Shown here: piece after piece, positions 1-64,000 of the stretch | Layout: every line of letters starts with the position of its first letter | Position numbering within the stretch: the first letter of the stretch is position 1 | DNA from: Flectobacillus sp. BAB-3569 | GTDB lineage: Bacteria > Bacteroidota > Bacteroidia > Cytophagales > Spirosomataceae | Direction of reading: 5' to 3' | Length of the DNA stretch: 64,000 bases | Assembly (NCBI RefSeq): GCF_002270355.1 | Contig: NZ_NJFZ01000003.1 | Coordinates: 346,307-410,306, forward strand | The notes under the pieces: model-generated | The model's database searches: none | What the model was told of the DNA's origin: nothing | What the model saw: the letters and a program-made list of their open reading frames with translations, nothing else | Position numbers and translations under genes: made by a program

Positions 1-477
1 ATCACTTGTTTCTTTCAAGACCAGCATATTCATCATTTTCAGTAGGTCTGGAGAAACCTCTGTACCTCCAAAAAAGTGAAATTGTAGAAGTAGCTCTAAG
101 CCGTTATTTTTTGGTGTTTTCAAAAGCTGCTTTTGTGCTTTTGTCATCGCACCTGATCCAAAGAATGAACCTGCATCGTCGTAGATGACCACCGCATTTT
201 TGAGATAATGGCTACAGTAGTACGAAAACTTGTCATAATCATCAGACTGAAGCTTAACCACTGCATTTTTGGGCATGGGTCTTTCCAAATCTTCAAATGT
301 TACCACCTTGGTGATTTCCTTGTAGCTGGAGTTATTCGAATGGTCAAAGACAATGATTCTTTTAGGGTTATTTTTGAAGGCTCCGACTCGAAAATCGAGT
401 GAGAGTTGTAAGGCTTCGTAGGTCTTTCCTGTGTTTCGTGTACCAAAGAAGCCCCAAACGTTTCCTTTGGGATTCAT
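1..477 (-). CDS. P-loop ATPase, Zot-like / FtsK-HerA-type (partial)
   Basis: The visible 159 codons start at ATG 477 and stay open to the window edge, so the C-terminus is missing. Close to the N-terminus is a Walker A motif, GTRNTGKT (about residues 12-19). Around residue 95 is a Walker B-like strand, AVVIYDDAG, followed by a strand ending in Gln (LLLQ) and then a conserved-looking LLKMMNMLVLKE segment. This order (P-loop, acidic strand, sensor Gln, arginine/lysine-rich strand) is that of FtsK-HerA ATPases, including filamentous-phage Zot/pI and the packaging ATPases of tailless membrane-containing phages. It is the fourth gene of a tight operon (2-nt gap to the gene before it). I infer a DNA-packaging or export motor for the mobile element. 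A conjugation-type ATPase is also possible. Confidence 0.6.
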   Translation of the reverse strand, partial: MNPKGNVWGFFGTRNTGKTYEALQLSLDFRVGAFKNNPKRIIVFDHSNNSSYKEITKVVTFEDLERPMPKNAVVKLQSDDYDKFSYYCSHYLKNAVVIYDDAGSFFGSGAMTKAQKQLLKTPKNNGLELLLQFHFFGGTEVSPDLLKMMNMLVLKETSD

Positions 478-479
478 AT

Positions 480-1124
480 CTAGGTGATTTTGGCTTTGAT
501 TTTCTTGACTACTTTTATGGTGAAGTTTGAAAGAGCCTGCGGATGATGCGCAATGATATTTGAACCCATGAGTACCACCAAATCGTAAATCATGGCGGTT
601 TTACTAGGGAGTCTGTATCTGCCTTCACGTGCCTTTTTCTTCAAATCTTCGAGAATCACCAGCTTGACAAACTTTCGAATAGATTCGGTGTCTTCCAATC
701 CTTCATCTTGTTGGATTTTCTTCTTTTGCTCCACTCGCTTCTGGGCTGCTTTGACTTCGTCACTCAATGGAATAAGGTTCGCCTCAAAATCTTCGACCAG
801 TTTTTCATCGCCATTTTCGGTCGACATCTCTGCCACGATATTTCGTAGCACGCCTGTACCCGTTTTTACGTAGGAGAAAATTAGTTCTGTTTCCAGTTCT
901 GCATTTCCTTCCAAAATCACTTGGTCGTAGCTGGGTACGTATTGGGGTGTTACAACCTGTTGTGCTACGGTTTGAGGCTTGAAGGGGTTGTCAAATAGCC
1001 CTTCCACTAGCTTAGGTGCAGGAGGCTCTTCTACACGTTCAGGTGGTGAACTCATTCCCGTGAGGATGGAGTTGCCCATTTCCACACCCTCCGATATTAA
1101 TTTTAGTCTTTCTGAGAATTTCAT
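480..1124 (-). CDS. Hypothetical 214-aa protein of the mobile element
   Basis: I do not recognise the family. The N-terminal 60 residues are Pro-rich and low in structure (SPPERVEEPPAPK). Residues 105-165 are strongly charged and probably helical (VKAAQKRVEQKKK). The C-terminus has a hydrophobic patch (IYDLVVLMGSNII) and a basic tail (KVVKKIKAKI). There is no signal peptide. It sits 4 nt after the 140-aa gene and 2 nt before the ATPase start, so it is almost certainly co-transcribed and perhaps a partner of the ATPase. Confidence 0.6.
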   Translation of the reverse strand: MKFSERLKLISEGVEMGNSILTGMSSPPERVEEPPAPKLVEGLFDNPFKPQTVAQQVVTPQYVPSYDQVILEGNAELETELIFSYVKTGTGVLRNIVAEMSTENGDEKLVEDFEANLIPLSDEVKAAQKRVEQKKKIQQDEGLEDTESIRKFVKLVILEDLKKKAREGRYRLPSKTAMIYDLVVLMGSNIIAHHPQALSNFTIKVVKKIKAKIT

Positions 1125-1128
1125 GGTG

Positions 1129-1551
1129 CTACTTTTTTACGTATTGGACTCCCTTTGCTAGACCCTTGCCAGCGTACTTGATGCCAAGGTTAACAAAGAA
1201 GGACGCTACTTTCTTTTTACCTGCCTTTAGTTGGGCTTTGACTTTTCCCATCAAGGTTTTTCGTTCTTCCCATTCGATGATTAGTTTTTCGAAAACAGGA
1301 CGAAAAGCGGGTTCAAAATCAATCGCTCCATCGGCTCTAAAACAACCCATTGCGGTCATGTATTTTCCAATCATATCGAGTTTGAGTTCGTTGTTGATAA
1401 CGGCAGCATCATAAGTTTTTTTCTTGGCCAGTAATGATAGAGCTTCTTCGGAAAAAGCTTGAAATTCTTCAAGCGTCATTTCCCCGTGACTCTGATAGCT
1501 TACAATTTGTCCCTTGGTGTCTAGGGTGAGTGTAGCGAGTATTTGTTTCAT
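1129..1551 (-). CDS. Hypothetical 140-aa protein of the mobile element
   Basis: Unrecognised. It starts inside the stop of the preceding gene (ATGA overlap at 1548-1551), which shows translational coupling to the coiled-coil DNA-binding gene. The first 25 residues look like beta strands (ILATLTLDTKGQIVSYQ), followed by helices. The C-terminal third is very basic (KVKAQLKAGKKKVASFF ... VQYVKK), so contact with DNA or membrane is possible. There is no clear membrane span or export signal. Confidence 0.6.
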   Translation of the reverse strand: MKQILATLTLDTKGQIVSYQSHGEMTLEEFQAFSEEALSLLAKKKTYDAAVINNELKLDMIGKYMTAMGCFRADGAIDFEPAFRPVFEKLIIEWEERKTLMGKVKAQLKAGKKKVASFFVNLGIKYAGKGLAKGVQYVKK

Positions 1552-2648
1552 GGTTGAGAGATTTCTTCAAAGCCCTTGGTATAGTGTTTCTTCCATACAC
1601 CCGCTCCGATACGAACAAAAGCTTTCTGCTCAGAGAATCGAACTGCCTCAGCAATCAGGTTATTGAGACCCGCATCGTTAGCCAGCTTAAAAGTCTTGAA
1701 CTTATCCAGCATGGTGTTTTCGTTGTTTTCATCACGTAAACGGATGTTTTCAAGTTGAAGCGCTTTGTTTTCGTTTTGTAGTCGAATGAAAACAGGGCTG
1801 TTTTCAATGTTTTCAGGCTCAGTGGTGATGTTTTCATGGTTCTTGAAAACATTGTTTTCGTCCAGCAGCCGTTTGTTTTCATCCTGTAAAGCAATGTTTT
1901 CAATGTTTTCAGACTCAGTGCAGATGTTTTCATAATTCTTGAAAACATTGTTTTCCTCTATCAGGCGTTTGTTTTCATTCTGTAAAGCAATGTTTTCACT
2001 TTGAAGCTGAATGAAAACAGAGTTGTTTTCAATGTTTTCAAACTCAGTACTGATGTTTTCATGATTCTTGAAAACATTGTTTTCGTCCATCAACCGTTTG
2101 TTTTCATCCTGTAAAGCAATGTTTTCACTTTTAAGCTTGATGAAAACAGGATTGTTTTCAATGTTTTCATGATTTCTGAAAACATTGTTTTCGTCCAGCA
2201 ATCGTTTGTTTTCATGCTTCAATTGAATGATTTCATCCTTTAGAGGATTGATGTTTTCATCCAACAAGGTTTGGAACTGTGCTCGGATTTCGACTTCTCG
2301 TTCAGGGGTGAGTAGGCGCTCATCGTTTTCGTATAAGCCAAATGTTAGACCATTGAAAACATAGTGAGCCAAGGCAGACTGAATAATGTTTTCATGAGTT
2401 TTCAGCTCAGTATTTTCTTCGAGTAGGGTATCAAGTTCACGAAGCTGCTCAGGTGTGAGGTGTATGAAAACAGTGTTTTCATGCTTAGGTGTATTGCCTG
2501 CAAAAGTCTTTTCAAGAATCTCGTTAAGGAAATCACTAGTGTTTTGAGAGCTTCTTAGCCAGTCAGCAATTTCAGGTCTTACTCTTGCTCCAATCTGGAC
2601 GGTACGTGCAATGTTTTCAGCCATGTTTTCAATGTTTTCATGAATCAA
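1548..2648 (-). CDS. Ribbon-helix-helix/coiled-coil DNA-binding protein carrying its own repeat array
   Basis: 366 aa. Residues about 16-50 (TVQIGARVRPEIADWL, then SDFLNEILEK) have the strand-helix-helix pattern of an RHH/Arc-type domain. A second similar block (VFIHLTPEQLRELDTLL) follows. Residues about 140-310 are a long coiled coil of about four imperfect repeats with LQDENKRLLDENNVFKNHEN-like wording; the C-terminal 55 residues are not repetitive. The layout (small DNA-binding head, long coiled-coil tail) is that of KfrA-like and single-protein plasmid partition factors; that is analogy, not homology. The dipeptides EN and VF are written almost always GAA-AAC and GTT-TTC, giving a DNA motif array described separately. 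First gene of a four-gene operon that ends with the ATPase. Confidence 0.75.
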   Translation of the reverse strand: MIHENIENMAENIARTVQIGARVRPEIADWLRSSQNTSDFLNEILEKTFAGNTPKHENTVFIHLTPEQLRELDTLLEENTELKTHENIIQSALAHYVFNGLTFGLYENDERLLTPEREVEIRAQFQTLLDENINPLKDEIIQLKHENKRLLDENNVFRNHENIENNPVFIKLKSENIALQDENKRLMDENNVFKNHENISTEFENIENNSVFIQLQSENIALQNENKRLIEENNVFKNYENICTESENIENIALQDENKRLLDENNVFKNHENITTEPENIENSPVFIRLQNENKALQLENIRLRDENNENTMLDKFKTFKLANDAGLNNLIAEAVRFSEQKAFVRIGAGVWKKHYTKGFEEISQP

Positions 2649-2708
2649 GACCGATGTTTTCGTTTGTTTTCATCGGTGTTTTCATCATGAAATTAGTAGG
2701 CTATTGAC

Positions 2709-2725
2709 GAAAACATGATGTTTTC
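2709..2725. promoter_or_regulatory. Palindromic operator-like site of the GTTTTC array
   Basis: GAAAACATgATGTTTTC is a perfect 8-bp inverted repeat around one base. It lies in the intergenic region between the leftward coiled-coil gene (start 2648) and the rightward HTH gene (start 2836). It is built from two facing copies of the array hexamer, so it is the best single candidate for a dimer-binding operator. Confidence 0.6.
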
Positions 2726-2773
2726 ATGCGAGCACATTCGATTTTGTCCGTATATATCCGTTTTTATCTCTTT

Positions 2774-2801
2774 TTTGCACAAGTGATTTTTAGTAAATTT
2801 G
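2774..2801 (+). promoter_or_regulatory. Bacteroidota-type promoter for the small HTH gene
   Basis: A TTTG at 2774-2777 and TAAATTTG at 2794-2801 match the Bacteroidota -33/-7 boxes (TTTG and TAnnTTTG) with 16-nt spacing, slightly shorter than usual. Two array hexamers (2805-2810, 2818-2823) lie just downstream, where a bound protein would block initiation. Confidence 0.5.
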
Positions 2802-2835
2802 TATGAAAACCTAAAACGAAAACATTGGATTTATT

Positions 2836-2996
2836 ATGGGAGCTTCTACGATAGTTAATTCTGCAAGCATCGCTCAACTCATGGGCTGGACAAAGGAATA
2901 TTCGGCAAAGAAAATTAGAGAGGTAAAAAGGCAACAGGTTGTGCATACGTCACCTTTGCAGATTGTGCCAAAGCTTGGAAAGTGTCAATGTCGTAA
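2836..2996 (+). pseudogene. Small helix-turn-helix protein, frameshifted in an A5 run
   Basis: Read as it stands, the ORF runs to 3024 and ends in an unusual basic tail. If one A is added to the A5 run at 2925-2929, the frame becomes IREVKKATGCAYVTF...DCAKAWKVSMS and stops at 2994-2996, a 53-aa protein. That version matches the pattern of small Bacteroidota HTH proteins: a recognition helix, then IR-x(n)-GK and a vTf-x-eF/C segment. N-terminal residues ASIAQLMGWTKEYSAKKIRE form the likely HTH. It is the only rightward gene inside the left half of the element, shares a regulatory region with the coiled-coil gene and ends at a strong terminator. The family assignment is from pattern memory. Confidence 0.5.
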
Positions 2997-3031
2997 AACA
3001 AAGCTCTCTTCTAAATACTACTGATAAATGT

Positions 3032-3064
3032 AAACGCCCACCAATTCACAATTGGTGGGCGTTT
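3032..3064. terminator. Bidirectional rho-independent terminator
   Basis: AAACGCCCACCAATT and AATTGGTGGGCGTTT form a perfect 15-bp stem with a 3-nt loop, with A and T tracts on either side. It separates the rightward HTH gene from the leftward gene at 3160-3501. Confidence 0.9.
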
Positions 3065-3159
3065 TATGTTCTTAACTTTTATTGATGAATGAATGTAAGA
3101 TTAATACAAAATAAGTAGTGCTTTGCTACTCAATAATTTATTTACAGGAAAAGCTGCTC

Positions 3160-3501
3160 TTAATTTGAATGTAACAAATCATATTGACTTCGTAGGTTAT
3201 CAATGTATTTAATCACATCTGAGTCTGAAAACTCTTTAATATTGATGGTAGAAGACAAGCCTAATAACAAAACTATTTGCTCTAATATCTCCCTATTTTT
3301 ATTACTCTTGGCTTTCTGATAATATTCTGCTGAAGCTCTGTAAATTTCACAATCCAACTGGTGCAGACTTTTTTGAAGTATATCATCAGTAGATTCCAGA
3401 AAAAAATAAGACTTATTTTTTAAGGATTCAGCTAAGTAAACCTGCTCTGAATAATAAAAGTTGTAATTGTCATAACTAATGAATAATTCAGGTATATCCA
3501 T
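3160..3501 (-). CDS. Hypothetical 113-aa protein
   Basis: Unrecognised. Acidic N-terminus with many Tyr (ELFISYDNYNFYYSEQVYL), then helical charged segments. No signal peptide and no membrane span; LEQIVLLLGLSS is a short hydrophobic patch. It stands alone between two hairpins (3032-3064 and 3653-3679), so it may be an independently expressed cargo gene. Composition is more AT-rich than the neighbouring operon genes. Confidence 0.5.
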   Translation of the reverse strand: MDIPELFISYDNYNFYYSEQVYLAESLKNKSYFFLESTDDILQKSLHQLDCEIYRASAEYYQKAKSNKNREILEQIVLLLGLSSTINIKEFSDSDVIKYIDNLRSQYDLLHSN

Positions 3502-3652
3502 AATAGTATTGTTGATGTAAGGAATTAATCATGTGATAAATATACTAAATTATTCTATTACGCAAACTCTGTAATATCCAAAATTGATTAAAATCAGTTT
3601 CTTAATCTTGAAGTTTTTTACGCTAATATAACTACCCTTACATCACACAAAG

Positions 3653-3679
3653 GCCCCACAACCTAAATGATTATGGGGC
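3653..3679 (-). terminator. Hairpin downstream of the toxin-antitoxin pair
   Basis: GCCCCA (3653-3658) pairs with TGGGGC (3674-3679) across a 15-nt loop, directly after the toxin stop codon at 3685. The T tract on the minus strand is weak, so termination may be partial. Confidence 0.5.
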
Positions 3680-3684
3680 GTTTG

Positions 3685-4098
3685 CTAATTTATAACCTTG
3701 AGTTTTGGGTAAAAAGGGAAATAAGCATCTGTGCTTAAAACTGGCATATCTTCATAGATTGACTGTGCGATGATAAGTAAGTCAAATGGATCTCCATGAG
3801 GTTTTGAACTACTTGCCTTAGGAAAGACCTTTGGTACGTTCAAGATTTCATTGATATGCTCGTTTTTGACTGGTAATACTTGTACCCTTTTTAGTAACTC
3901 TTTGATGGCATCTTTGTAGGGGATGTTGAAAGGGTTATTCCCTTTTCTAACCTTAATGGCAATCTCATGCAAGCTGGCATTACTAATGTATAATTGGCTG
4001 CTAGGGTAGGTTAGTATTTTTTGCTGTTCTTTGGATAATTCTACAGTCTCTTTATTAATCCAAAAAATCAATATGTTACTATCGAGTAGGTATGTCAT
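3685..4098 (-). CDS. PIN-domain ribonuclease toxin (VapC-like)
   Basis: 138 aa from the ATG at 4098. It opens MTYLLDSNILIFW, the classic PIN strand with the first catalytic Asp (D6). It continues with Glu in SNASLHEIAIKV, Asp in DPFDLLIIAQ and Asp in LSTDAYF, the acidic set that binds metal and cuts RNA in VapC toxins. An upstream in-frame ATG at 4143 would overlap the antitoxin gene, so I reject it. The antitoxin ends TAG-C-ATG, one base before this start. It probably stabilises the mobile element. Confidence 0.88.
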   Translation of the reverse strand: MTYLLDSNILIFWINKETVELSKEQQKILTYPSSQLYISNASLHEIAIKVRKGNNPFNIPYKDAIKELLKRVQVLPVKNEHINEILNVPKVFPKASSSKPHGDPFDLLIIAQSIYEDMPVLSTDAYFPFYPKLKVIN

Positions 4099-4099
4099 G

Positions 4100-4249
4100 C
4101 TAAGATTTTTTGATAACCACTTGGGTTCTGTTTTTCTCAACAAACTTTTTGCGCTCTTCTGGAGTCATTAGTTCGTGAGGCTCTAAAATACCTTTGTATC
4201 TAATTTTAGGGCTTCTAGTAGCAGGTGTTTGAATCGTTTTAGTTGCCAT
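4100..4249 (-). CDS. Small antitoxin partner of the VapC-like toxin
   Basis: 49 aa: starts MATKTIQTPATRSP, contains LEPHELMTPEERKKFVEKN and ends QVVIKKS. It is too short for usual ORF cut-offs. Its stop is one base from the toxin start, the standard antitoxin-toxin order. The basic, disordered start may bind DNA, while the acidic LEPHELMTPEE helix could lie in the toxin groove. I cannot name its family. Confidence 0.75.
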   Translation of the reverse strand: MATKTIQTPATRSPKIRYKGILEPHELMTPEERKKFVEKNRTQVVIKKS

Positions 4250-4280
4250 GTCGGAAATCGTTTTAGTTAAACAAATATAG

Positions 4281-4682
4281 CTAGAAAATCACAAAGTCGT
4301 TGTCTAACTTGTATATAAATTCATAGAACTCTTCACGGCTATCGGAGGATTTTTTAGGTACCCAATTCGTTAATCCTTGGTCTAATTTATCTCTGATAAA
4401 TTGTACTTCGTTGGTAGTATAGAGTCCTAAAATACTAAAAAGTGCCTGAGCTTGATAATAGTGAAGCTTAATCTTTTTGATGCCAGCCTTGGACAATTTC
4501 AAATTTTCAGCAGAAACTTGAAATATTGAATCAAAAAGTGTTGCAACAATGATTTCGGGAGCAATAGTGTACGATTTGTGTATTTTAAAGTGGGACGTAA
4601 CCATAACGTTTTGTCTGAATGTGACTTGTCTGAGAAGTTGATACTCAAAAAGGTCTATTTCGATGGTGATTAGATTTATCAT
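4281..4682 (-). CDS. Hypothetical 133-aa protein
   Basis: Unrecognised soluble protein with alternating hydrophobic strands (INLITIEIDLFEYQLLRQV) and a helical middle (IKKIKLHYYQAQALFSILGLY). It overlaps the preceding gene by 4 nt (ATGA at 4679-4682), so the two are translationally coupled. No transmembrane segment or catalytic motif is visible. Confidence 0.6.
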   Translation of the reverse strand: MINLITIEIDLFEYQLLRQVTFRQNVMVTSHFKIHKSYTIAPEIIVATLFDSIFQVSAENLKLSKAGIKKIKLHYYQAQALFSILGLYTTNEVQFIRDKLDQGLTNWVPKKSSDSREEFYEFIYKLDNDFVIF

Positions 4683-4984
4683 GTGTCCAATTGGTTAGCA
4701 ACCTCTATAAATTGACAAAATCCCTTGATAGCTTGCTTGAGCTTTTTGTTCTCAGTCTGTAATTCTTCTATTTCTTTGTTGGACTTGTGTCGGTGGGAAT
4801 TGTAAGTCTGCCTAAGCCCTTGTAACTCTTCTGTTTTCTCTCTGTAATCTCTTAAGATAAACTCAAAGACAGATTGTCCAGTTTTAATGTTTTCCTTCTG
4901 CATAACTTGGTTCATGATTTCGACCAAGTCTGCATTTTCATCGTTGTCTAACCCACGGAGGGTCATTGTTGAGAATTGCTTCAT
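4679..4984 (-). CDS. Small RHH-like protein with C-terminal coiled coil
   Basis: 101 aa. Residues 4-50 (FSTMTLRGLDNDENADLVEIM ... then SVFEFILRDYREK) can be read as strand-helix-helix, as in ribbon-helix-helix repressors. Residues 50-90 are a coiled coil (EELQGLRQ ... IEELQTENKKLKQAIKG). It overlaps both neighbours by 4 nt. Likely a DNA-binding accessory protein of the element; the assignment is tentative. Confidence 0.55.
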   Translation of the reverse strand: MKQFSTMTLRGLDNDENADLVEIMNQVMQKENIKTGQSVFEFILRDYREKTEELQGLRQTYNSHRHKSNKEIEELQTENKKLKQAIKGFCQFIEVANQLDT

Positions 4985-5085
4985 TTTGATAGGATTAAAA
5001 AGATGATGACTAAAAATGCGGTAAACACGTTTGCGACTGTTTCTGCCAGCAGCTCGACTTCTAGGTGTTCTTTACGTTTTTCCAT
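4981..5085 (-). CDS. 34-aa single-span membrane microprotein
   Basis: Starts MEKRKEHLEVELLAET, continues with one hydrophobic span (VANVFTAFLVIIFLIL) and ends SK. Its stop overlaps the next start (ATGA at 4981-4984), the best evidence that it is real. Small one-helix proteins in a replication operon are typical of filamentous or membrane-containing phages, where they serve as coat or assembly proteins. That role is inference. Confidence 0.6.
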   Translation of the reverse strand: MEKRKEHLEVELLAETVANVFTAFLVIIFLILSK

Positions 5086-5087
5086 GA

Positions 5088-5327
5088 TTAGAGTTTATGA
5101 GCTTTGTTTTTGCAGTTGGCTTTATGCGTAAGTTGAATGTTGTAGTTGATCACCACAAGGATGTATTCGCAACTATCAATTTCTACCAAAGATATTCCAT
5201 GTTGTATCTGTTGATAGGGTAGAATGTGCTTGTATTTCACTGGTGGTGGTTCTTTCTGAGAAAAAGCTGCAATCGCCAGAAGTGTGAGTATTCCGACAAT
5301 CAAGGTGTTTTGAGATTGAAATTTCAT
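5088..5327 (-). CDS. Small exported protein, 79 aa
   Basis: An N-terminal signal sequence (LIVGILTLLAIAAFSQ, cleavage likely around residue 23) is followed by a short domain with two Cys (VEIDSCEYILVV ... THKANCKNK). The HK-x-NCKN ending is reminiscent of small Bacteroidota mobile-element proteins, but I cannot name a family. The ATG lies inside one copy of a TTTGCTATCAA repeat on the opposite strand. It ends 3 nt before the start of the 34-aa membrane gene. Confidence 0.6.
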   Translation of the reverse strand: MKFQSQNTLIVGILTLLAIAAFSQKEPPPVKYKHILPYQQIQHGISLVEIDSCEYILVVINYNIQLTHKANCKNKAHKL

Positions 5328-5461
5328 TTTGCTATCAATTTAGAGTAAACTTTTGCCTGAGCGATGTTTGATCGGTGTGAGCTGCCTTAAATTTTGCTAT
5401 CAAAATTTGCTTAAAAGAGAGCTGCATCAATTCCCTGGTCTTTCAATTTGCTATCAATTTT
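5327..5461. repeat. Three copies of TTTGCTATCAA
   Basis: TTTGCTATCAA occurs at about 5328, 5393 and 5447, in the gap between two element genes and touching both. The spacing is 65 and 54 bases, and a GCAGCTC word is also duplicated, so this is an imperfect tandem duplication of about 60 bp. It may be iteron-like or just a duplication scar; it lies directly downstream of the replication-type gene. Confidence 0.55.
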
Positions 5462-5720
5462 GCGAGTCGCACATTAAGAACCTTTTCAATGTCTTGTCGT
5501 ATTGGGCAATCATTTTGCCATTGTATCCTACCTCGTAGATATAAGCATTATCTATCGGGTCTTTAAAACCGCTCACAAGCTTACAGGCTGCTTTGAGGCG
5601 TTCGGAACTATTTCTACCGAAGATGATTAAATCGGATGCTCCTTTGATTGGAAGCCATACTCCATTGGGTAAGATGTACTTTAGTTTCCATTTCACTACT
5701 GGTGCTGATGTTGATTGCAT
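5454..5720 (-). CDS. Hypothetical 88-aa protein
   Basis: Unrecognised small soluble protein (VVKWKLKYILPNGVWLPIKGASDLIIFGRN). It has a predicted beta-rich N-terminal half and ends MCDSQN. It overlaps the end of the replication-type gene by 25 nt, so translation is coupled. No motif of known function. Confidence 0.6.
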   Translation of the reverse strand: MQSTSAPVVKWKLKYILPNGVWLPIKGASDLIIFGRNSSERLKAACKLVSGFKDPIDNAYIYEVGYNGKMIAQYDKTLKRFLMCDSQN

Positions 5721-7030
5721 GGTCTTAGAAAGTTAGTTGTTTTTAGGAAGTAGTTGAATTTTTGTACATAGTCGCTGTTGGTTTTTACACTCAATTTGCG
5801 ACTGTAATATTGGGCTAATTGGGTAATATCCTTGATTTTATTCCCTTGTCCACGTGGTACAACACCTGTCATTGGGTATTGCATCATAGTCAATTTGGCA
5901 CGCTCAAGCTCTTTTTCGAATTCTATCTCTCTGAGTGACTTTTCGGCTTTTTTAGCCCATTGTAGCACTACCAAGAATCCTTGTTTTTGATGTGTTCCGT
6001 AGTCTTTCGAGAAGTATTTTGTTGGGTGATAAGCCTCTCTGTCCTTACGAGCGTCAAAAGCTTGCTTTTTATCCGCCCAATACTGGAGGGTCATGCTATA
6101 AATCTGCCAGAATTCGAAGGTATTCTCCTTTGGATTCTGGTTTTTGAACCCGTTAAACACATCTCTGTGAATAACTTTCTTGATTTCGGACTCAATTGGG
6201 GTATAGTTGCGTTGTGGGTAGAACACATCTTTCACATATTTCCAGAAGTTGTTTACAATCGTAGCCTTTTCAAGGTCAGTTAAGCCCTTTGGCTCTGGTT
6301 TTGATGCATTTTGGTAGCGAATCTTGTTTAGAGTGCCTTTGCGGTAAGCTTCAAAACGTTCGTCTGAACTGATAAAAGAATTTTCGGCGCCCCCCGTGTT
6401 TTTTTCTTGGCAGTTTTCTTGGTCATTTACAAGGTTTTGGGCTATTTCTTGTTTTTCTTGGCCATTTTCTTGGTGTCTTTCTTGGGATAGGTTTTCCACA
6501 TCTTCCGCTATATATGAATTACATAGATTTTCTATTTGGTTACTTAAGTGTGGCAAAGTTTGCACCTCTGAGAGGGAAAAGGCTTTCAAAATGGTAGTTG
6601 GCTTTTCTGACCAGCTTTGGATTTTTGGTTTGAATTGGTCGATTCCAAGCAATAACCAGAGGTTTAAAGCTATCTTGTAGCCATTAACTCTACCTTCTTC
6701 AAACTCCTCTACAGTAATGACCCCGAAGGTGCTTAGACGTGCCAAATGGTCTTGTACAGCCCTGCGGCTGCAACCACAAAGGTTTGCCAAATCCCAACGA
6801 GTAATATGTAACAAGGGCACACGGTCAGAATCAGCCCACAGAGGACTATTCATACAGTTCCAAAATTGCTTGAGGTACAAGTGTGCAATAGATTTCAATT
6901 TTGATAGATGTGGCTCACGCAACATGGTGCTTTTGGTAACGAATTGTACATCGTTATGCTCTTTCGCAAAAGCATGATACCTTTCGATTACCTGTCCAAA
7001 TTGGTGACTAAACGTTTTTTCAATTCTCAT
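5696..7030 (-). CDS. Winged-helix replication-type protein
   Basis: 444 aa. Residues about 75-130 form a clear winged helix: HITRWDLANLCGCSRRAVQDH (recognition helix), then LSTFGVITVEEFEEGRVNGYKI (wing). Residues 180-230 are a Gln/Asn/Glu-rich linker (ENGQEKQEIAQN). The C-terminal half is rich in aromatic residues and Lys (FWKYVKDVFYPQRNY, MTLQYWADKKQAF, YHPTKYFSKDYG). This architecture resembles plasmid/phage initiator or DnaD/O-type replication proteins. It is the largest gene of the operon and its position suggests it starts replication of the element. No HUH or primase motif is seen, so rolling-circle nicking is not supported. Confidence 0.6.
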   Translation of the reverse strand: MRIEKTFSHQFGQVIERYHAFAKEHNDVQFVTKSTMLREPHLSKLKSIAHLYLKQFWNCMNSPLWADSDRVPLLHITRWDLANLCGCSRRAVQDHLARLSTFGVITVEEFEEGRVNGYKIALNLWLLLGIDQFKPKIQSWSEKPTTILKAFSLSEVQTLPHLSNQIENLCNSYIAEDVENLSQERHQENGQEKQEIAQNLVNDQENCQEKNTGGAENSFISSDERFEAYRKGTLNKIRYQNASKPEPKGLTDLEKATIVNNFWKYVKDVFYPQRNYTPIESEIKKVIHRDVFNGFKNQNPKENTFEFWQIYSMTLQYWADKKQAFDARKDREAYHPTKYFSKDYGTHQKQGFLVVLQWAKKAEKSLREIEFEKELERAKLTMMQYPMTGVVPRGQGNKIKDITQLAQYYSRKLSVKTNSDYVQKFNYFLKTTNFLRPCNQHQHQ

Positions 7031-7110
7031 ATTTGTTTTTGGTATGTAGTGACAAAACTTCGCTTGTCAGGGCTTAGAATCATCACTACGCTATTTCCCG
7101 TTGTTTCTGC

Positions 7111-7127
7111 CAGAGAGTCGAACTCTG
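7111..7127 (-). other. tRNA T-arm-like hairpin
   Basis: On the minus strand, CAGAG-TTCGACT-CTCTG has the shape of a tRNA T-arm (perfect 5-bp stem and TTCGACT loop), within the 220-nt gap between two element genes. I could not fold a whole tRNA around it: no matching 5' acceptor half. It may be an attachment-site remnant or coincidence. Confidence 0.3.
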
Positions 7128-7253
7128 AGGACTTTCAAGGACGAAAATCCCTTCCAAAACAGACTTTGTAATGATAACTTTACTGGTTATACGTCGGTAA
7201 ACAATCCCCACTCATAAAGGAATGGGGTTGTCCCAACTCTCTTTCTAAATAAA

Positions 7254-7781
7254 CTAACACTCAGTTGGTGGAACAAGGATATATCCACCGTTTGATTCTT
7301 GATAATGATACTCTTTTCGTGGGTCGAGTCGAATAGAACGACCATCTTTTAGTAAGAAAATTTGAAGGGTTGTACCCATCATGATTCTTTTAGCGATCTG
7401 ATCTGAGAGGTCTACACACTTTTCTCTTCTTTCATCCTTTACCTCTTTTATGATTTGCTCCAGTTCAATCTGTCTAGTTGCTCTTGGTCGCTCTGGACTG
7501 ACCATCGGTTGTACGACAACATTTGGGATTCTTGGTCTACTTCTTCCTTTGAGCCAATCTTGCAGGACAAAGTAGGGATGCTCGTACTGCCTATGATTAG
7601 CGACAATTTCCACCATGATGTCGTATAAGTCCATGACATTGATTTTACAAGTATCAAGCTTATAATTTTCGTGAAAAACCCTAGAGTTTAGCCCAATCTC
7701 AATAAGCTTTTTTCTAAAGAGTTCTTGGTCACGAAAGCACATGGCATCATAGACTTTGTTGAGGATATTCGGACGTTTCAT
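7254..7781 (-). CDS. Hypothetical 175-aa element protein
   Basis: Unrecognised. I prefer the internal ATG at 7781 (MKRPNILNKVYD) to the ATG at 7835, because the 18 extra residues look unstructured. It has a helical N-terminus, a basic Pro-rich middle (KGRSRPRIPNVVVQ), a charged helix (QIELEQIIKEVKDERREK) and a beta-rich C-terminus (LQIFLLKDGRSIRLDPR). It lies in the leftward operon upstream of the replication-type gene. Confidence 0.55.
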   Translation of the reverse strand: MKRPNILNKVYDAMCFRDQELFRKKLIEIGLNSRVFHENYKLDTCKINVMDLYDIMVEIVANHRQYEHPYFVLQDWLKGRSRPRIPNVVVQPMVSPERPRATRQIELEQIIKEVKDERREKCVDLSDQIAKRIMMGTTLQIFLLKDGRSIRLDPRKEYHYQESNGGYILVPPTEC

Positions 7782-7867
7782 AGGTTTAAGGAATCTTGTC
7801 AGTGGCTCTTTCGTAGAGCCACATCCCAAATACAACCAAACAAACTAAATCAACTAAAACAGACATT

Positions 7868-7969
7868 TTACAAACAGTTAGTAGGTGGTCTTCGATTGTT
7901 CTTAAAGTACCAAGCCATGAGTAATCCTCCGATTACGAAGCCAGCATAAATGTGAAAGTCGCTATTCAT
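7868..7969 (-). CDS. 33-aa single-span membrane microprotein
   Basis: MNSDFHIYAGFVIGGLLMAW is followed by a basic tail (YFKNNRRPPTNCL). The short N-terminus, one helix with a GG pair and positive C-terminus match the topology of minor coat proteins of filamentous phages (N-out, C-in). It is too short for database searches to settle, and the evidence is topology and operon position only. Confidence 0.5.
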   Translation of the reverse strand: MNSDFHIYAGFVIGGLLMAWYFKNNRRPPTNCL

Positions 7970-8047
7970 GAGTTTAATATTAGAGTTGAAAATGACAAAA
8001 TTAAGTAAAAATCAACTCATGAGTCGAATACCAACTTGTTGGGATGC

Positions 8048-8209
8048 TTACTCATCGGTATCCTTTCCGTAAAGTAAATCTTTCAAAAACTCAGAGCGAT
8101 TAAGTACTTCACCTAACATCGCAATCAAAAAAGCACCCAAACACATTGCAAGTATAAACTGCATAAGTGGATCAGCGGACAAAGAGCGAACTAATTCGGG
8201 TATATTCAT
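8048..8209 (-). CDS. 53-aa membrane protein, coat-like
   Basis: I use the ATG at 8209 (MNIPELVRSLSADP), since the upstream ATG at 8257 adds a poorly coding extension. One transmembrane helix (MQFILAMCLGAFLIAMLGEVL) is followed by a charged tail (NRSEFLKDLLYGKDTDE). Size and layout fit a small virion membrane or holin-like protein; no family is recognised. Confidence 0.55.
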   Translation of the reverse strand: MNIPELVRSLSADPLMQFILAMCLGAFLIAMLGEVLNRSEFLKDLLYGKDTDE

Positions 8210-8349
8210 GGTGTAATAGAGGGTTAAATGAACGTAATGAACTATTAATCCAAGCAAATAAAATTCTTAACTTAGTAGGGAAGACAGGGGGTGGAAGTAA
8301 TAAATACCACTCTAAACCCCACCCCATAGAAGTCTTCCTAGAAACAACT

Positions 8350-8535
8350 ATGGAACTATCCATCGTTCAGCAACTGATACGTCTGCTGATAAACTCTGAC
8401 GTATTCTCAAAACTGAGTAAAAACACTAAGAATCTTTTGAAAGCTCTATTTATAGGGCTATCTGTTTGGTTGTTTTACAAGCAGTTTTTACAAAAAAAAT
8501 CTTCATATTTGACTTTTTTGTTTCCCCTATGCTGA
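8350..8535 (+). CDS. Possible 61-aa membrane protein on the opposite strand
   Basis: MELSIVQQLIRLLINSDVFS is followed by a span LLKALFIGLSVWLFY and a short basic tail. Its stop codon falls in the loop of the terminator at 8522-8556, which is good support for a transcript ending here. A longer frame back to 8167 crosses the start of a leftward gene, so I do not use it. Moderate doubt, as it opposes the operon. Confidence 0.4.
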   Translation: MELSIVQQLIRLLINSDVFSKLSKNTKNLLKALFIGLSVWLFYKQFLQKKSSYLTFLFPLC

Positions 8536-8556
8536 ACAGTGTAGGGGAATTTTTTT
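8522..8556 (+). terminator. Rho-independent terminator
   Basis: TTCCCCTA (8522-8529) pairs with TAGGGGAA (8542-8549), followed by seven T. It serves the + strand gene at 8350-8535. Confidence 0.8.
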
Positions 8557-8623
8557 GTGAACTCTCAAAGGCAACAGTAGGGAAATACATTCCCTACCGT
8601 GCAAGCAATAGAGTTCTAAACCA

Positions 8624-8776
8624 TCATTTGCCTTTTGGGCAGTATCTACATTGTTGGCAATTGCAATCATAACTTTCACCGCTGTTATCGTATGACTTTG
8701 GCTTTTTCTTATCAAATGTCATAGACGCTATCGCTAATACAACGGAAAAAAACATTAGTACAAGAAAATCATTCAT
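8624..8776 (-). CDS. 50-aa membrane-anchored Cys-cluster microprotein
   Basis: The start MNDFLVLMFFSVVLAIASM is a membrane anchor or signal. It is followed by a basic hinge (DKKKPKSYD) and a C-terminal cluster C-x-C-x2-C-x2-C (CNCQQCRYC), ending PKGK. Four closely spaced Cys suggest metal binding or disulfides. It is second in the leftward train after the regulator at 8882-9076. Unrecognised family and unusual for its size. Confidence 0.55.
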   Translation of the reverse strand: MNDFLVLMFFSVVLAIASMTFDKKKPKSYDNSGESYDCNCQQCRYCPKGK

Positions 8777-8881
8777 ACAATTAAGGTTTAAGAATTTGAG
8801 TGAACTTAATGTTTTTCACCTCCAATTTTTTAAGGGTATAAGGATGTAAAGTTGTCATAATTATGAATCCTAAATACTTTG

Positions 8882-9076
8882 TTATGCGCCATCAATTTCA
8901 AGTAAACTTTTCAAAACTCCTATCTCAGCTTTCGACCAATTATATTCACCTGACATTTTTTCTTGGAAGTTTCGTTCCTTGTATCCAAAAGTATTACATA
9001 CAACATCCTTTATCTGTTTTCGGTCAACTCGTGTCAGCGAGCGATAGGCTTTTTTTATTTCATCCTTCGAAATCAT
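8882..9076 (-). CDS. Small Cro-sized regulator-like protein
   Basis: 64 aa, helical throughout (DEIKKAYRSLTRVDRKQIKDVV, then KERNFQEKMSGEYNWSKAEI and VLKSLLEI). The pattern of a basic helix, a short loop with NF, and a GEYNWSKAEI helix resembles small phage DNA-binding proteins that face an XRE repressor. It is the first gene of the leftward train, opposite the repressor at 9294, the usual place for a Cro-like or excision/activator gene. Function inferred from position. Confidence 0.55.
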   Translation of the reverse strand: MISKDEIKKAYRSLTRVDRKQIKDVVCNTFGYKERNFQEKMSGEYNWSKAEIGVLKSLLEIDGA

Positions 9077-9117
9077 AGATATGTGGTATATTTTTTTAAT
9101 GAACTAAATAACTACAA

Positions 9118-9221
9118 ATCGCACTTTTCGTTTTATATTCGTATATAATTCGTTTTTTGTGCGATTTATGAATACAAATATCGTACAAAAATGTTATTAT
9201 CCAAATATTAATCGTACAAAA
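9118..9221. promoter_or_regulatory. Repeated operator-like boxes between divergent regulator genes
   Basis: ATCGTACAAAA occurs twice in direct orientation (9180-9190, 9211-9221). ATCGCACAAAA occurs on the opposite strand at 9154-9164, and ATCGCAC also at 9118-9124. All lie in the 217-nt gap between the leftward operon and the rightward XRE repressor, the expected site for repressor binding. Confidence 0.6.
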
Positions 9222-9293
9222 GTGTGATTTTTATTAAAATATTTAATTTTTGTGTCAAATGGCTTAATCAAAAGCATTTAAAAAGGTACAATT

Positions 9294-9653
9294 ATGAAAA
9301 ATTTCGCAGAAAAGTTAAAGAAAGCTCTTAAAGAAAAAGGAATGACTCAGGTCGAACTTTGTGAAAAAATAGGAATGTCTCAAGGTGGTATAAAAAGAAT
9401 GATTGATTCAGGTAGTACCAGAGTTGATACATTAGAAAAGATTTGTGAAATTCTTGGTGTTCCTATTACTTACTTTCTGGATGTTGAGACAAAAGAAGAA
9501 CCTGTAGGTTTTTGGAAGCGATTAGTTGAAGAAGCTACTACTGAAGCTCAGAATTGGAAGATTAGAGCATATCAATTAGAAGAACAGCTAAGTAAGAGCG
9601 GAAATTTTAAGTATGTTAGTAGAAGACAAGGCGTGTTGGCAAGTGTGGCATAG
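9294..9653 (+). CDS. XRE-family (CI-like) transcriptional repressor
   Basis: 119 aa. Residues 5-60 are a complete Cro/CI-type HTH: FAEKLKKALKEKGMTQVELC, IGMSQGGIKRMI, TLEKICEILGVPITYFL. It is followed by a coiled-coil-like helix (AEYNWK-type, here AQNWKIRAYQLEEQLSK) that may dimerise. It faces the leftward gene train across repeated boxes, so it probably keeps the mobile element silent. There is no LexA-type protease domain, so induction would need an anti-repressor or another route. Confidence 0.85.
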   Translation: MKNFAEKLKKALKEKGMTQVELCEKIGMSQGGIKRMIDSGSTRVDTLEKICEILGVPITYFLDVETKEEPVGFWKRLVEEATTEAQNWKIRAYQLEEQLSKSGNFKYVSRRQGVLASVA

Positions 9654-9689
9654 GTTTTTTTTGCCCAATTTACTAACATTTCTACTAAC

Positions 9690-9754
9690 AGTTGCAAGTT
9701 CAGACTTGTAAGCCATTGAGTATCAAGTAGGTTCGATTCCCGTACGGACTACGC
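9690..9754 (+). other. tRNA 3'-end-like fragment, possible attachment site
   Basis: The stretch ending at 9751 contains GTAGG-TTCGATT-CCCGT (T-arm shape with one mismatched pair), then ACGGACT and A, like the last 25 bases of a tRNA. The matching 5' acceptor is absent and the upstream bases do not form an anticodon stem. A terminator follows at 9775. It sits exactly where the element ends after its repressor gene, so a tRNA- or tmRNA-derived att site is a reasonable reading. Confidence 0.4.
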
Positions 9755-9774
9755 AGTGATTATTAACGACTTGC

Positions 9775-9802
9775 AAGCGAGCTTTTTAGCTCGCTTTTCT
9801 TG
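9775..9802 (+). terminator. Rho-independent terminator after the tRNA-like fragment
   Basis: AAGCGAGC (9775-9782) pairs with GCTCGCTT (9789-9796) with a TTTTTA loop, followed by a T-rich tail. Confidence 0.8.
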
Positions 9803-9863
9803 TTTTTAGCATATTCGTTATTCCTGCTAAATCCTTCACGAAAAGCTTCGGTTCCATAGCTAG

Positions 9864-10037
9864 TCACATGAACTTGTCATATTTGTTCACCAAATGGCGA
9901 AGAATATAAATCACCCTACTACTCTTGAGCGAGTAGTCTGTTTCTATGAAAAGTATTTCTCGATTGTAATCATCTATCATATTAAAGCTTCGGAAGGAAC
10001 GCCCGTTACTCAAAACATCACTCATGAAGTATATGTT
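9864..10037 (-). pseudogene. IS3-family transposase (orfB) remnant
   Basis: The minus strand reads [18 protein letters not shown], then [18 protein letters not shown] and [14 protein letters not shown] before a stop. This is the DDE core of IS3-type orfB (usual wording DFMSD-L-GR-FR-FNVIDD-NRE). The first catalytic Asp position reads Tyr, and nothing of the rest of the IS is present. The neighbouring 10.0-10.5 kb shows no intact gene; one short degenerate minus-strand frame (AVKSSKSSPTEIAKILIEFE) is unrecognised. Confidence 0.7.
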
Positions 10038-10411
10038 CAATTAAGGTCATACACTAATATTTAATCATCCTGAATGGATTGGTAGCTTAGCCTAAACTAC
10101 TTTTGCTCGTTTTGAAGATACAATCCGTATAGGTTCTTTCATCTCTAAAGATCTGTCAGATTCAAATTCTATAAGAATCTTAGCAATTTCGGTTGGACTA
10201 GATTTGCTACTTTTCACAGCCCAAATTAAATTTCCCTAGCTTTTATCCTTACTATTTGGGAGACTCTTACAATCATAGATGATGATTTGAAATTCTTATT
10301 GAGAGCTACAAGGATTGTTAAAAGTAAAAATGAAGGCTCTGATTGCTGGACAAAACAAGAAAGTTTTATTCAGATGTATCGACTTTTTCACCGAATTTTG
10401 TAAAAACAGTA

Positions 10412-10456
10412 TTAAACTGTTAAAAAAGTGAGTCCAAAACTAATTCTTGAACTGGT
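10412..10456. repeat. Dispersed repeat, diverged copy of the 41.3-kb repeat centre
   Basis: AAACTGTTAAAAAAGTGAGT, then CCAAAACTAATTCTTGAACT, closely follows the sequence at about 41296-41338 (AAACTGTTTTAAAAAATGAG, then TCCAAGACTAAGTCTTGAAC). It is one arm of an inverted repeat at 41.3 kb but appears alone here, so it is a mobile or recombining intergenic repeat. Confidence 0.6.
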
Positions 10457-10559
10457 AATTCAATTTTATCCAGAAATCAGATAAAGGCTGATTTCACTTA
10501 TAAATAAACCTCTCTTTCAAACACTTTGGTCGCAAAAATATCGACTTTGAGTATTTTCC

Positions 10560-11567
10560 CTAATTCTCCAGATCTGCCTCTTCGTTTAAAAACTCTTTAT
10601 GAAAGTCGTCTACTTGAATTTTGTTTTGATACTTGTCAAACAAAGGATTTGGGTATTTTGTGATGGCAATTGCAAGATACATTCCTAATGTTTCTCGTCT
10701 GAATTTGTTTCTTGTGCCTATAGTTTTGTCAAATAATGCCAATGTTTTGTTATTAGGATACTGGGCTAATGCCTGATACAGTATTCTCCATGTGGGGTAG
10801 CTATAGCGTTTATGTCTCCATTTTTCCTCAAAAACTTTAATGAGAAATGGATAAAATTTAGGATCAGGAAACTCTCTAACTGCCCAAATTGCATGGTATA
10901 ATGTTTTGTCATTCGCAAAATAGCTTTCAATAATCTCCTTATCTTGTTGTTTCTTGTATTTAGCCAACGCTATAACTGACACTGGAACTCTTTCGTTTAG
11001 CGCTATATCTCGTATCCTATCATAATACAAGGGGGCGCCATTGGTTCCCTTGATTCTTCCTTCTTTATAGGCAAGGCGGATTTTGGGATCGTAAAATAAT
11101 AGGCTATCAATTGCTACAAGATTTGCATGGTTTTTAACGAAATAGGTACTGTCTTTGGTTGCCAGAAAGTAATAAAATGTTTGTAGAAAATAATCGCCTG
11201 TCATTTGTCGCCAACCAAAGCAACCTTGCCGTACTGAAACTAAACTTGTGTCGTAAAGGTGTAGTCTTAATACTGGAATTATTTCAATGCTGTCTTTTGC
11301 GCAGAGCGCTTGAAAAGCTGCACACTTAACAAGAGTGTTCGTGCTTTTTGTCAAGTCCAAAAGCTCTTTGGAAGTTGAAATGTTTGTCAGTCGGTTTAGA
11401 CATTTACATTGACTTGACTTTATATCTGTGTCTCCGATATATAGCCCGCACAGCGCGTTATATGAAGCGATACTATCGACAAGAGATTTTACTTGTGACC
11501 TCACAGCCTGCCCAAAAGTAAATATCGGACAACAGCAAATAACTAACATTTTTAACCTTATCTTCAT
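10560..11567 (-). CDS. Exported hypothetical protein with HEAT-like helices
   Basis: 335 aa with a signal peptide (LKMLVICCCPIFTFGQ, cleavage near residue 20). The rest is almost all helical, with repeated helix pairs around Tyr/Pro/Asp turns (LVKCAAFQALCAKDSIEIIPVL, KTLYHAIWAVREFPDPKFYPF, RILYQALAQYPNNKTLALFD), like HEAT or ARM solenoids. Six Cys lie in the N-terminal half. No family name. It stands alone, leftward, with T-rich DNA after its stop. Confidence 0.6.
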   Translation of the reverse strand: MKIRLKMLVICCCPIFTFGQAVRSQVKSLVDSIASYNALCGLYIGDTDIKSSQCKCLNRLTNISTSKELLDLTKSTNTLVKCAAFQALCAKDSIEIIPVLRLHLYDTSLVSVRQGCFGWRQMTGDYFLQTFYYFLATKDSTYFVKNHANLVAIDSLLFYDPKIRLAYKEGRIKGTNGAPLYYDRIRDIALNERVPVSVIALAKYKKQQDKEIIESYFANDKTLYHAIWAVREFPDPKFYPFLIKVFEEKWRHKRYSYPTWRILYQALAQYPNNKTLALFDKTIGTRNKFRRETLGMYLAIAITKYPNPLFDKYQNKIQVDDFHKEFLNEEADLEN

Positions 11568-11614
11568 TTTGGGAGTTACAGTTGTAGGACTACCTTCTAT
11601 TTTTGGGTTTATTT

Positions 11615-12160
11615 TTATTCAAAATACCATTCAATATTATTTGTCTTGTTTTCAAATATCCTTTTAAACTTTCTGTATTCAACACATCCTTTTTGTGCAA
11701 TTTGAAAGTCATGGTTCTTTTCGTCATTGAAATAAATTGTCACATTGTCACTCCCTAAAATGAGTTTGTAAGTGGCTCCATATTCGGAAAGAATCCACTC
11801 AAAAGTGGGAGACTTAACAATCGTTATGTTCATCTCCCACTTTTTTAATTTGGTAATATTTGCAGTTACTTTTGGATGATGTAACCATTTTTTCACATCA
11901 CTAGGGTTTATTTCGTCTTTTTCATCAAATAAATAAACTGATAAAATTGGTTGATTTTGTTCCGCTCTCTGCGCAATTTTCTTAAAATCTATTTCAGTAA
12001 CCTCAAACACTGAATCGTCAAAAATATCTTCAAGATTTGAACCTGGATTAGGACAAAGTAGGCTAGTTACAGGTGCGTCGGTATTGTTGGAGTAATAAAT
12101 ACATTCATTACCATATACGGTTCCAGTAGCTTTCCCAAATGTTACAAATCCATAGTCCAA
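11615..12160 (-). CDS. Hypothetical 181-aa protein
   Basis: Unrecognised, soluble, acidic. It has a beta-rich N-terminus (YGFVTFGKATGTVYGNECIYY) and a C-terminal strand-helix region (ILSEYGATYKLILGSDNVTIYF). Proteins of this size and composition in accessory regions are often immunity proteins, but nothing here proves that. It is preceded by a bactofilin-like fragment in the same orientation. Confidence 0.5.
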   Translation of the reverse strand: MDYGFVTFGKATGTVYGNECIYYSNNTDAPVTSLLCPNPGSNLEDIFDDSVFEVTEIDFKKIAQRAEQNQPILSVYLFDEKDEINPSDVKKWLHHPKVTANITKLKKWEMNITIVKSPTFEWILSEYGATYKLILGSDNVTIYFNDEKNHDFQIAQKGCVEYRKFKRIFENKTNNIEWYFE

Positions 12161-12222
12161 GATAATAATTGTGGGAGATAATATATCACCTCCTACAAAA
12201 ATGCTCCCGTGATTGTAAAATC

Positions 12223-12510
12223 CTAAAAAACTTCAGCAACATTTAAGTTGCCATTAATATTGATATCTTGTCCGGCGACAATAATGTTTTTAGCGCTCAC
12301 ATCTCCTAGAACTACTAAATGAACACCGTAATCAGACTCAAAATTATAAATGTTATTTACTTCTAAATTTCCATTTACTAATATCCCAATTATATCGTTA
12401 TCGTAATTCTCATTATCTAAATTCAAATTGTCGAGTACAGTGTCACCATCATAAAGCAAAAAAGAAAAATCTTTGTTTGCGTCTGTCCAATAATCCCAGA
12501 AAACTCTCAT
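12223..12510 (-). CDS. Short polymer-forming (bactofilin-like) beta-repeat protein
   Basis: 95 aa. The second half reads IIGILVNGNLEVNNIYNFES, then HLVVLGDVSAKNIIVAGQDI, NINGNLNV: the short G-x-hydrophobic beta turns of bactofilin or polymer-forming folds (VxGNLxVxNI). The family is usually longer, so it may be truncated. The insertion sequence begins about 15 bp upstream of its start codon and may have removed its promoter. Confidence 0.5.
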   Translation of the reverse strand: MRVFWDYWTDANKDFSFLLYDGDTVLDNLNLDNENYDNDIIGILVNGNLEVNNIYNFESDYGVHLVVLGDVSAKNIIVAGQDININGNLNVAEVF

Positions 12511-12524
12511 GTTTGAATCATCTA

Positions 12525-13505
12525 TTAGACTTTATCACGGTTTCAGAAGTATCATAAAAAAAGGCTTGAATTTTTTAGATTTGTAGTCGCAAAACCAAAC
12601 AAACTAAAAAAGACGAGCCATGAACAAAATTAACACATTAACTACACTTAATCATTGAGAATACACACATTTATATTCAGTTTTTTGTCCTCTTATGGAG
12701 GAACGAGTTAGCAACTATACCCTCAAAGGGACTTTACGCAAGTATAAACAAGTTAAAGAATCTAAGTTAAGTAGCCTGTATGGGAATGAAGCCAAACTAA
12801 AGTTCATATTGCACTACTTAAAGCAAAACCCTAGTCAATCTTTTATGGCAGAGTATTCTGGGATATGCCAGTCAAAAGTAAGTGAATGGATCAAGTATCT
12901 CTTGGTGGTTTTACATGAAACCTTAGATCGTTTAAACTTTCTAGCTCAGCGTCAGGGTAGTTTTACTATTGATGAAAACTTAGATTATATTTTATGTGAT
13001 GTCACTGAAAGACAGGTTAGTAGAAGTACAGACTATGAACTTCAAAAAGAGTTTTATAGTGGGAAAAAGAAGACACATACTGTAAAAAACTTAGTATTTT
13101 CAGATTCCAATACTTACATCCATTATCTTGGAGAAACCTACGAGGGAAGTCTGCATGATAAAACCTTATGGGATGAAATAAGTCTTAAACCTTCCCCAGT
13201 AACGATAATAGCTGACTTAGGATTTTTAGGGGCTCATAAAGAGAATGAAAATGTTATTTTACCTTATAAAAGCTCAAAACACCACCCATTAACTACCCTT
13301 CAGAAGCAAATTAACAAAGCAATTGCCCAAGTAAGAGTCAGAGTAGAACATGCTTTTGCAGGGGTAAAAAGATTAAGAGTCGTCAAGGAGAAAATACGCC
13401 TGAGAACCAGTCAAATCCTAGATCGAATCATGGATATTGCTGTTGGATTACATAATCTTAGAGTTACTTTCAGAACAATAAATAATAAACCGTGATAAAG
13501 TCTAA
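12525..13505 (+). mobile_element. IS5-family insertion sequence (DDE_Tnp_4 type)
   Basis: Left end TTAGACTTTATCACGGTTT (from 12525) and right end AAACCGTGATAAAGTCTAA (to 13505) are perfect inverted repeats, extending to 21 bp if two outer bases are counted. One transposase gene fills most of the element. The outer TA on both sides could be a TA target duplication, as in IS427-like members. Size about 0.98 kb, normal for the family. Confidence 0.85.
12695..13495 (+). CDS. IS5-family DDE transposase
   Basis: 266 aa. N-terminal HTH (FMAEYSGICQSKVSEWIKYL), then the DDE catalytic core: first Asp in ILCDVTERQV, second in TIIADLGFLG, Glu in RVRVEHAFAGVKRLR. This matches DDE superfamily endonuclease transposases (PF13359-like). 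Upstream in the same frame is ATG at 12620 (MNKINTLTTLNH) followed by an in-frame TGA at 12656. The natural protein may therefore begin there and be cut by a nonsense change, leaving the 12695 start as the only open one. Confidence 0.88.
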   Translation: MEERVSNYTLKGTLRKYKQVKESKLSSLYGNEAKLKFILHYLKQNPSQSFMAEYSGICQSKVSEWIKYLLVVLHETLDRLNFLAQRQGSFTIDENLDYILCDVTERQVSRSTDYELQKEFYSGKKKTHTVKNLVFSDSNTYIHYLGETYEGSLHDKTLWDEISLKPSPVTIIADLGFLGAHKENENVILPYKSSKHHPLTTLQKQINKAIAQVRVRVEHAFAGVKRLRVVKEKIRLRTSQILDRIMDIAVGLHNLRVTFRTINNKP

Positions 13506-13535
13506 TACAAAATTTCTAAAATACAAAAACATCAC

Positions 13536-14047
13536 ATGATAACTTTAAGCATTTGTTTGAGCTTTATTCTCACAACTTATAATCAATTGAATACGCATTT
13601 CGGAACGTTTACACCAAGTATTTCTCTATCAGTAGTGAACAACAATAATGGTTTGAAGAGTGCTGATACAAGTATAATCGTCTTGAAAAAATTAAAATAT
13701 ACGTTGTTGGACATTAAAGATTATAAGACTGGCAAACGACAATTACTCATTCAAAAAAATCATGTAACCCAAGGTAAAATATTTTTTTAACTCCTGATGT
13801 AGCGCAGGGGTTCTCCGTAAATTGGATTAAAGAAACAAGTGCTGGCTTTGAAGTATCAATAGATTATGGGTCAAGGTATTATGTTCAAAAGATTTTCCAG
13901 TTTGTTTTCGAAAACAATAGCTTTTATTTAAAGAATATCATAACGAGTTCTTTCGATAAATATAGCCCCGAAAAGTATGAGAAAACAACTAAAAAACTAA
14001 AGAAGCCTTTCAAATTGACTAATTTTAAAATGGAAGATTTTGTGTAG
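13536..14047 (+). pseudogene. Unrecognised gene frameshifted in a T7 run
   Basis: The open frame starts at 13536 and stops at 13790, right after a T7 run (13782-13788). With one more T the reading continues LTPDVAQGFSVNWIKETS, FEVSIDYGSRYYVQKIFQ and on to a stop at 14045-14047, about 170 aa in total. The first 30 residues are hydrophobic (possible signal). No family recognised. It begins 30 bp after the IS right end and ends just before the terminator at 14082. Confidence 0.55.
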
Positions 14048-14081
14048 TATTTTCTTGAATTGTTATTTCAGGACAAGACAA

Positions 14082-14139
14082 CAGTTTATCAAAAAAGGCG
14101 TTCGAAATTTGTTTTTCGAACGCCTTTTTTGATAAACTG
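14082..14139. terminator. Near-ideal bidirectional terminator
   Basis: Two 26-bp arms (14082-14107 and 14114-14139) pair perfectly around a 6-nt loop. The core is GGCGTTCGAAA/TTTCGAACGCC with A6 before and T6 after, so it works in both directions. It lies between convergent genes (13536-14047 rightward, 14252-15700 leftward). Confidence 0.95.
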
Positions 14140-14251
14140 CAATTTAATGCTAAAGTGCTAATAATCAAAGTGTTGTAATGATGATGTGAGAGTGCAAATT
14201 CTATCATCATCATGTAATCGCAATTACACAAATTCGGGATTAATAGCAATT

Positions 14252-15700
14252 TTATTCCTTCGTGGAAATCTTCGTAGTTTCCTCCCAACCTGTATGTATT
14301 GCTACGTCAGGTAGCGCTTTTTTCAATGCTTGAATACCTGTCTTGGTGACTTTGCTTTTCCAGCAATAGATATTTTTAAGAGACTTTAGCTTGGCTAAAG
14401 CTTGAATGCCTGAATCAGAAATCTGCGTGTCAAATACATTCAGATATTCCAAATATTGTAAATCTTTCAATTGCGCTAACCCTGCGTCTGTAATAGCGGT
14501 ATGCTCCAAATGTAGATGCGTTAGATGTTTACATTTGGCGACCTCCGCCATAGATTTATCGGTTATTTTTGTACGTCCCAATTTTAACCAAATGACTTGC
14601 TCTGATAAGTTGTTCAGTAAATTGATTTGCGCATCATCAAAGTTAGGAGCATTTACAAAGTTGGCTTGTAGAAAATGCTGTCCGCTGGCAACAGGCATGA
14701 CAATAACCTTTAATGCACTTAATTTTTGCATATCCTCTTCATTGGCAGCAGGAACATTTTCTTTAAAAACTGCTGAAATACTTTCACCATTTTCTTGTGT
14801 ATTGCCACCATTTGATAGCGATGCTAGCAAAGGCTTTACCTTTTCATCGGGTTTTAGTTGGGCTACCTTTTTGTTAAAAGACGCGCCTTGCTGAATCCAC
14901 CAATGCAAAAGCGCGATTTCTTGCTCAGTCAGTGGTGTTTTACCTTTTGGAGGCATGTGATGTTCGTCTTCTTCTGGTAATAGCAAGCGTTTGATAAGTT
15001 CGCTATTGGCTGGATCATTTGCTTTGATAATGGCGCCATGTTTACCTCCTTTCAAAAGGAAATCTTGTTGGTCCATACGCAATTCTCCTTTGATTTTGTT
15101 GGCATTGTGACATGACCAACATTTTTGCTCCATTACTGGCGCGATGATGTCTTGATAAACTAATGCTTCATTGATATTTTCTATTTTCTTTTGCGTTGTA
15201 CTACCCGCCTTTCTTGCTGGTAATCCTAGCAAAGAGCGAAATGGCTCTGGCGTATTGGCGTACAAATAATCTTCTCCATGCGTCATATTACCTCCAAGAT
15301 GCCCCGTAATCGTCAATAAAATTAGCATAGTGAATAAAGCAGATAAATATCCTTTATTCATGACGGAACTTCGCCCGTAACCTTTAAGATACCAAGACAA
15401 TAAGGAAACAGCCGCTACCGCTATTCCCATCCATTGATGCCAAAAGAGCGTATCTTCGTTATACTCGCCAGAGGAGGAAAGTGAATAGCCAAAAATACAT
15501 GATAACACAGCGGTGAGTGAGCCAGTTAGAAGAATAGGAGCAATGGCAGGCTGAAGTGTCTGTAAATTTTTTTTACGAGATAACCACTCTAAAATGGCCG
15601 CCATTATCAACATTCCAATAGGTAAATGAACCACTAAAGGGTGAAAATGCCCCAAAAACATGGCCCAATCCGAAGTGGAATTGGTTTGCAATACTATCAT
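14252..15700 (-). CDS. Membrane-anchored planctomycete-type c-type cytochrome with LRR domain
   Basis: 482 aa. Residues 15-150 hold four hydrophobic segments of a DUF2231-like membrane domain (FHPLVVHLPIGMLIMAAILE). A heme site CWSCH follows at 194-198 with a downstream HHMPPKG, the pattern of the PSCyt1 domain. Residues about 370-475 are leucine-rich repeats (HLHLEHTAITDAGLAQL, YLNVFDTQISDSGIQAL). Families of this type accompany DUF1501 and DUF1553 proteins in polysaccharide-degrading bacteria; substrate unknown. Last gene of the leftward set 21584 to 14252. Confidence 0.85.
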   Translation of the reverse strand: MIVLQTNSTSDWAMFLGHFHPLVVHLPIGMLIMAAILEWLSRKKNLQTLQPAIAPILLTGSLTAVLSCIFGYSLSSSGEYNEDTLFWHQWMGIAVAAVSLLSWYLKGYGRSSVMNKGYLSALFTMLILLTITGHLGGNMTHGEDYLYANTPEPFRSLLGLPARKAGSTTQKKIENINEALVYQDIIAPVMEQKCWSCHNANKIKGELRMDQQDFLLKGGKHGAIIKANDPANSELIKRLLLPEEDEHHMPPKGKTPLTEQEIALLHWWIQQGASFNKKVAQLKPDEKVKPLLASLSNGGNTQENGESISAVFKENVPAANEEDMQKLSALKVIVMPVASGQHFLQANFVNAPNFDDAQINLLNNLSEQVIWLKLGRTKITDKSMAEVAKCKHLTHLHLEHTAITDAGLAQLKDLQYLEYLNVFDTQISDSGIQALAKLKSLKNIYCWKSKVTKTGIQALKKALPDVAIHTGWEETTKISTKE

Positions 15701-15727
15701 TATATATTGATTTGAAAAATACGGTAA

Positions 15728-15930
15728 ATGTAGGCTTTAGGCTGTAAGCCGTATGTATTAGCCAAAATATTTTATTATTTTTTTATGACCAATGTACATA
15801 GCTGACAGCCGAAAGCCCAATATTTAAGTATGATAAGTAATAAAGTAAAATGTTAATGGTCATGATTCACCACTCAGCCCCCATCGCTCTAAAAATCACT
15901 CCTCATTCCGCATTCAAAACTCATCACTCT
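15728..15930. repeat. Mixed intergenic repeats (families D, E, B)
   Basis: In sequence: TAGGCTTTAGGCTGTAAGCC-like words (family D), GCTGACAGCCGAAAGCCCA (family E), then CACTCAGCCC and CATTCAAAACTCATCACTC (family B). Related copies recur in other gaps of the window (see findings). No gene is visible in this gap. Confidence 0.6.
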
Positions 15931-17003
15931 TAAGCTATTCTTTCTAGTTTGATGGGATATGTTTTTTTAGAATTCCATTGAGGAACATACACGTTTTCGT
16001 CAGAGTCTACATATACATCATGAGGGTGCATAAACACATTGTGAGGGTCGTCTTTGTACTGACGTTGTAGCTTACCATCTTTGTAAGTCGGCTCAGACCC
16101 ACCAGGGGTTGAGATTACTTTCATATTTTTATCCATTACCTGAATATAACCTGAGTTATTCCAAGATTGGTCGGAGCTTCTGTAGGCTGCTGCAAAAATA
16201 TAGTCGCCATGTAGTACTGGTCTACATACGAAAGTGCCCGGTAAATGATACACCGCCAAGAATTTTCCGTCGAGTGTAAATCTTTTGATACAAGTATGTG
16301 AACGGTCTGTAACCAATAAGGTTGGGTTCTTTTTATCACGAGTATCTACCAAAACACCATGACAAGTATCAAATTTATCGTCAGTGTAAGCATTTGAGTA
16401 ACCTCCAAAATGACGGATGTATCGGCCTTTGCTGTCATATTGAATAATATATTGTGAACCATATCCATCAGCTACATAGATATCGCCATTGGCTGGGTTA
16501 ATAGCTGTTTCTGTAGGAACAAAGCGGTTAGGTGATTCATAAACGCCTGTTTCTTTGGGGTACTCCAATTTCATTACTTCACGTCCTTTCAAGTCGGTTT
16601 TGATGACTTGATGACGATTGTTATCACAAATAAATAAAAACTGTTCGGCACCTTCATTTGAGATGGACAGACCATGTGCACCAGGATAACTTGTGCCCCA
16701 AGCTTCCAATAATTTTCCTGATTTATCATAAATCAAGATATTATTTTTGGTTTCGTTGGTACACATAATCAAACGACCTTTGGCATCTTCTACCATTTCG
16801 TGACAGTCGTTCACAGGGTTTTTAGCAGCATCTAGTACGCCCCATCCTGCTACTACTTTGTACTTGTGGGAATTATGCCCAATGATGATTTCTTCCATTT
16901 TTTGAGATGTTTTATTGCCTAAACTAGTATTGGTGATTAAACCAGCTCCTACAGCTAAGGTGCTAGTTTTGAGGAAATTTCTTCTGGATTGATGCTCGTA
17001 CAT
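15930..17003 (-). CDS. Tat-exported NHL-type beta-propeller protein
   Basis: 357 aa. Twin-arginine signal SRRNFLKTSTLAVGAG (Arg 7-8). Repeating propeller blades follow (GRLIMCTNETKNNILIYDK, GDIYVADGYGSQYIIQYD, PTLLVTDRSHTCIKRF, HPHDVYVDSDENVYVPQW). The family resembles NHL-repeat/peptidyl-alpha-hydroxyglycine-lyase-like proteins, but no lyase residues can be claimed. It probably acts in the periplasm with the neighbouring DUF1501/DUF1553 proteins, with which it shares orientation. Confidence 0.85.
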   Translation of the reverse strand: MYEHQSRRNFLKTSTLAVGAGLITNTSLGNKTSQKMEEIIIGHNSHKYKVVAGWGVLDAAKNPVNDCHEMVEDAKGRLIMCTNETKNNILIYDKSGKLLEAWGTSYPGAHGLSISNEGAEQFLFICDNNRHQVIKTDLKGREVMKLEYPKETGVYESPNRFVPTETAINPANGDIYVADGYGSQYIIQYDSKGRYIRHFGGYSNAYTDDKFDTCHGVLVDTRDKKNPTLLVTDRSHTCIKRFTLDGKFLAVYHLPGTFVCRPVLHGDYIFAAAYRSSDQSWNNSGYIQVMDKNMKVISTPGGSEPTYKDGKLQRQYKDDPHNVFMHPHDVYVDSDENVYVPQWNSKKTYPIKLERIA

Positions 17004-17049
17004 AGAGGATAATATGTTAATGGTAAATTACGAATTGTGAATCAATACT

Positions 17050-17165
17050 GTACGAAGGGTTTCCAAACTATTTCGGATATCGGATATGGGATTTCGGAAG
17101 TGTAATCTTCTATTTTTTTATTTCCAAAATCAGAAATCCCAAATCCGTAATTGTTGGAAATCCTT
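17050..17165. repeat. Intergenic repeat family C
   Basis: CGGATATCGGATATGGGATT on one side and CCAAAATCAGAAATCCCAAA on the other are facing copies of the GAAATCAGAAATCC family, able to form an imperfect hairpin between two leftward genes. Confidence 0.6.
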
Positions 17166-17241
17166 CTTACAGTTGTAATTGTGAATTATAGATATAGGTT
17201 AGTGATTTGCCTAATACCTTAGCTCATAGCCTAAGGCATCA

Positions 17242-18735
17242 TTAAGACAAAACCGAACGGATGACTTTTCCACTAGTGTCGGTTAATCTAAAGTTTCTAC
17301 CTTGAAATGGATAGGTAAATTCTTCATGGTTAAAGCCTAAACAGTGCATGATGGTTGCTTGCAAATCAAAAACAGAAGTGCGGTCTTTGATGCCGACATA
17401 GCCCACAGGATCTGTTTCGCCGTGTGAATAGCCGCCCTTGATGCCTCCGCCTGCCATCCAAACGGTGAACGCTTCGGTATGGTGGTCTCTTCCTTTGAAG
17501 GCCGCCGCTTTACCTTCGCGATTTTCTGCCATTGGGGTTCTCCCAAATTCTGCTCCCCAAACGATGAGTGTTTCATCTAGTAAACCTCTTTGCTTTAAGT
17601 CTTGGATTAAAGCTGTAATGGCTTTGTCGACGGTCGAACATTTTTTGGTCAAACCATTTGCCACGTCAGTATCTTCCGAACCTCCGCCGTGGGAGTCCCA
17701 TCCCCAATCAAAAAGTTGTACAAAACGCACACCTTGTTCTACTAATTTTCTGGCTAACAGGCAGTTGTTGGCAAAGGATTCTTTGCCTAATTGTGTGCCG
17801 TACATTTCGTGGATATAGGCTGGTTCTTTGGTAATATCCATTACTTCTGGCACAGTAGTTTGCATCCTGAAGGCCATTTCGTATTGCGAAATACGTGCTA
17901 AGGTTTCAGGGTCATGAAACTCTTCGTAAGATTCTTTATTGATTTCGGTAATGGCATCGATGGTGCTTTTGCGTAAATCACGATTCATTCCTGCTGGGTC
18001 GGAAATGTACAAAACTGGCTCACCCTGATTCCGACATTGAACACCTTGGTACACCGAAGGTAAAAATCCGCTACCCCATAAGGCTTTGCCGCCATCTGGG
18101 TTTTTTCCACCAGAAGTAAGTACCATATATCCCGGTAAGTTCTGATTTTCGGAGCCCAAACCATACGTTGCCCACGTACCCGTACTCGGTCGCCCTAAGC
18201 GAGCCGAACCTGTGTGAAGTAGCAATTGCGCAGGAGCATGGTTGAACTGGTCGGTGTACATGGCCTTGATAAACGAAATATCATCTGCCACTGATTGTAA
18301 ATAAGGCATTTTATCCGAAACCCATGCGCCACTTTGACCAACTTGTTGGAATTGGGCTTGTGGTCCCATCATTTGCGGGACACCACGGATAAAGGCAAAC
18401 TTTTTGCCTTCTAGAAAAGAAGCTGGACAGTCTTTTCCATCCAATTTCATCAAATCGGGTTTGTAATCAAATAACTCCAGCTGCGAAGGCGCACCTGCCA
18501 TATGTAAGTAAATGACAGATTTGGCTTTACCTGCAAAATGAGGCATTTTGGGTGCAAGAGGATTAGCCGCACTCGCTACAGTATTCTGTGGAGTACTGCC
18601 ACAACTTTGGAGAAAAGAACCCATAGCCATCATCCCCAAGCCCGTAGTGCATTGCTTGAGAAAATGCCGACGGGTCTCGTAGCGAAGCTTTTCAAAAAGA
18701 AGTTCTTGCTGTAAGTTTTTCATACGTTTATTCAA
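17242..18735 (-). CDS. DUF1501 family exported protein
   Basis: 497 aa. Tat motif ETRRHFLKQ (Arg 22-23) followed by hydrophobic core and lipobox LQSC (Cys 45), so likely a Tat-exported lipoprotein. The body has the DUF1501 hallmarks HMAGAPSQLELFDYKPDL, FVQLFDWGWDSHGG and WGAEFGRTPMAE, typical of this sulfatase/phosphatase-like fold. It is always seen beside DUF1549/DUF1553 cytochromes, as here (63 nt after that gene). The enzymatic activity of the family is not established. Confidence 0.9.
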   Translation of the reverse strand: MNKRMKNLQQELLFEKLRYETRRHFLKQCTTGLGMMAMGSFLQSCGSTPQNTVASAANPLAPKMPHFAGKAKSVIYLHMAGAPSQLELFDYKPDLMKLDGKDCPASFLEGKKFAFIRGVPQMMGPQAQFQQVGQSGAWVSDKMPYLQSVADDISFIKAMYTDQFNHAPAQLLLHTGSARLGRPSTGTWATYGLGSENQNLPGYMVLTSGGKNPDGGKALWGSGFLPSVYQGVQCRNQGEPVLYISDPAGMNRDLRKSTIDAITEINKESYEEFHDPETLARISQYEMAFRMQTTVPEVMDITKEPAYIHEMYGTQLGKESFANNCLLARKLVEQGVRFVQLFDWGWDSHGGGSEDTDVANGLTKKCSTVDKAITALIQDLKQRGLLDETLIVWGAEFGRTPMAENREGKAAAFKGRDHHTEAFTVWMAGGGIKGGYSHGETDPVGYVGIKDRTSVFDLQATIMHCLGFNHEEFTYPFQGRNFRLTDTSGKVIRSVLS

Positions 18736-18797
18736 TGAACAAAAGCTTTTAGGTTTAAGAAAATCTGACCTCCGAAATCAAAAATCCACAATCAAAT

Positions 18798-21584
18798 TTA
18801 TTCTTTCATAATAAACTCATCCAGATTCAGTAAAGTGCTAGCCACAAGGGTCTTAGCAGCTAAGTCTGGAATGTTTTTAGGTTTTATATTATCATCAGGA
18901 CAAATATTCAGAAGCTTTTCGGCCTCGCTTTTATTCTGCCGATATGCTTGCAATGAATTGGTATAGAGTCGTTTAAATACCGCTAGTTTTTTCTCAGAAA
19001 TAGGTTTACCAATCGTAAATTGGTAGGTATTACTAATTTGAGTGTCAAACGAGCCTTGAATATGATTCATCTTTTGGGCTAGATGTTTGGCACATTCCAA
19101 GTACACAGGATCATTGAGCGTGACGAGTGCCTGCAAAGGCGTATTGGTTCGGATTCTTCTTGCTAAACAGATATCACGATTAGCGCCGTCAAAAGTAATC
19201 ATCGAAGGATAGGGCGTTGAGCGTCGCCAATAGGTGTATAAGGCTCTTCGATACTGATCGTCTTTTTCACTTGTTTTCCAAGCCATGCTACTGTAAGGTG
19301 TATTCCAAATTCCATCGGGTTGATACGGCATTACGCTTTTTCCATACATTTTAGGACTTAACAAGCCGCTCACCAGTAAGGCTTGATCTCGGATTTGCTC
19401 AGCTGACAAGCGTACTCTTGGTCCACGGGCTAAAAGTCGATTCATAGGGTCTTTTTCTAATAAATCTGGGTTGGCTTTAGAATCTTGTTGGTATGTAGCC
19501 GACATGACCATTTCTTTCAAGAGTTGCTTGGGTTTCCATTGGTATTCGGTCATGAATTTTACGGCTAAATAGTCCAACAAAGCTGGATGCGTAGGTGTAA
19601 ATCCTTGTGTGCCAAAATCTTCCAAAGTTTCGACCAAACCTATGCCAAAAATTTGTTCCCAGAAGCGATTTACCGCTACTCTGGCCGTTAATGGATTGTC
19701 CTGACTTCCCAACCACATGGCTAGTCCGAGACGATTTTTAGGGGCATTTTTAGGTAATCCACCAAATATCGCAGGTACTTCTGGCGCCACCACTTGCGTT
19801 TTGGCCAACCAATTACCCCGCTCCCAAACCTGTGTTTGACGAGTAAACTCTTTTGGCGAATCCAGCATCACAGGGGTATTTTCGGTGCTGGCACTGATGA
19901 GTGCTAAGAAATCTTTTTTTCTTTGACTAAAATCAGCTCTATCTTTTCCTGGAAATTCAGGTAATAAGGTAAAGCTTCCAATGACGCAGGTACTTTGGTC
20001 AGGTTTTACTTTGGTATTTTTAAATACAAGATACCAATCCTGACGACCATTCATGGCAGGCAAATCATATAACTGATAATCCCATGAGTGGGTCCAGCCA
20101 CCTTTTTGGGTGGTATCTAGCTTGATAGTCGTCAGGAGTTTTCCTGTTAGTGAACCAAGGCGTATTTCCATAAAAGTAGGACTGCCAGTTTTGTTGCCAT
20201 AAGCGACTAAAAGTTGTCGCTTGCCTTCTACAGGAAGGGCTTTGAAGCGAACAGAACCGCCATTGCGAACACCCAAATACTTGTTATCTGCTAGGGCACC
20301 ATTGATAAATTGGTCTCCTGCATGCGGATGAATTTTGGGTTCTAAAAAAGTCAAGTAATGGGATATCTCCTGCTCTTTGGCGGTGCCAAAATTACTTTTT
20401 AACCAGCTTTTCAACTGCTCAAGCTTTGCTTTATCTTCTGGTTGGGTAAATTGGCGGAGGTATGGCGAATCGTCAGGAATATCTTCGTCGCGAGTATTAT
20501 AAAAAAATGCCATTGATTTGTAATAGTCCTCATGTCGAATTGGATCATAAGGATGCGAGTGGCATTGTACGCAGGCCATCGTTGTTCCCTGAAGCATCTC
20601 CCAAGTCGTATTTACACGGTCGACCATAGAGGCGTTTCTAAATTCTTCATCATCTGTACCGCCTTCGTCATTGTTAACGGTATTACGATGAAAGGCCGTA
20701 GCGATGTATTGTTCTTCGGAAGGGTTTTTTAATAAATCGCCAGCTAGTTGTTCCTTGATAAATTGATTATAAGGAATATTCTTATTAAATGCCTTGATGA
20801 CATAGTCACGATATTGCCAGATATTGCGAGCTTCGTCTTTTTCATAACCCTTCGTATCCGAATATCTCGCCATGTCTAGCCACATACCAGCCCAACGCTC
20901 GCCGTATTGAGGAGAGGCAAGTAAGGCATCCACAACTTTTTCATAAGCATTATCTGAATTGTCATTCAAGAAATCCTGCATCTGCTTGTCGGTAGGAGGT
21001 AAGCCCGTCAAGTCTAAGCATACTCTACGGAGTAGAATAGATTTTTCGGCTTGTTTCGAAGGTGATAACCCTTCTTCATCTAGTTTATTTTTGATAAAAT
21101 AATCAATGTCGTTTTTCTCCCATTTAGTAGAAAACCAGCTAAATATGCCTGCAAAAAAGCTTTTATTGGGAACTTTGGGCATTTCTGGTTTGACAAAAGC
21201 CCAGTGTTCGCCCCAATTCGCTCCTTGATTTACCCATTTAGTCAAAATTTCTATCTCTTCTTTTTTCAGAGGCTCTTTCTTCAATGGCATTCTTTCCTCT
21301 GGGTCTTTATGCGTTAGACGAATAATAAACTCAGAATGTTTGGCATCACCCGGAATAATGGCTGGTTTGCCAGACTCAGTCTTTCCTAGGGCTTCTTCTC
21401 GAAATAATAGACTAAAGCCTCCCTGCTTTTTTACGCCACCATGACATGAAATACAGTGTTTATTTAAAATCGGTTTTACTTCTGTGCTGTAATCAACGTT
21501 GTTGTTTGCTCCCCAAAAAGAGTATACAGAGTATCCTCCGATTAAAACGATGCTACTAATGAAGAGTAATTTGTTGGTATTCAT
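18798..21584 (-). CDS. PSCyt1-DUF1549-DUF1553 multi-domain cytochrome
   Basis: 928 aa. N-terminal signal/anchor ([19 protein letters not shown]), heme site CISCH (44-48) with later MPLKKEPL. Then DUF1549 ([47 protein letters not shown] and a second [11 protein letters not shown] heme-like site). The C-terminal DUF1553 follows ([33 protein letters not shown]). First gene of the leftward set that ends with the LRR cytochrome. Known context in this family is degradation of complex polysaccharides; precise chemistry unknown. Confidence 0.92.
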
Positions 21585-22185
21585 AAGAGTAATAATTCCG
21601 TAATGAGTTAATTTATGGAATAAGCGCGTGAGTAATAGCTTGGTTTAAAGGCTCAGAATAGCTGTAGATGGCTAGAGTTAGAGGAGGACAACTCGATATG
21701 CTTGCTGTTCTCATAATGGTAATGAATAATGATTTTATTATACTCTAAGTAGAAAAGAAAATTTTTAAATACTGTCTGTAAGTATGGTGATTAGGAGATT
21801 ATAAAGATGAATTTGGTGATAGGAAAGCTTAAAGCTTATACTAAAGATGGATAAATCACTGAATAGCTTTGTTGTAAATAGGATTTTCTCCAAGGCATAC
21901 TATTATCATAATCATGAAGGTATAGGTAAAAATGGTTTAGGATTAAATTGTAATGATTAATGGCTTTATTATTAATGTATTATCGTTATTTGTAAAATTT
22001 GTACATATATGATTTAGTAAAATTTATCAAGACTAATAGACATTCAAAAGGTTATAATACTTTATTTTTTGTGTTTTGAGGAGATATTATTTGATTATCT
22101 CGGTTGGATTTATGCAAAAATAGAACTTGAATAATTACTTTTACATGACTATTTTGATGAAAAAGATAGATAATATTATGATTAT
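21585..22185. other. 600-nt regulatory gap between divergent genes
   Basis: No gene of convincing length. AT-rich sequence between the leftward cytochrome operon and the rightward AraC regulator, so it must hold both promoters. A 33-codon minus-strand frame (start about 21716, MRTASISSCPPL) exists but has no support. Confidence 0.5.
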
Positions 22186-23076
22186 ATGGCAATGATAGAG
22201 AAAAAGGAAGGATTTATAGGGCAGCGATCTTATGTGGTACCCAGCGATTTGTTAACACGAATATCTCAACATCCTTTGCTGGAAGCCCTACATATTACAG
22301 ATATTGGCTACTATCCCAAGGCAAGCTTTCATGCAAGGGAGCGAAAATCTGGTTGCCCTCAATATATCTTGATTTATTGTGTGCAAGGGGAAGGGTACTT
22401 TGAAATAAATGGGTCGAGATATGAGATAACCCCTGACTATTTTTTTATCCTACCTGCCCATGTACCCCATAAATACGGAGCAAATAGTGATAATCCTTGG
22501 ACAATCTATTGGGTACATTTTACAGGAAAAAAAGCATCAGATTATTGGAATTTTTTACTGGATAATTCAGATACAGTAATACCCGTATTTCTAGCTCCAA
22601 ACAACGACAGGATTGTTATTTTCGAAGATATTATGACACATATCGAGATGTCATTCAACGATGATAATATGGTCTATGCCAATACCCGCTTTGCATATTT
22701 TTTGACAACCTTCAAATCTTCAGTATTTAGTCCAAATTCACAGCAAATTGATAAACCCGATTCCATTTCACGAGTAATCAATTATATGAGAGAGCATCTG
22801 ACAGAAATGTTGACCTTAGAGCAACTTGCTGAGGTGGCGGGTATGTCTACTTCGCATTTCTCGGCGGTATTTCGTCAGAAAGTGCAAAGTTCGCCTATTC
22901 AATTTTTTACCGTTCTTAAAATACAACAAGCTTGTCGATTGTTGGAATATAGCAGGCTTCGCATCAAAGAAATCGCCTATCAGATAGGCTATAGTGACCC
23001 CTATCATTTTAGTCGAGTTTTTACAACAGTGATGGGTATATCTCCCAGAGATTTTAGAAAAGCAGATAAGCAATAG
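22186..23076 (+). CDS. AraC-family transcriptional regulator with cupin sensor
   Basis: 296 aa. N-terminal AraC-type sugar-binding cupin (YILIYCVQGEGYFEINGSRY, FFILPAHVPHKYG, WTIYWVHFTG). C-terminal double HTH at about 195-292 (LTLEQLAEVAGMSTSHFSAV, IKEIAYQIGYSDPYHFSRVF, MGISPRDFRK). It is transcribed away from the cytochrome/DUF1501 operon across a shared 600-nt gap, so it is the likely regulator of that operon in response to a sugar. The sugar is unknown. Confidence 0.92.
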   Translation: MAMIEKKEGFIGQRSYVVPSDLLTRISQHPLLEALHITDIGYYPKASFHARERKSGCPQYILIYCVQGEGYFEINGSRYEITPDYFFILPAHVPHKYGANSDNPWTIYWVHFTGKKASDYWNFLLDNSDTVIPVFLAPNNDRIVIFEDIMTHIEMSFNDDNMVYANTRFAYFLTTFKSSVFSPNSQQIDKPDSISRVINYMREHLTEMLTLEQLAEVAGMSTSHFSAVFRQKVQSSPIQFFTVLKIQQACRLLEYSRLRIKEIAYQIGYSDPYHFSRVFTTVMGISPRDFRKADKQ

Positions 23077-23099
23077 TGAAGCACGAGTTAGAGTTATAG

Positions 23100-23337
23100 G
23101 TAGGAATAAAAAAGCATGGATTTCGGAGACAAGGGTAATAATCTTTATTTCCGAAATCAGAAATCCCCAATACATTGGAATCCTTCGTAAAGTGCTAATT
23201 GTGAGCGTAAATTTCTAATTATGAAGCTTTCTGCGGTCAGCTATGAGCACTCTGAAAAATATTTCTATGGATTTATAAGAAGTATGTGTATCCTTTGAGC
23301 TTTTGCTGAATACCCATAGCTGACCACTGAAAGCCCA
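23100..23337. repeat. Intergenic repeats (families C and E)
   Basis: GGATTTCGGAGACAAGGGTA faces CCGAAATCAGAAATCCCCAA (family C). It is followed by GGTCAGCTATGAGCACTCTG facing CCATAGCTGACCACTGAAAG (family E). Both lie between convergent genes and may act as imperfect bidirectional terminators. Confidence 0.6.
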
Positions 23338-24707
23338 TTACTCACCCTGTGTCAGATAAGTTTGATTAACGATATTCTTAATGATTGTATCGAGCTCCTC
23401 GGTAGCCTCTTTCAGATAGTTGAGATATAAGTCGAACGAAGAGGAGGTTGCGTTGTCCAGAAGTAATTCCGTAATGCCTTTGATATTGGCAAGTGGTTTG
23501 CGCACTTCATGAGACTGTTGCCAAGCTATTTTTCTGAACAATTCCGAATGTAATTGTAGCTTTTCTTCTTGTTTGAGCAAAACACGAACGTCTCTCGCTG
23601 CTAGCACAATGGTTTTATTGGTATTAAACCTGTAGGCATTGATTGTAATATCGACGGTAACAAGCTCGCCTGCTTTGTTGATTGTAGAAATAAACCTATC
23701 GGAAGTTAAGTTAGTAAAAAATGCATCAGAATTTTCGAACCAAGGACTACTTTCGCTGTCATCATAGTAGGAACAATAGATGATACTCCTAAGGTCTGTT
23801 CCTATCAATTCTTGTGAGTTGTAGCCTAGAAGCTCCTCAGCTACAGAGTTGAGCTGAATTACTTTGAAATCTTTGTCAAGTACGGCCAGTGCAATAGGAG
23901 TATTTTCGATAATGTTCTTAAACCTAATTTCACTTTCATGAAGCGCTAATTCTAATTTCTTTTTCTCTGAAACATCTAGCGATAAAATCGCTATCCCAAC
24001 TATTTCCTCATGCTGATTTTTGATGGGAAACAACTTGATCTTAAACCAATGAGTGTGTCCATCTTTACCACTAATTGGGACTTCTCTGTCAATCATTTTT
24101 CCAGACAAAGCCAATTTTAGTAAAAATTCGGTTTGTTCTCTTTCTTTTTCGTTGACAATATCCAAAATGTTATTTCCTTGTCTGAGTAAATGAATATTCT
24201 TGTACACAGACTGTTTCATAATGGCTTCATTATAATATAAAACACTTAAATCATCTTGAAGAAAAAGAACACCTTCGTGGGCTTCTGCAATAATACTTTC
24301 GAAATAAAGCTTCAAATTGGCAATTTCTTCAGATAAAGCATTGTGGTGCCCAACATGTTTGAATGAAAAAAGAACACCTAAAATAGTGCCTTGGCTAGAA
24401 TAAAGAGGTTCTCCTTTGACACGATATTGGATGGTAGAAATGTTGGTGAGACAGGATACGGTTGTGTCTATTTTTTGCCTGAAATAATTTCCCCAAATAA
24501 CAGATGATACTCTTCATTGCTGACGGGAAGCTTATAGGCTGTTATGAGTTGCCCTTTTTGTAAGAGCCGTGGATTAAACCATTTAATCATTGTTTCAAAA
24601 TGGGCATTGAATGAAATGATTTCATGACTAGGAGAAACAAATAGAGATGGCGTGTCACTACAATTGAGCATAGTCTGGACTAACTCGACTAAATGAGAGT
24701 TGTGCAT
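23338..24707 (-). pseudogene. PAS-PAS-PAS-HisKA sensor protein, split by a frameshift
   Basis: The first 79 codons (start 24707) contain a PAS half (PSLFVSPSHEIISFNAHFET) and stop at 24468, next to an A6 run (24471-24476 on the complementary strand). One extra A joins this frame to the downstream 325-aa frame, giving about 457 aa. Further PAS domains follow (GVLFLQDDLSVLYYNEAIM, IALAVLDKDFKVIQLNSVAE), then an H-box WQQSHEVRKPLANIKGITEL near the end. There is no HATPase domain: the protein ends about 50 residues after the phospho-acceptor His. It may be a phosphotransfer or partner protein rather than a full kinase. Confidence 0.75.
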
Positions 24708-25235
24708 AGTAAGGGATATAAAATGATAGGTTTAATAATGATGTGTTATAGGTAATAAAATTACCATTGCAAAATTATTATAGATACTGAAATATTGGAA
24801 GTAATGTTTTGAAACTTTAAAGAGTGTGAGTTTAAGGCAAAGACTTGAATCAAGAACTATAGGAATCGTCTAAAAATCAGTCGTATCACACACAATATTT
24901 CTTCTATTAAGTAGTTATTCTACCAAAATTAATACGCCAAAACCTCCATAACCTTTTAAGTATCATGCCAAACTCTACAGTTCTATACAAGGGCTCGATT
25001 TCCCGACATGAGTATTTCCTATTCGTTCATTTCACAGCACTTTATCTTACTTTATACGGTAAACATAAGATGCTCTAACCTTAGGCTTCTTCAAGTACTA
25101 TTGTATGCCTGTAATCTTCCCAAGTTATTGTTTTAATATGGTTTAACTATTTGATATTCTGGTAAATAGGATTTTCCTGTTGTTGCCCTACTAGTAACAA
25201 CAAACTCGCTTGAAACAACTAAACAAATAGTCTAT
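24708..25235. other. 530-nt gap without a visible gene
   Basis: AT-rich sequence between divergent genes. No ORF, hairpin or member of the window's repeat families stands out. It should hold the promoters of the sensor gene and of the lipoprotein at 25236. Confidence 0.4.
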
Positions 25236-26411
25236 ATGCTTAATAATTTTTACTCAAAAGTATTCATCGTATTACTTTTGGTAATGACTGGATGTCAGTC
25301 TAAAAAGGAATCTACAACTAGCAATTGGGAGATAAAGCCCACAGCCCAACAGCTATCAATCACACAAATCGGTATTGATACGGTCTTTGTCAATCTTCCA
25401 AAATTCTCGTACCGTGGATTTTGGAAAATGGATGGAAATCAACTGCTATATTTTGATAAAATGTATGGCGCTGTCTCAATCTTTGATAAAATAGGTAAGT
25501 TCGTTTCAACGCCACTACCCAAAGGTAAAGGGCCAAGAGAAATAGACTCTTGGTGTAAAAATGGAAGTAATAATGTGTTATTCGAAGGATGCCGAATTTA
25601 TCAATATGACAGCAAATGGCAAAAAATAAAAGTCTCTTCGCTTAATACAGACTCAACTATTTCGAAAAAAGAGCTTATTGATAAGCCCAAGGCATCCTAT
25701 TTAGAAGTATATGAAGTAAAGTATTTTCAGAATAACCATACCATGTTAGATTCTACGAATGTTTTGTTCAATATCGAATCTCCACATCCTAAGTTTAATG
25801 GATACTTCAGTGCCTTTGCAAAGGCATACTACCAGCAAGCCAACATTTTTGCAAGGGTAAATATTAATACAGGGAAATGGGAGAAAAACCTTCTCCATTA
25901 TTCTGATTATTATGTAGCGCATCCTAATGTGCCTAATTTTTCCAATTGGAGCTATGATATGGATGTCAGTAAGTTATACTTAAATTTTGATGCAGACTCT
26001 TTAATATATGTTTACGACAAGCAATTGAAACCTTTGTACGCCTTCGGAAGAAAAGGGGTAAATATGAACCAGAAGTATATTGAAACTACCACTTATAAAG
26101 AGGCTATAAAGGTATTTTCTCAAGAAAGAGCAGCGAAAGGGTTTTACTCGACTATTAAAAGAATTGCCAAGTTGGATTTGACCTTTAGATGTTATACCAC
26201 AGGCAATAGTGAAGCGGATATCTTCGATGATGATGACGCTAATAATCGTAGAATGCAAATTTATAAAGGCACTGTTTTAGTCGGAGATGTTCAAGTTCCT
26301 AGTCGCTTTAATATTATTGGATACGACGAAAACTTTATTTACGCCGATGGATACCTAGATGAGTCAAATGAAAAATTAGCATTCTATAAATTTAAAATAC
26401 CTACGCTATGA
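25236..26411 (+). CDS. Outer-surface lipoprotein, beta-propeller-like
   Basis: 391 aa. Signal with lipobox VMTGC (Cys 20), the usual Bacteroidota lipoprotein start. Repeated strands of WKMDGNQLLYFDKMYGAVSI, KLYLNFDADSLIYVYDKQLK and FNIIGYDENFIYADGYLDE type suggest a 6-bladed propeller of the DUF4221-like kind; the assignment is tentative. The stop overlaps the next gene's start by 4 nt, so the two work together. Confidence 0.65.
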   Translation: MLNNFYSKVFIVLLLVMTGCQSKKESTTSNWEIKPTAQQLSITQIGIDTVFVNLPKFSYRGFWKMDGNQLLYFDKMYGAVSIFDKIGKFVSTPLPKGKGPREIDSWCKNGSNNVLFEGCRIYQYDSKWQKIKVSSLNTDSTISKKELIDKPKASYLEVYEVKYFQNNHTMLDSTNVLFNIESPHPKFNGYFSAFAKAYYQQANIFARVNINTGKWEKNLLHYSDYYVAHPNVPNFSNWSYDMDVSKLYLNFDADSLIYVYDKQLKPLYAFGRKGVNMNQKYIETTTYKEAIKVFSQERAAKGFYSTIKRIAKLDLTFRCYTTGNSEADIFDDDDANNRRMQIYKGTVLVGDVQVPSRFNIIGYDENFIYADGYLDESNEKLAFYKFKIPTL

Positions 26412-27735
26412 AAAAAACTATTTTACTGATTTGCCTTTTTTTAGGGCATTTCTACCACCTTGTTGGTCAATCTACCACAGTAAAAGGTCATGTTAGTTCA
26501 AAAGATGACACCCAGAGTATTCCTTATGTTTCAGTAGGCATAAGCAATACATCTATCGGTACTATTTGTGATGAGTTTGGCAATTTTGTGCTCCAAGTTC
26601 CCAGCCAATACTTACAAGATTCTTTATTTTTTTCCTGTGTTGGATATAGCACCATCAAAAGCAAAATCGATGGGTCTAAGCCCATGAATATTGCTTTGTC
26701 TTCTAAATTATATCTACTTCCAGAGGTAATGATTTTCCCCTATTTATCTGCGGAAGAAATTTTGGAGAAAGTAAAGCAAAAAATGGGAGATAACGTCTAT
26801 CAAAATATCTACAAACAACAGGGGATATTTACCTCAACCTCCTTCAGAGACGGGCAATGTGTGGGTTTTACGCAAATGAAACTTGATATTTTCAATAGAG
26901 GATTTGATTGGTCTTACACCGAACTACCCACGATGTACGTTTCAACGACAGATTTGATCAATGTCAAAGAGCAGCGAAAAAGTACCTATTTCTACGGTAA
27001 AGATATACGTGGATTTAAGGAAGAAGGGAAGTTTTATGATTGGTTAAACATCGTGAAAGAGGATATACTTCATAAAGGTTTTTTGGTGAAAGGGAAAAGT
27101 AAAAGTGTTGTCAAAATTGTAGATACTTCGATGTACAACAATGAGGTCGTATATGTATTGAGGTGTGAACCAAGTGCATCTTTACTCAAAAAATCAACAA
27201 AACACCTTTGGCATTCTTTCCAATACATGCAGGCTTATACGAAGCCGAATTTTATGTGAATGCGAAGAATTACGCGATTCATAAGGTATTATTTTCGACT
27301 AAAAAATATACGACTCTTTATAAAGTTCTCAAAAATGAGCAAGACTTCAAGGCAAAGTGGAATTATATAGAAGGAGTCATTCTGTATGAGCCATATCAAG
27401 GGAAATATTTTCCTAAATACATATCGTATGAGGAATCCTTCTTAGACAAAAATGCTCCAACAGAAGAAGAAATAAGCATCACTAAGAAAAATCAGTTAGT
27501 CCTCACAGATTTAGGGGAAATATCAGGAAGCTTAGATGCCTATAAGAAAGAATTTGGGTTTGAGATTGATAAAGAGGGAAACATAAAACGACAAAAGCCT
27601 AAAGTAAATGAGGTTTTCAACCCAACTTTTTGGGAGAAAATCCCATTGGATTTATACCTTTCCAAACAATCACAAAATAACCTAGAATCACAAGCAAACG
27701 AACCTCTCGAAAATCAATTTAAAAAGGTGAAGTAA
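26408..27735 (+). pseudogene. CarboxypepD_reg-like surface protein, frameshifted in an A6 run
   Basis: The first frame (26408-27259) has a signal peptide (TILLICLFLGHFYHLVGQ) and a carboxypeptidase-regulatory-like domain (TVKGHVSSKDDTQSIPYVSV, SIGTICDEFGNFVLQVP, FSCVGYSTIKS). The second (to 27735) continues INKTPLAFFPIHAGLYEAEF. The shift is at the A6 run 27188-27193: adding one A joins them into a protein of about 443 aa. No ATG starts the second part. The gene family often couples to TonB-type or propeller proteins, consistent with the lipoprotein before it. Confidence 0.7.
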
Positions 27736-27803
27736 AATTGAGAGTAAAGTTTTGACACAGGTTCAGGTCTTTGACTTGAACCTATTTTTCAATAGTTTCC
27801 CAA

Positions 27804-28187
27804 CTATTTACCTTCCATATCAACACTTTTCCCCTGATGCTCAAAAGCCCAAGTTGCCATGGCGTGTATGACAGGAAGGAGTTTTTTCCCAGATTCACTC
27901 AATTGGTAAGTTACAAAAGGAGGCACAACTGGTTTTGCTTCTCTGATTAACAATCCGTCGGCTTCTAACTGCTTCAAATGCTGAATTAATACTTTTTCAG
28001 TAATAGCTGGAATCGCCTTTTTGAGTTCACTGTATCGTTTACTTTCTTGAGATAAATGATAAATAATGATGGGCTTCCAGTATCCTCCAATCTTTTCCAT
28101 CGTAAAAGTTACAGGACATAGTTCCAAGGCTGTTTTCTTATTTTGTTGTATGGTCGATGATTCTTTAATCGCTGTCATTTGATACAT
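27804..28187 (-). CDS. HxlR-family transcriptional regulator
   Basis: 127 aa. Complete HxlR winged helix: Cys-containing start (LELCPVTFTMEKIGGYWKPI), then YSELKKAIPAITEKVLIQHL, LEADGLLIREAKPVVPPFVT and YQLSESGKKLLPV. The CPV Cys is typical of thiol-sensing members such as YodB/HypR. It is divergent from the NmrA-like reductase (start 28262), the classic pairing for repression of a quinone or azo-type reductase. Confidence 0.93.
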   Translation of the reverse strand: MYQMTAIKESSTIQQNKKTALELCPVTFTMEKIGGYWKPIIIYHLSQESKRYSELKKAIPAITEKVLIQHLKQLEADGLLIREAKPVVPPFVTYQLSESGKKLLPVIHAMATWAFEHQGKSVDMEGK

Positions 28188-28195
28188 ACTTTAGG

Positions 28196-28234
28196 GTAAG
28201 TACTTGTAAAAAAGTAAGTGCAAAAATACCTTTG
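28196..28234. promoter_or_regulatory. Promoter of the NmrA gene with HxlR operator-like sequence
   Basis: TTG (28204-28206) and TACCTTTG (28227-28234) are 20 nt apart, a good -33/-7 pair. The palindrome AAGTACTT (28198-28205) and a second AAGTAAGT lie over the -33 box, so HxlR binding would block this promoter. Confidence 0.6.
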
Positions 28235-28261
28235 TATCAACAAAAAACAAAATATAAAATC

Positions 28262-29146
28262 ATGAAAATTACAGTCACAGGTTCACTAGGAAACATAGGT
28301 AAACATTTGGTAAAAATATTGGTAGCAAATTCTAACGAAGTAACTGTTATCAGTAGCAACGAAGATAGAAAGTCTGCCATCGAAGCGCTTGGTGCTCAGG
28401 CTGCTATTGGCTCGATTACAGATACTGATTTTTTGGTAAAGTCTTTTACGGGTTCTGATGCGGTATATGTAATGACTCCTCCAAACATGGGTGGTCAGAA
28501 CATCATCGAGAACACGGTTAACGCAGGAAAATCGTACGCTGAGGCTATTGCAAAAGCAGGTATTCAAAAAGTAGTAATGCTCAGTAGTATTGGTGCTGAA
28601 TTCGAAAATGGAACTGGGCCAATCGCTGGGCTTTATCATATCGAAAATTTGTATCGCACATTACTTCCCAATGTGAACGTAAGCTTTATGCGAGCAGGGT
28701 ATTTCTATACAAATTTCTACAGTAATGTTCCACTGATTAAAGGTATGGGAATCATAGGCGCTAATTATCCTGCCGAGGCTAAAATGCCAGTGGTACATCC
28801 TCAAAATATCGCGGAAGCAGTAGCGGAGGAATTACAAAAAAGTACTACAGGACATCAGGTTAGCTATGTAGTAAGCGACTATGTAAGTTTGTCGGAGGTG
28901 GCTAAAGCATTTGGAGATGCTCTTGGAAAACAACTTCCTTGGGTAGAGTTTACCGACGAACAATCATTCCAAGGAATGCAACAAGCTGGTCTACCTGCCG
29001 AAATGGCAAACTTATATACCGAAATGGGCGTGGCAGTTCGTGAAGGAAAATTACAAAAGGATTTTGACGCAAGTGGTGCTCCACAGGTAGGTTCTATCAA
29101 AATTCAAGACTTTGCTAAAGAGTTTGCAGGAGCTTTTTTAGGTTAA
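28262..29146 (+). CDS. NmrA-like NAD(P)-binding reductase
   Basis: About 294 aa from the ATG at 28262; the in-frame ATG at 28232 lies inside the promoter, so I reject it. Rossmann start KITVTGSLGNIGKHLVKIL (G-x2-G-x2-G type), then VISSNEDRKSAIEALGAQAA, SDAVYVMTPPNMGG and VVMLSSIGAEFENGTGP. This is the NmrA/QOR2-type fold used by NAD(P)H quinone or azo reductases. Pairing with HxlR supports a response to electrophiles. Confidence 0.88.
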   Translation: MKITVTGSLGNIGKHLVKILVANSNEVTVISSNEDRKSAIEALGAQAAIGSITDTDFLVKSFTGSDAVYVMTPPNMGGQNIIENTVNAGKSYAEAIAKAGIQKVVMLSSIGAEFENGTGPIAGLYHIENLYRTLLPNVNVSFMRAGYFYTNFYSNVPLIKGMGIIGANYPAEAKMPVVHPQNIAEAVAEELQKSTTGHQVSYVVSDYVSLSEVAKAFGDALGKQLPWVEFTDEQSFQGMQQAGLPAEMANLYTEMGVAVREGKLQKDFDASGAPQVGSIKIQDFAKEFAGAFLG

Positions 29147-29166
29147 AAAGACCTAAAAATGATTTC

Positions 29167-29209
29167 ATCCACAGTCTAAACAACTTCTTGTTTGGGCTGT
29201 GGATTTTTA
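29167..29209 (+). terminator. Rho-independent terminator of the reductase gene
   Basis: ATCCACAGTCTAAAC pairs with GTTTGGGCTGTGGAT (imperfect, 13 of 15), followed by TTTTATTTTAT. Confidence 0.85.
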
Positions 29210-29404
29210 TTTTATCTTTATGATAAAATAGACTTGAAATATGCCATAACTGTCTAATAGTTTGGGTATTTGGTCGATTGATAGTCGTAATTTTTGGCTA
29301 AAAAATACAGATTGCGTAACATTACATCAGATGCATTGTATTGTCACAAGTACTTTGTACCTATTCCCTTCAATTTTTACATAAACCAATTTAACTATTT
29401 GAAA

Positions 29405-30446
29405 ATGAACGATTACAATTCTTCTCGCCGTCAGTTTTTAGGTGCTGGCGCTGCTTTGCTTACAGGTACACTCATGGCCAATGGAAAACTCTGGGGTATG
29501 CCTGCCATTATTGATAATTTCGGAAAATCTGGTTCATTAATCAAGGGCGTACAAATCGGCGTAATTACCTATTCGTTTCGTGAAATGCCCGACCAAAGTG
29601 CGGAGGCAACTTTACAATATGTCCGTGATTGCGGTATTAGTGCGATTGAACTGATGGGCGGTCCAGCCGAAAGTTATGCTGGCGCACCTAAAAATCCTGT
29701 AGATTTCCGTGCTGTATTTCCGTTGATGCGTAAACGCAATGAAAAACAAACCTTGACTCCTGAAGAACAACAACAATTAGACGAGGCTGAAACTAAAATT
29801 GAAAGCCTATCGTGCTGAAATGGCGCAATGGCGTGCGACGGCTCCTATTAGTAAGTTTGAGGAATTAGGAAAGACCTATAAAAAAGCAGGAGTTTCTATA
29901 TATGCTTTCAAACCTGATGCGTTTGGTATGCAAAATACCGATACCGAAATAGAATACGGTATGCGTGCTGCCAAGGCTTTGGGTGCTACACAAGTAACTT
30001 TGGAACATCCAAGCAATGACGCTCATACCTTAAAGTTGGGTAAAATGGCTGAAAAAGTTGGTATCAAAGTAGGTTATCATGGTCACGAGCAACAAACTTA
30101 TACGTTCTGGGATACAGCTTTGGCGCAGTCACCTGCCAATGCTTTAAATCTTGATTTTGGACACTTTGTAGCAGCAGGAAATCCAACGCCTTTGGAGATG
30201 GTCAAAAAATATCATGAGAGAATTGTGAGTATGCACATCAAAGACCGTCAGACAAAAGCTAACGGTCGTGGCAATTTGCCATGGGGACAAGGCGATACGC
30301 CTATCGCTGATGTCCTTAAATTGATACGTGATAACAAATACAATTTCCCCGCAACTATCGAATTAGAATACCAAATTCCAAAAGGCTCAAATTCGGTAGA
30401 AGAAGTGAAAAAATGTTTAGAGTTTTGTAAGCAAGCGTTGGCATAA
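29405..30446 (+). pseudogene. Exported sugar isomerase/epimerase-like TIM barrel, frameshifted
   Basis: Start ATG 29405: SSRRQFLGAGAALLTGTLMA is a Tat signal. TIM-barrel wording follows (VQIGVITYSFREMPDQSAEA, GISAIELMGGPAESYAG), then a stop at 29816. The next frame continues KAYRAEMAQWR, GVSIYAFKPDAFGM, GYHGHEQQTYTFW, LDFGHFVAAGNPTPLEM and SMHIKDRQ, with His/Glu/Asp typical of AP-endonuclease-2-type isomerases. Removing one A from the A4 run 29795-29798 (or adding two) restores one protein of about 346 aa. An upstream start at 29294 adds only noncoding-like sequence. Confidence 0.8.
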
Positions 30447-30676
30447 TAGGGAACAGGCACAAAGGCACAGAGGGACAAAGTGAAGGAGGGTAAATCACGC
30501 AGTATATCTGTGCCTTTGTTGTTTCCCTGAAAATACTTATATTTTTAGTAGAGCTATAACACTAGGTAGGTAAAGAATCAACAGTAAAGTTTAATTACTA
30601 ACCCCTCTTTGCCTAAACCCTATCCCCTAATCAACACTTTGTCCCTCTGTGCCTTTGTGCCTGTTCACTTAATAAT
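30446..30676. repeat. Intergenic repeat family A, facing copies
   Basis: AACAGGCACAAAGGCACAGA follows the TIM-barrel stop. The inverse form (CCTCTGTGCCTTTGTGCCTG) ends just before the HD gene start. Together they can fold into a long imperfect stem. Confidence 0.7.
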
Positions 30677-31300
30677 ATGAACCTACAACACCTTTTTTCC
30701 GAATTGCTTCAAGGCTATACTCAAGATATGGCGAAGATTACGACGTATTGGACAGAGCTACGAGATGCCTATGCTCGGCCAAGTCGGCATTATCATAATC
30801 TGACTCACTTAGAAAATTTGTATCATGAATTAGTATCCGTAAAGACTCAAGTTCATGATTGGGAGGTAATCCTATGGTCATTATTTTACCACGATGCCGT
30901 GTATGACACCTTAAAATCTAATAATGAAGAAAAAAGTGCAGCTTTGGCCGAAAAAAGAATGAAGAGCGTAGGGGTTTCGGAAGAAATCGTTGCCAGAGTT
31001 GTTGAGATGATTTTGGCAACAAAAACACATGTTATTTCTGGAAATCAAGATATTAACTATTTTACAGATGCTGATTTATCTATTCTTGGAAAAGATTGGG
31101 AAGTGTACAACCAATATGCGATGCAGGTAAGAAATGAATATACGATTTATCCAGATTTATTATATAACCCTGGGAGAAAGAAGGTCTTAAAACACTTTCT
31201 CGCAATGAACCAGATTTTCAAGACTGATTACTTTACTCAAAAATATGAGGAACAAGCGAGATTAAATATAAGTAGAGAATTGGAAGGGGACAGGGTTTAG
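30677..31300 (+). CDS. HD-superfamily metal-dependent phosphohydrolase
   Basis: 207 aa. RHYHNLTHLENLYHEL, then SLFYHDAVYDT (HD pair), AEKRMKSVGVSEEIVARV, LATKTHV and DADLSILG. This is the His/Asp metal set of the HD fold in its COG4339 form. The substrate is unknown; the family is usually called a predicted HD phosphohydrolase. Flanked on both sides by family A repeats. Confidence 0.88.
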   Translation: MNLQHLFSELLQGYTQDMAKITTYWTELRDAYARPSRHYHNLTHLENLYHELVSVKTQVHDWEVILWSLFYHDAVYDTLKSNNEEKSAALAEKRMKSVGVSEEIVARVVEMILATKTHVISGNQDINYFTDADLSILGKDWEVYNQYAMQVRNEYTIYPDLLYNPGRKKVLKHFLAMNQIFKTDYFTQKYEEQARLNISRELEGDRV

Positions 31301-31309
31301 GCAAAAAGA

Positions 31310-31405
31310 CAAAAGTAAAGTTTAATTACTAAAGCCTCCTTGCCTAACCCCTATCCCCTAATCAACACTTTGGCCCTCTGTGCCTTTGTGCCTGTTCCCT
31401 CAAAA
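31310..31405. repeat. Intergenic repeat family A copy
   Basis: CCTAACCCCTATCCCCTAAT, then CAACACTTTGGCCCTCTGTG and CCTTTGTGCCTGTTCCCTC, nearly repeats the block at 30606-30668 base for base. The long shared stretch makes it a recent duplication. Lies between convergent genes. Confidence 0.75.
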
Positions 31406-31408
31406 AAA

Positions 31409-33652
31409 CTACTCCACTACAACCTCATCCACAAAAAGCCATGCTTTATCTCCAGCACCAGTCATATTGGCAGGAATGGTTCCGTAGGCTTGAGCTTTGA
31501 TTTTGAGAAATTTATATTGTCGATTTCCCAAGAGCATTGGTATGGTCAAAACGCCCTCTTGTGCAGGCACACTTGGGTTGACTGTTGCCAAAGGGGTATA
31601 ATTTACTCCATCATTTGAAGCTAAAATACTCACCGCTTTAGGCATCCAAACCCAGCTTGAAGGTTTATGGAAAAAGCGAAGTGTAATTTTTGAAAAGTCT
31701 GTCGCCTGATTCCATTTAATCACTCCTTCAAAATCTTGGTCATTCCATCCAAGCCATTCTTCGTCATTGAAGCGACCGTTACCGCCAAAAGTACCGTTGG
31801 TTATAGCGCCGATTCCCCCTCTAAAATAGCGTTTGCTTGGAAGTGTCGTCAGCTCCATTTGTACTCCTGTAGCTTTGTTGATGCTGATGGTACGAGTGAT
31901 TTCATCTACCATTCTACCTTTCATGACGGTGGCCGCTTTGATATTGGTAGTCTGCGAAATCAAAATAGGACCCGTGTACAAGTTTGATTGCTGTGTTGGC
32001 GTGCTACCGTCGGTGGTGTAATAGATAGGCGCTCCATTGTTATCACACAGCAACGACAAATTAATACGTTGGTTAGCATCTCTTGAAGTTTGTGTTTTGA
32101 TTTCAAAAAAATGCTTCGCATAATTGACCGAACGATAATCCATACGTGTCAAATAGCTCGATAATCTATCAAGGAAGTTAGCATAATTGCGGTCTTCCTT
32201 TTTCGACCAACCTACTTCCGCCAAGGCTACTCCTCTCGGAAAAGTCATATATTCGGCATGACCTCCAACGGGTACTTGCTCTGTCCAGAGGTTAGCTTGT
32301 GGGCCTAACACATACTTAGATTCTTCTGCTGTTAAGTTTTCTGGAATAGGCTCAAAGCTATAAATTTTTGGAAGATTAATAAATCCTGCAAATGCCAAAG
32401 GTTCGTTTGGATCTTCTGATTGATAATAATCCAAATAGCAATGAGAAGTTGGCGACATAATGGCATTATGCTTCATTTTGGCTGCTTCTCCGCCACTTTC
32501 TAGGCTTCTCCAAGCCATAACCGTTGCATTTGGAGCTAATCCTCCTTCCAAGATTTCATCCCAACCAATCATCTTACGACCGCGACTATTCAGATGTTTT
32601 TCAAGCGTTTTGATAAAATTACTTTGTAATTCATCTACATTCTTTAAGCCTAAATCTTGGGTAGTTTTACGACAAACAGGACATTTATGCCAAGCTACTT
32701 TGCTTGCTTCGTCACCGCCGATATGAATGTATTCACTTGGGAAAATACTAATTACTTCGTCTAAGATATCCGCAATAAATTGGGCTGATTCTGGTTTTGG
32801 ACAAAACTCTCCTTGAAACAATAACTGTTTACCCGTACTATCCTGACAAGCATACTGTGGATAAGCAACCAAGGCTGCTTGCGAGTGTCCAGGCACATCT
32901 ACTTCAGGAATAATCGTGATAAAACGGTCTTGAGCGTATTTGACCAATTCACGCATTTGTTCCTGTGTATAAAAACCTTCATTAGTTGGCCATTGTGGAG
33001 ACTTGGCTGTGTGTAAAAGTGGATATTTTTTACTTTCAAATCTAAAAGCTTGCCCGTCGGTCAAGTGCCAATGAAAACGGTTGATTTTGAGTGCTGCTAA
33101 TTCATCAATATACTTTTTTAAGAAATCAACAGGCATAAAATGACGAGATACATCAAGCATAATTCCACGGTAACCAAAACGTGGTTCATCTTCAATCGTT
33201 CCGCAAGGAATTGTCCACTGGGTATCGTTCGCACGGATTTTCCGTTCTATATCCGTTGGTAAAAGTTGTAATAAACTTTGTACTCCGTAAAAAATCCCTG
33301 CGGGTGTTTTTGCCTTGAGTTGGATACGCTGTGATGTGATACTCAATTTGTATCCTTCAGCCTGAGTCATTTTGTTGTCCAACATCACCTCAATCGGCTT
33401 TTTTCCTTTGGCTTTGCTCACGATAGGCAATGCCAAACCCGCTGCCAAGCGACATTTGTCTTTCAGTGGTTGAAGCGCCACCAATGTTTGTGGATTGTGG
33501 GTTTTGTCTACAATAACTACCTGCTTGTTTAGCTCGAAACTCCCATTTTGAGGAATAATCTTTTGGGGTTGAGGAATAATTGGGTAACGATTTTGCGCTA
33601 GTATTGTACCCGAACAAAGCAGACACCATAAAAGCAAAAGTTGTTTTTTCAT
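31409..33652 (-). CDS. Exported beta-N-acetylhexosaminidase (GH20)
   Basis: 747 aa from the ATG at 33652, chosen because it opens with a signal peptide (KQLLLLWCLLCSGTILAQ); the ATG at 33742 adds 30 non-conserved residues. GH20b-type N-domain, then catalytic domain: RFGYRGIMLDVSRHF, INRFHWHLTDGQAFR, IIPEVDVPGHSQAA and the catalytic HIGGDEASK (Asp 314, Glu 315). C-terminal chitobiase-like and carbohydrate-binding regions (APIYYTTDGSTPT, then a galactose-binding-like fold). It releases terminal GlcNAc/GalNAc from glycans in the periplasm or outside the cell. Confidence 0.95.
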   Translation of the reverse strand: MKKQLLLLWCLLCSGTILAQNRYPIIPQPQKIIPQNGSFELNKQVVIVDKTHNPQTLVALQPLKDKCRLAAGLALPIVSKAKGKKPIEVMLDNKMTQAEGYKLSITSQRIQLKAKTPAGIFYGVQSLLQLLPTDIERKIRANDTQWTIPCGTIEDEPRFGYRGIMLDVSRHFMPVDFLKKYIDELAALKINRFHWHLTDGQAFRFESKKYPLLHTAKSPQWPTNEGFYTQEQMRELVKYAQDRFITIIPEVDVPGHSQAALVAYPQYACQDSTGKQLLFQGEFCPKPESAQFIADILDEVISIFPSEYIHIGGDEASKVAWHKCPVCRKTTQDLGLKNVDELQSNFIKTLEKHLNSRGRKMIGWDEILEGGLAPNATVMAWRSLESGGEAAKMKHNAIMSPTSHCYLDYYQSEDPNEPLAFAGFINLPKIYSFEPIPENLTAEESKYVLGPQANLWTEQVPVGGHAEYMTFPRGVALAEVGWSKKEDRNYANFLDRLSSYLTRMDYRSVNYAKHFFEIKTQTSRDANQRINLSLLCDNNGAPIYYTTDGSTPTQQSNLYTGPILISQTTNIKAATVMKGRMVDEITRTISINKATGVQMELTTLPSKRYFRGGIGAITNGTFGGNGRFNDEEWLGWNDQDFEGVIKWNQATDFSKITLRFFHKPSSWVWMPKAVSILASNDGVNYTPLATVNPSVPAQEGVLTIPMLLGNRQYKFLKIKAQAYGTIPANMTGAGDKAWLFVDEVVVE

Positions 33653-33859
33653 ATTGATTTTAATTGAAATTGGGTGGGGTGATGATGACCTGAGTCTATC
33701 ATTTTCAAAGGTATAAAATGATCTTGGCGCTTTTATACTCATTTGTATAGAACGCCTTCATAAACTAGAATTGTTGTGGTATTACTTACGAAGTACTAAT
33801 TTGCATCGGATTTGTGGATTAAACTAGTGTAAAAACGTCAATAAAGAGTTTAATCTCCT

Positions 33860-34055
33860 AACTCAGCACTCAACAGTACTAAGGATTTTCAACTATTTCA
33901 GATTTGGGATTTCTGATTTCGGACATAAAGTAAACACCTTTATTTTTTACAAAAAATAGAAGCTTACACTTCCGAAATCCAACATTCGATATCCGAAATA
34001 AATGGTTTTTATAATCCTTCGTGTACTCCTAACTCAGCACTCAAAATTCATCACT
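33860..34055. repeat. Intergenic repeats (families B and C) upstream of sbcC
   Basis: CTCCTAACTCAGCACTCAAC occurs near 33850 and again near 34025. Between them GATTTGGGATTTCTGATTTC faces TTCCGAAATCCAACATTCGA (family C). No gene. Confidence 0.6.
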
Positions 34056-34058
34056 TAT

Positions 34059-37000
34059 ATGATTCCTATTAAGTTGTCCATAAAGGGCTTGTATTCATAT
34101 CGCGAAACACAGGTCGTTGATTTTACCAAGTTGACCGAAGCATCTATTTTCGGGATTTTTGGGAAAGTTGGCTCTGGTAAATCCTCTATTCTAGAGGCGA
34201 TTACCTTTGCTTTGTATGGCGATACCGAAAGAATGAACAAGTCGGGTGACGACCGAAACTATAATATGATGAACCTGCGCTCGGATGAACTCCTCATTGA
34301 TTTTGAGTGTCGTGCGGGCAAAGACAACCACTTGTATCGTTTTACAGTAAAAGGGCGTAGAAATAGCAAGAAGTTTGACGATGTAAAAACTTTTGAAAGA
34401 AAAACTTATCAATGGATGCCCGAATTATCCGATTGGGCGCCTATTGAAGTCGAAAATGCTGCCGAAAAAATTATAGGTCTTTCTTACGAAAACTTTAAAA
34501 GAACGATTATTATTCCTCAGGGGCGTTTTCAGGAGTTTATCGAATTGCCTTTGTCGAAACGTACCCAGATGATGAACGAGATATTTCAATTGGAGCGTTT
34601 TGATTTGGCGGCTAAGGTAAAGGTGTTAAAAGAGACCAATGAAAAACAGCTTGAACATCTAAATGGTAAAATTGCTCAATTAGGACAAAGTACCCACGAA
34701 CAGTTAGAAGCCGTAAAAGACCAGATTCAGGCATTACAAACTTTATTGACCCTCAAAACACAAGCACTCAACGACAAAGTAAATGATGAAAAAAGCTTGG
34801 ATTGGATAGCCAAACTATTTAAGAGTTTAGAAGAAACCGTAAAGCAACTTCAGATATTAGAGGCGCAAATACCCGATTTTGAAACAAGAGAAAATCGCCT
34901 GAAAGTCTACCAAAAGGTATTGATGCAACTCAAGCCTTTGTTTGCGCAGCAGCAGGCTCGTTTGGCAGAACAACAAAAAGACTCTCTGGCATTTACTCAT
35001 AAAACCGCTGAACAACAGACTTTTTTACAACAAATACAACAGTCACAAGCGAAGCTCGATGAGCTAAAACCTGCTTTTGAACAAAAAGAAAACCTGCTAA
35101 AAGAAGCGGAAGAATGGAGCTGGGCTTTGAAATGGAAACAAGCTACAAGCGAGAAATTGAAGTTGCAAGAGCGTTTGGAAAAAGGCAAATTAGCGGTAGA
35201 ACAACAGCGTAGCAAAATTCAAACTGGACAAACGGAACGTCAACAAATTGAGGAAGATTTACAAAAAATCAAATCCCAACTGGTTGACTTGCACAAACTT
35301 TCGCAAGTGGCTACGTGGTTTGGGCAAAAAAGAAATCTTTTGCAACAAAGGCAACATATTATAGATGCAGGCAAAGAAGCCAAACAAAAGACCGAGGGCT
35401 TCGAACAACAACTTCAGGCAATTGAGCAAGATGAGGTTTTTCAAGGACAAATTACTCAAGTGCTTGAACCCAATCAGCGAGGTATTTTGGTAGAGCAGCT
35501 CAAGCAGGATTTTCAACAAAAAATAGATTTTCATCAGCAACATATTGCGCAATTCGAAATGCAGAAGGCTTTGCAGGCGTACGCCAACGCCTTGAACGAT
35601 GACGAGCCTTGTCCGCTGTGTGGCGCAATTCATCATCCTGATAAACTGACATCTTCGGAGGATTTTTCTCAGAAAATACAAGCAGAAAAGACAAGCCAAA
35701 AAGCTTGGCAAAATCGTTTACAACGAATCGAACAACTCAATGCACAATGGGATGCGATAGAACAAAATATAGCTGTGTGGAATGCTGAACGCAACAAACA
35801 GGGTATTTTGTACAAGGATATACAGACTAAGATACAGGAGCATGATCAGATTTTTGTATGGTCAGAGTTTTCGAAAGAGGATGAAGAATACCTTCAAAGA
35901 GCTTTTTCTGTTTCAGAACAACAAGTAAAGGAAATAAAAGCTTTTGAAGAAAGACGAAGTGCTCAAGAGCAACAACTGCAAGTTTGGCAAAAGGATTTGG
36001 AAGAAAAGTTTTTGCCAACTTTACAAAAAATAGAAGTTGAAATCTCGGCAAAGGATTCGGAGGTAAATACTACTCAGGCCCAAATACAGCGCCTAGATAT
36101 GTTGACATTGGAAAAAGAAACGGCCGACAGTATTGCCAACCATATTCAAAGACTACAAAATCAATATCAGGATTTAGTCAAAAATGTAGAGCAATTACAA
36201 AAAGACCTTCAATTGTTGCAAGACAAAAATAATCGTCTCGAAGGTGAAATTGTGGCGTTGAAACAAAATCTAGAACAACATCAAAAGGTAATTCAGGATT
36301 TTGAAAAACAACTTCAATCGGCGATGAACGAAATGGGCTATGTGTCGCAACAAGAAGTAGAGCAGATTTTGGCTTGGAACTTGGCAATCGATACAGAACA
36401 AAAAGCCATTGAAACTTTCAAAGTGCAATGGCAAGCGACCCAACAACATCACAAATCACTATCAGAAGAAACGAAAGGCTTGCGATATGATGTTGAGATA
36501 CATAAGCAACTTTTGGCGGATATAGCAACATTACAAAATGAAATAAATACCTTGCAAGCCGAAGCTGGGGCACTCAAAGGACGTCAATTGCAATTGGAAC
36601 AAGATTTGGCTACTCAAGCAAATTTATTGAAGGAAAAAGAAGCTTTGGAGATTCGTCGTGCTGACATAGATACGTTGGCGAAATTGTTTAAAAGTCAAGG
36701 TTTTGTAGGCTTTGTATCTGGTATGTATCTGCAAAACCTTTGTAACCAAGCCAATGAGCGTTTTAGTAAAATGACCCGACAGGCTTTGCAACTCGAAATT
36801 TATGAAACGCGCCCCTCAGAATTTGATTTTAGAGTGAGAGATTTGCTCAATGAGGGCAGAACCAGAGCGGTCAAAACGCTGTCAGGGGGACAAAAATTCC
36901 AAGTAGCGTTGTGTTTAGCACTGGCCTTGGCAGACAATATCCATGCGCAAACACAATCGACCAATAATTTCTTTTTCTTGGATGAAGGTTTTGGGTCGTT

Positions 37001-37163
37001 GGATAAAGATTCGCTAACAGAAGTTTTTGAAACCTTAAAGTCCTTACGAAAAGAAAACCGCATTGTCGGCGTTATTTCTCACGTAGAAGATTTACAACAA
37101 GAAATAGAAAGTTATATCACCGTAGAAAACCACCCAGAAATGGGAAGCCAGATTAAGTGTTGA
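34059..37163 (+). CDS. sbcC: SbcC-like SMC-family nuclease subunit
   Basis: 1034 aa from the ATG at 34059. Walker A GKVGSGKSS near residue 35 and Q-loop-like IIIPQGRFQEF. Long coiled coils rich in Gln/Glu with a zinc hook CPLC near residue 519, then the ABC signature VKTLSGGQKFQVAL near 939 and Walker B FFFLDEGFGSLD. This is the SbcC/Rad50 architecture that, with SbcD, opens DNA hairpins and protein-blocked ends. No sbcD gene is in the window on either side, so the partner is elsewhere. The window is rich in inverted repeats, natural substrates for this enzyme. Confidence 0.92.
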   Translation: MIPIKLSIKGLYSYRETQVVDFTKLTEASIFGIFGKVGSGKSSILEAITFALYGDTERMNKSGDDRNYNMMNLRSDELLIDFECRAGKDNHLYRFTVKGRRNSKKFDDVKTFERKTYQWMPELSDWAPIEVENAAEKIIGLSYENFKRTIIIPQGRFQEFIELPLSKRTQMMNEIFQLERFDLAAKVKVLKETNEKQLEHLNGKIAQLGQSTHEQLEAVKDQIQALQTLLTLKTQALNDKVNDEKSLDWIAKLFKSLEETVKQLQILEAQIPDFETRENRLKVYQKVLMQLKPLFAQQQARLAEQQKDSLAFTHKTAEQQTFLQQIQQSQAKLDELKPAFEQKENLLKEAEEWSWALKWKQATSEKLKLQERLEKGKLAVEQQRSKIQTGQTERQQIEEDLQKIKSQLVDLHKLSQVATWFGQKRNLLQQRQHIIDAGKEAKQKTEGFEQQLQAIEQDEVFQGQITQVLEPNQRGILVEQLKQDFQQKIDFHQQHIAQFEMQKALQAYANALNDDEPCPLCGAIHHPDKLTSSEDFSQKIQAEKTSQKAWQNRLQRIEQLNAQWDAIEQNIAVWNAERNKQGILYKDIQTKIQEHDQIFVWSEFSKEDEEYLQRAFSVSEQQVKEIKAFEERRSAQEQQLQVWQKDLEEKFLPTLQKIEVEISAKDSEVNTTQAQIQRLDMLTLEKETADSIANHIQRLQNQYQDLVKNVEQLQKDLQLLQDKNNRLEGEIVALKQNLEQHQKVIQDFEKQLQSAMNEMGYVSQQEVEQILAWNLAIDTEQKAIETFKVQWQATQQHHKSLSEETKGLRYDVEIHKQLLADIATLQNEINTLQAEAGALKGRQLQLEQDLATQANLLKEKEALEIRRADIDTLAKLFKSQGFVGFVSGMYLQNLCNQANERFSKMTRQALQLEIYETRPSEFDFRVRDLLNEGRTRAVKTLSGGQKFQVALCLALALADNIHAQTQSTNNFFFLDEGFGSLDKDSLTEVFETLKSLRKENRIVGVISHVEDLQQEIESYITVENHPEMGSQIKC

Positions 37164-37241
37164 GTTTTGAGTTGTGAGTGCTGAGTTTTTAATTCCTCAC
37201 TCAATGAACTCAACACTCAACACTCAAAACTCACAACTCAA
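37154..37241. repeat. Intergenic family B inverted repeat
   Basis: TTGAGTTTTGAGTTGTGAGT faces ACTCAAAACTCACAACTCAA, giving an imperfect long stem that fills the whole gap between sbcC and the next glycosyltransferase. The unit has a 7-bp period (AACTCAA). Confidence 0.75.
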
Positions 37242-37988
37242 ATGATTTCCGTAACAATACTTACCAAAAATAGCGAAGCGCGGTTGGCGCAGTGTTTGGA
37301 TGCCTTGAAGGGATTCGATGAAGTCATTGTGCTTGACAACGGGTCGACCGACCAGACTTTGGCAATTGCTTGCCAATATCCCAATGTATGTGTGCATGAG
37401 CATCCATTTTTGGGCTTTGGTAAGATGCGCAATTTGTCAGTGAGCTTTTGTAAAAATGATTGGATTCTGTGGGTCGATTCAGATGAGGTATTAGACCCGA
37501 TTTTGATACAAAACATTCAAAATCTATCGCTCAACCCTAAGCATTTGTATCGTTTTTTACGAAAACAATATTACAATGGCAAATACATCAATGGCGCTGG
37601 TTGGGGCAATGACAAAGTAACACGACTTTTTCATAAAAACAGTACACAGTTTAACGACAAAGATGTTCATGAAGGATTAAATACCAAAGGTTTACAAATT
37701 GTAGATATTGAAGGAGTTATCCATCACTATTCCTATGAAACAGCAGACCAGCTTTTGGCAAAAATGAACTATTATTCCACTCTTTTTGCGGTGCAAAATC
37801 AGCACAAAAAAGGGACACATCCTGTGATTGCCTATTTCAAAAAGACCTTTCATTTTTGGAATTACTATTTACTCAAAAAAGGATTTTTGTATGGCTACGA
37901 AGGCTATTTGATTTCGTATTGCAATGCACAAGGCGCATTTTTTAAATACATGAAGCTTTATGAAATGAATCAGAAAGAAAAATCATAA
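37242..37988 (+). CDS. Family 2 glycosyltransferase
   Basis: 248 aa. GT-A start SVTILTKNSEARLAQCLDAL, LDNGSTDQTLAIA, WILWVDSDEVLDP (metal-binding DSD), DVHEGLN and VIHHYSYET. This wording is that of the WaaE/KdtX-type beta-glucosyltransferases used on lipopolysaccharide core. Starts directly after the family B repeat; followed 32 nt later by a second GT2. Confidence 0.9.
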   Translation: MISVTILTKNSEARLAQCLDALKGFDEVIVLDNGSTDQTLAIACQYPNVCVHEHPFLGFGKMRNLSVSFCKNDWILWVDSDEVLDPILIQNIQNLSLNPKHLYRFLRKQYYNGKYINGAGWGNDKVTRLFHKNSTQFNDKDVHEGLNTKGLQIVDIEGVIHHYSYETADQLLAKMNYYSTLFAVQNQHKKGTHPVIAYFKKTFHFWNYYLLKKGFLYGYEGYLISYCNAQGAFFKYMKLYEMNQKEKS

Positions 37989-38020
37989 CTTGCGCCTTTA
38001 TTTTTTGCTCTCTTTAAACA

Positions 38021-38746
38021 GTGAACCGAACTACTAAATTGGATGTCGTACATCCGTGCTACAATCCCCACGAAGGTTGGGAAAAGGAGCTTTTACATTA
38101 TTATAAAATATTTGTCTCGCAACTCCCTTCTCAGGTGGAGGTTAAATTGTATTTGGTTGATGATGGTTCTATCAGAGGAGTAACAGGAGCCCATTTGCAA
38201 TATCTCCAAGAAAATATCCCTTCTTTCGAGTATGTTACGTATTCCCAAAATAGGGGAAAAGGATTTGCTTTGCGTACTGCTATCGCCAAAACACAAGGCG
38301 ATTTGATTATTTATACCGATGCCGATTATCCGTATCGTATGGAAAACGCTTGGGAGATGTTTAGGTTATTGAACGACGAAAATTATGATGTGGTTTTGGG
38401 CGTTCGTGACGACCATTATTATAGTCAATTACCATTTTTGAGAAAAGTATTCTCTTTGTCCTTACGCACGATGAACCATGTTTTTTTCCCATCGATGTTT
38501 GTAAAAGATACCCAATCAGGCTTAAAAGGATTTAATCAAAAAGGGAAAGAAGTGTTTCTCAAAACTCATATCAACTCGTTTTTATTTGATATGGAGTTTG
38601 TGGTATTGGCGTCACGTCGTAAAGATTTACGACTGGCCAAAATACAAGTACATGTACGCGATGGCATAAGTTTTTCACAAATGAGCTGGAAAACGATTAA
38701 ACAAGAACTACTGAGTTTTCAAAATATTTTTAGTCGAAGTAAATAA
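38021..38746 (+). CDS. Dolichol-phosphate-mannosyltransferase-like GT2
   Basis: 241 aa from GTG 38021. GT-A motifs VDDGSIRG, YSQNRGKGFALRTAI, IIYTDADYPYRM and DTQSGLKGFNQ; the NRGKGxAlr and D(T/S)QxGlK patterns mark the DPM1/GtrB class that loads a sugar onto a lipid carrier. Part of the surface-glycan cluster 37.2-46.7 kb. Confidence 0.88.
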   Translation: MNRTTKLDVVHPCYNPHEGWEKELLHYYKIFVSQLPSQVEVKLYLVDDGSIRGVTGAHLQYLQENIPSFEYVTYSQNRGKGFALRTAIAKTQGDLIIYTDADYPYRMENAWEMFRLLNDENYDVVLGVRDDHYYSQLPFLRKVFSLSLRTMNHVFFPSMFVKDTQSGLKGFNQKGKEVFLKTHINSFLFDMEFVVLASRRKDLRLAKIQVHVRDGISFSQMSWKTIKQELLSFQNIFSRSK

Positions 38747-38749
38747 GAG

Positions 38750-38972
38750 ATAGAAGTGATGAGTTTTGAGTTTGGAGTGATGAGTTTGGAATGATGAGTC
38801 GAACCGAGTACTGCCCTCACTGCCCTTGTTGGAGTTTTCTCCAACAAGCATTTGCGTCAGCTACTGAGCAATTATGAGATGATTAACTTATTGGTTTTTA
38901 GACACTTATGTTCACAATTCATAACTCATAATTCAGCACTAATACGGAATTCTACTAATTTTTTTTATTTTT
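38750..38972. repeat. Family B repeats with a perfect short hairpin
   Basis: GATGAGTTTTGAGTTTGGAG precedes, and CACAATTCATAACTCATAAT follows, a perfect hairpin CTTGTTGGAGttttCTCCAACAAG-type with arms 38825-38834 and 38839-38848. It has no T tract, so it is not a clear terminator. Confidence 0.6.
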
Positions 38973-39758
38973 ATGCTAAAAGCAATCTTAACATTTGACG
39001 TAGAAGAGTTTGATGTGCCTTTGGAATACGGTCAACAAATCACGATGGAGGAACAGATAGAGGTTTCGACTCGTGGGACATTGCTTTTGAAGGCATTATT
39101 AGATAAACATCAAGTAAAAAGTACTATTTTTTGTACAGGACAATATGCACTTTCTCAGCCTGAGTTATTGAAAACTTTGGCCGAAAAACATGAAATTGCT
39201 TCGCATGGAATGTATCACAGTAGTTTTGATGCTAAAGTTGATTTACCCGCTTCCAAAAAGTTACTTTCTCAAATCACAGGACAGTCTGTTGAAGGATTCC
39301 GAATGGCGAGGATGATGCCTGTCGAAAATCAGGATATTGCGGATGCTGGATATGTGTATAATGCTTCCTTGAATCCAACTTTTTTGCCAGGACGTTACAA
39401 CCATTTAGATAAACCGAAGCTCCCTTTTGTACAGGATAAACTATGGCAAATTCCTGCCACGGTTACCCCAAACTTGCGTTTCCCGATGTTTTGGTTGAGT
39501 TTCAAAAACTTACCCTTTAGCGTTTACAAAATGTTTTCTACTAGCGCTCTCAATCGCTATGGGATTATTAATTTGTATTTCCACCCTTGGGAGTTTACCG
39601 ACCTTTCTGCTTACACCACTATTCCCGCGTATGTGCGTAAGCATTCAGACAGCGTACTTTTACAGCGTTTGGATGACTATATTACTTGGCTAAAAGCGAA
39701 AGGAGTCACCTTCATTACGATGAAGGAATATGTGGAGGAGTTGAAGCAGAAAAAATAA
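38973..39758 (+). CDS. Polysaccharide deacetylase (NodB-like)
   Basis: 261 aa. NodB motifs: LTFDVEEFDVP (metal Asp-Asp pattern altered to DVEE), STIFCTGQYALSQPELLK, EIASHGMYHSS (His-x4-His metal site), EGFRMARMMP, and C-terminal INLYFHPWEF. This layout is that of the DUF3473/XrtA-type deacetylases. It would remove N-acetyl groups from a glycan made by this cluster. Confidence 0.88.
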   Translation: MLKAILTFDVEEFDVPLEYGQQITMEEQIEVSTRGTLLLKALLDKHQVKSTIFCTGQYALSQPELLKTLAEKHEIASHGMYHSSFDAKVDLPASKKLLSQITGQSVEGFRMARMMPVENQDIADAGYVYNASLNPTFLPGRYNHLDKPKLPFVQDKLWQIPATVTPNLRFPMFWLSFKNLPFSVYKMFSTSALNRYGIINLYFHPWEFTDLSAYTTIPAYVRKHSDSVLLQRLDDYITWLKAKGVTFITMKEYVEELKQKK

Positions 39759-39843
39759 AGTATTTGAAAAACGCTCAAGTAAAGCCATTGAATATCTAAT
39801 AAAATTCTCTTTCCAACCGCTAGATACATAGATAGTAATTTTT

Positions 39844-41004
39844 ATGAAATTTGACTTTTTGCTCAATAAGCGCAACATCTTGTTTATTTGGATTGCCGTG
39901 GCAGTAGCAATGGCCATGAAGCAATACTTTACGGGCGATAATCCGCATGCGCATATCAACAACTTCATTATTTTCAGAACGAGCTTCTGGCACTTGATTC
40001 ATCAGGAGCACTTGTACGCTTATCATCCTGACGAATATGTAGATTTGTTTTTGTACGGACCACCTTTTGCGGTTATGATAGCGCCTTTAGCCCTATTGCC
40101 TACTTTAGCAGGAGTAATTTTGTGGAATGTTGCTAATGCGGTAGCATTACTTTTTGCTATTTATGAATTACCTTCTTTTGACGAAAAAACCAAGGCTATT
40201 ATGTCGTGGCTTTGTCTGAATAGTTGTATTACTAGCCTTATCAATGTGCAGTATCATGGTATTGTGACCGCCTTGATTATTTTGGCATATACTTTTATCA
40301 AAAAAGAAAAAGACTTTTGGGCTGCCTTTTGTATTGTGCTGGGTACAATGACCAAACTGTATGGCGTAGTAGGTTTGGCATTTTTCTTTTTCTCCAAAAA
40401 TAAACTTAAACTTATTGCCTCAGGCTTGTTTTGGATAGCGGTGTTGTTTGTATTGCCAATGGCGTTTAGTTCGCCAACTTATATCCTTCAGACTTACCAA
40501 GAATGGTTTGAAGTATTGGTGAAAAAGAATGCTATCAATGAGGTTTTGACGAATCCTTATCAAGATCTTTCGGTGATGGGTATGGTACGAAGATTGGCGC
40601 AAGATGCTAGTATTTCAAATTTATGGTATATCCTACCAGCGGTTTTGGTTTTTTCGCTGTCATATATACGAATCAACTTGTTTTTCAATACCCGTTATCA
40701 ATTATTGCTTTTATGCTCAACGTTGATGTTGGTCGTTTTGGCAAGTACAGGCACCGAAGCATCTACCTTGTTGATTGGATTTGTAGGCGCAGTGATTTGG
40801 TATATGCAAAGTGCTAAAACTTCTACCGATAAAGCGTTGTTTATTTTTGCTTTGCTGGTGACAAGTTTTGGACCTACCGACTTGATGCCCAAATATATTA
40901 GAAATGAATTTTTAAGAAAATATGCCCTAATGGTTTTACCCATGTTACTAGTTTGGATAAAAGTTCATTGGGAAATGCTGGTGAGTAAGAAAGAGGAGTT
41001 TTGA
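39844..41004 (+). CDS. GT87/DUF2029-type membrane glycosyltransferase
   Basis: 386 aa with about eight to ten hydrophobic spans (KRNILFIWIAVAVAMA, FAVMIAPLALLPTLAGVI, LKLIASGLFWIAVLFVLPMA, LLLCSTLMLVVLAST). An early periplasmic Asp-bearing loop (YHPDEYVDLFLYGPPFAVMI) resembles the PF09594 catalytic loop. These enzymes use polyprenol-linked sugars outside the membrane, fitting the DPM1-like gene two genes upstream. Confidence 0.82.
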   Translation: MKFDFLLNKRNILFIWIAVAVAMAMKQYFTGDNPHAHINNFIIFRTSFWHLIHQEHLYAYHPDEYVDLFLYGPPFAVMIAPLALLPTLAGVILWNVANAVALLFAIYELPSFDEKTKAIMSWLCLNSCITSLINVQYHGIVTALIILAYTFIKKEKDFWAAFCIVLGTMTKLYGVVGLAFFFFSKNKLKLIASGLFWIAVLFVLPMAFSSPTYILQTYQEWFEVLVKKNAINEVLTNPYQDLSVMGMVRRLAQDASISNLWYILPAVLVFSLSYIRINLFFNTRYQLLLLCSTLMLVVLASTGTEASTLLIGFVGAVIWYMQSAKTSTDKALFIFALLVTSFGPTDLMPKYIRNEFLRKYALMVLPMLLVWIKVHWEMLVSKKEEF

Positions 41005-41602
41005 GTGCTGAGTTAGGAATGTTGAGTTTTGAGTGAAGGGACAAAGGAGCAAAGAGTACTGAGTGAAGGCACAAAGTGGCAAAGGCACATAGGCACAAAG
41101 TGATTTGAGTTTTGAGTTGGGAATGCAGAGTTTTGAGTTAAGGGACAAAGGCATTTAGGCACAAAGGCACAAAGTGATTTGAGTTTTGAGTTAGGAGTGC
41201 AGAGTTTTGAGTTTAAGGGACAAAGGAGCAAAGGCACAAAGTGAATTATTATCTAGTTCGAGACTTAGTCTCGGACTATGTTTTGTTACAGTTTGTAAAC
41301 TGTTTTAAAAAATGAGTCCAAGACTAAGTCTTGAACTAGAGCGTGTAGAGTTTTGACTGACATATTCCAACTCAAAACTCTACACTCCTCACACAGCACT
41401 AAAATCAACTTTGTGCCTATGTGCCTTTGCCACTTTGTGCCTTCACTTAAAACTCTACACTCCTCACACAGCACTAAAATCAACTTTGTGCCTCTGTGCC
41501 TTTGTCGCTCTGTGCCTTCACTTAAAACTCTATACTCCTCACACAGCACTAAAACGACTTTGTGCCTATGTGCCTTTGCTCCTTTGTGCCTTCACTTAAC
41601 AT
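41005..41602. repeat. 600-bp inverted array of 75-bp tandem repeats
   Basis: The right half has three copies of a 75-bp unit (the word CTCACACAGCACT ends at 41400, 41475 and 41550). The left half has two to three copies of a 74-bp unit in opposite orientation (TGATTTGAG at 41101 and 41175). Each unit joins family A (GGCACAAAGG) and family B (AGTTTTGAGT) words. In the centre TAGTTCGAGACTTAGTCTCG (about 41257) faces AGACTAAGTCTTGAACTA (about 41320). It fills the whole gap between two convergent genes. Confidence 0.85.
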
Positions 41603-42412
41603 CTATTCTGCAAAAGCAATAATATCGAAGTGTTTCCAATCTAGCATATTTTGTTTTTGAGGAATAGGCGTAATGGCTGCATCTTCTTCAAAATCATCCA
41701 TTTTGTTGATTTTATAGCCTTTTTGACTAATATAATCAAACAAATCGTGGCGGTCTTGCTCTGATAAATCTTTGAAACATTCAAAAATCAATGTGGGCTT
41801 GTACTGGTCAAGAAGCTTACTGATTGATTTCAAGATTTGAATATCATACCCTTCTGCATCTACTTTAATTAAGGAGATTTTACTCACTTCTGGATATTGT
41901 GTGTGAATAAAGTTTTGAAGGTTGACGCCTTTTACTTTTTCTCCTAAACCAAATTTTCCATTTTTTCCACTGATTCCACCATTGTTGAAGCTGGCCTCAG
42001 AAGAAGCATACGAATACTCGCCTTCTTCCACTGCAATAGCGTAAGGTAAAGGAATAATGTTGGAAATGTGACGATTTTGATCGGCGTTTTTCTGTAAAAT
42101 TTTAAAAACGTGAGGGTTTGGGTCAAAGGCCAAAACTGTGCCTTGCGCGCCAACTGCCAAAGCCATTGGGAGAGTAGTATCGCCAATGTGTGCGCCGATG
42201 TCAATGACAAAATCGCCAGTTTTGAGGAATTTACGATAGAAATTAACCTGACTGAGTGAGATAGTTTTCTCTTGTTCTAAAGGATTTAACCAACAAGTGA
42301 AGTTGATATTGCCGATTCCTTCGATTGAGATGACAGAGGTTGCGTCACCATAATCACTAAATTTGCGTTTGGCCACAAACTTAGTGTACTTCTTTTTTAG
42401 GTAATTGAACAT
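41603..42412 (-). CDS. FkbM-family methyltransferase
   Basis: 269 aa. SAM-binding motif GDFVIDIGAHIGDTTLPMAL, then VLAFDPNPHVFKIL and ISLIKVDAEGYDIQILKSI, the exact FkbM wording. Methylates a sugar in surface glycans; substrate unknown. Convergent with the GT87 gene across the large inverted repeat; divergent from the following GT4 gene. Confidence 0.92.
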   Translation of the reverse strand: MFNYLKKKYTKFVAKRKFSDYGDATSVISIEGIGNINFTCWLNPLEQEKTISLSQVNFYRKFLKTGDFVIDIGAHIGDTTLPMALAVGAQGTVLAFDPNPHVFKILQKNADQNRHISNIIPLPYAIAVEEGEYSYASSEASFNNGGISGKNGKFGLGEKVKGVNLQNFIHTQYPEVSKISLIKVDAEGYDIQILKSISKLLDQYKPTLIFECFKDLSEQDRHDLFDYISQKGYKINKMDDFEEDAAITPIPQKQNMLDWKHFDIIAFAE

Positions 42413-42520
42413 TTGTATGTGTGTTTAAAGTTGGACTATACTTGCATTAGAGGAAATATACGTTCTGTAAAAATAGCTTTAAATTTGCATAAAAAAGGGT
42501 TTATAACATTTTTTAACAAT

Positions 42521-43504
42521 ATGCACATTTTGATTTTCCACAATGCAGTATTGCCTGCATTGGAGTACGGAGGAACCGAGCGAGTGGTTTGGTGGTTGGG
42601 CAAAGAGTTGACCCAAATGGGGCATCGTGTGTCATTTTTGGTGGCAAAAGGTTCAGAATGTCCATTTGCTGAGGTGCTGTTTTATAATCCCGAGCTTTCA
42701 TTAAGTCTACAAATTCCTGATTATATCGATGTAGTACATTTGAGTATTCCACCTCCCGAAGATTTCCCGAAGCCTTATATTTATACGGTTCACGGTAATC
42801 CAAGAGCTGATGAAGTGCTCGATCACAATGCAGTATTTGTTTCAAAAAATCATGCAGAGCGTCATAATTCAACGGCTTATGTGTTGAATGGAGTCGATTT
42901 TGAAGATTATCCCAAACCTTCATTTTCACATCAAAGAGGGCATACTCATTTCTTGGCAAATGCCTCATGGCGAGTGAAAAATGTTAAAGGAGCGATTCAT
43001 ATTGCCAAAAAAGCAAATGAAAAGTTAGCAGTTATGGGCGGGCATCGTCTCAATTTTAAGATGGGATTTCGTTTTACTCCCGATCGCCATGTAAGATTTC
43101 ATGGAATGGTAGGAGGAAGGGTAAAGTTTGATTTATTACATCGTTCCAAAGCTTTACTATTCCCTGTGTTATGGCATGAGCCATTTGGATTGGCGATTGT
43201 CGAAAGTCTTTATATGGGTTGTAGTGTTTTGGGAACGCCCTACGGTTCGCTACCCGAAATTGTAACACCAGAAGTTGGATTTTTATCTATTTCGGAAAAT
43301 GAGTTGGCTGAGAAGCTGAAAAATATAGCACAGTTTGACCCAAAAATTTGCCATGAATATGCCAGAGATACTTTCACTTCTCGACAAATGGCATTGGGAT
43401 ATTTGCAGTATTTTGAAATGGTTTTATCAGGAAAAAAAATCAACTCGGTTGCACCAAAAGCCCTGTTTGATTATCCTAAATTTTTACCTTACGAAGTAAA
43501 TTAA
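42521..43504 (+). CDS. Family 4 glycosyltransferase
   Basis: About 327 aa from ATG 42521 (MHILIFHNAVLPALEYGGTE); the earlier in-frame ATG at 42413 adds 36 residues without glycosyltransferase features. GT-B fold: YGGTERVVWWLGKELTQMGH, YTVHGNPRAD, NASWRVKNVKGAIHIAKKA, KALLFPVLWHEPFGLAIVES (E-x7-E motif). Member of the GT4/GT1 group; sugar unknown. Confidence 0.9.
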   Translation: MHILIFHNAVLPALEYGGTERVVWWLGKELTQMGHRVSFLVAKGSECPFAEVLFYNPELSLSLQIPDYIDVVHLSIPPPEDFPKPYIYTVHGNPRADEVLDHNAVFVSKNHAERHNSTAYVLNGVDFEDYPKPSFSHQRGHTHFLANASWRVKNVKGAIHIAKKANEKLAVMGGHRLNFKMGFRFTPDRHVRFHGMVGGRVKFDLLHRSKALLFPVLWHEPFGLAIVESLYMGCSVLGTPYGSLPEIVTPEVGFLSISENELAEKLKNIAQFDPKICHEYARDTFTSRQMALGYLQYFEMVLSGKKINSVAPKALFDYPKFLPYEVN

Positions 43505-43554
43505 AGAGGGCGTAATCTAAGTAATTGAGCAGAATAATATTTAAGTTATGTGTT

Positions 43555-43695
43555 TAGGCACAAGGCAACAGGCACAAGGCACAGAGTGTTAAAATGTTTT
43601 TATTAATCACAGCTATGCTTTTTTCCAAAGCCCACCGCCGAAAGCTGATACCTGAATGCCTTAGGCACAAAAATTAAATTTTATTTTGCCCACTA
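43555..43695. repeat. Intergenic repeats (families A and E)
   Basis: AGGCACAAGGCAACAGGCAC (family A variant) then CCAAAGCCCACCGCCGAAAG and GCTGATACCTGAATGCCTTA (family E). Very similar order to 59974-60095. Between convergent genes. Confidence 0.65.
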
Positions 43696-43737
43696 ACTTA
43701 GGGTGCACTCTCTTTAGAATTTTATGATGTTTATGGT

Positions 43738-44610
43738 TTACAACACTCTATAATTTTTATACTCTCCGATTCTCCAACCTGTCGTTTTTTCAATCCACAT
43801 TTTCACGGAGTTTTTAAAATTGAGTTTCTTTTCTTTGATGTCAAAATCAAAAAGCCAGTTCATACGCTCTACCCGTGCCTGCATGACTTGTGGATGAGAA
43901 CCGTCGAAGTGTGTTAATGAATCAATTTCGGAATAGTCAAAATCCTCTAATTCTTGTGAAATCTTTTCTACTTTTTGTTCGCTATGCCAAAAGCGACTAG
44001 AGCTTTTAATCTTTTCTTTTTGGATTTCGGGAGGTTTTACCCAACCATAATGATAGATAAAGGCATCTATGAGTTTGACTTTGAGCTTTTGGTTATCTTT
44101 TGTTCTAAAGCCTTGTGCATCACGGTAAGACAAGACATTGCCTGTATTGCGCACTACTCGAATTTCGCGACGATACCAGCGATGTGCATCGGCTACATAG
44201 TTGTAAGAGCCATAAAAATGCAAGTATTTGAATAGTAGTCCTTCCACTTCAGGTTTATGAAGGTTATCTTCCATGGCTTTTTTAATGACAGGGAGGTACT
44301 TTTCATGTACCACTTCATCGCCTTGGATATAAAAACACCAGTCAGCATCGGGCGAAATAGCATCCAGCGCTTTATCGGTTTCGACTGCTAGCACACGCCC
44401 ACCTTCACGTAAAGAATCATCCCAAATCGTTTCAATGATTTTGATTTTGGGCGAATCTATACTTTGTATTAATTCTAATGTACTATCCTCCGAATTTCCT
44501 ACGGCAACTACCAACTCATCACATATTGGCAATATCGAAGTAATAGCTTCGATGATGGGATAGTCGTATTTGATAGCATTTCGGACAAAAGTAAATCCTG
44601 CAATCTTCAT
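43738..44610 (-). CDS. Family 2 glycosyltransferase
   Basis: 290 aa. KIAGFTFVRNAIKYDYPIIE, DELVVAVGNSEDSTLELIQS and DADWCFYIQGDEVVHEK (metal-binding motif as QGDE). Close to WaaE-like or DUF-type GT2 proteins that begin AGFTFVRN. Leftward, before the MsbA-type exporter in the same orientation and separated by a repeat-filled gap. Confidence 0.85.
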   Translation of the reverse strand: MKIAGFTFVRNAIKYDYPIIEAITSILPICDELVVAVGNSEDSTLELIQSIDSPKIKIIETIWDDSLREGGRVLAVETDKALDAISPDADWCFYIQGDEVVHEKYLPVIKKAMEDNLHKPEVEGLLFKYLHFYGSYNYVADAHRWYRREIRVVRNTGNVLSYRDAQGFRTKDNQKLKVKLIDAFIYHYGWVKPPEIQKEKIKSSSRFWHSEQKVEKISQELEDFDYSEIDSLTHFDGSHPQVMQARVERMNWLFDFDIKEKKLNFKNSVKMWIEKTTGWRIGEYKNYRVL

Positions 44611-44639
44611 TTTTTTGATAGCTTAAATATTGTAGTGGA

Positions 44640-44904
44640 ACCCAATTGAGTGATTGAGTGATTGAGTGATTTGGCGAATGAGTGATTTTTAACAAGATTT
44701 ATACTTCCAAAATCCAACATTCGGTATTAGGATTGTACGAAAGTTTTTATTGTGTTAAAATGAGTTTTTATTCATTGTTTTTTTGAGGTGTAGCGGCAAC
44801 CGCAAGGGTTGCCGCTACACCAATTCTATTTTAATGATAAAGCTCAATCTTTGTACAACACTAATTCAATATCCGAAATCAAAAATCCCCAATCTAAAAT
44901 CCTG
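44640..44904. repeat. Short tandem repeat, family C copies and a perfect hairpin
   Basis: ATTGAGTG is repeated in tandem near 44645-44670. Family C copies (CCAAAATCCAACATTCGG; ATCCGAAATCAAAAATCCCC) flank a perfect GC-rich hairpin, GGTGTAGCGGCAACC with GGTTGCCGCTACACC (arms 44787-44801 and 44807-44821, loop GCAAG). The hairpin is GC-rich and unlike its surroundings. Confidence 0.75.
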
Positions 44905-46740
44905 TTAGCTTTGCAAGCTGCTTAGTTTGGCGTAATAGCCATTTGGAATTTGCACAAGTTCTTCGTGTGTTCCTTCTTCTACGATTTGTCCTTTGCTAAT
45001 AACAATGATTTTATCCGCATTTTGGATGGTACTCAAACGGTGAGCAATGACCAAGGTGGTACGGTTTTTCATCAAATTTGTCAACGCTTCTTGTACCAAT
45101 TTTTCTGATTCGGTATCTAAGGCGGAAGTGGCTTCGTCCAAAATCAAAATTGGAGGGTTTTTCAGTACCGCTCTTGCAATACTCAAACGTTGGCGTTGTC
45201 CACCCGACAAACGACTTCCTCGGTCACCAATAACGGTTTGATAACCTTCTGGAGACTGAGAAATAAACTGATGAGCATTCGCAATTTTGGCAGCTTCGAT
45301 GATTTGTGCTTCCGTAGCGTTGGCACCAAATACGATATTGTTTTCGATCGTATCGTTAAACAAAATAGATTCTTGTGTCACAATCCCCATTTGACGATGT
45401 AGCGATTCAGCCGAAATCGCTTTTAGGTCGATACCATCGAGGAGAATTTCGCCACCTGTAGGGTCATAAAAACGAGGAACTAAATCGGCTAGGGTAGATT
45501 TCCCACCGCCCGACTCACCAACTAGTGCAACGGTTTGACCTTTTGGAATAGTAAATGAAATATTTTTTAACACATCATTTTCACCATTATAGCTAAATGA
45601 CACATTTTTAAATTCAATTCCTTTTTCGAAGCTTGGTAAATTAATGGCATTCGGCTGGTCTTGAATTGCAGACTCCGTTTCCATCAAAGCAATAATGCGC
45701 TCAGCCGAAGCAACGCCTCTTTGAACACCACTAAAGGCATCAGCGATTACTTTGGCAGGTCTTTGTACTTGTGAAAACAAAGCCAAATAACTAATAAATT
45801 CAGACGCTGTAAAGCCACCTTCTTTGTTGATTACCAGTGAGCCACCGTATAACAAAATCCCAGCAATTACCATTACACCCAAAGTCTCAGAAGTAGGAGA
45901 GGTCATTTCTTGACGATAAACCATTCTCTGAACCGACTGTTTGTATTTGGTATTCAGGGTATCAAATTGCTTGATAATAGTACCTTCAGCATTAAAGGCT
46001 TTTACCACACGCATACCGCCCAATACTTCATCAATCGTACTGATAATCGTACTTAAATTTTCCTGAACCTCTAAAGCTTTTTTACGTAAGCGACGAGTAA
46101 TCCCTGCAATAGCTCCACCAGAAATAGGTAATATCAGGATAGAGAAAAAGGTCAACTTGGCAGAAAGTGTAAACAAGAATACAAAATATACCACCAAGGC
46201 AAATACCTCTTTTAATGAAGCGGTAAAGGCACGAGCAATAGAGTTTTCGATTTCTTGAATATCGGTTGTCAGGTGCGACATCAAATTACCTTTGCGCTCA
46301 TTGTTGAAAAAACCCAAATGCAAACTAACCGTTTTCTGAAAAACGGCATGTCTCAAACTCGCAATCGTTTCGGATTCAACAGTTTTAAGGATTCTTTGAG
46401 AAAGGTAACGGAATACGTTTGAAAGAAAAACGGATACCACAATGATAGCACAGGCAAACTGGAGCGCACCCATACGACCATATACATCCAACATATTGTA
46501 CAAATAGTAGTTGAAAGTATCAGAGAAAAACTCTTTACTCAAGCTAAAATCAGGAAGTTGCGTAACTCTTTTTTCTGCTTCTCCGCTTTCGACCTGATTA
46601 AACAAAACCTTCAATAAAGGCGAAAGTAGGGCAAAGTTGAGTACTCCAAATATGCTGGCTAATAAAGATAGTATGAAATAGGGGGCAATATACTTTTTGA
46701 GTGAAGTGGTATATTGTAAAATACTTAAATATGTTTTCAA
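44905..46740 (-). CDS. MsbA-type ABC exporter
   Basis: 611 aa, half-transporter. The N-terminal membrane domain has about six spans (FILSLLASIFGVLNFALLSP, ACAIIVVSVFLSNVF, FALVVYFVFLFTLSAKLTF). The C-terminal ATPase has Walker A ALVGESGGGKSTLAD, signature SRLSGGQRQRLSIARA, Walker B ILILDEATSALDTES and switch IAHRLSTIQ. It fits lipid A/LPS-type flipping or multidrug export; its neighbours argue for the glycolipid role. Confidence 0.92.
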   Translation of the reverse strand: MKTYLSILQYTTSLKKYIAPYFILSLLASIFGVLNFALLSPLLKVLFNQVESGEAEKRVTQLPDFSLSKEFFSDTFNYYLYNMLDVYGRMGALQFACAIIVVSVFLSNVFRYLSQRILKTVESETIASLRHAVFQKTVSLHLGFFNNERKGNLMSHLTTDIQEIENSIARAFTASLKEVFALVVYFVFLFTLSAKLTFFSILILPISGGAIAGITRRLRKKALEVQENLSTIISTIDEVLGGMRVVKAFNAEGTIIKQFDTLNTKYKQSVQRMVYRQEMTSPTSETLGVMVIAGILLYGGSLVINKEGGFTASEFISYLALFSQVQRPAKVIADAFSGVQRGVASAERIIALMETESAIQDQPNAINLPSFEKGIEFKNVSFSYNGENDVLKNISFTIPKGQTVALVGESGGGKSTLADLVPRFYDPTGGEILLDGIDLKAISAESLHRQMGIVTQESILFNDTIENNIVFGANATEAQIIEAAKIANAHQFISQSPEGYQTVIGDRGSRLSGGQRQRLSIARAVLKNPPILILDEATSALDTESEKLVQEALTNLMKNRTTLVIAHRLSTIQNADKIIVISKGQIVEEGTHEELVQIPNGYYAKLSSLQS

Positions 46741-46907
46741 TGAATGATGATTTTGAGTTTGTTTTGAGTTATGAATGGTTTTTAGTTACCCATTGAGATA
46801 TTATACAAAAGTCGTGTTACAGAAAATCTTACCAATTTAAAGGAGATATGATTACGCGTACGCCCACTGTAAATGTTATCAAATCGAAACTATTAACGAC
46901 AGGACTG

Positions 46908-47432
46908 TTAGACAATCCAAGGAAAAAGATTTTGTTGTCTTGCAGAATCATAATCAAGAACTAGAATCCCTGCTATATTAAAAATAGCTTTATAAGCCAT
47001 AAGTTCTGCCCTAATGGCATCTTGCATAAAGCTTAAATAGCTTGATTGATTTGGTACAACTTTTACTAAATGTACAATATTTATCCTTGTTTGATGATTT
47101 GGTAACTGTGGTAAGCAAGTTTGAGTACCAACCCTATTTGAACAAGCCATACATACTGCGTGAATAGATTTTGTTACCAATTCATCAATCCACTTTGCCA
47201 TTATATCCTGATCATGAAGGTTTTGTGGTCTATATCTTGGATTATTTGGATTGTCAAACGCTTTTAGTTCAACTAGCCAAAGGATATTATTGCTTATATC
47301 AAACCATCCAACATCGGTTTCTTTAACTTTTTGAGACTTAATATTTATATAATTTTGACAGGTGCTAAACTGAAAATAATTATTATCAGGGAATTGAACT
47401 CTAACACCATTTTCGTCTATCAATTGACTCAT
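46908..47432 (-). CDS. Putative PD-(D/E)xK-like nuclease partner of the ATPase
   Basis: 174 aa. TDVGWFDISNNILWLVELKAF contains D-x(14)-E-L-K, the spacing and strand context of a PD-(D/E)xK nuclease core. Later helices carry CMACSNRVG and a Gln-rich stretch. It overlaps the ATPase stop by 4 nt (47429-47432), so the two are made together. I recognise no named family. Function as a nuclease is inferred from the motif and the partner. Confidence 0.55.
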   Translation of the reverse strand: MSQLIDENGVRVQFPDNNYFQFSTCQNYINIKSQKVKETDVGWFDISNNILWLVELKAFDNPNNPRYRPQNLHDQDIMAKWIDELVTKSIHAVCMACSNRVGTQTCLPQLPNHQTRINIVHLVKVVPNQSSYLSFMQDAIRAELMAYKAIFNIAGILVLDYDSARQQNLFPWIV

Positions 47433-48499
47433 AGTATCCCTAAGTTAATTTTTATATCATCATTATACATCGCTAAAGCCTCATTGATTATGCTGTTGTC
47501 AGGTAGGATACCTGATTTTAAATCTTCAAAAGTAGTATTGATAGAATTATCGGAAGACTTTTGTATATTCCAACATTTAATATCAATTTGATCTCTTTGC
47601 GCACATAAAGCCATTTGTTTAATAACGAAATAGCTATGAGATGCCAAAAAGATTTGAACTCCTGCTTTACTCATTGCTACGAGCATCTCAACCATTTTTC
47701 TGATAGCATTTGGATGTAATGCAGTCTCTGGCTCATCCATAAATAATATTGTTCTGTTGCCTAGTTGACGGTTCGTGATTAGAGTCGTTAAAATTCCTAT
47801 TTTTTTTATCCCCTCAGCCGTTAATTGCATCGAAAATTGCTGATTCCCTTTTTTGAATAAAAAAGGTTGCTCTGGTATCCTAGTTTGCTCTATTCTACCT
47901 TCAAAGAGTTCTTCTAAATGTTTATTTACATTACTAAGCTCAGATGCAACTTTGCCCTTCGAACTTTCAAGTCTTAATGCTTTTATAAGATCCAAATAGG
48001 TATCATCGAAACCCATACCATAAAAATTATCCCTCATACTGCTAATATCGTTAAAGGCAGTAAGTACTTCCTTTGCAGGGATAAATAAAGCATTGATAGA
48101 TTGTTCAGGAATACTTTCAACTAGGTCAGTACAGGTAGAAATAGTCTCATCAGTTTTTTCTCCAAATGAAAAATAAATGGATTGCTGATAATTTTTGGAT
48201 TCGATAGCTATATCAACTTCTAGCTTTTCTTTAGAGCTTTTTTTTACAAGTTCCCCAAGCCCTTTTCTTGGGAAGAAGGTAGATTTTAGTTTTTCGGCTA
48301 ATTCTTTTTTATAGAGAACGTCGCCAGATTTTCTTTTGAGGCTATAAACCTCTAATGATTTTACAATTGTATAAAGTAGCTTTAATATACCAGTCTTACC
48401 TGTGTCATTTTGCCCAATTATCAAATTTATCTGAGGTATATCTTGAAGAAATAGCTCAGAATGTGCCATGAAGTTTTTAACTTTTATTTCCTTAATCAT
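47429..48499 (-). CDS. OLD/AAA_15-like ATPase, likely defence-type
   Basis: 356 aa. SMC/ABC-type ATPase without long coiled coil: IKEIKVKNFMAHSELFL start, Walker A GQNDTGKTGILKLL, LTAEGIKKIGILTTLI in the signature position, Walker B RTILFMDEPETALHPNAIRK, and H-loop LASHSYFVIKQ. This is the layout of ATPases paired with nucleases in anti-phage systems of the OLD/PARIS/Septu kind, but it matches none by name. Inserted next to nuoC in the same orientation. Confidence 0.8.
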   Translation of the reverse strand: MIKEIKVKNFMAHSELFLQDIPQINLIIGQNDTGKTGILKLLYTIVKSLEVYSLKRKSGDVLYKKELAEKLKSTFFPRKGLGELVKKSSKEKLEVDIAIESKNYQQSIYFSFGEKTDETISTCTDLVESIPEQSINALFIPAKEVLTAFNDISSMRDNFYGMGFDDTYLDLIKALRLESSKGKVASELSNVNKHLEELFEGRIEQTRIPEQPFLFKKGNQQFSMQLTAEGIKKIGILTTLITNRQLGNRTILFMDEPETALHPNAIRKMVEMLVAMSKAGVQIFLASHSYFVIKQMALCAQRDQIDIKCWNIQKSSDNSINTTFEDLKSGILPDNSIINEALAMYNDDIKINLGIL

Positions 48500-48605
48500 A
48501 CTAGAATAATATTACATGATGACATCATAAATGATTGATAATGTATGCTTTTTCTTACAAACTTTATGAGACTTATATATAAACATACTCAGCTCATACC
48601 CCAAT

Positions 48606-49094
48606 CTAATACTTTACTTGAATACCGTGATAATATTCTTGGGCTTGGTAATCTTTGCGAAGAGGGTGTCCGTCCCAATCTTCTGGCAATAGGATTCTTC
48701 GTAAATCTGGATGTCCCTCAAAACGAATACCCACTAGGTCAAAGGCCTCGCGCTCGTGCCAATCGGCAGTACGCCAGATATGACTCAAGGTTGGTACACT
48801 TGGTGCAGGTTCATCTTTGGCATTGCGTGGAACAATTACCTTAAGCATCATTTTGTGCTCGTATGGAATGGAGTACAAATTATAAATTACTTCCATCGTC
48901 GCTTTTTCGACGCCATTATCCAAAGCTGTAATGCACGACAACATATCGAAGTAACAGTTTTCATTTTCGAATAAAAACTGTGCTACTACGGCAATTTTAT
49001 CGGTAGAAATATGGAGACACTGATGGTCTTTTCCTAGAATGATATCTGAACCCAATTCAGAAGCAATCAGGTTATTGATTTGTTCGAAAGTCAT
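48606..49094 (-). CDS. nuoC: NADH-quinone oxidoreductase subunit C
   Basis: 162 aa. Family motifs [69 protein letters not shown] and GHPLRKDYQ. 30-kDa subunit of the peripheral arm of complex I. Follows nuoB by 30 nt. The usual next gene, nuoD, is not downstream; an unrelated ATPase/nuclease pair stands there instead. Confidence 0.95.
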
Positions 49095-49124
49095 GTTTGA
49101 AGGCGCTAAATAGTGGGCTATTGA

Positions 49125-49676
49125 TTAAGCAGAAGCAAACGCTGGTTTTTGGTTACGAGCCTCTTCCTGTTCCATATCCAAAATAGCTTTAGGAGCTACA
49201 ATGGTTTCTTGGCGGATTTTTTCTTGTAATTTCAAAAAACCACCAATCAAGGCTTCTGGACGAGGAGGACAGCCTGGCACATATACATCCACAGGAATAA
49301 TGCGGTCGACACCTTTTACGACATGATAACCATGTTCCCAATATGGACCACCACAGTTAGAGCAACTACCCATCGAAATCACATAGCGAGGTTCTGGCAT
49401 TTGTTCGTACAAACGACGAATACGGTCGGCCATTTTGAAGGTAACAGTACCCGCTACAATCATCACATCTGATTGGCGCGGCGAAGGGCGTGGAAATACC
49501 CCAAAGCGGTCGAGGTCATAACCTGATGCCATGGTTTGCATCATTTCGATAGCACAACAGGCCAAACCAAAGCCCATTGGCCACAACGAACTCAAACGTG
49601 CCCAATTGAGCAAGTCTTCAACTTGACTAAGTACAATATTATCTTCTTCGAATTGCTGGTCGAGTAATCCCTTCAT
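49125..49676 (-). CDS. nuoB: NADH-quinone oxidoreductase subunit B
   Basis: 183 aa. Iron-sulfur cluster N2 ligands are all present: the Cys pair 40-41 ([11 protein letters not shown]), Cys 105 ([10 protein letters not shown]) and Cys 136 ([12 protein letters not shown]). [13 protein letters not shown] is the core motif. Transfers electrons to quinone in complex I. No nuoA is found upstream, where a promoter and repeats are seen instead. Confidence 0.96.
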
Positions 49677-49768
49677 ATCTGAAAATGTTAGATTGAGGTA
49701 TGTGATTGATGTTAAGGAATCCCAATGCTAAATCAACAGCACAATATCGTTTTTGATTCCCTAGCCTG

Positions 49769-49776
49769 CAAAGATA
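49769..49776 (-). promoter_or_regulatory. -7 promoter box for nuoB-nuoC
   Basis: On the minus strand TATCTTTG matches TAnnTTTG about 93 nt before the nuoB start. The -33 partner is weak (TTG about 12 nt upstream), so only the -7 box is well supported. Confidence 0.5.
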
Positions 49777-49805
49777 CAAACCCCTCTGCAATTATGATGA
49801 AGGAA

Positions 49806-49975
49806 GGGGAAAAAAGGCATAAAGGAACAGGCACAAAGGCACAAAGTGGAGAAGTAAGTTGGGGTGCTTTGTTTGAAGGGAGTTTAATTTATGAGTGAAC
49901 AGGCACAAAGGCACAAAGTGATTATCATCTTGTATAGTAAAACACTCTGTGCCTTTATGCCTGTTCCCTTTGAAA
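49806..49975. repeat. Intergenic repeat family A, facing copies
   Basis: GGAACAGGCACAAAGGCACA (about 49822) and a second copy near 49897, followed by the inverse CTCTGTGCCTTTATGCCTGT near 49948. The last two can pair into an imperfect stem downstream of the surface-protein gene's end. Confidence 0.7.
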
Positions 49976-49985
49976 CTCAAAAAAA

Positions 49986-52415
49986 CTACTTCACCACCGT
50001 CACATATCCTGTTAGTGCAGGGAGGTTTACGTTGGGTTTGATGACGTAGTAATAGGTACCTGTAGGAATACGCTGTCCCTCTTGGATACCGTCAAACGGC
50101 TGAGAATAGCCCTTGGAGTAGAATATTTCATTGCCCCATCGGTTATAAATTTTTACTTCGATATTGGGATATTCATCGATACCATCCAATTCCCAAGTAT
50201 CATTTATTCTGTCGCCATTGGGGGTAAAAGAATTAGGAATGTCGATTTTGGGATACACAAAAACATTGATTTTATCACTAGCCTTACATCTACTAGTATT
50301 GGCTACAACTTCAAGGGTATATTCTTGATGCGAAATGGGTGCTGCTGTAGGGGAAAAGTCGGTTGGATTTAGTAAACCAGTTGTAGGCGACCAAGTAAAA
50401 CTATATCCTGAACCTTGACTACCCACTACGGGAATTTGTACTTGTTGTCCTCTAAAAATCGTGATATCTTCCCCTAACTGAACTCTGGGAACTCTATCCA
50501 CGACAGCATTGCTAGTCGCAGAATTTTTACAGCCATCAGCTGAGGTGTATTCATATACAATTGGCCACACACCCGAACCCGCTTTGGATGGGTCAAATAC
50601 GGAGCCTGTCATTCCTTTTCCAGAAAATACCCCAGCATTGGAGCTAACAGGAGTGACATAAATACTCAAATCTGTTGAAAGATTCTTGGCTTCGCAAAAT
50701 GAAGGAATGGGGGCGAAGGTAACCGTTGGCTTAGGATATACTCTAATTACAACCTCAGGAGCATTCTTTTTACAACCTTTATCGGAGGTAGCCTGCAACT
50801 GATAATTTCCTGATTGAGTTATATTGATAGTCTGATCAGAGCTAAAATTAGCACCATCTTTTTGCCATAACCACGTTGTTCCCGTATTCACGTCGGCTTT
50901 GAGGGTTACAACTTCGCCTTCGCAGACCTCAGTTTTGTTTGAAATATTTTGCACGCTCACCTGTGGCAATGGATTTACAGCGATATTGACTGAGGCATCA
51001 AATGTACAAAATGGACTAGCTTTCTGGGTAATCACCAATCTGTAAACGCCTGAGCGGTCGTAGGCTGCTTCTCTATTACTAGTAAGTGTAAAATTGTCTA
51101 ATGTCCAGTCATAGGAAAAATCTGCTGGATTGGCTCCAGAAATACTTGGGGTAATGGTGCCAGGAGCTATGTCTTCACATATGGTTGTACCTAATGAAGG
51201 CGCTAAAGACAGTCCAACACCTCCAGCGCCAATAACTCTGGTTAACAATGAGGTTTCTGTAGGCTTACATGTAGCAGTAGGATCCTTGATTTCAACCCTA
51301 TAATCGCCTGTAACATCGTCGTTGATGCGAAGTTTGTTGGTAGTAGCACCTGATAGAGGGTTACCATTATAATACCATTGGTAGGTAGCGTTGGGATTGG
51401 CCTGTGTTTCAAGTACACGGTAACTCCTCTGACAAAGGGTTATGGTGTTTGTATGAGCTGTATTGGCACTTCCTTCAATATAAATTCTAGGTTTTTCTAC
51501 TTCTTTACAGTCTTTTACTAAAACATCATACTCTACTTGAGCTTGGCTTATGATGTTTCCTCCGATTTTCTGAGTAGCCATAATTTTCATGGCATATAAT
51601 CCTTCTTTGTTGGGCTGAAACTGTACCGTTCCTGCATTGGATAATACAATAGGAATGCTTGATGCAATGGGCGAACTAGTTGAATATCCTGACAGCCACG
51701 TCACTTCTTTGGGAGACGCCAACTGAGGTAATACTAAGGGCGAGCTTGGTGAACTTAAGCCTTTGTAGAGTGGTTCAAATGAATATTCTGTGCTTGTGCC
51801 GTTGGAGTTAATCACAGGTAGATTAACAAAGTTGACTTGGTTTAAGCAGTAAAAACTTCCTTGTGCTTCTTGAAATACAGGGGTTTGAGTAATGGCATTG
51901 GTGAAGAAAAGATACAGTATTAGGCTTGTACTACTAGGATTAGCAATATTGACTAACTGACTACTTCTACAACAACGCTCCACAATGACATAATACCCGT
52001 CAGGGGCTGAAAGTTGAGTAAAGTCGAGTGTGATATTTTTGCCTAGCACTAAGTCTTTTGACTTTAGAGTACCAATATTACAATTGTTGGGATAGTTCAG
52101 GTCTATACTGGTAGAAGACCCTCCTGTAAAGTCAATTACCCCAGAAGCATCAATATTCGTAGTAACATCTACATTATCTCTTTTTCGAAAAACCTTAGCT
52201 CTTAAATCTTTAGTGAGTGCACCAGATGCCAAATCTGCCTGATTGGTGGCGTTATGTAAAGAGATATATAAATGAACGGTAAGTTGAAATTGATTGGTAG
52301 TTCCCGAAACTTTTGAAAGCTGCAAATACCCTCCAACAAAAGGGTCTTGAGCAAACAAAGGTTGCACGGTTGTTATACAAAGTAGGATGATTAATAAACG
52401 TAACCTCATTAGCAA
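49986..52415 (-). CDS. Gliding-motility-associated C-terminal domain surface protein
   Basis: 809 aa. Signal peptide (LRLLIILLCITTVQPLFAQ), Ig/PKD-like modules with Cys pairs and Trp (YQWYYNGNPLSGATTNKLR, WLWQKDGANFSSDQTINI), and a C-terminal CHU_C module: IPNSFTPNGDRINDTWELDG, IEVKIYNRWGNEIFYS and TYYYVIKPN. That module targets proteins through the type IX secretion system to the cell surface. Cargo function likely adhesion; no enzyme motif. Same orientation and design as the gene at 52736. Confidence 0.9.
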   Translation of the reverse strand: MLMRLRLLIILLCITTVQPLFAQDPFVGGYLQLSKVSGTTNQFQLTVHLYISLHNATNQADLASGALTKDLRAKVFRKRDNVDVTTNIDASGVIDFTGGSSTSIDLNYPNNCNIGTLKSKDLVLGKNITLDFTQLSAPDGYYVIVERCCRSSQLVNIANPSSTSLILYLFFTNAITQTPVFQEAQGSFYCLNQVNFVNLPVINSNGTSTEYSFEPLYKGLSSPSSPLVLPQLASPKEVTWLSGYSTSSPIASSIPIVLSNAGTVQFQPNKEGLYAMKIMATQKIGGNIISQAQVEYDVLVKDCKEVEKPRIYIEGSANTAHTNTITLCQRSYRVLETQANPNATYQWYYNGNPLSGATTNKLRINDDVTGDYRVEIKDPTATCKPTETSLLTRVIGAGGVGLSLAPSLGTTICEDIAPGTITPSISGANPADFSYDWTLDNFTLTSNREAAYDRSGVYRLVITQKASPFCTFDASVNIAVNPLPQVSVQNISNKTEVCEGEVVTLKADVNTGTTWLWQKDGANFSSDQTINITQSGNYQLQATSDKGCKKNAPEVVIRVYPKPTVTFAPIPSFCEAKNLSTDLSIYVTPVSSNAGVFSGKGMTGSVFDPSKAGSGVWPIVYEYTSADGCKNSATSNAVVDRVPRVQLGEDITIFRGQQVQIPVVGSQGSGYSFTWSPTTGLLNPTDFSPTAAPISHQEYTLEVVANTSRCKASDKINVFVYPKIDIPNSFTPNGDRINDTWELDGIDEYPNIEVKIYNRWGNEIFYSKGYSQPFDGIQEGQRIPTGTYYYVIKPNVNLPALTGYVTVVK

Positions 52416-52735
52416 TTTGGTTTATTATAAGTATTAGGACGTTATTGGTTAATAGGGTATCTGTTATTGGAAAATGCCTTTATCCCATAAAATACTAATA
52501 ATTAACTCAGACCTTTCACTTAATTGTTTAAAGCAAGAATCTTTCTTATTACTCGTGACTCTAAATTAATGAATAAATCATGTTTGACATCTTTTGAGAT
52601 ACTATCTATTTAGTAAACGCAAAAAGTGTATTCAATTGGATAAAAGGTGTTTGTAAAAATACATAAAAACCTTCTATCTTATTGAATACACTTCTTTTCT
52701 TTGAAAACTCTATGGTTGTTCTTTGCTGAAAACAG
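52416..52735. other. 320-nt gap without a visible gene
   Basis: AT-rich sequence between two leftward surface-protein genes. No hairpin or repeat family copy stands out; it should contain the promoter of the 49986-52415 gene. Confidence 0.4.
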
Positions 52736-55219
52736 TTACTTTATTACGGTCAAATACCCCGTTAGCGTAGGCCAATCTTTACGGATTTCGATGACATAGT
52801 AATAGGTTGATGATTTAACTTCCTTGTCATCAATAAGTCCTTTGAAAGGATTACTTGCGTAGTCATTGGTGGTAAAGACTTCGTTGCCCCAACGATTAAA
52901 TAGTTTGACGGAGGCGTTGGGAAATGAGGTAGTGATGTCTGACAAATCCCAAAAATCATTGATGCCATCTTCGTTTGGAGTGAAAGTATTCACGATTTTT
53001 CCACTGACAAAAACTTTTACGATTTTTTCATCGGCACATTGAGTGGCATTGTCGGTTACCTTCAAGGCATAATTAGTGGATTGGCTGGGCGTTGCTACTG
53101 TTACTGGCGTATTTACCTCACTCAGTCCTGTTGCTGGTGACCACAGTAAAGTATAATCTGCAAGGTTGGTACTGGTTGCCAAACTGCTAGTTAAAGTCGT
53201 AGATTCACCCGCTTGAATCGCAACATCAGGACTTAGTGTAAATACTGGTGCTGCACCAATCTTGAGCGTGGCTGTAGCCTTGGATTGACAGCCTGCATTG
53301 GCACCAAATGTGTAAGTAATATCATACGAACCAGCTCCGTAGGTAGTAGGATTAATGGTTGTACTGGTCAATGTCGTTCCCCGTGAATCTTTAAAAACTC
53401 CGCCTGCGTCGTATGGATTAACAAATTTTGTTAAATCAATCGTTGCAGTAGTTGGCAAACAAATAGGGTCTAAACTAAAAGTAACTGGAGTTGAGGCCGT
53501 TCCTGTGACAGTGATATCGCTTGTTTTGGTACAACCTGATACTGTTGAGACCTTTAATTGAAAAGTATTTGTTCCTAAATCTCTTACTTTGATAGAATTA
53601 CTTTTTTCGTTTGGCATAATGGCATTGTTCTTACTCCAAACGTAATCAAAGTCTGAGCTATTGAGAGCACTTATTACAAAATCATCCGAATCACAGTAAT
53701 CAGTCAAACCGCTACTAGTAGTTAGTGTGGCGTTTGGCTGAGTAGGATAGTCAATGGTTTTTTTCAAAATATAGGTACAGTTATTTGCGCCAGTAGCTGC
53801 ATTTCTCAATGTGACAGTATATTCAATTTTTTGAGCCTGAGTAGGAAGTGGGAATTCATCTACTGCAAAATTGGTAATATCATATTGAATACCATTAAAC
53901 GTTTTTGTTTGTTTTACACCATCGATATACCATGTATAAAGAAAATCAGTTTCTTGAAAAGTAGAACCAGGAGGGTTTTCTTTCACATTTAAGAGAAACT
54001 TTGTGCAAGCATCACGATACACATGACTTAAGTATAAATCCAGCCCAGGTCTTTCTGTCAAGGTTACATTTGAAGAGGCCTTAGGAAGTCCACAACCATT
54101 TTTGGCTGATACCAAAACGGTATAGGTTCCTGCGCCTTCAGCTTTTACTTTGGATTCCGTCGCACCAGCGATGTTTAAGCCATCTTTTTGCCATTGATAG
54201 GTATAATTGCTATTGGCGGTAGTCGACAAGTCGATATAGCCATTTTTACAAACGGTTCCTGTACTAATAGGACTTCCAGAAGCATCACTAATCACGGGCG
54301 TGGCAGATACCGCTGCAGAACAGTCTATTACTTTTAAGACAAAATCTCTACGAGTTTTGCCAATCGTTACACCATTCCTTTTTTCTGTAACTTCCACACA
54401 AAACAAATACGTGCCCACTGTACTGGCTGTGACCGATAATATACCCGAAGCATTGACACTCAGCGCAGGACTCCCCGGGATTTGAGCGGTAGCACTGCTT
54501 CCGCCTGCCCAGCTTACCGTTGCATAACTGCCCGAACCCGTTGGGGGTGGGTTACTATTTGAGCTTGTCGAAGAACCTTTGTAGGGTGTCACCAAGGCGT
54601 AAGATAGTTGGTCGTTGTCACGATCGCTTGCTCCAAAATCATAGCTAAATGCTTGTCCTTTACAAATATAGGCGCCTATAATAGCATGAAATTCGGGAGA
54701 GGAATTATAGAACTCATTACCAGACTGCTTAAGCGCAGGAAACTCCAAGTAAAACAAAGCTCCCGTTGAGGTCGGACTGCTAATATTAGTTACGTTGGCT
54801 CTGCAGCATTTTTCAACAACAACATAGTATCCTCCAGCATCTGCATAGTCGGCAGAAGACACCACGAAATCGCTTTCGTAGTCTACTTGCAAAATGCCAA
54901 GTTGTTGACTATTAGCACAATCTTGATTGTTGAAGGGGACATCTTTCCCTGTGAGCGATGAAGCTTTGAGCGTGAGCGAAGCCTTGAGTGCGTTATTACT
55001 TTTCTGAAAAATACCTACCTTAAGATTATCATCACTGCTAGTTGGCGCGCCACCAGATTTGTCATAATACACATGAAGTAATAGACGAAATTTTCCATTT
55101 GTAGTGCTACTTCTGCTGATTAGTTCTAAATTACCACCCAGCACCGAAGCTGCGTGTACATAATTCGAGATAATCATACATAAACAAAAGCTTAAACACC
55201 TGAAAATGTGCTTGGTCAT
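52736..55219 (-). CDS. Gliding-motility-associated C-terminal domain surface protein
   Basis: 827 aa from ATG 55219, chosen because it opens with a signal peptide (CLSFCLCMIISNYVHA); an upstream ATG at 55264 adds 15 residues. Its order of modules parallels the 49986 gene: a shared N-terminal domain (GGYYVVVEKCCR in both), Ig-like modules (YTYQWQKDGLNIAGATES), and a C-terminal CHU_C module (VNTFTPNEDGINDFWDLSD, ASVKLFNRWGNEVFTTN). The two are clearly paralogues from a tandem duplication. Probably a type IX-secreted adhesin. Confidence 0.9.
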   Translation of the reverse strand: MTKHIFRCLSFCLCMIISNYVHAASVLGGNLELISRSSTTNGKFRLLLHVYYDKSGGAPTSSDDNLKVGIFQKSNNALKASLTLKASSLTGKDVPFNNQDCANSQQLGILQVDYESDFVVSSADYADAGGYYVVVEKCCRANVTNISSPTSTGALFYLEFPALKQSGNEFYNSSPEFHAIIGAYICKGQAFSYDFGASDRDNDQLSYALVTPYKGSSTSSNSNPPPTGSGSYATVSWAGGSSATAQIPGSPALSVNASGILSVTASTVGTYLFCVEVTEKRNGVTIGKTRRDFVLKVIDCSAAVSATPVISDASGSPISTGTVCKNGYIDLSTTANSNYTYQWQKDGLNIAGATESKVKAEGAGTYTVLVSAKNGCGLPKASSNVTLTERPGLDLYLSHVYRDACTKFLLNVKENPPGSTFQETDFLYTWYIDGVKQTKTFNGIQYDITNFAVDEFPLPTQAQKIEYTVTLRNAATGANNCTYILKKTIDYPTQPNATLTTSSGLTDYCDSDDFVISALNSSDFDYVWSKNNAIMPNEKSNSIKVRDLGTNTFQLKVSTVSGCTKTSDITVTGTASTPVTFSLDPICLPTTATIDLTKFVNPYDAGGVFKDSRGTTLTSTTINPTTYGAGSYDITYTFGANAGCQSKATATLKIGAAPVFTLSPDVAIQAGESTTLTSSLATSTNLADYTLLWSPATGLSEVNTPVTVATPSQSTNYALKVTDNATQCADEKIVKVFVSGKIVNTFTPNEDGINDFWDLSDITTSFPNASVKLFNRWGNEVFTTNDYASNPFKGLIDDKEVKSSTYYYVIEIRKDWPTLTGYLTVIK

Positions 55220-55264
55220 TTGAAATAAGGGCTTATAGTGTTGTGTTACATTAAGCGGATTCAC

Positions 55265-55757
55265 TAAAGCTGGCGGGCCTTAAGTAATTTCTAGCAATAA
55301 TTGTGCTAGAACAACTCATTCATACTTGTTGACGATAGAAACTATAAAGCAATAGAGGATAAAAGGGTAGATGGGGGAGTGGGGTAATTACCACAAAACT
55401 CTTAAATTATGGCGTAAATAAGCAAATGAATGTTTTTACAAAAGTAATATATACAATAAAAGAAATATAGCTCAAAGGTTTTGATATTACGATTTTGTAA
55501 ATGGTTAATAATCAGTTATAAAATGGTATTTATAACCTTTTGAGATAGTTACTTGTTAAAAACTAATCATAATAAATATACAAAATATTTAGGAAGATAA
55601 AAAGGGCTCAATGGTTGTTTAACATGAAAGATATGTGAGAAGAAGTTAAATTTGTAAATATTTTACATCGCATTTACCTGAGACCCAATTGACGAAAGTG
55701 CAAAGCGTAAAATAAAGACTTTTCGCTCCTGAGCCTTTGTCACTTAAAAATAACAAC
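55265..55757. promoter_or_regulatory. Gap between divergent genes with recG promoter box
   Basis: No gene. TAAATTTG at 55647-55654 matches the -7 box about 104 nt before recG. The rest is AT-rich and holds the promoter of the leftward surface protein. Confidence 0.45.
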
Positions 55758-57854
55758 ATGCAAAACGATTTTTTTGAAACTAGAATTGAGTTACTCCGAA
55801 ATGTTGGTCCACAGCGAGGACAATTGCTCAATACAGAGTTGCAGATTTTTACTTTTGGGGATTTGATTCAGTACTATCCATTTCGATATGAAGATCGAAC
55901 GCAGTTTCATCACATATCCGAATTGACAGAGGACATGGAATATGCCCAAATCAAAGGTCGTTTGCGCACGCTTGAGAAGGTAGGAGAGGGTTTCAAACAA
56001 AGATTGACTGGGACTTTTACCGACGGTACAGGGTCAATGGAATTGACTTGGTTTCAGGGAATTACTTGGCTTGAAAAGCACCTTCGTATGGGAGCTGAAT
56101 ATGTACTTTTTGGGAAGCCATCCTTTTTTCAGGGACGTCCACAAATGCAACATCCTGAACTGGAATTGCTGAATGGTACAAACGAAAAAGGAGGCTATTA
56201 CCAACCCGTTTATAGTGTTACCGAAAAACTTCGTAAAAAGTATATCGAGTCCAAACAGATTGCGATGATGCAAAGGGCTTTATTAGAAAAAGCCTATCCA
56301 CTGATTCGAGAAAACTTACCTACATTTTTGCTGCAAAAATATCGTTTGGTTGCCAAACGAGACGCCATTTATAATATTCACCTGCCACACTCTGACCAAT
56401 GGCTTCATCAGGCTCGTCGACGCTTGAAGTTTGAAGAATTATTTTATAATCAATTACGTCTTATCAAACAAAAAGTGCTACGCCGAGTTGATTATGAAGG
56501 TCAGATATTTAAAAGTGCAGCTTTACTAAAAACTTTTTACGATGAGTATCTTCCCTTTCCGTTGACAAATGCACAAAAGCGAGTAATTAAAGAAATCTTC
56601 GCAGATATGCGCATGGGACGACAAATGAATCGCTTGTTGCAAGGTGATGTAGGTTCGGGAAAAACCATCGTGGCTTTTATCTGTATGTTGCTGGCAATCG
56701 ACAACGGTGCGCAGGCTTGTTTGATGGCGCCTACCGAAATTTTGGCTGACCAACATTATCAAGGTCTAAAAGAGTTTGCCGAACTGTTAGGTATCAGAAT
56801 CGAAAAACTCACAGGGTCGACCAAGAAAAAAGCTCGTGCTTTGATTCATGAAGGGCTCTTGGATGGTTCGGTGAAAATCATTGTTGGAACGCACGCTTTA
56901 CTTGAAGATATTGTGCAATTCCAAAATTTAGGACTTTGTGTAATTGATGAGCAACATCGATTTGGCGTAGCACAGCGGGCTAAACTTTGGGAAAAAAACA
57001 AATATATGCACCCGCATATCTTGGTCATGACGGCCACACCGATTCCAAGAACCTTGGCAATGACACTTTATGGGGATTTGGATGTTTCGGTGATAGATGA
57101 ATTGCCTAAAGGTCGCAAGCCTATCAAAACCGTTCACCGTTACGACTCTCATCGTCTCAATGTTTTCGGTTTTATGCGTGATGAAATCCAGAAAGGGCGA
57201 CAGGTTTATGTGGTTTATCCTTTGATTGAAGAATCCGAAAAGTTGGATTATAAAGACTTGATGGATGGCTATGAAAGCATAGTAAGAGCATTTCCAGAAT
57301 ATCAGGTAAGTATCGTGCACGGAAAAATGAAGCCTGCCGATAAGGATTTTGAAATGCAAAGATTCGTAAAGGCCGAAACTCAAATTATGGTTGCCACGAC
57401 GGTGATTGAGGTAGGAGTAAACGTTCCCAATGCTTCAGTAATGGTGATTGAAAGTGCCGAAAAATTTGGTTTGGCACAGTTACATCAGCTTAGAGGAAGG
57501 GTAGGGCGTGGTGCCGAACAAAGTTTTTGTATTCTGATGACCGATTTCAAACTGTCAAAAGATAGTCGTACACGTATCGAAACAATGGTACGCACCACCG
57601 ACGGTTTCGAAATAGCTGATGTAGACTTACAGTTGCGAGGACCTGGGGATATTTCGGGTACACAGCAAAGTGGTATTATCGATTTGCAAATTGCAGACTT
57701 GGCGAAAGATGGCGAAATACTGAAAGTAGCAAGAGAATGTGCTCAAGCCATTTTAGAGGCCGATCCCAATTTGAGTGCAGAAGAACATGCCATGATTCGT
57801 GAGCAAATAGACTCGCTAAAAACGAACCAAAGTAACTGGTCGAGAATTAGTTAA
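55758..57854 (+). CDS. recG: ATP-dependent DNA helicase RecG
   Basis: About 698 aa from ATG 55758. OB-type wedge domain first (QIKGRLRTLEKVGEGFKQRL, GTGSMELTWFQG), then helicase motifs: LLQGDVGSGKTIVAFICM (near residue 295), DEQHRFGVAQRAKLW (near 397), VMTATPIPRTLAMTLYGD, TTVIEVGVNVPNASVMVIES and LRGRVGRG. Normal length. Reverses stalled replication forks and branch-migrates Holliday junctions. Confidence 0.97.
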   Translation: MQNDFFETRIELLRNVGPQRGQLLNTELQIFTFGDLIQYYPFRYEDRTQFHHISELTEDMEYAQIKGRLRTLEKVGEGFKQRLTGTFTDGTGSMELTWFQGITWLEKHLRMGAEYVLFGKPSFFQGRPQMQHPELELLNGTNEKGGYYQPVYSVTEKLRKKYIESKQIAMMQRALLEKAYPLIRENLPTFLLQKYRLVAKRDAIYNIHLPHSDQWLHQARRRLKFEELFYNQLRLIKQKVLRRVDYEGQIFKSAALLKTFYDEYLPFPLTNAQKRVIKEIFADMRMGRQMNRLLQGDVGSGKTIVAFICMLLAIDNGAQACLMAPTEILADQHYQGLKEFAELLGIRIEKLTGSTKKKARALIHEGLLDGSVKIIVGTHALLEDIVQFQNLGLCVIDEQHRFGVAQRAKLWEKNKYMHPHILVMTATPIPRTLAMTLYGDLDVSVIDELPKGRKPIKTVHRYDSHRLNVFGFMRDEIQKGRQVYVVYPLIEESEKLDYKDLMDGYESIVRAFPEYQVSIVHGKMKPADKDFEMQRFVKAETQIMVATTVIEVGVNVPNASVMVIESAEKFGLAQLHQLRGRVGRGAEQSFCILMTDFKLSKDSRTRIETMVRTTDGFEIADVDLQLRGPGDISGTQQSGIIDLQIADLAKDGEILKVARECAQAILEADPNLSAEEHAMIREQIDSLKTNQSNWSRIS

Positions 57855-57959
57855 ATTTAGAATGAACGCGGAAAATTGTATAAGAGTTTAGATAAAGTTG
57901 CTATATTTGACTATACCAATCTAAATAAATACCTTTCTCGTAAGTTAATGGACAAAATA

Positions 57960-58145
57960 AAATTAACTTTACCCGCAATAGGCATTAAGCTATATGCTAT
58001 AGGCAAAAAATATTTTTAACAAAATCATAAATACAATTTTTGCCTAATGCCTACGGCTTATTGCCTAGAGCGTATTAATGCAATTTTATTTTGCACTAAT
58101 ACTTAATTATATAGGAAAATCTAAAAACAGCAATCCCAAATCTAC
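57960..58145. repeat. Intergenic repeats (families D and C)
   Basis: AATAGGCATTAAGCTATATG and its partner CCTAATGCCTACGGCTTATT (family D) face each other. Then ACAGCAATCCCAAATCTACG (family C type). Lies upstream of the DUF3050 gene; similar to 61630-61745. Confidence 0.65.
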
Positions 58146-58162
58146 GATTGTAAAAGTTAGTT

Positions 58163-58942
58163 ATGAATAATTCAATTAGTAAAATCCAAGAAGCAATAGC
58201 CCCTTTGAGAGAGGCATTGACCGATCACTCAGTATATCATCAAATCAATCAAATCGAACATTTGCAGCTTTTTATGCAAGACCATATTTTTGCAGTATGG
58301 GATTTTATGTCGATTCTCAAGGCTCTTCAACGTAACCTTACTTGTGTCGAAGTACCTTGGGTTCCTGTAGGTAGCGCCGAAACCCGTTATTTGATTAATG
58401 AAATTGTCAATGGCGAAGAAAGTGATGTTGACGAAGCTGGTGTGCGTATGAGCCATTTTGAGTTGTATCTGGATGCTATGAGACAATCAGGTGCAGACTT
58501 ATCGCAAATCGAACAGTTTTTGGCTTTATTATCACAAAAAACGAGTGTTTCAGAAGCATTGGATATTGTAGGAGTGAGCCAAAGTGTAAAAGATTTTGTC
58601 AACTTTACATTTGAAGTAATTGCTACCAACCAGCCACATATCCAAGCCGCAGTATTTACATTTGGTCGTGAAGATTTGATTCCAGATATGTTTATTGCCA
58701 TGGTGAAAGACCTACACGCCGAAATGCCAGAGCGTATTGCCAAGTTTAGATATTACCTTGAGCGTCATATCGAAGTAGACGGCGATCACCATAGTCATTT
58801 GGCGATTCAGATGGTAACAGAACTTTGCGGAACAGACGAAACAAAATGGCATGAGGCGCTGACCTATTCAGAGAGAGCTTTACAGATGCGTAAAGTACTT
58901 TGGGACGGCGTAGAAGCTAAAGTGCAAGCAGTTGAGGTATAG
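58163..58942 (+). CDS. DUF3050 family protein, heme-oxygenase-like fold
   Basis: 259 aa. Family wording: HLQLFMQDHIFAVWDFMSIL, CVEVPWVPVGSAETRYLINE, MSHFELYLDAMRQSGA, TFGREDLIPDMF and YYLERHIEVDGDHHSHLA. The His residues in the QDHIFAVWDFM and ERHIEVDGDHH helices lie where heme-oxygenase-like diiron oxidases bind metal, so an oxidase is plausible. Activity not established. Confidence 0.88.
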   Translation: MNNSISKIQEAIAPLREALTDHSVYHQINQIEHLQLFMQDHIFAVWDFMSILKALQRNLTCVEVPWVPVGSAETRYLINEIVNGEESDVDEAGVRMSHFELYLDAMRQSGADLSQIEQFLALLSQKTSVSEALDIVGVSQSVKDFVNFTFEVIATNQPHIQAAVFTFGREDLIPDMFIAMVKDLHAEMPERIAKFRYYLERHIEVDGDHHSHLAIQMVTELCGTDETKWHEALTYSERALQMRKVLWDGVEAKVQAVEV

Positions 58943-59052
58943 TAAATAAGCAAAGAATCAATAACATTGAGTATTCTCGAAATAAAACTGCGATTTTTAA
59001 GAAAATCTCCATATTGGTAGAATCCATTTTTTTAGATAGTCGATAAGTTGAT

Positions 59053-59093
59053 AAAAAGCGGAAAGTCCTGTATAACAAGGCTTTCCGCTTTTT
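59053..59093 (+). terminator. Rho-independent terminator
   Basis: AAAAAGCGGAAAG (59053-59065) pairs with CTTTCCGCTTTTT (59081-59093), with T-rich DNA after it. Lies about 110 nt after the DUF3050 gene, in a 335-nt gap before adk. Confidence 0.85.
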
Positions 59094-59217
59094 GTTTTTC
59101 AGATATTTTAAAAAAACATCAAAAGACCGTTTTCACAATACCTGATTCTAGGAAATGTAAAATAATTCCTTTTGCTAAATTATTAGTAGATAGGACGGTA
59201 ATTCAAAGTGCTTCTTG

Positions 59218-59225
59218 TAAATTTG
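59218..59225 (+). promoter_or_regulatory. -7 promoter box for adk
   Basis: TAAATTTG lies 53 nt before the adk start and matches TAnnTTTG. No clear -33 box at the expected spacing. Confidence 0.4.
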
Positions 59226-59277
59226 CAACTCTTATAGCAAAACACAATTTTCAATTCACAAAACAACGTTTAAACCA

Positions 59278-59850
59278 ATGTTAAATCTCGTCTTGTTTGG
59301 ACCTCCGGGGGCAGGTAAAGGAACACAGTCAGCCAAATTGATTGAAAAATACAATTTAGTACACATTTCTACGGGCGATATGTTCCGTGGGCATATTGCC
59401 AACGATACCGAGCTTGGTAAGCGTGTAAAACAAATTCTTGCAGATGGACTTTTGGTTCCAGATTCGATTACTATCGAAATGTTGGAAGAAGAAGTGAAAA
59501 ATAATCCACAAGCAGAAGGGTTTATCTTTGACGGATTCCCAAGAACAGTTCCTCAGGCTGAAGCTTTAGATGCTTTCTTAGAGAAAAATGGACAAAGTAT
59601 CAACGGCGTTGTTCAGTTGGATGTTACAGAAGACGAAATCAAAACTCGTATCGCTGAGCGTCAAAAAGTAAGTGGACGCGCTGATGACGATGCAGAGAAA
59701 CTTTTGAAAAGAATTGACGAATATTTCTCAAAAACCATCCATGTATTACCATACTACGAAGCACAAGGTAAAGTGAGTAAAGTAGACGGTATTGGTGCTA
59801 TCGAAGAAATTTTCCAAAATATTTGTAGTGCAATCGATGCAGTAAAATAG
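59278..59850 (+). CDS. adk: Adenylate kinase
   Basis: 190 aa. P-loop GPPGAGKGT (8-16), NMP-binding STGDMFRGHIAN and DGFPRTVPQAEAL, and the short lid RQKVSGRADDDAEKLLKRID without the zinc Cys. The short-lid form is normal for Bacteroidota. Converts ATP + AMP to 2 ADP. Single gene with its own promoter box. Confidence 0.97.
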   Translation: MLNLVLFGPPGAGKGTQSAKLIEKYNLVHISTGDMFRGHIANDTELGKRVKQILADGLLVPDSITIEMLEEEVKNNPQAEGFIFDGFPRTVPQAEALDAFLEKNGQSINGVVQLDVTEDEIKTRIAERQKVSGRADDDAEKLLKRIDEYFSKTIHVLPYYEAQGKVSKVDGIGAIEEIFQNICSAIDAVK

Positions 59851-60549
59851 TTAGCTATTCATAACTCCACGCTCATCATTTACCACATATACAACTAGGC
59901 TTTTGACAAATCAAATCTTGGATTCCTTTGTCTAAAGCCTAGTTTATTAAGTAATCGTAAGGTATATGATTTAGGCAACAGGCACGAGGCACAAGGCAAA
60001 GAGTGTTAAGTCGTTTTTTAATAACAATAGATATGTTTTGCTGAATGCCCAAAGCTGAAATCCGTTACCTGAAAGCCCAAAGCACAATCTTAAATTTTAT
60101 TTTGCTTACTAATTTATAACTCAGTAGACCCAAGCGTAAAACAGAAGAACTGCTTTACGAAATAACGTAATTTGCTATCCCGATTAATTAGTTATTTACT
60201 TCCTTATAGGTCAATGCCTTAGAATTGCTTATTTTTGCAAAAGGATACAATAGAAGCTGCCAATTCTTATTCAATCTCGCTGAAAATAAGTCCATAGCCA
60301 GTGGCTGTTGGTCTTCAGCTAGGTCAAAAACCTAACCCCAAGTTTTATAGGAGATACGCTGTCAATAAAGTTGAAATGTAGAATAAGACTTTATCATGAC
60401 AAAAATCCCTCATTGAACTATCAGATTGCAGAAGGGGTTTTCTAAAGACTGATAACTCCTGACCACTCTGCTTGAAAATCTCAATAAATAGTATTAACCA
60501 TTACAATTGGCCGAAATCATAGGCCCTTTATAAATCTCAATTAGTAATT
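59851..60549. repeat. 700-nt gap between adk and obgE with families A and E
   Basis: AACAGGCACGAGGCACAAGG (family A variant, about 59978), then CTGAATGCCCAAAGCTGAAA and CCTGAAAGCCCAAAGCACAA (family E). The remaining bases to 60549 show no ORF or clear hairpin. The order A-E copies the gap at 43555-43695. Confidence 0.6.
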
Positions 60550-61602
60550 ATGACATCAAACTTCATTGACTACGTAAAAATCAACGTTCGCTCTGGACAT
60601 GGTGGTGCAGGTTCAACTCACTTTCGTCGTGAAAAGCACGTTCCCAAAGGTGGACCAGACGGTGGCGATGGTGGTCGTGGAGGACATATTATCCTCAAAG
60701 GGAATGCCCAACACTGGACACTTCTCCACTTAAAATATCAAAAACACATTTTTGCCAAAGACGGAAACGGAGGCGAAGGTGGTCGTCGTACTGGCGCACA
60801 AGGTCAAGATATGTACATCGAAGTTCCATTAGGAACGATTGCAAAAGACCCTGAGACAGGAGAAGTTTTGGCAGAAGTTACCAAAGACGGACAAGAAGTA
60901 GTCTTGTTGCATGGCGGTAGAGGAGGTTTGGGTAATGTGCACTTCAAAAGCTCAACCAATCAAGCACCACATCATTCTCAGCCTGGCGAAGATGGCGAAG
61001 ATATGTGGGTGGTACTTGAATTAAAAGTATTGGCCGATGTAGGTCTTGTTGGTTTCCCAAATGCAGGAAAATCAACCTTATTGTCGGTGCTTTCTGCTGC
61101 AAAACCAGAAATCGCTGATTATCCATTTACAACATTGGTTCCAAACCTTGGTGTAGTTTCTTATCGTGATTTCAAATCGTTTGTTATGGCTGATATTCCT
61201 GGTATTATCGAGGGAGCAGCTGAAGGCAAAGGATTAGGAACACGCTTTTTGCGTCATATCGAGCGTAACTCTATCTTATTGTTTTTGATTCCAGCTACGG
61301 CCGAAGACATTACAGAGGAATACAGGATTTTGCTGAATGAGCTTAAAGAATACAATCCAGCCTTGTTGGATAAAGAACGTATGATTGCCATTTCGAAGAT
61401 GGACTTAGTGACGGAAGACGAAGATTTAGCAAGAATCAAAACACAGATTCCAGAGAACCTTCCTTTCGTAATGATTTCATCAGTGATGCAACAAGGACTT
61501 ATGGAGTTGAAAGATATGATTTGGGGCTCGTTACAAAAAGCTCAAGAATTATTCGTACAGCCAGAAGAAGAGAATGAAGAAGCAGCTCCCTCTGAAGAAT
61601 AA
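60550..61602 (+). CDS. obgE: Obg family GTPase
   Basis: 350 aa. Gly-rich Obg fold ([32 protein letters not shown]), then G domain: G1 [10 protein letters not shown]3 [17 protein letters not shown]4-like SKMDLV. C-terminal acidic tail ([13 protein letters not shown]) replaces the longer OCT domain, usual in this phylum. Acts in ribosome assembly and stress control. Confidence 0.97.
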
Positions 61603-61629
61603 ATTTTGAAATAGACAACTTGTAGATAT

Positions 61630-61745
61630 ACGGCATTAGGCCTTAAGCTTTATGCCGTATGCTAAAAGTCTGGATGAATTTCTAGCGAACAATAGAAACT
61701 TTTTTCCTAATGCCTACCGCTTATAGCCTAAAGCATACTAATGCA
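61630..61745. repeat. Intergenic repeat family D, facing copies
   Basis: CGGCATTAGGCCTTAAGCTT faces TGCCTACCGCTTATAGCCTA, in the gap between obgE and the large surface protein. Confidence 0.65.
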
Positions 61746-61919
61746 ATTTTATTCTGCATTAACAACTTAATAGTTCTAGAGTGTATTCTTCAGGAATCGC
61801 TCGTATCAGTAGCCTACTAATTGCTTCTAAAGTGAAGAATGTATAAAACCTTGACCCAAAACCATTGCATAATCCTTTTAGAAAGCATCTTAATGACTAA
61901 GAGTAAATAAAAAGCAGTT

Positions 61920-64000
61920 ATGAAAAAACACTTAGACTATTCTACCTTGTATTATTTTATTGTTTGACGATTATGTATGGATATTCGCAAGCAACGATAA
62001 CTCCAGTAGCAGGTACTTATACATGTACAGGAAGTGGTACTGTAAAGCTTAGAGTGACTAAAGGTAAATTTAGTTACGAATGGACTAATGCCTCAGCTCC
62101 TACAACTGTTATTGGTACAGACAGTACGATTATTGTCGGGCCAGGTACCTACAATGCAAGATATAAAGAGACAGCCTTAAGTACTACTTGGGTAACTGCT
62201 ACAGCCTACACAGTAGCTCAAATTGTCCCAAGTGCCATTACTGCTAGTGCGGCAAGTTCAACTTCGGGTATATTTTGTGGAACAAGTGGTGTAACCCTCA
62301 ATGCTTCTACTGCTGCTAATTATACGTGGAAACGTAGCTCTAGCCCTACTCCTGTGACAGTAGGAAGTGCTTCAGCATTGACTGTTACGGGTAATTCGAT
62401 TGTCACAGGTGGAACTTATTCATTTACAGTAACAACTACCAACCCTACCTCTTCATGCTCGGCGACGTCTAATGCTATTTCGTTAACGCTTTATCCAAGT
62501 GCGCCTGCCAAGCCTACTATTTCGGCAGATGGTGTTACTACTTTTTGTAGTGGGAATACAGTTGGATTGAGTTCTTCATATACCGCTGGTAGTAACGTTT
62601 GGACTCGCTCTGTGGGTGCGGATACTACTACTACTGGAACCAACAAAATTACAATAAGAGTGACCAATACCGTTTCGGTAGTGGCTAAAGATGCCAATGG
62701 TTGTGTGTCGCCATCGTCAGATCCTATTACTGTAACAGTCAATCCTGTACCTACTGCACCAGTTATTACACCAAGTGGAAGTTTGAGTATTTGTGCTGGA
62801 GATAGCCTTTTAATCAGTTCAGATAATAAAGGAACAGGTTCGTATACATGGAGTAATAGCCAGACTACAAGAACCATTTACGCAAAAACGGCAGGAAGCT
62901 ATAGCGTAAGATTTACTAACTCTTTTGGATGTATATCTCCAGTTTCTAACACATTTGTTCTTAGCATCAACGCTTTGCCTGCAAAGCCTACCATCACTGC
63001 CGATGCAGCCCTTACTTTTTGTGAAGGGTTCACTGTAGGTTTGAGTTCATCATATAGTGCTTTTAAAAATGTTTGGACACGCAATGTAAGAGGAGTCATA
63101 AGTGATACTGTCACAAATACATCTGCGAAATTGACTGTGAGAAATTCAGCTGTAATTACGGTAAGAGCCTTGGATGCAAATGGTTGCTACTCTTTGCCAG
63201 CAACATCGGTAACTACCAAGATGAATGCTCGCCCTGTTACTCCTGTAGTTTCTGTGGTAACATATCCAAGCAATCCTATTCAACAAAGTGGCTTTAACAT
63301 CGGACTTTGTACAGGAGATAGTGTGCAATTTGCCCTTCAAAATACAGGATCTTACACAAAAGGTTCTTACTTGTGGTCAAATACTAAAACAACTAAAAAT
63401 ATTACGGCTACGTCTTCTGGATCATATTATTTGGTGTACACCGATACACTTGGTTGTAAGTCTGTAGAATCAACAGCTTTTATAGTAACAATCAATAGCC
63501 GTCCTTCACAACCTGTAATCTCTTATACTTCACCATTGGAATTTTGTGATGGAGGAAAGGTTATTTTGACCTCTTCAACATCGTTTCAATATTTATGGAA
63601 CACTGGAGAAAATACTGCAGCTATTACTGTAACGAAGTCAGGATCTTTTAATGTAATTGCTATTAATGACAAGGGCTGTCGCTCCGTATTAGCTTCAAGT
63701 AATATCAGTGTTATAGTGAACCCATTGCCTCCCAAGCCAACGATTGCGGCCAGTGGATCTTTGACTTTTTGTCCTGATAAAAGTGTAACCTTAACATCTT
63801 CGTCATCAGAGACTATTTATATTTGGAGTGAGAAATTAAGTGAAAGGACAAACTTTTCGAATACCCAAAGTATCCTTGTGAATAAATCGGGTAAATACAC
63901 TGTACAGACTCAATCTTTAAAAGGATGTGTATCAAAAAGTTCTGATACAACTTTGGTAACAGTACTCGAGGCTCCTCAAGCTCCAACTATTTACGCACTT
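61920..64000 (+). CDS. Large Ig-repeat surface protein, partial, with frameshift at its start
   Basis: ATG 61920 is followed by an A6 run (61923-61928). As read, it stops after 16 codons. With one more A the frame becomes MKKTLRLFYLVLFY, a good signal peptide ending YSQA, and stays open for 690 codons to the window edge. Repeats of about 75 residues follow, with wording like PAKPTISADGVTTFCSGNTV, WTRSV and DANGCVSPSSD (Cys at TFC and NGC). This is the Ig/PKD-like adhesin design seen in the two CHU_C proteins. C-terminal sorting domain not visible. Confidence 0.7.

Follow-up and report, generated by a model that had tools for sequence, protein, structure and literature searches.

The window analysed here is a stretch of 64,000 nucleotides from Flectobacillus sp. 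BAB-3569, part of one contig (C48) of a 6.6-Mb genome. At its left end lies a minus-strand gene that carries a dense array of the short word GTTTTC/GAAAAC, followed by two further genes, p140 and p214, and by a packaging-type ATPase gene that runs beyond the edge (Table 1). In our best reading of this sequence, the array-bearing gene would be the first of an operon that includes a B204-like packaging ATPase, and the whole would belong to an integrated element resembling a tailless phage. The element encodes a replication initiation protein, whose gene adjoins a separate, iteron-like set of three TTTGCTATCAA copies (0.14 expected; three copies occurred in none of 100 shuffles). Near the replication gene and these repeats, 4679-4984 (minus strand) encodes another small protein that, judged by eye, begins in an RHH-like manner and has a coiled coil. 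A PIN-domain protein and a small upstream partner, assigned by position, probably form a toxin-antitoxin pair (3685-4249, minus strand), and a DDE_Tnp_4 transposase lies at 12695-13495 (plus strand). Several weak coiled-coil matches, for example those of 4679-4984 to head scaffolding or terminase small subunit, were left out of this reading.

Table 1. Coordinates of the array, its gene and neighbouring features, together with related non-coding arrays (window positions unless a locus is named).
Feature	Location	Strand	Basis or remark
Packaging-type ATPase gene, first 159 codons	1..477	-	Leaves the window; 235 codons in the genome
p214, third operon gene	480..1124	-	phmmer: relatives in 7/13 loci
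p140, second operon gene	1129..1551	-	phmmer: syntenic relatives in 7/13 loci
Array-bearing gene, 366 codons	1548..2648	-	Open frame and codon counts
Parts of the array protein	Residues ~12-50; 58-103		RHH-like head; perhaps a second beta-alpha-alpha unit; then coiled-coil repeats and C-terminal tail
Array of 49 GTTTTC/GAAAAC sites	1716..2823		Counts and shuffles
Divergent intergenic region	2649..2835		Seven upstream sites, including the inverted pair 2709-2725
Small divergent ORF, 62 codons, possibly a DNA-binding protein	2836..3024	+	Open frame
Three TTTGCTATCAA copies adjoining the replication gene	5328..5457	+	Separate iteron-like set
Replication initiation protein of the element	5696..7030	-	phrog_270, E 5.2e-6
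Non-coding array	L024 7281-7700		63-bp units; near HsdM and specificity-subunit locus (type I restriction-modification)
Non-coding array	L027 8579-9219		63-bp units; near AbiEii gene and ParA-Rep3 unit
Non-coding array	L028 8947-9495		63-bp units; near PAS-domain regulator
Non-coding array	L029 10259-10416		63-bp units; near AbiEii gene
Non-coding array	L030 6236-6477		63-bp units

The array comprises 37 copies of the word on the plus strand and 12 on the minus strand. Across the whole window the word occurs 102 times against 62.1 expected, a count equalled in none of 100 shuffles, and in the gene region none of 200 dinucleotide shuffles contained any 6-mer as frequent. The start codon of the gene is uncertain, TTG at 2648 and ATG at 2624 being equally possible; assuming TTG, 42 copies lie inside the gene and seven upstream, and with ATG the upstream copies number nine. 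Inside the gene the word is read as EN or VF, with GAA-AAC used for 32 of 33 EN pairs and GTT-TTC for all nine VF pairs, and a single copy (2398-2403) falls out of this frame. Outside the motif the same gene has 10 GAA and 10 GAG for E, 13 AAT and 8 AAC for N, and 6 TTT and 4 TTC for F. When synonymous codons were shuffled with protein and codon usage fixed, the mean was 24.8 copies and the maximum 32, so that none of 300 shuffles reached the real 42. The first-pass annotation had described about 49 copies in 1.1 kb running through the gene into its promoter region, their EN and VF readings, the one copy in another frame, the seven outside the gene and a palindrome at 2709-2725, formed by an inverted pair of sites; recounting gave the same picture on each point.

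The word extends to TGTTTTCA, with T preceding 46 of the 49 copies and A following 39. Spacings between sites within the gene are mostly 9, 12, 15 and 21 bp, the last of which corresponds to seven codons, one coiled-coil heptad, and at the same time to two DNA turns. When spacings are pooled, they concentrate around 10.5 bp (R 0.47 versus 0.24 for the null), a helical phasing that is only suggestive given a crude null and a hand-chosen set. Positions 1-12000 gave no match to Rfam families at gathering scores, and recognition of the word at the RNA level is unlikely because sites occur in both orientations, here as well as in the related loci L111 and L094, where they are mixed.

A DNA-binding head joined to a coiled coil is a plausible but not proven architecture for the array protein. 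The RHH label of its head was assigned by pattern; the protein itself has no RHH family match in Pfam, and an alignment of heads compared with PDB sequences had no RHH entry among its 15 matches. The structure model has the strand-helix-helix order (strand 17-22, helices 25-33 and 41-45) at low confidence, with a pLDDT of 47.5 overall and about 30-46 locally in the head. Among 10 syntenic relatives scanned, RHH_1 was above the Pfam cut-off in one (L116, 23.6 versus 20.5 bits) and matched below it in one more (L093). The RHH-like head and coiled-coil tail proposed by the first-pass annotation thus gain from this one relative and lose from the missing match and poor model of the window protein. 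In the repeats, the BBE family of Pfam scored above its cut-off (1.7e-5); this match covers 17 residues and was taken as a composition artefact. The product of the small divergent ORF could be an alternative binder of the array; it has no family in Pfam, and visual inspection of several related loci showed small divergent ORFs at the matching place.

The same genome contains two further copies of the array gene, one close (C60, 93%) and one distant (C22, 57%), and relatives of the gene were present in 3 of 99 genomes, namely this one and two (G001 and G002) of four other genomes of the genus. We compared aligned genes at two-fold and valine codons inside EN/VF common to both. Between the window gene and C22, synonymous changes affected 0 of 46 motif codons versus 23 of 53 codons elsewhere (Fisher 5e-8), or 15 of 33 when only codons for these four residues outside motifs were counted (2e-7); between the window gene and a G002 copy (C171), they affected 0 of 84 versus 16 of 107 (8e-5). 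All 15 pairs of six genes had 0 to 2 changes at motif codons versus 6 to 24 at others. The EN and VF codons therefore do not vary freely among relatives, a check suggested by the first-pass annotation, and its view of the array as a DNA-level feature holds. In the gene head, by comparison, the window gene and C22 differ in a coding pattern, at 42, 22 and 67 of 95 positions at codon positions 1, 2 and 3. Turnover of sites is also evident and counts against our reading: among repeat codons with a site in either of these two genes, 20 of 156 bases differ. The number of repeats varies between paralogs. These comparisons support a DNA-level constraint on the array, which is more than a protein repeat. 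The C22 element has the motif throughout its ATPase gene and the one after it as well (L022 6174-7250, 20 sites). Elsewhere a chimeric array gene combines a C22-like head with a tail like that of the window gene (L026 4048-4911), which suggests recombination within the array.

The word also forms clusters of 9 to 27 sites without a gene, on C44, C81 and C88 of the same genome and on contigs of G001 (C49) and G002 (C159). These arrays consist of 63-bp units (3 x 21) whose sites are ordered and spaced as in the repeat of the gene, broken by frame-disrupting insertions and losses. Among 18 distinct complete units, compared by pairwise counts that are not independent, base differences amount to 3.6% in the three core sites and 20.8% in the fourth site, and the spacers differ by 35.8, 29.6 and 33.7% at would-be codon positions 1, 2 and 3. 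As spacers differ equally at all codon positions and the core is kept, the spacers evolve as non-coding sequence in which the core motif stays. In L030, which has three units, motif and spacer differ alike (4 of 72 versus 4 of 117); this result and the divergence of the fourth site run against our reading. Pairs of sites 21 bp apart number 44 versus 16 for a reversed control in the window's genome (G000), 20 versus 14 in G001 and 34 versus 11 in G002; in two genomes of the genus without the array gene, the same pattern gives 4 versus 13 and 5 versus 13. Possible interpretations of the non-coding arrays are decoys, hitchhiker packaging sites, tethering sites or relics. The L029 array sits outside one arm of inverted repeats of up to 312 bp that enclose a ParA/Rep3 unit, named from its L027 homologue (10517-15853).

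To place the gene in a wider context, we used the packaging-type ATPase as an anchor for related loci, with an alignment that took in 15 genome loci and two viral loci. The structure model of a 235-residue relative of this ATPase matches B204 and has the fold of B204/P9-type packaging ATPases. The anchor occurs in 16 of 222 genomes of the family (7 of 36 genera) and in 10 of 390 genomes of the order, and p140 or p214 follows in 10 of 13 loci tested with phmmer. The single-gene system envisaged by the first-pass annotation is doubtful, given that the array gene heads an operon with a packaging-type motor. No relatives of the window's array protein were found in viral contigs. In 17 of 30 anchored loci (L089, L090, L123 and L124 being set aside), the strongest clustered 6-mer, at a threshold of -log10 P >= 7, lies at the array-gene position, 1.0-2.9 kb upstream of the ATPase; in L111 and L120 the clustered 6-mer at this position ranks second in its locus.

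Inside the syntenic genes, the top 6-mer was reached by at most 2 of 300 synonymous shuffles in 14 of 29 cases. L117, in which a frame change splits the GTTAAC-type array gene when compared with the L118 copy in the same genome, was left out of this set. Other genes of these loci passed in 14 of 380 cases at no more than 1 of 100 shuffles, three of them with their own locus's array word. The in-gene words are GTTTTC in six genes of the Flectobacillus type, GAAATC in L096 and L097 (Pseudarcicella), GGAAAC in L111, GTTAAC within CGTTAA in L118 (from a second type of element within the same genome as the window), GTAATA in L119-L121 and GCGGTA in L122. By phmmer the 29 proteins at the array position form 14 groups and are not independent; in-gene arrays occur in six groups, and two words within one group only in the Runella group. 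Reading frames vary as well: the L111 word is read as GN, GFL, GFP, VS, AET, MET and KFP and that of L119 as VI, GNT, SNT, VLP, SIT and YY, several frames being used throughout L119-L121; in L118 one reading, VN, dominates, as one does in the window gene.

Some loci have arrays upstream of the gene instead, with 24 copies of GGAATC within 300 bp in L094 (Runella zeae), seven of ACGTAA in L092 and six of ACGTAA exactly 10 bp apart in L093. In L091, L093 and L095 the upstream arrays do not reach significance by count (14, 21 and 113 of 200 shuffles), and that of L093 stands out by its exact spacing only. No array was recognised in ten loci (L088, L098, L099, L100, L110, L112, L113, L114, L115 and L116), L116 having a weak upstream TATACA cluster. 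About 3.8 kb upstream of its ATPase, L113 carries eight copies of GTAAAC inside a membrane-protein-like gene, above synonymous shuffles. L094 has a second array (GTTACA, 12 sites, 11190-11431) beside a replication-type gene, and similar clusters in L119 (GTTACA) and L120 (ATTACA) are, together with it, perhaps replication iterons. A TIR-domain protein is encoded inside the L101 element (7720-8544, minus strand).

Proteins of comparable outline are familiar from other systems. KfrA and pSK1 Par combine a DNA-binding head with a coiled coil, and F TraY and R388 TrwA are tandem or single RHH proteins encoded next to a motor gene; to our knowledge, the known sites of all four lie outside coding sequence. 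The SPP1 terminase, going by the title of a paper, is said to repress its own synthesis. We know of no pac array in the lineage of the STIV and STIV2 B204 and PRD1 P9 packaging ATPases, whose fold the operon ATPase shares by its match to B204.

The first-pass annotation knew of no analogue with its array inside the coding sequence, a statement that needs qualifying, as sites overlapping the gene of their own binder are already known: in the account given in PMC6316719, SPP1 pac extends over promoters, the RBS and the segment of gene 1 coding for the small terminase's DNA-binding domain, and the ATPase gp2 is brought in by gp1. The window resembles gp1/pac so described in having sites in the putative binder's own gene and promoter region, and in an operon shared with a packaging motor; unlike SPP1, it has two genes in between, a B204-like motor with no large terminase, about 40 copies of a short word and an RHH-like head. 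With omega/parS and ParR/parC it shares a short-repeat array near an RHH-like gene. The RHH protein omega of pSM19035, as described in PMC9499535, has arrays of 7-bp repeats in either orientation, with sites overlapping promoters; those repeats are contiguous, lie outside genes at promoters and have a ParA partner, whereas the window's sites are mostly 9-21 bp apart inside a gene, and no ParA, ParM or TubZ was found among the subset of element proteins that was scanned. A narrow literature search, covering titles and the beginnings of abstracts, returned no description of a dense array that shapes a coding sequence and is built from other words in relatives.

One explanation for these observations, which we favour tentatively and at a little under an even chance, is that an RHH-like coiled-coil protein binds to an array within its own gene, specific to the element, and so marks the genome, most likely for packaging. 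Many copies of the protein would bind TGTTTTCA along the array inside the gene and in the promoter region and, we infer, bridge the sites. The resulting nucleoprotein body would label the DNA as the element's own and would most likely pass the genome to the B204-like ATPase of the same operon, much as a small terminase acts at pac. The protein may also repress its own operon, and a lineage-specific word would keep the genomes of relatives apart. We take the head to be the probable binder because of its position, because words segregate together with protein groups, and because of the RHH_1 match in L116; against this stand the poor model of the window's array protein, which also matches no RHH family, and the candidacy of the small divergent gene. 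One may postulate an alternative, unlikely though serious, in which the array works in the manner of a centromere and the protein, comparable to omega, ParR or pSK1 Par, is an RHH adaptor for partition, so that the element is kept as an episome. RHH proteins with short-repeat arrays in both orientations over promoters are the omega/parS layout (as set out in PMC9499535), the element carries iteron-like repeats and encodes a replication initiator, and the L093 sites are spaced at exactly 10 bp. Packaging is nevertheless preferred, since the neighbour used as anchor encodes a packaging-type motor and the scanned proteins included no NTPase of the partition kind; moreover, the element copies studied are integrated.

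We consider it distinctly improbable that the protein serves silencing or autoregulation only, coating the array and thereby keeping its own late operon repressed, in a lysogeny switch with the divergent gene. Seven sites in the divergent promoter region, the arrays upstream of the gene in L094, L092 and L093, and sites that continue into downstream genes in C22 and in Pseudarcicella would all suit such a role, yet some 40 sites exceed an operator's need, and packaging is preferred to plain repression because L111 and L118 have all sites of their own word inside the gene and none in the 400 bp upstream. That the array has no function as DNA, its codons being similar since a coiled-coil repeat grew by tandem duplication, we regard as very remote. 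In-gene copies are indeed mostly EN or VF in a duplicated coiled-coil unit whose number varies between paralogs; however, motif codons stay constant amid neighbours that change, the array includes one out-of-frame copy and seven beyond the gene, the core motif is kept in non-coding arrays, and the L111 and L119-L121 words are read in several frames. We reject a protein repeat with biased codons on account of the conservation of motif codons, the synonymous shuffles, the multi-frame reading and the non-coding arrays.

With at least five words, differing between lineages, at a single syntenic position, the locus is a striking case of protein-coding sequence that a DNA word has shaped. Among tailless viruses, PRD1 packaging requires a terminal protein, and for circular genomes such as that of PM2 the mechanism could be totally different, as remarked in PMC4267777. 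We consider it a doubtful prospect that the locus is a self-marking cassette of tailless phages of the B204 lineage, in which the gene for the recognition protein is itself the pac-like site and the word is replaced in each lineage. If so, coding sequence would be shaped by DNA recognition, and the non-coding arrays of the same genus would be host decoys or hitchhiker packaging sites. Related elements do likewise with other words, so this may be the way in which such viruses mark their own DNA, and if the array is a recognition site, the choice of DNA by tailless viruses with circular genomes would become testable.
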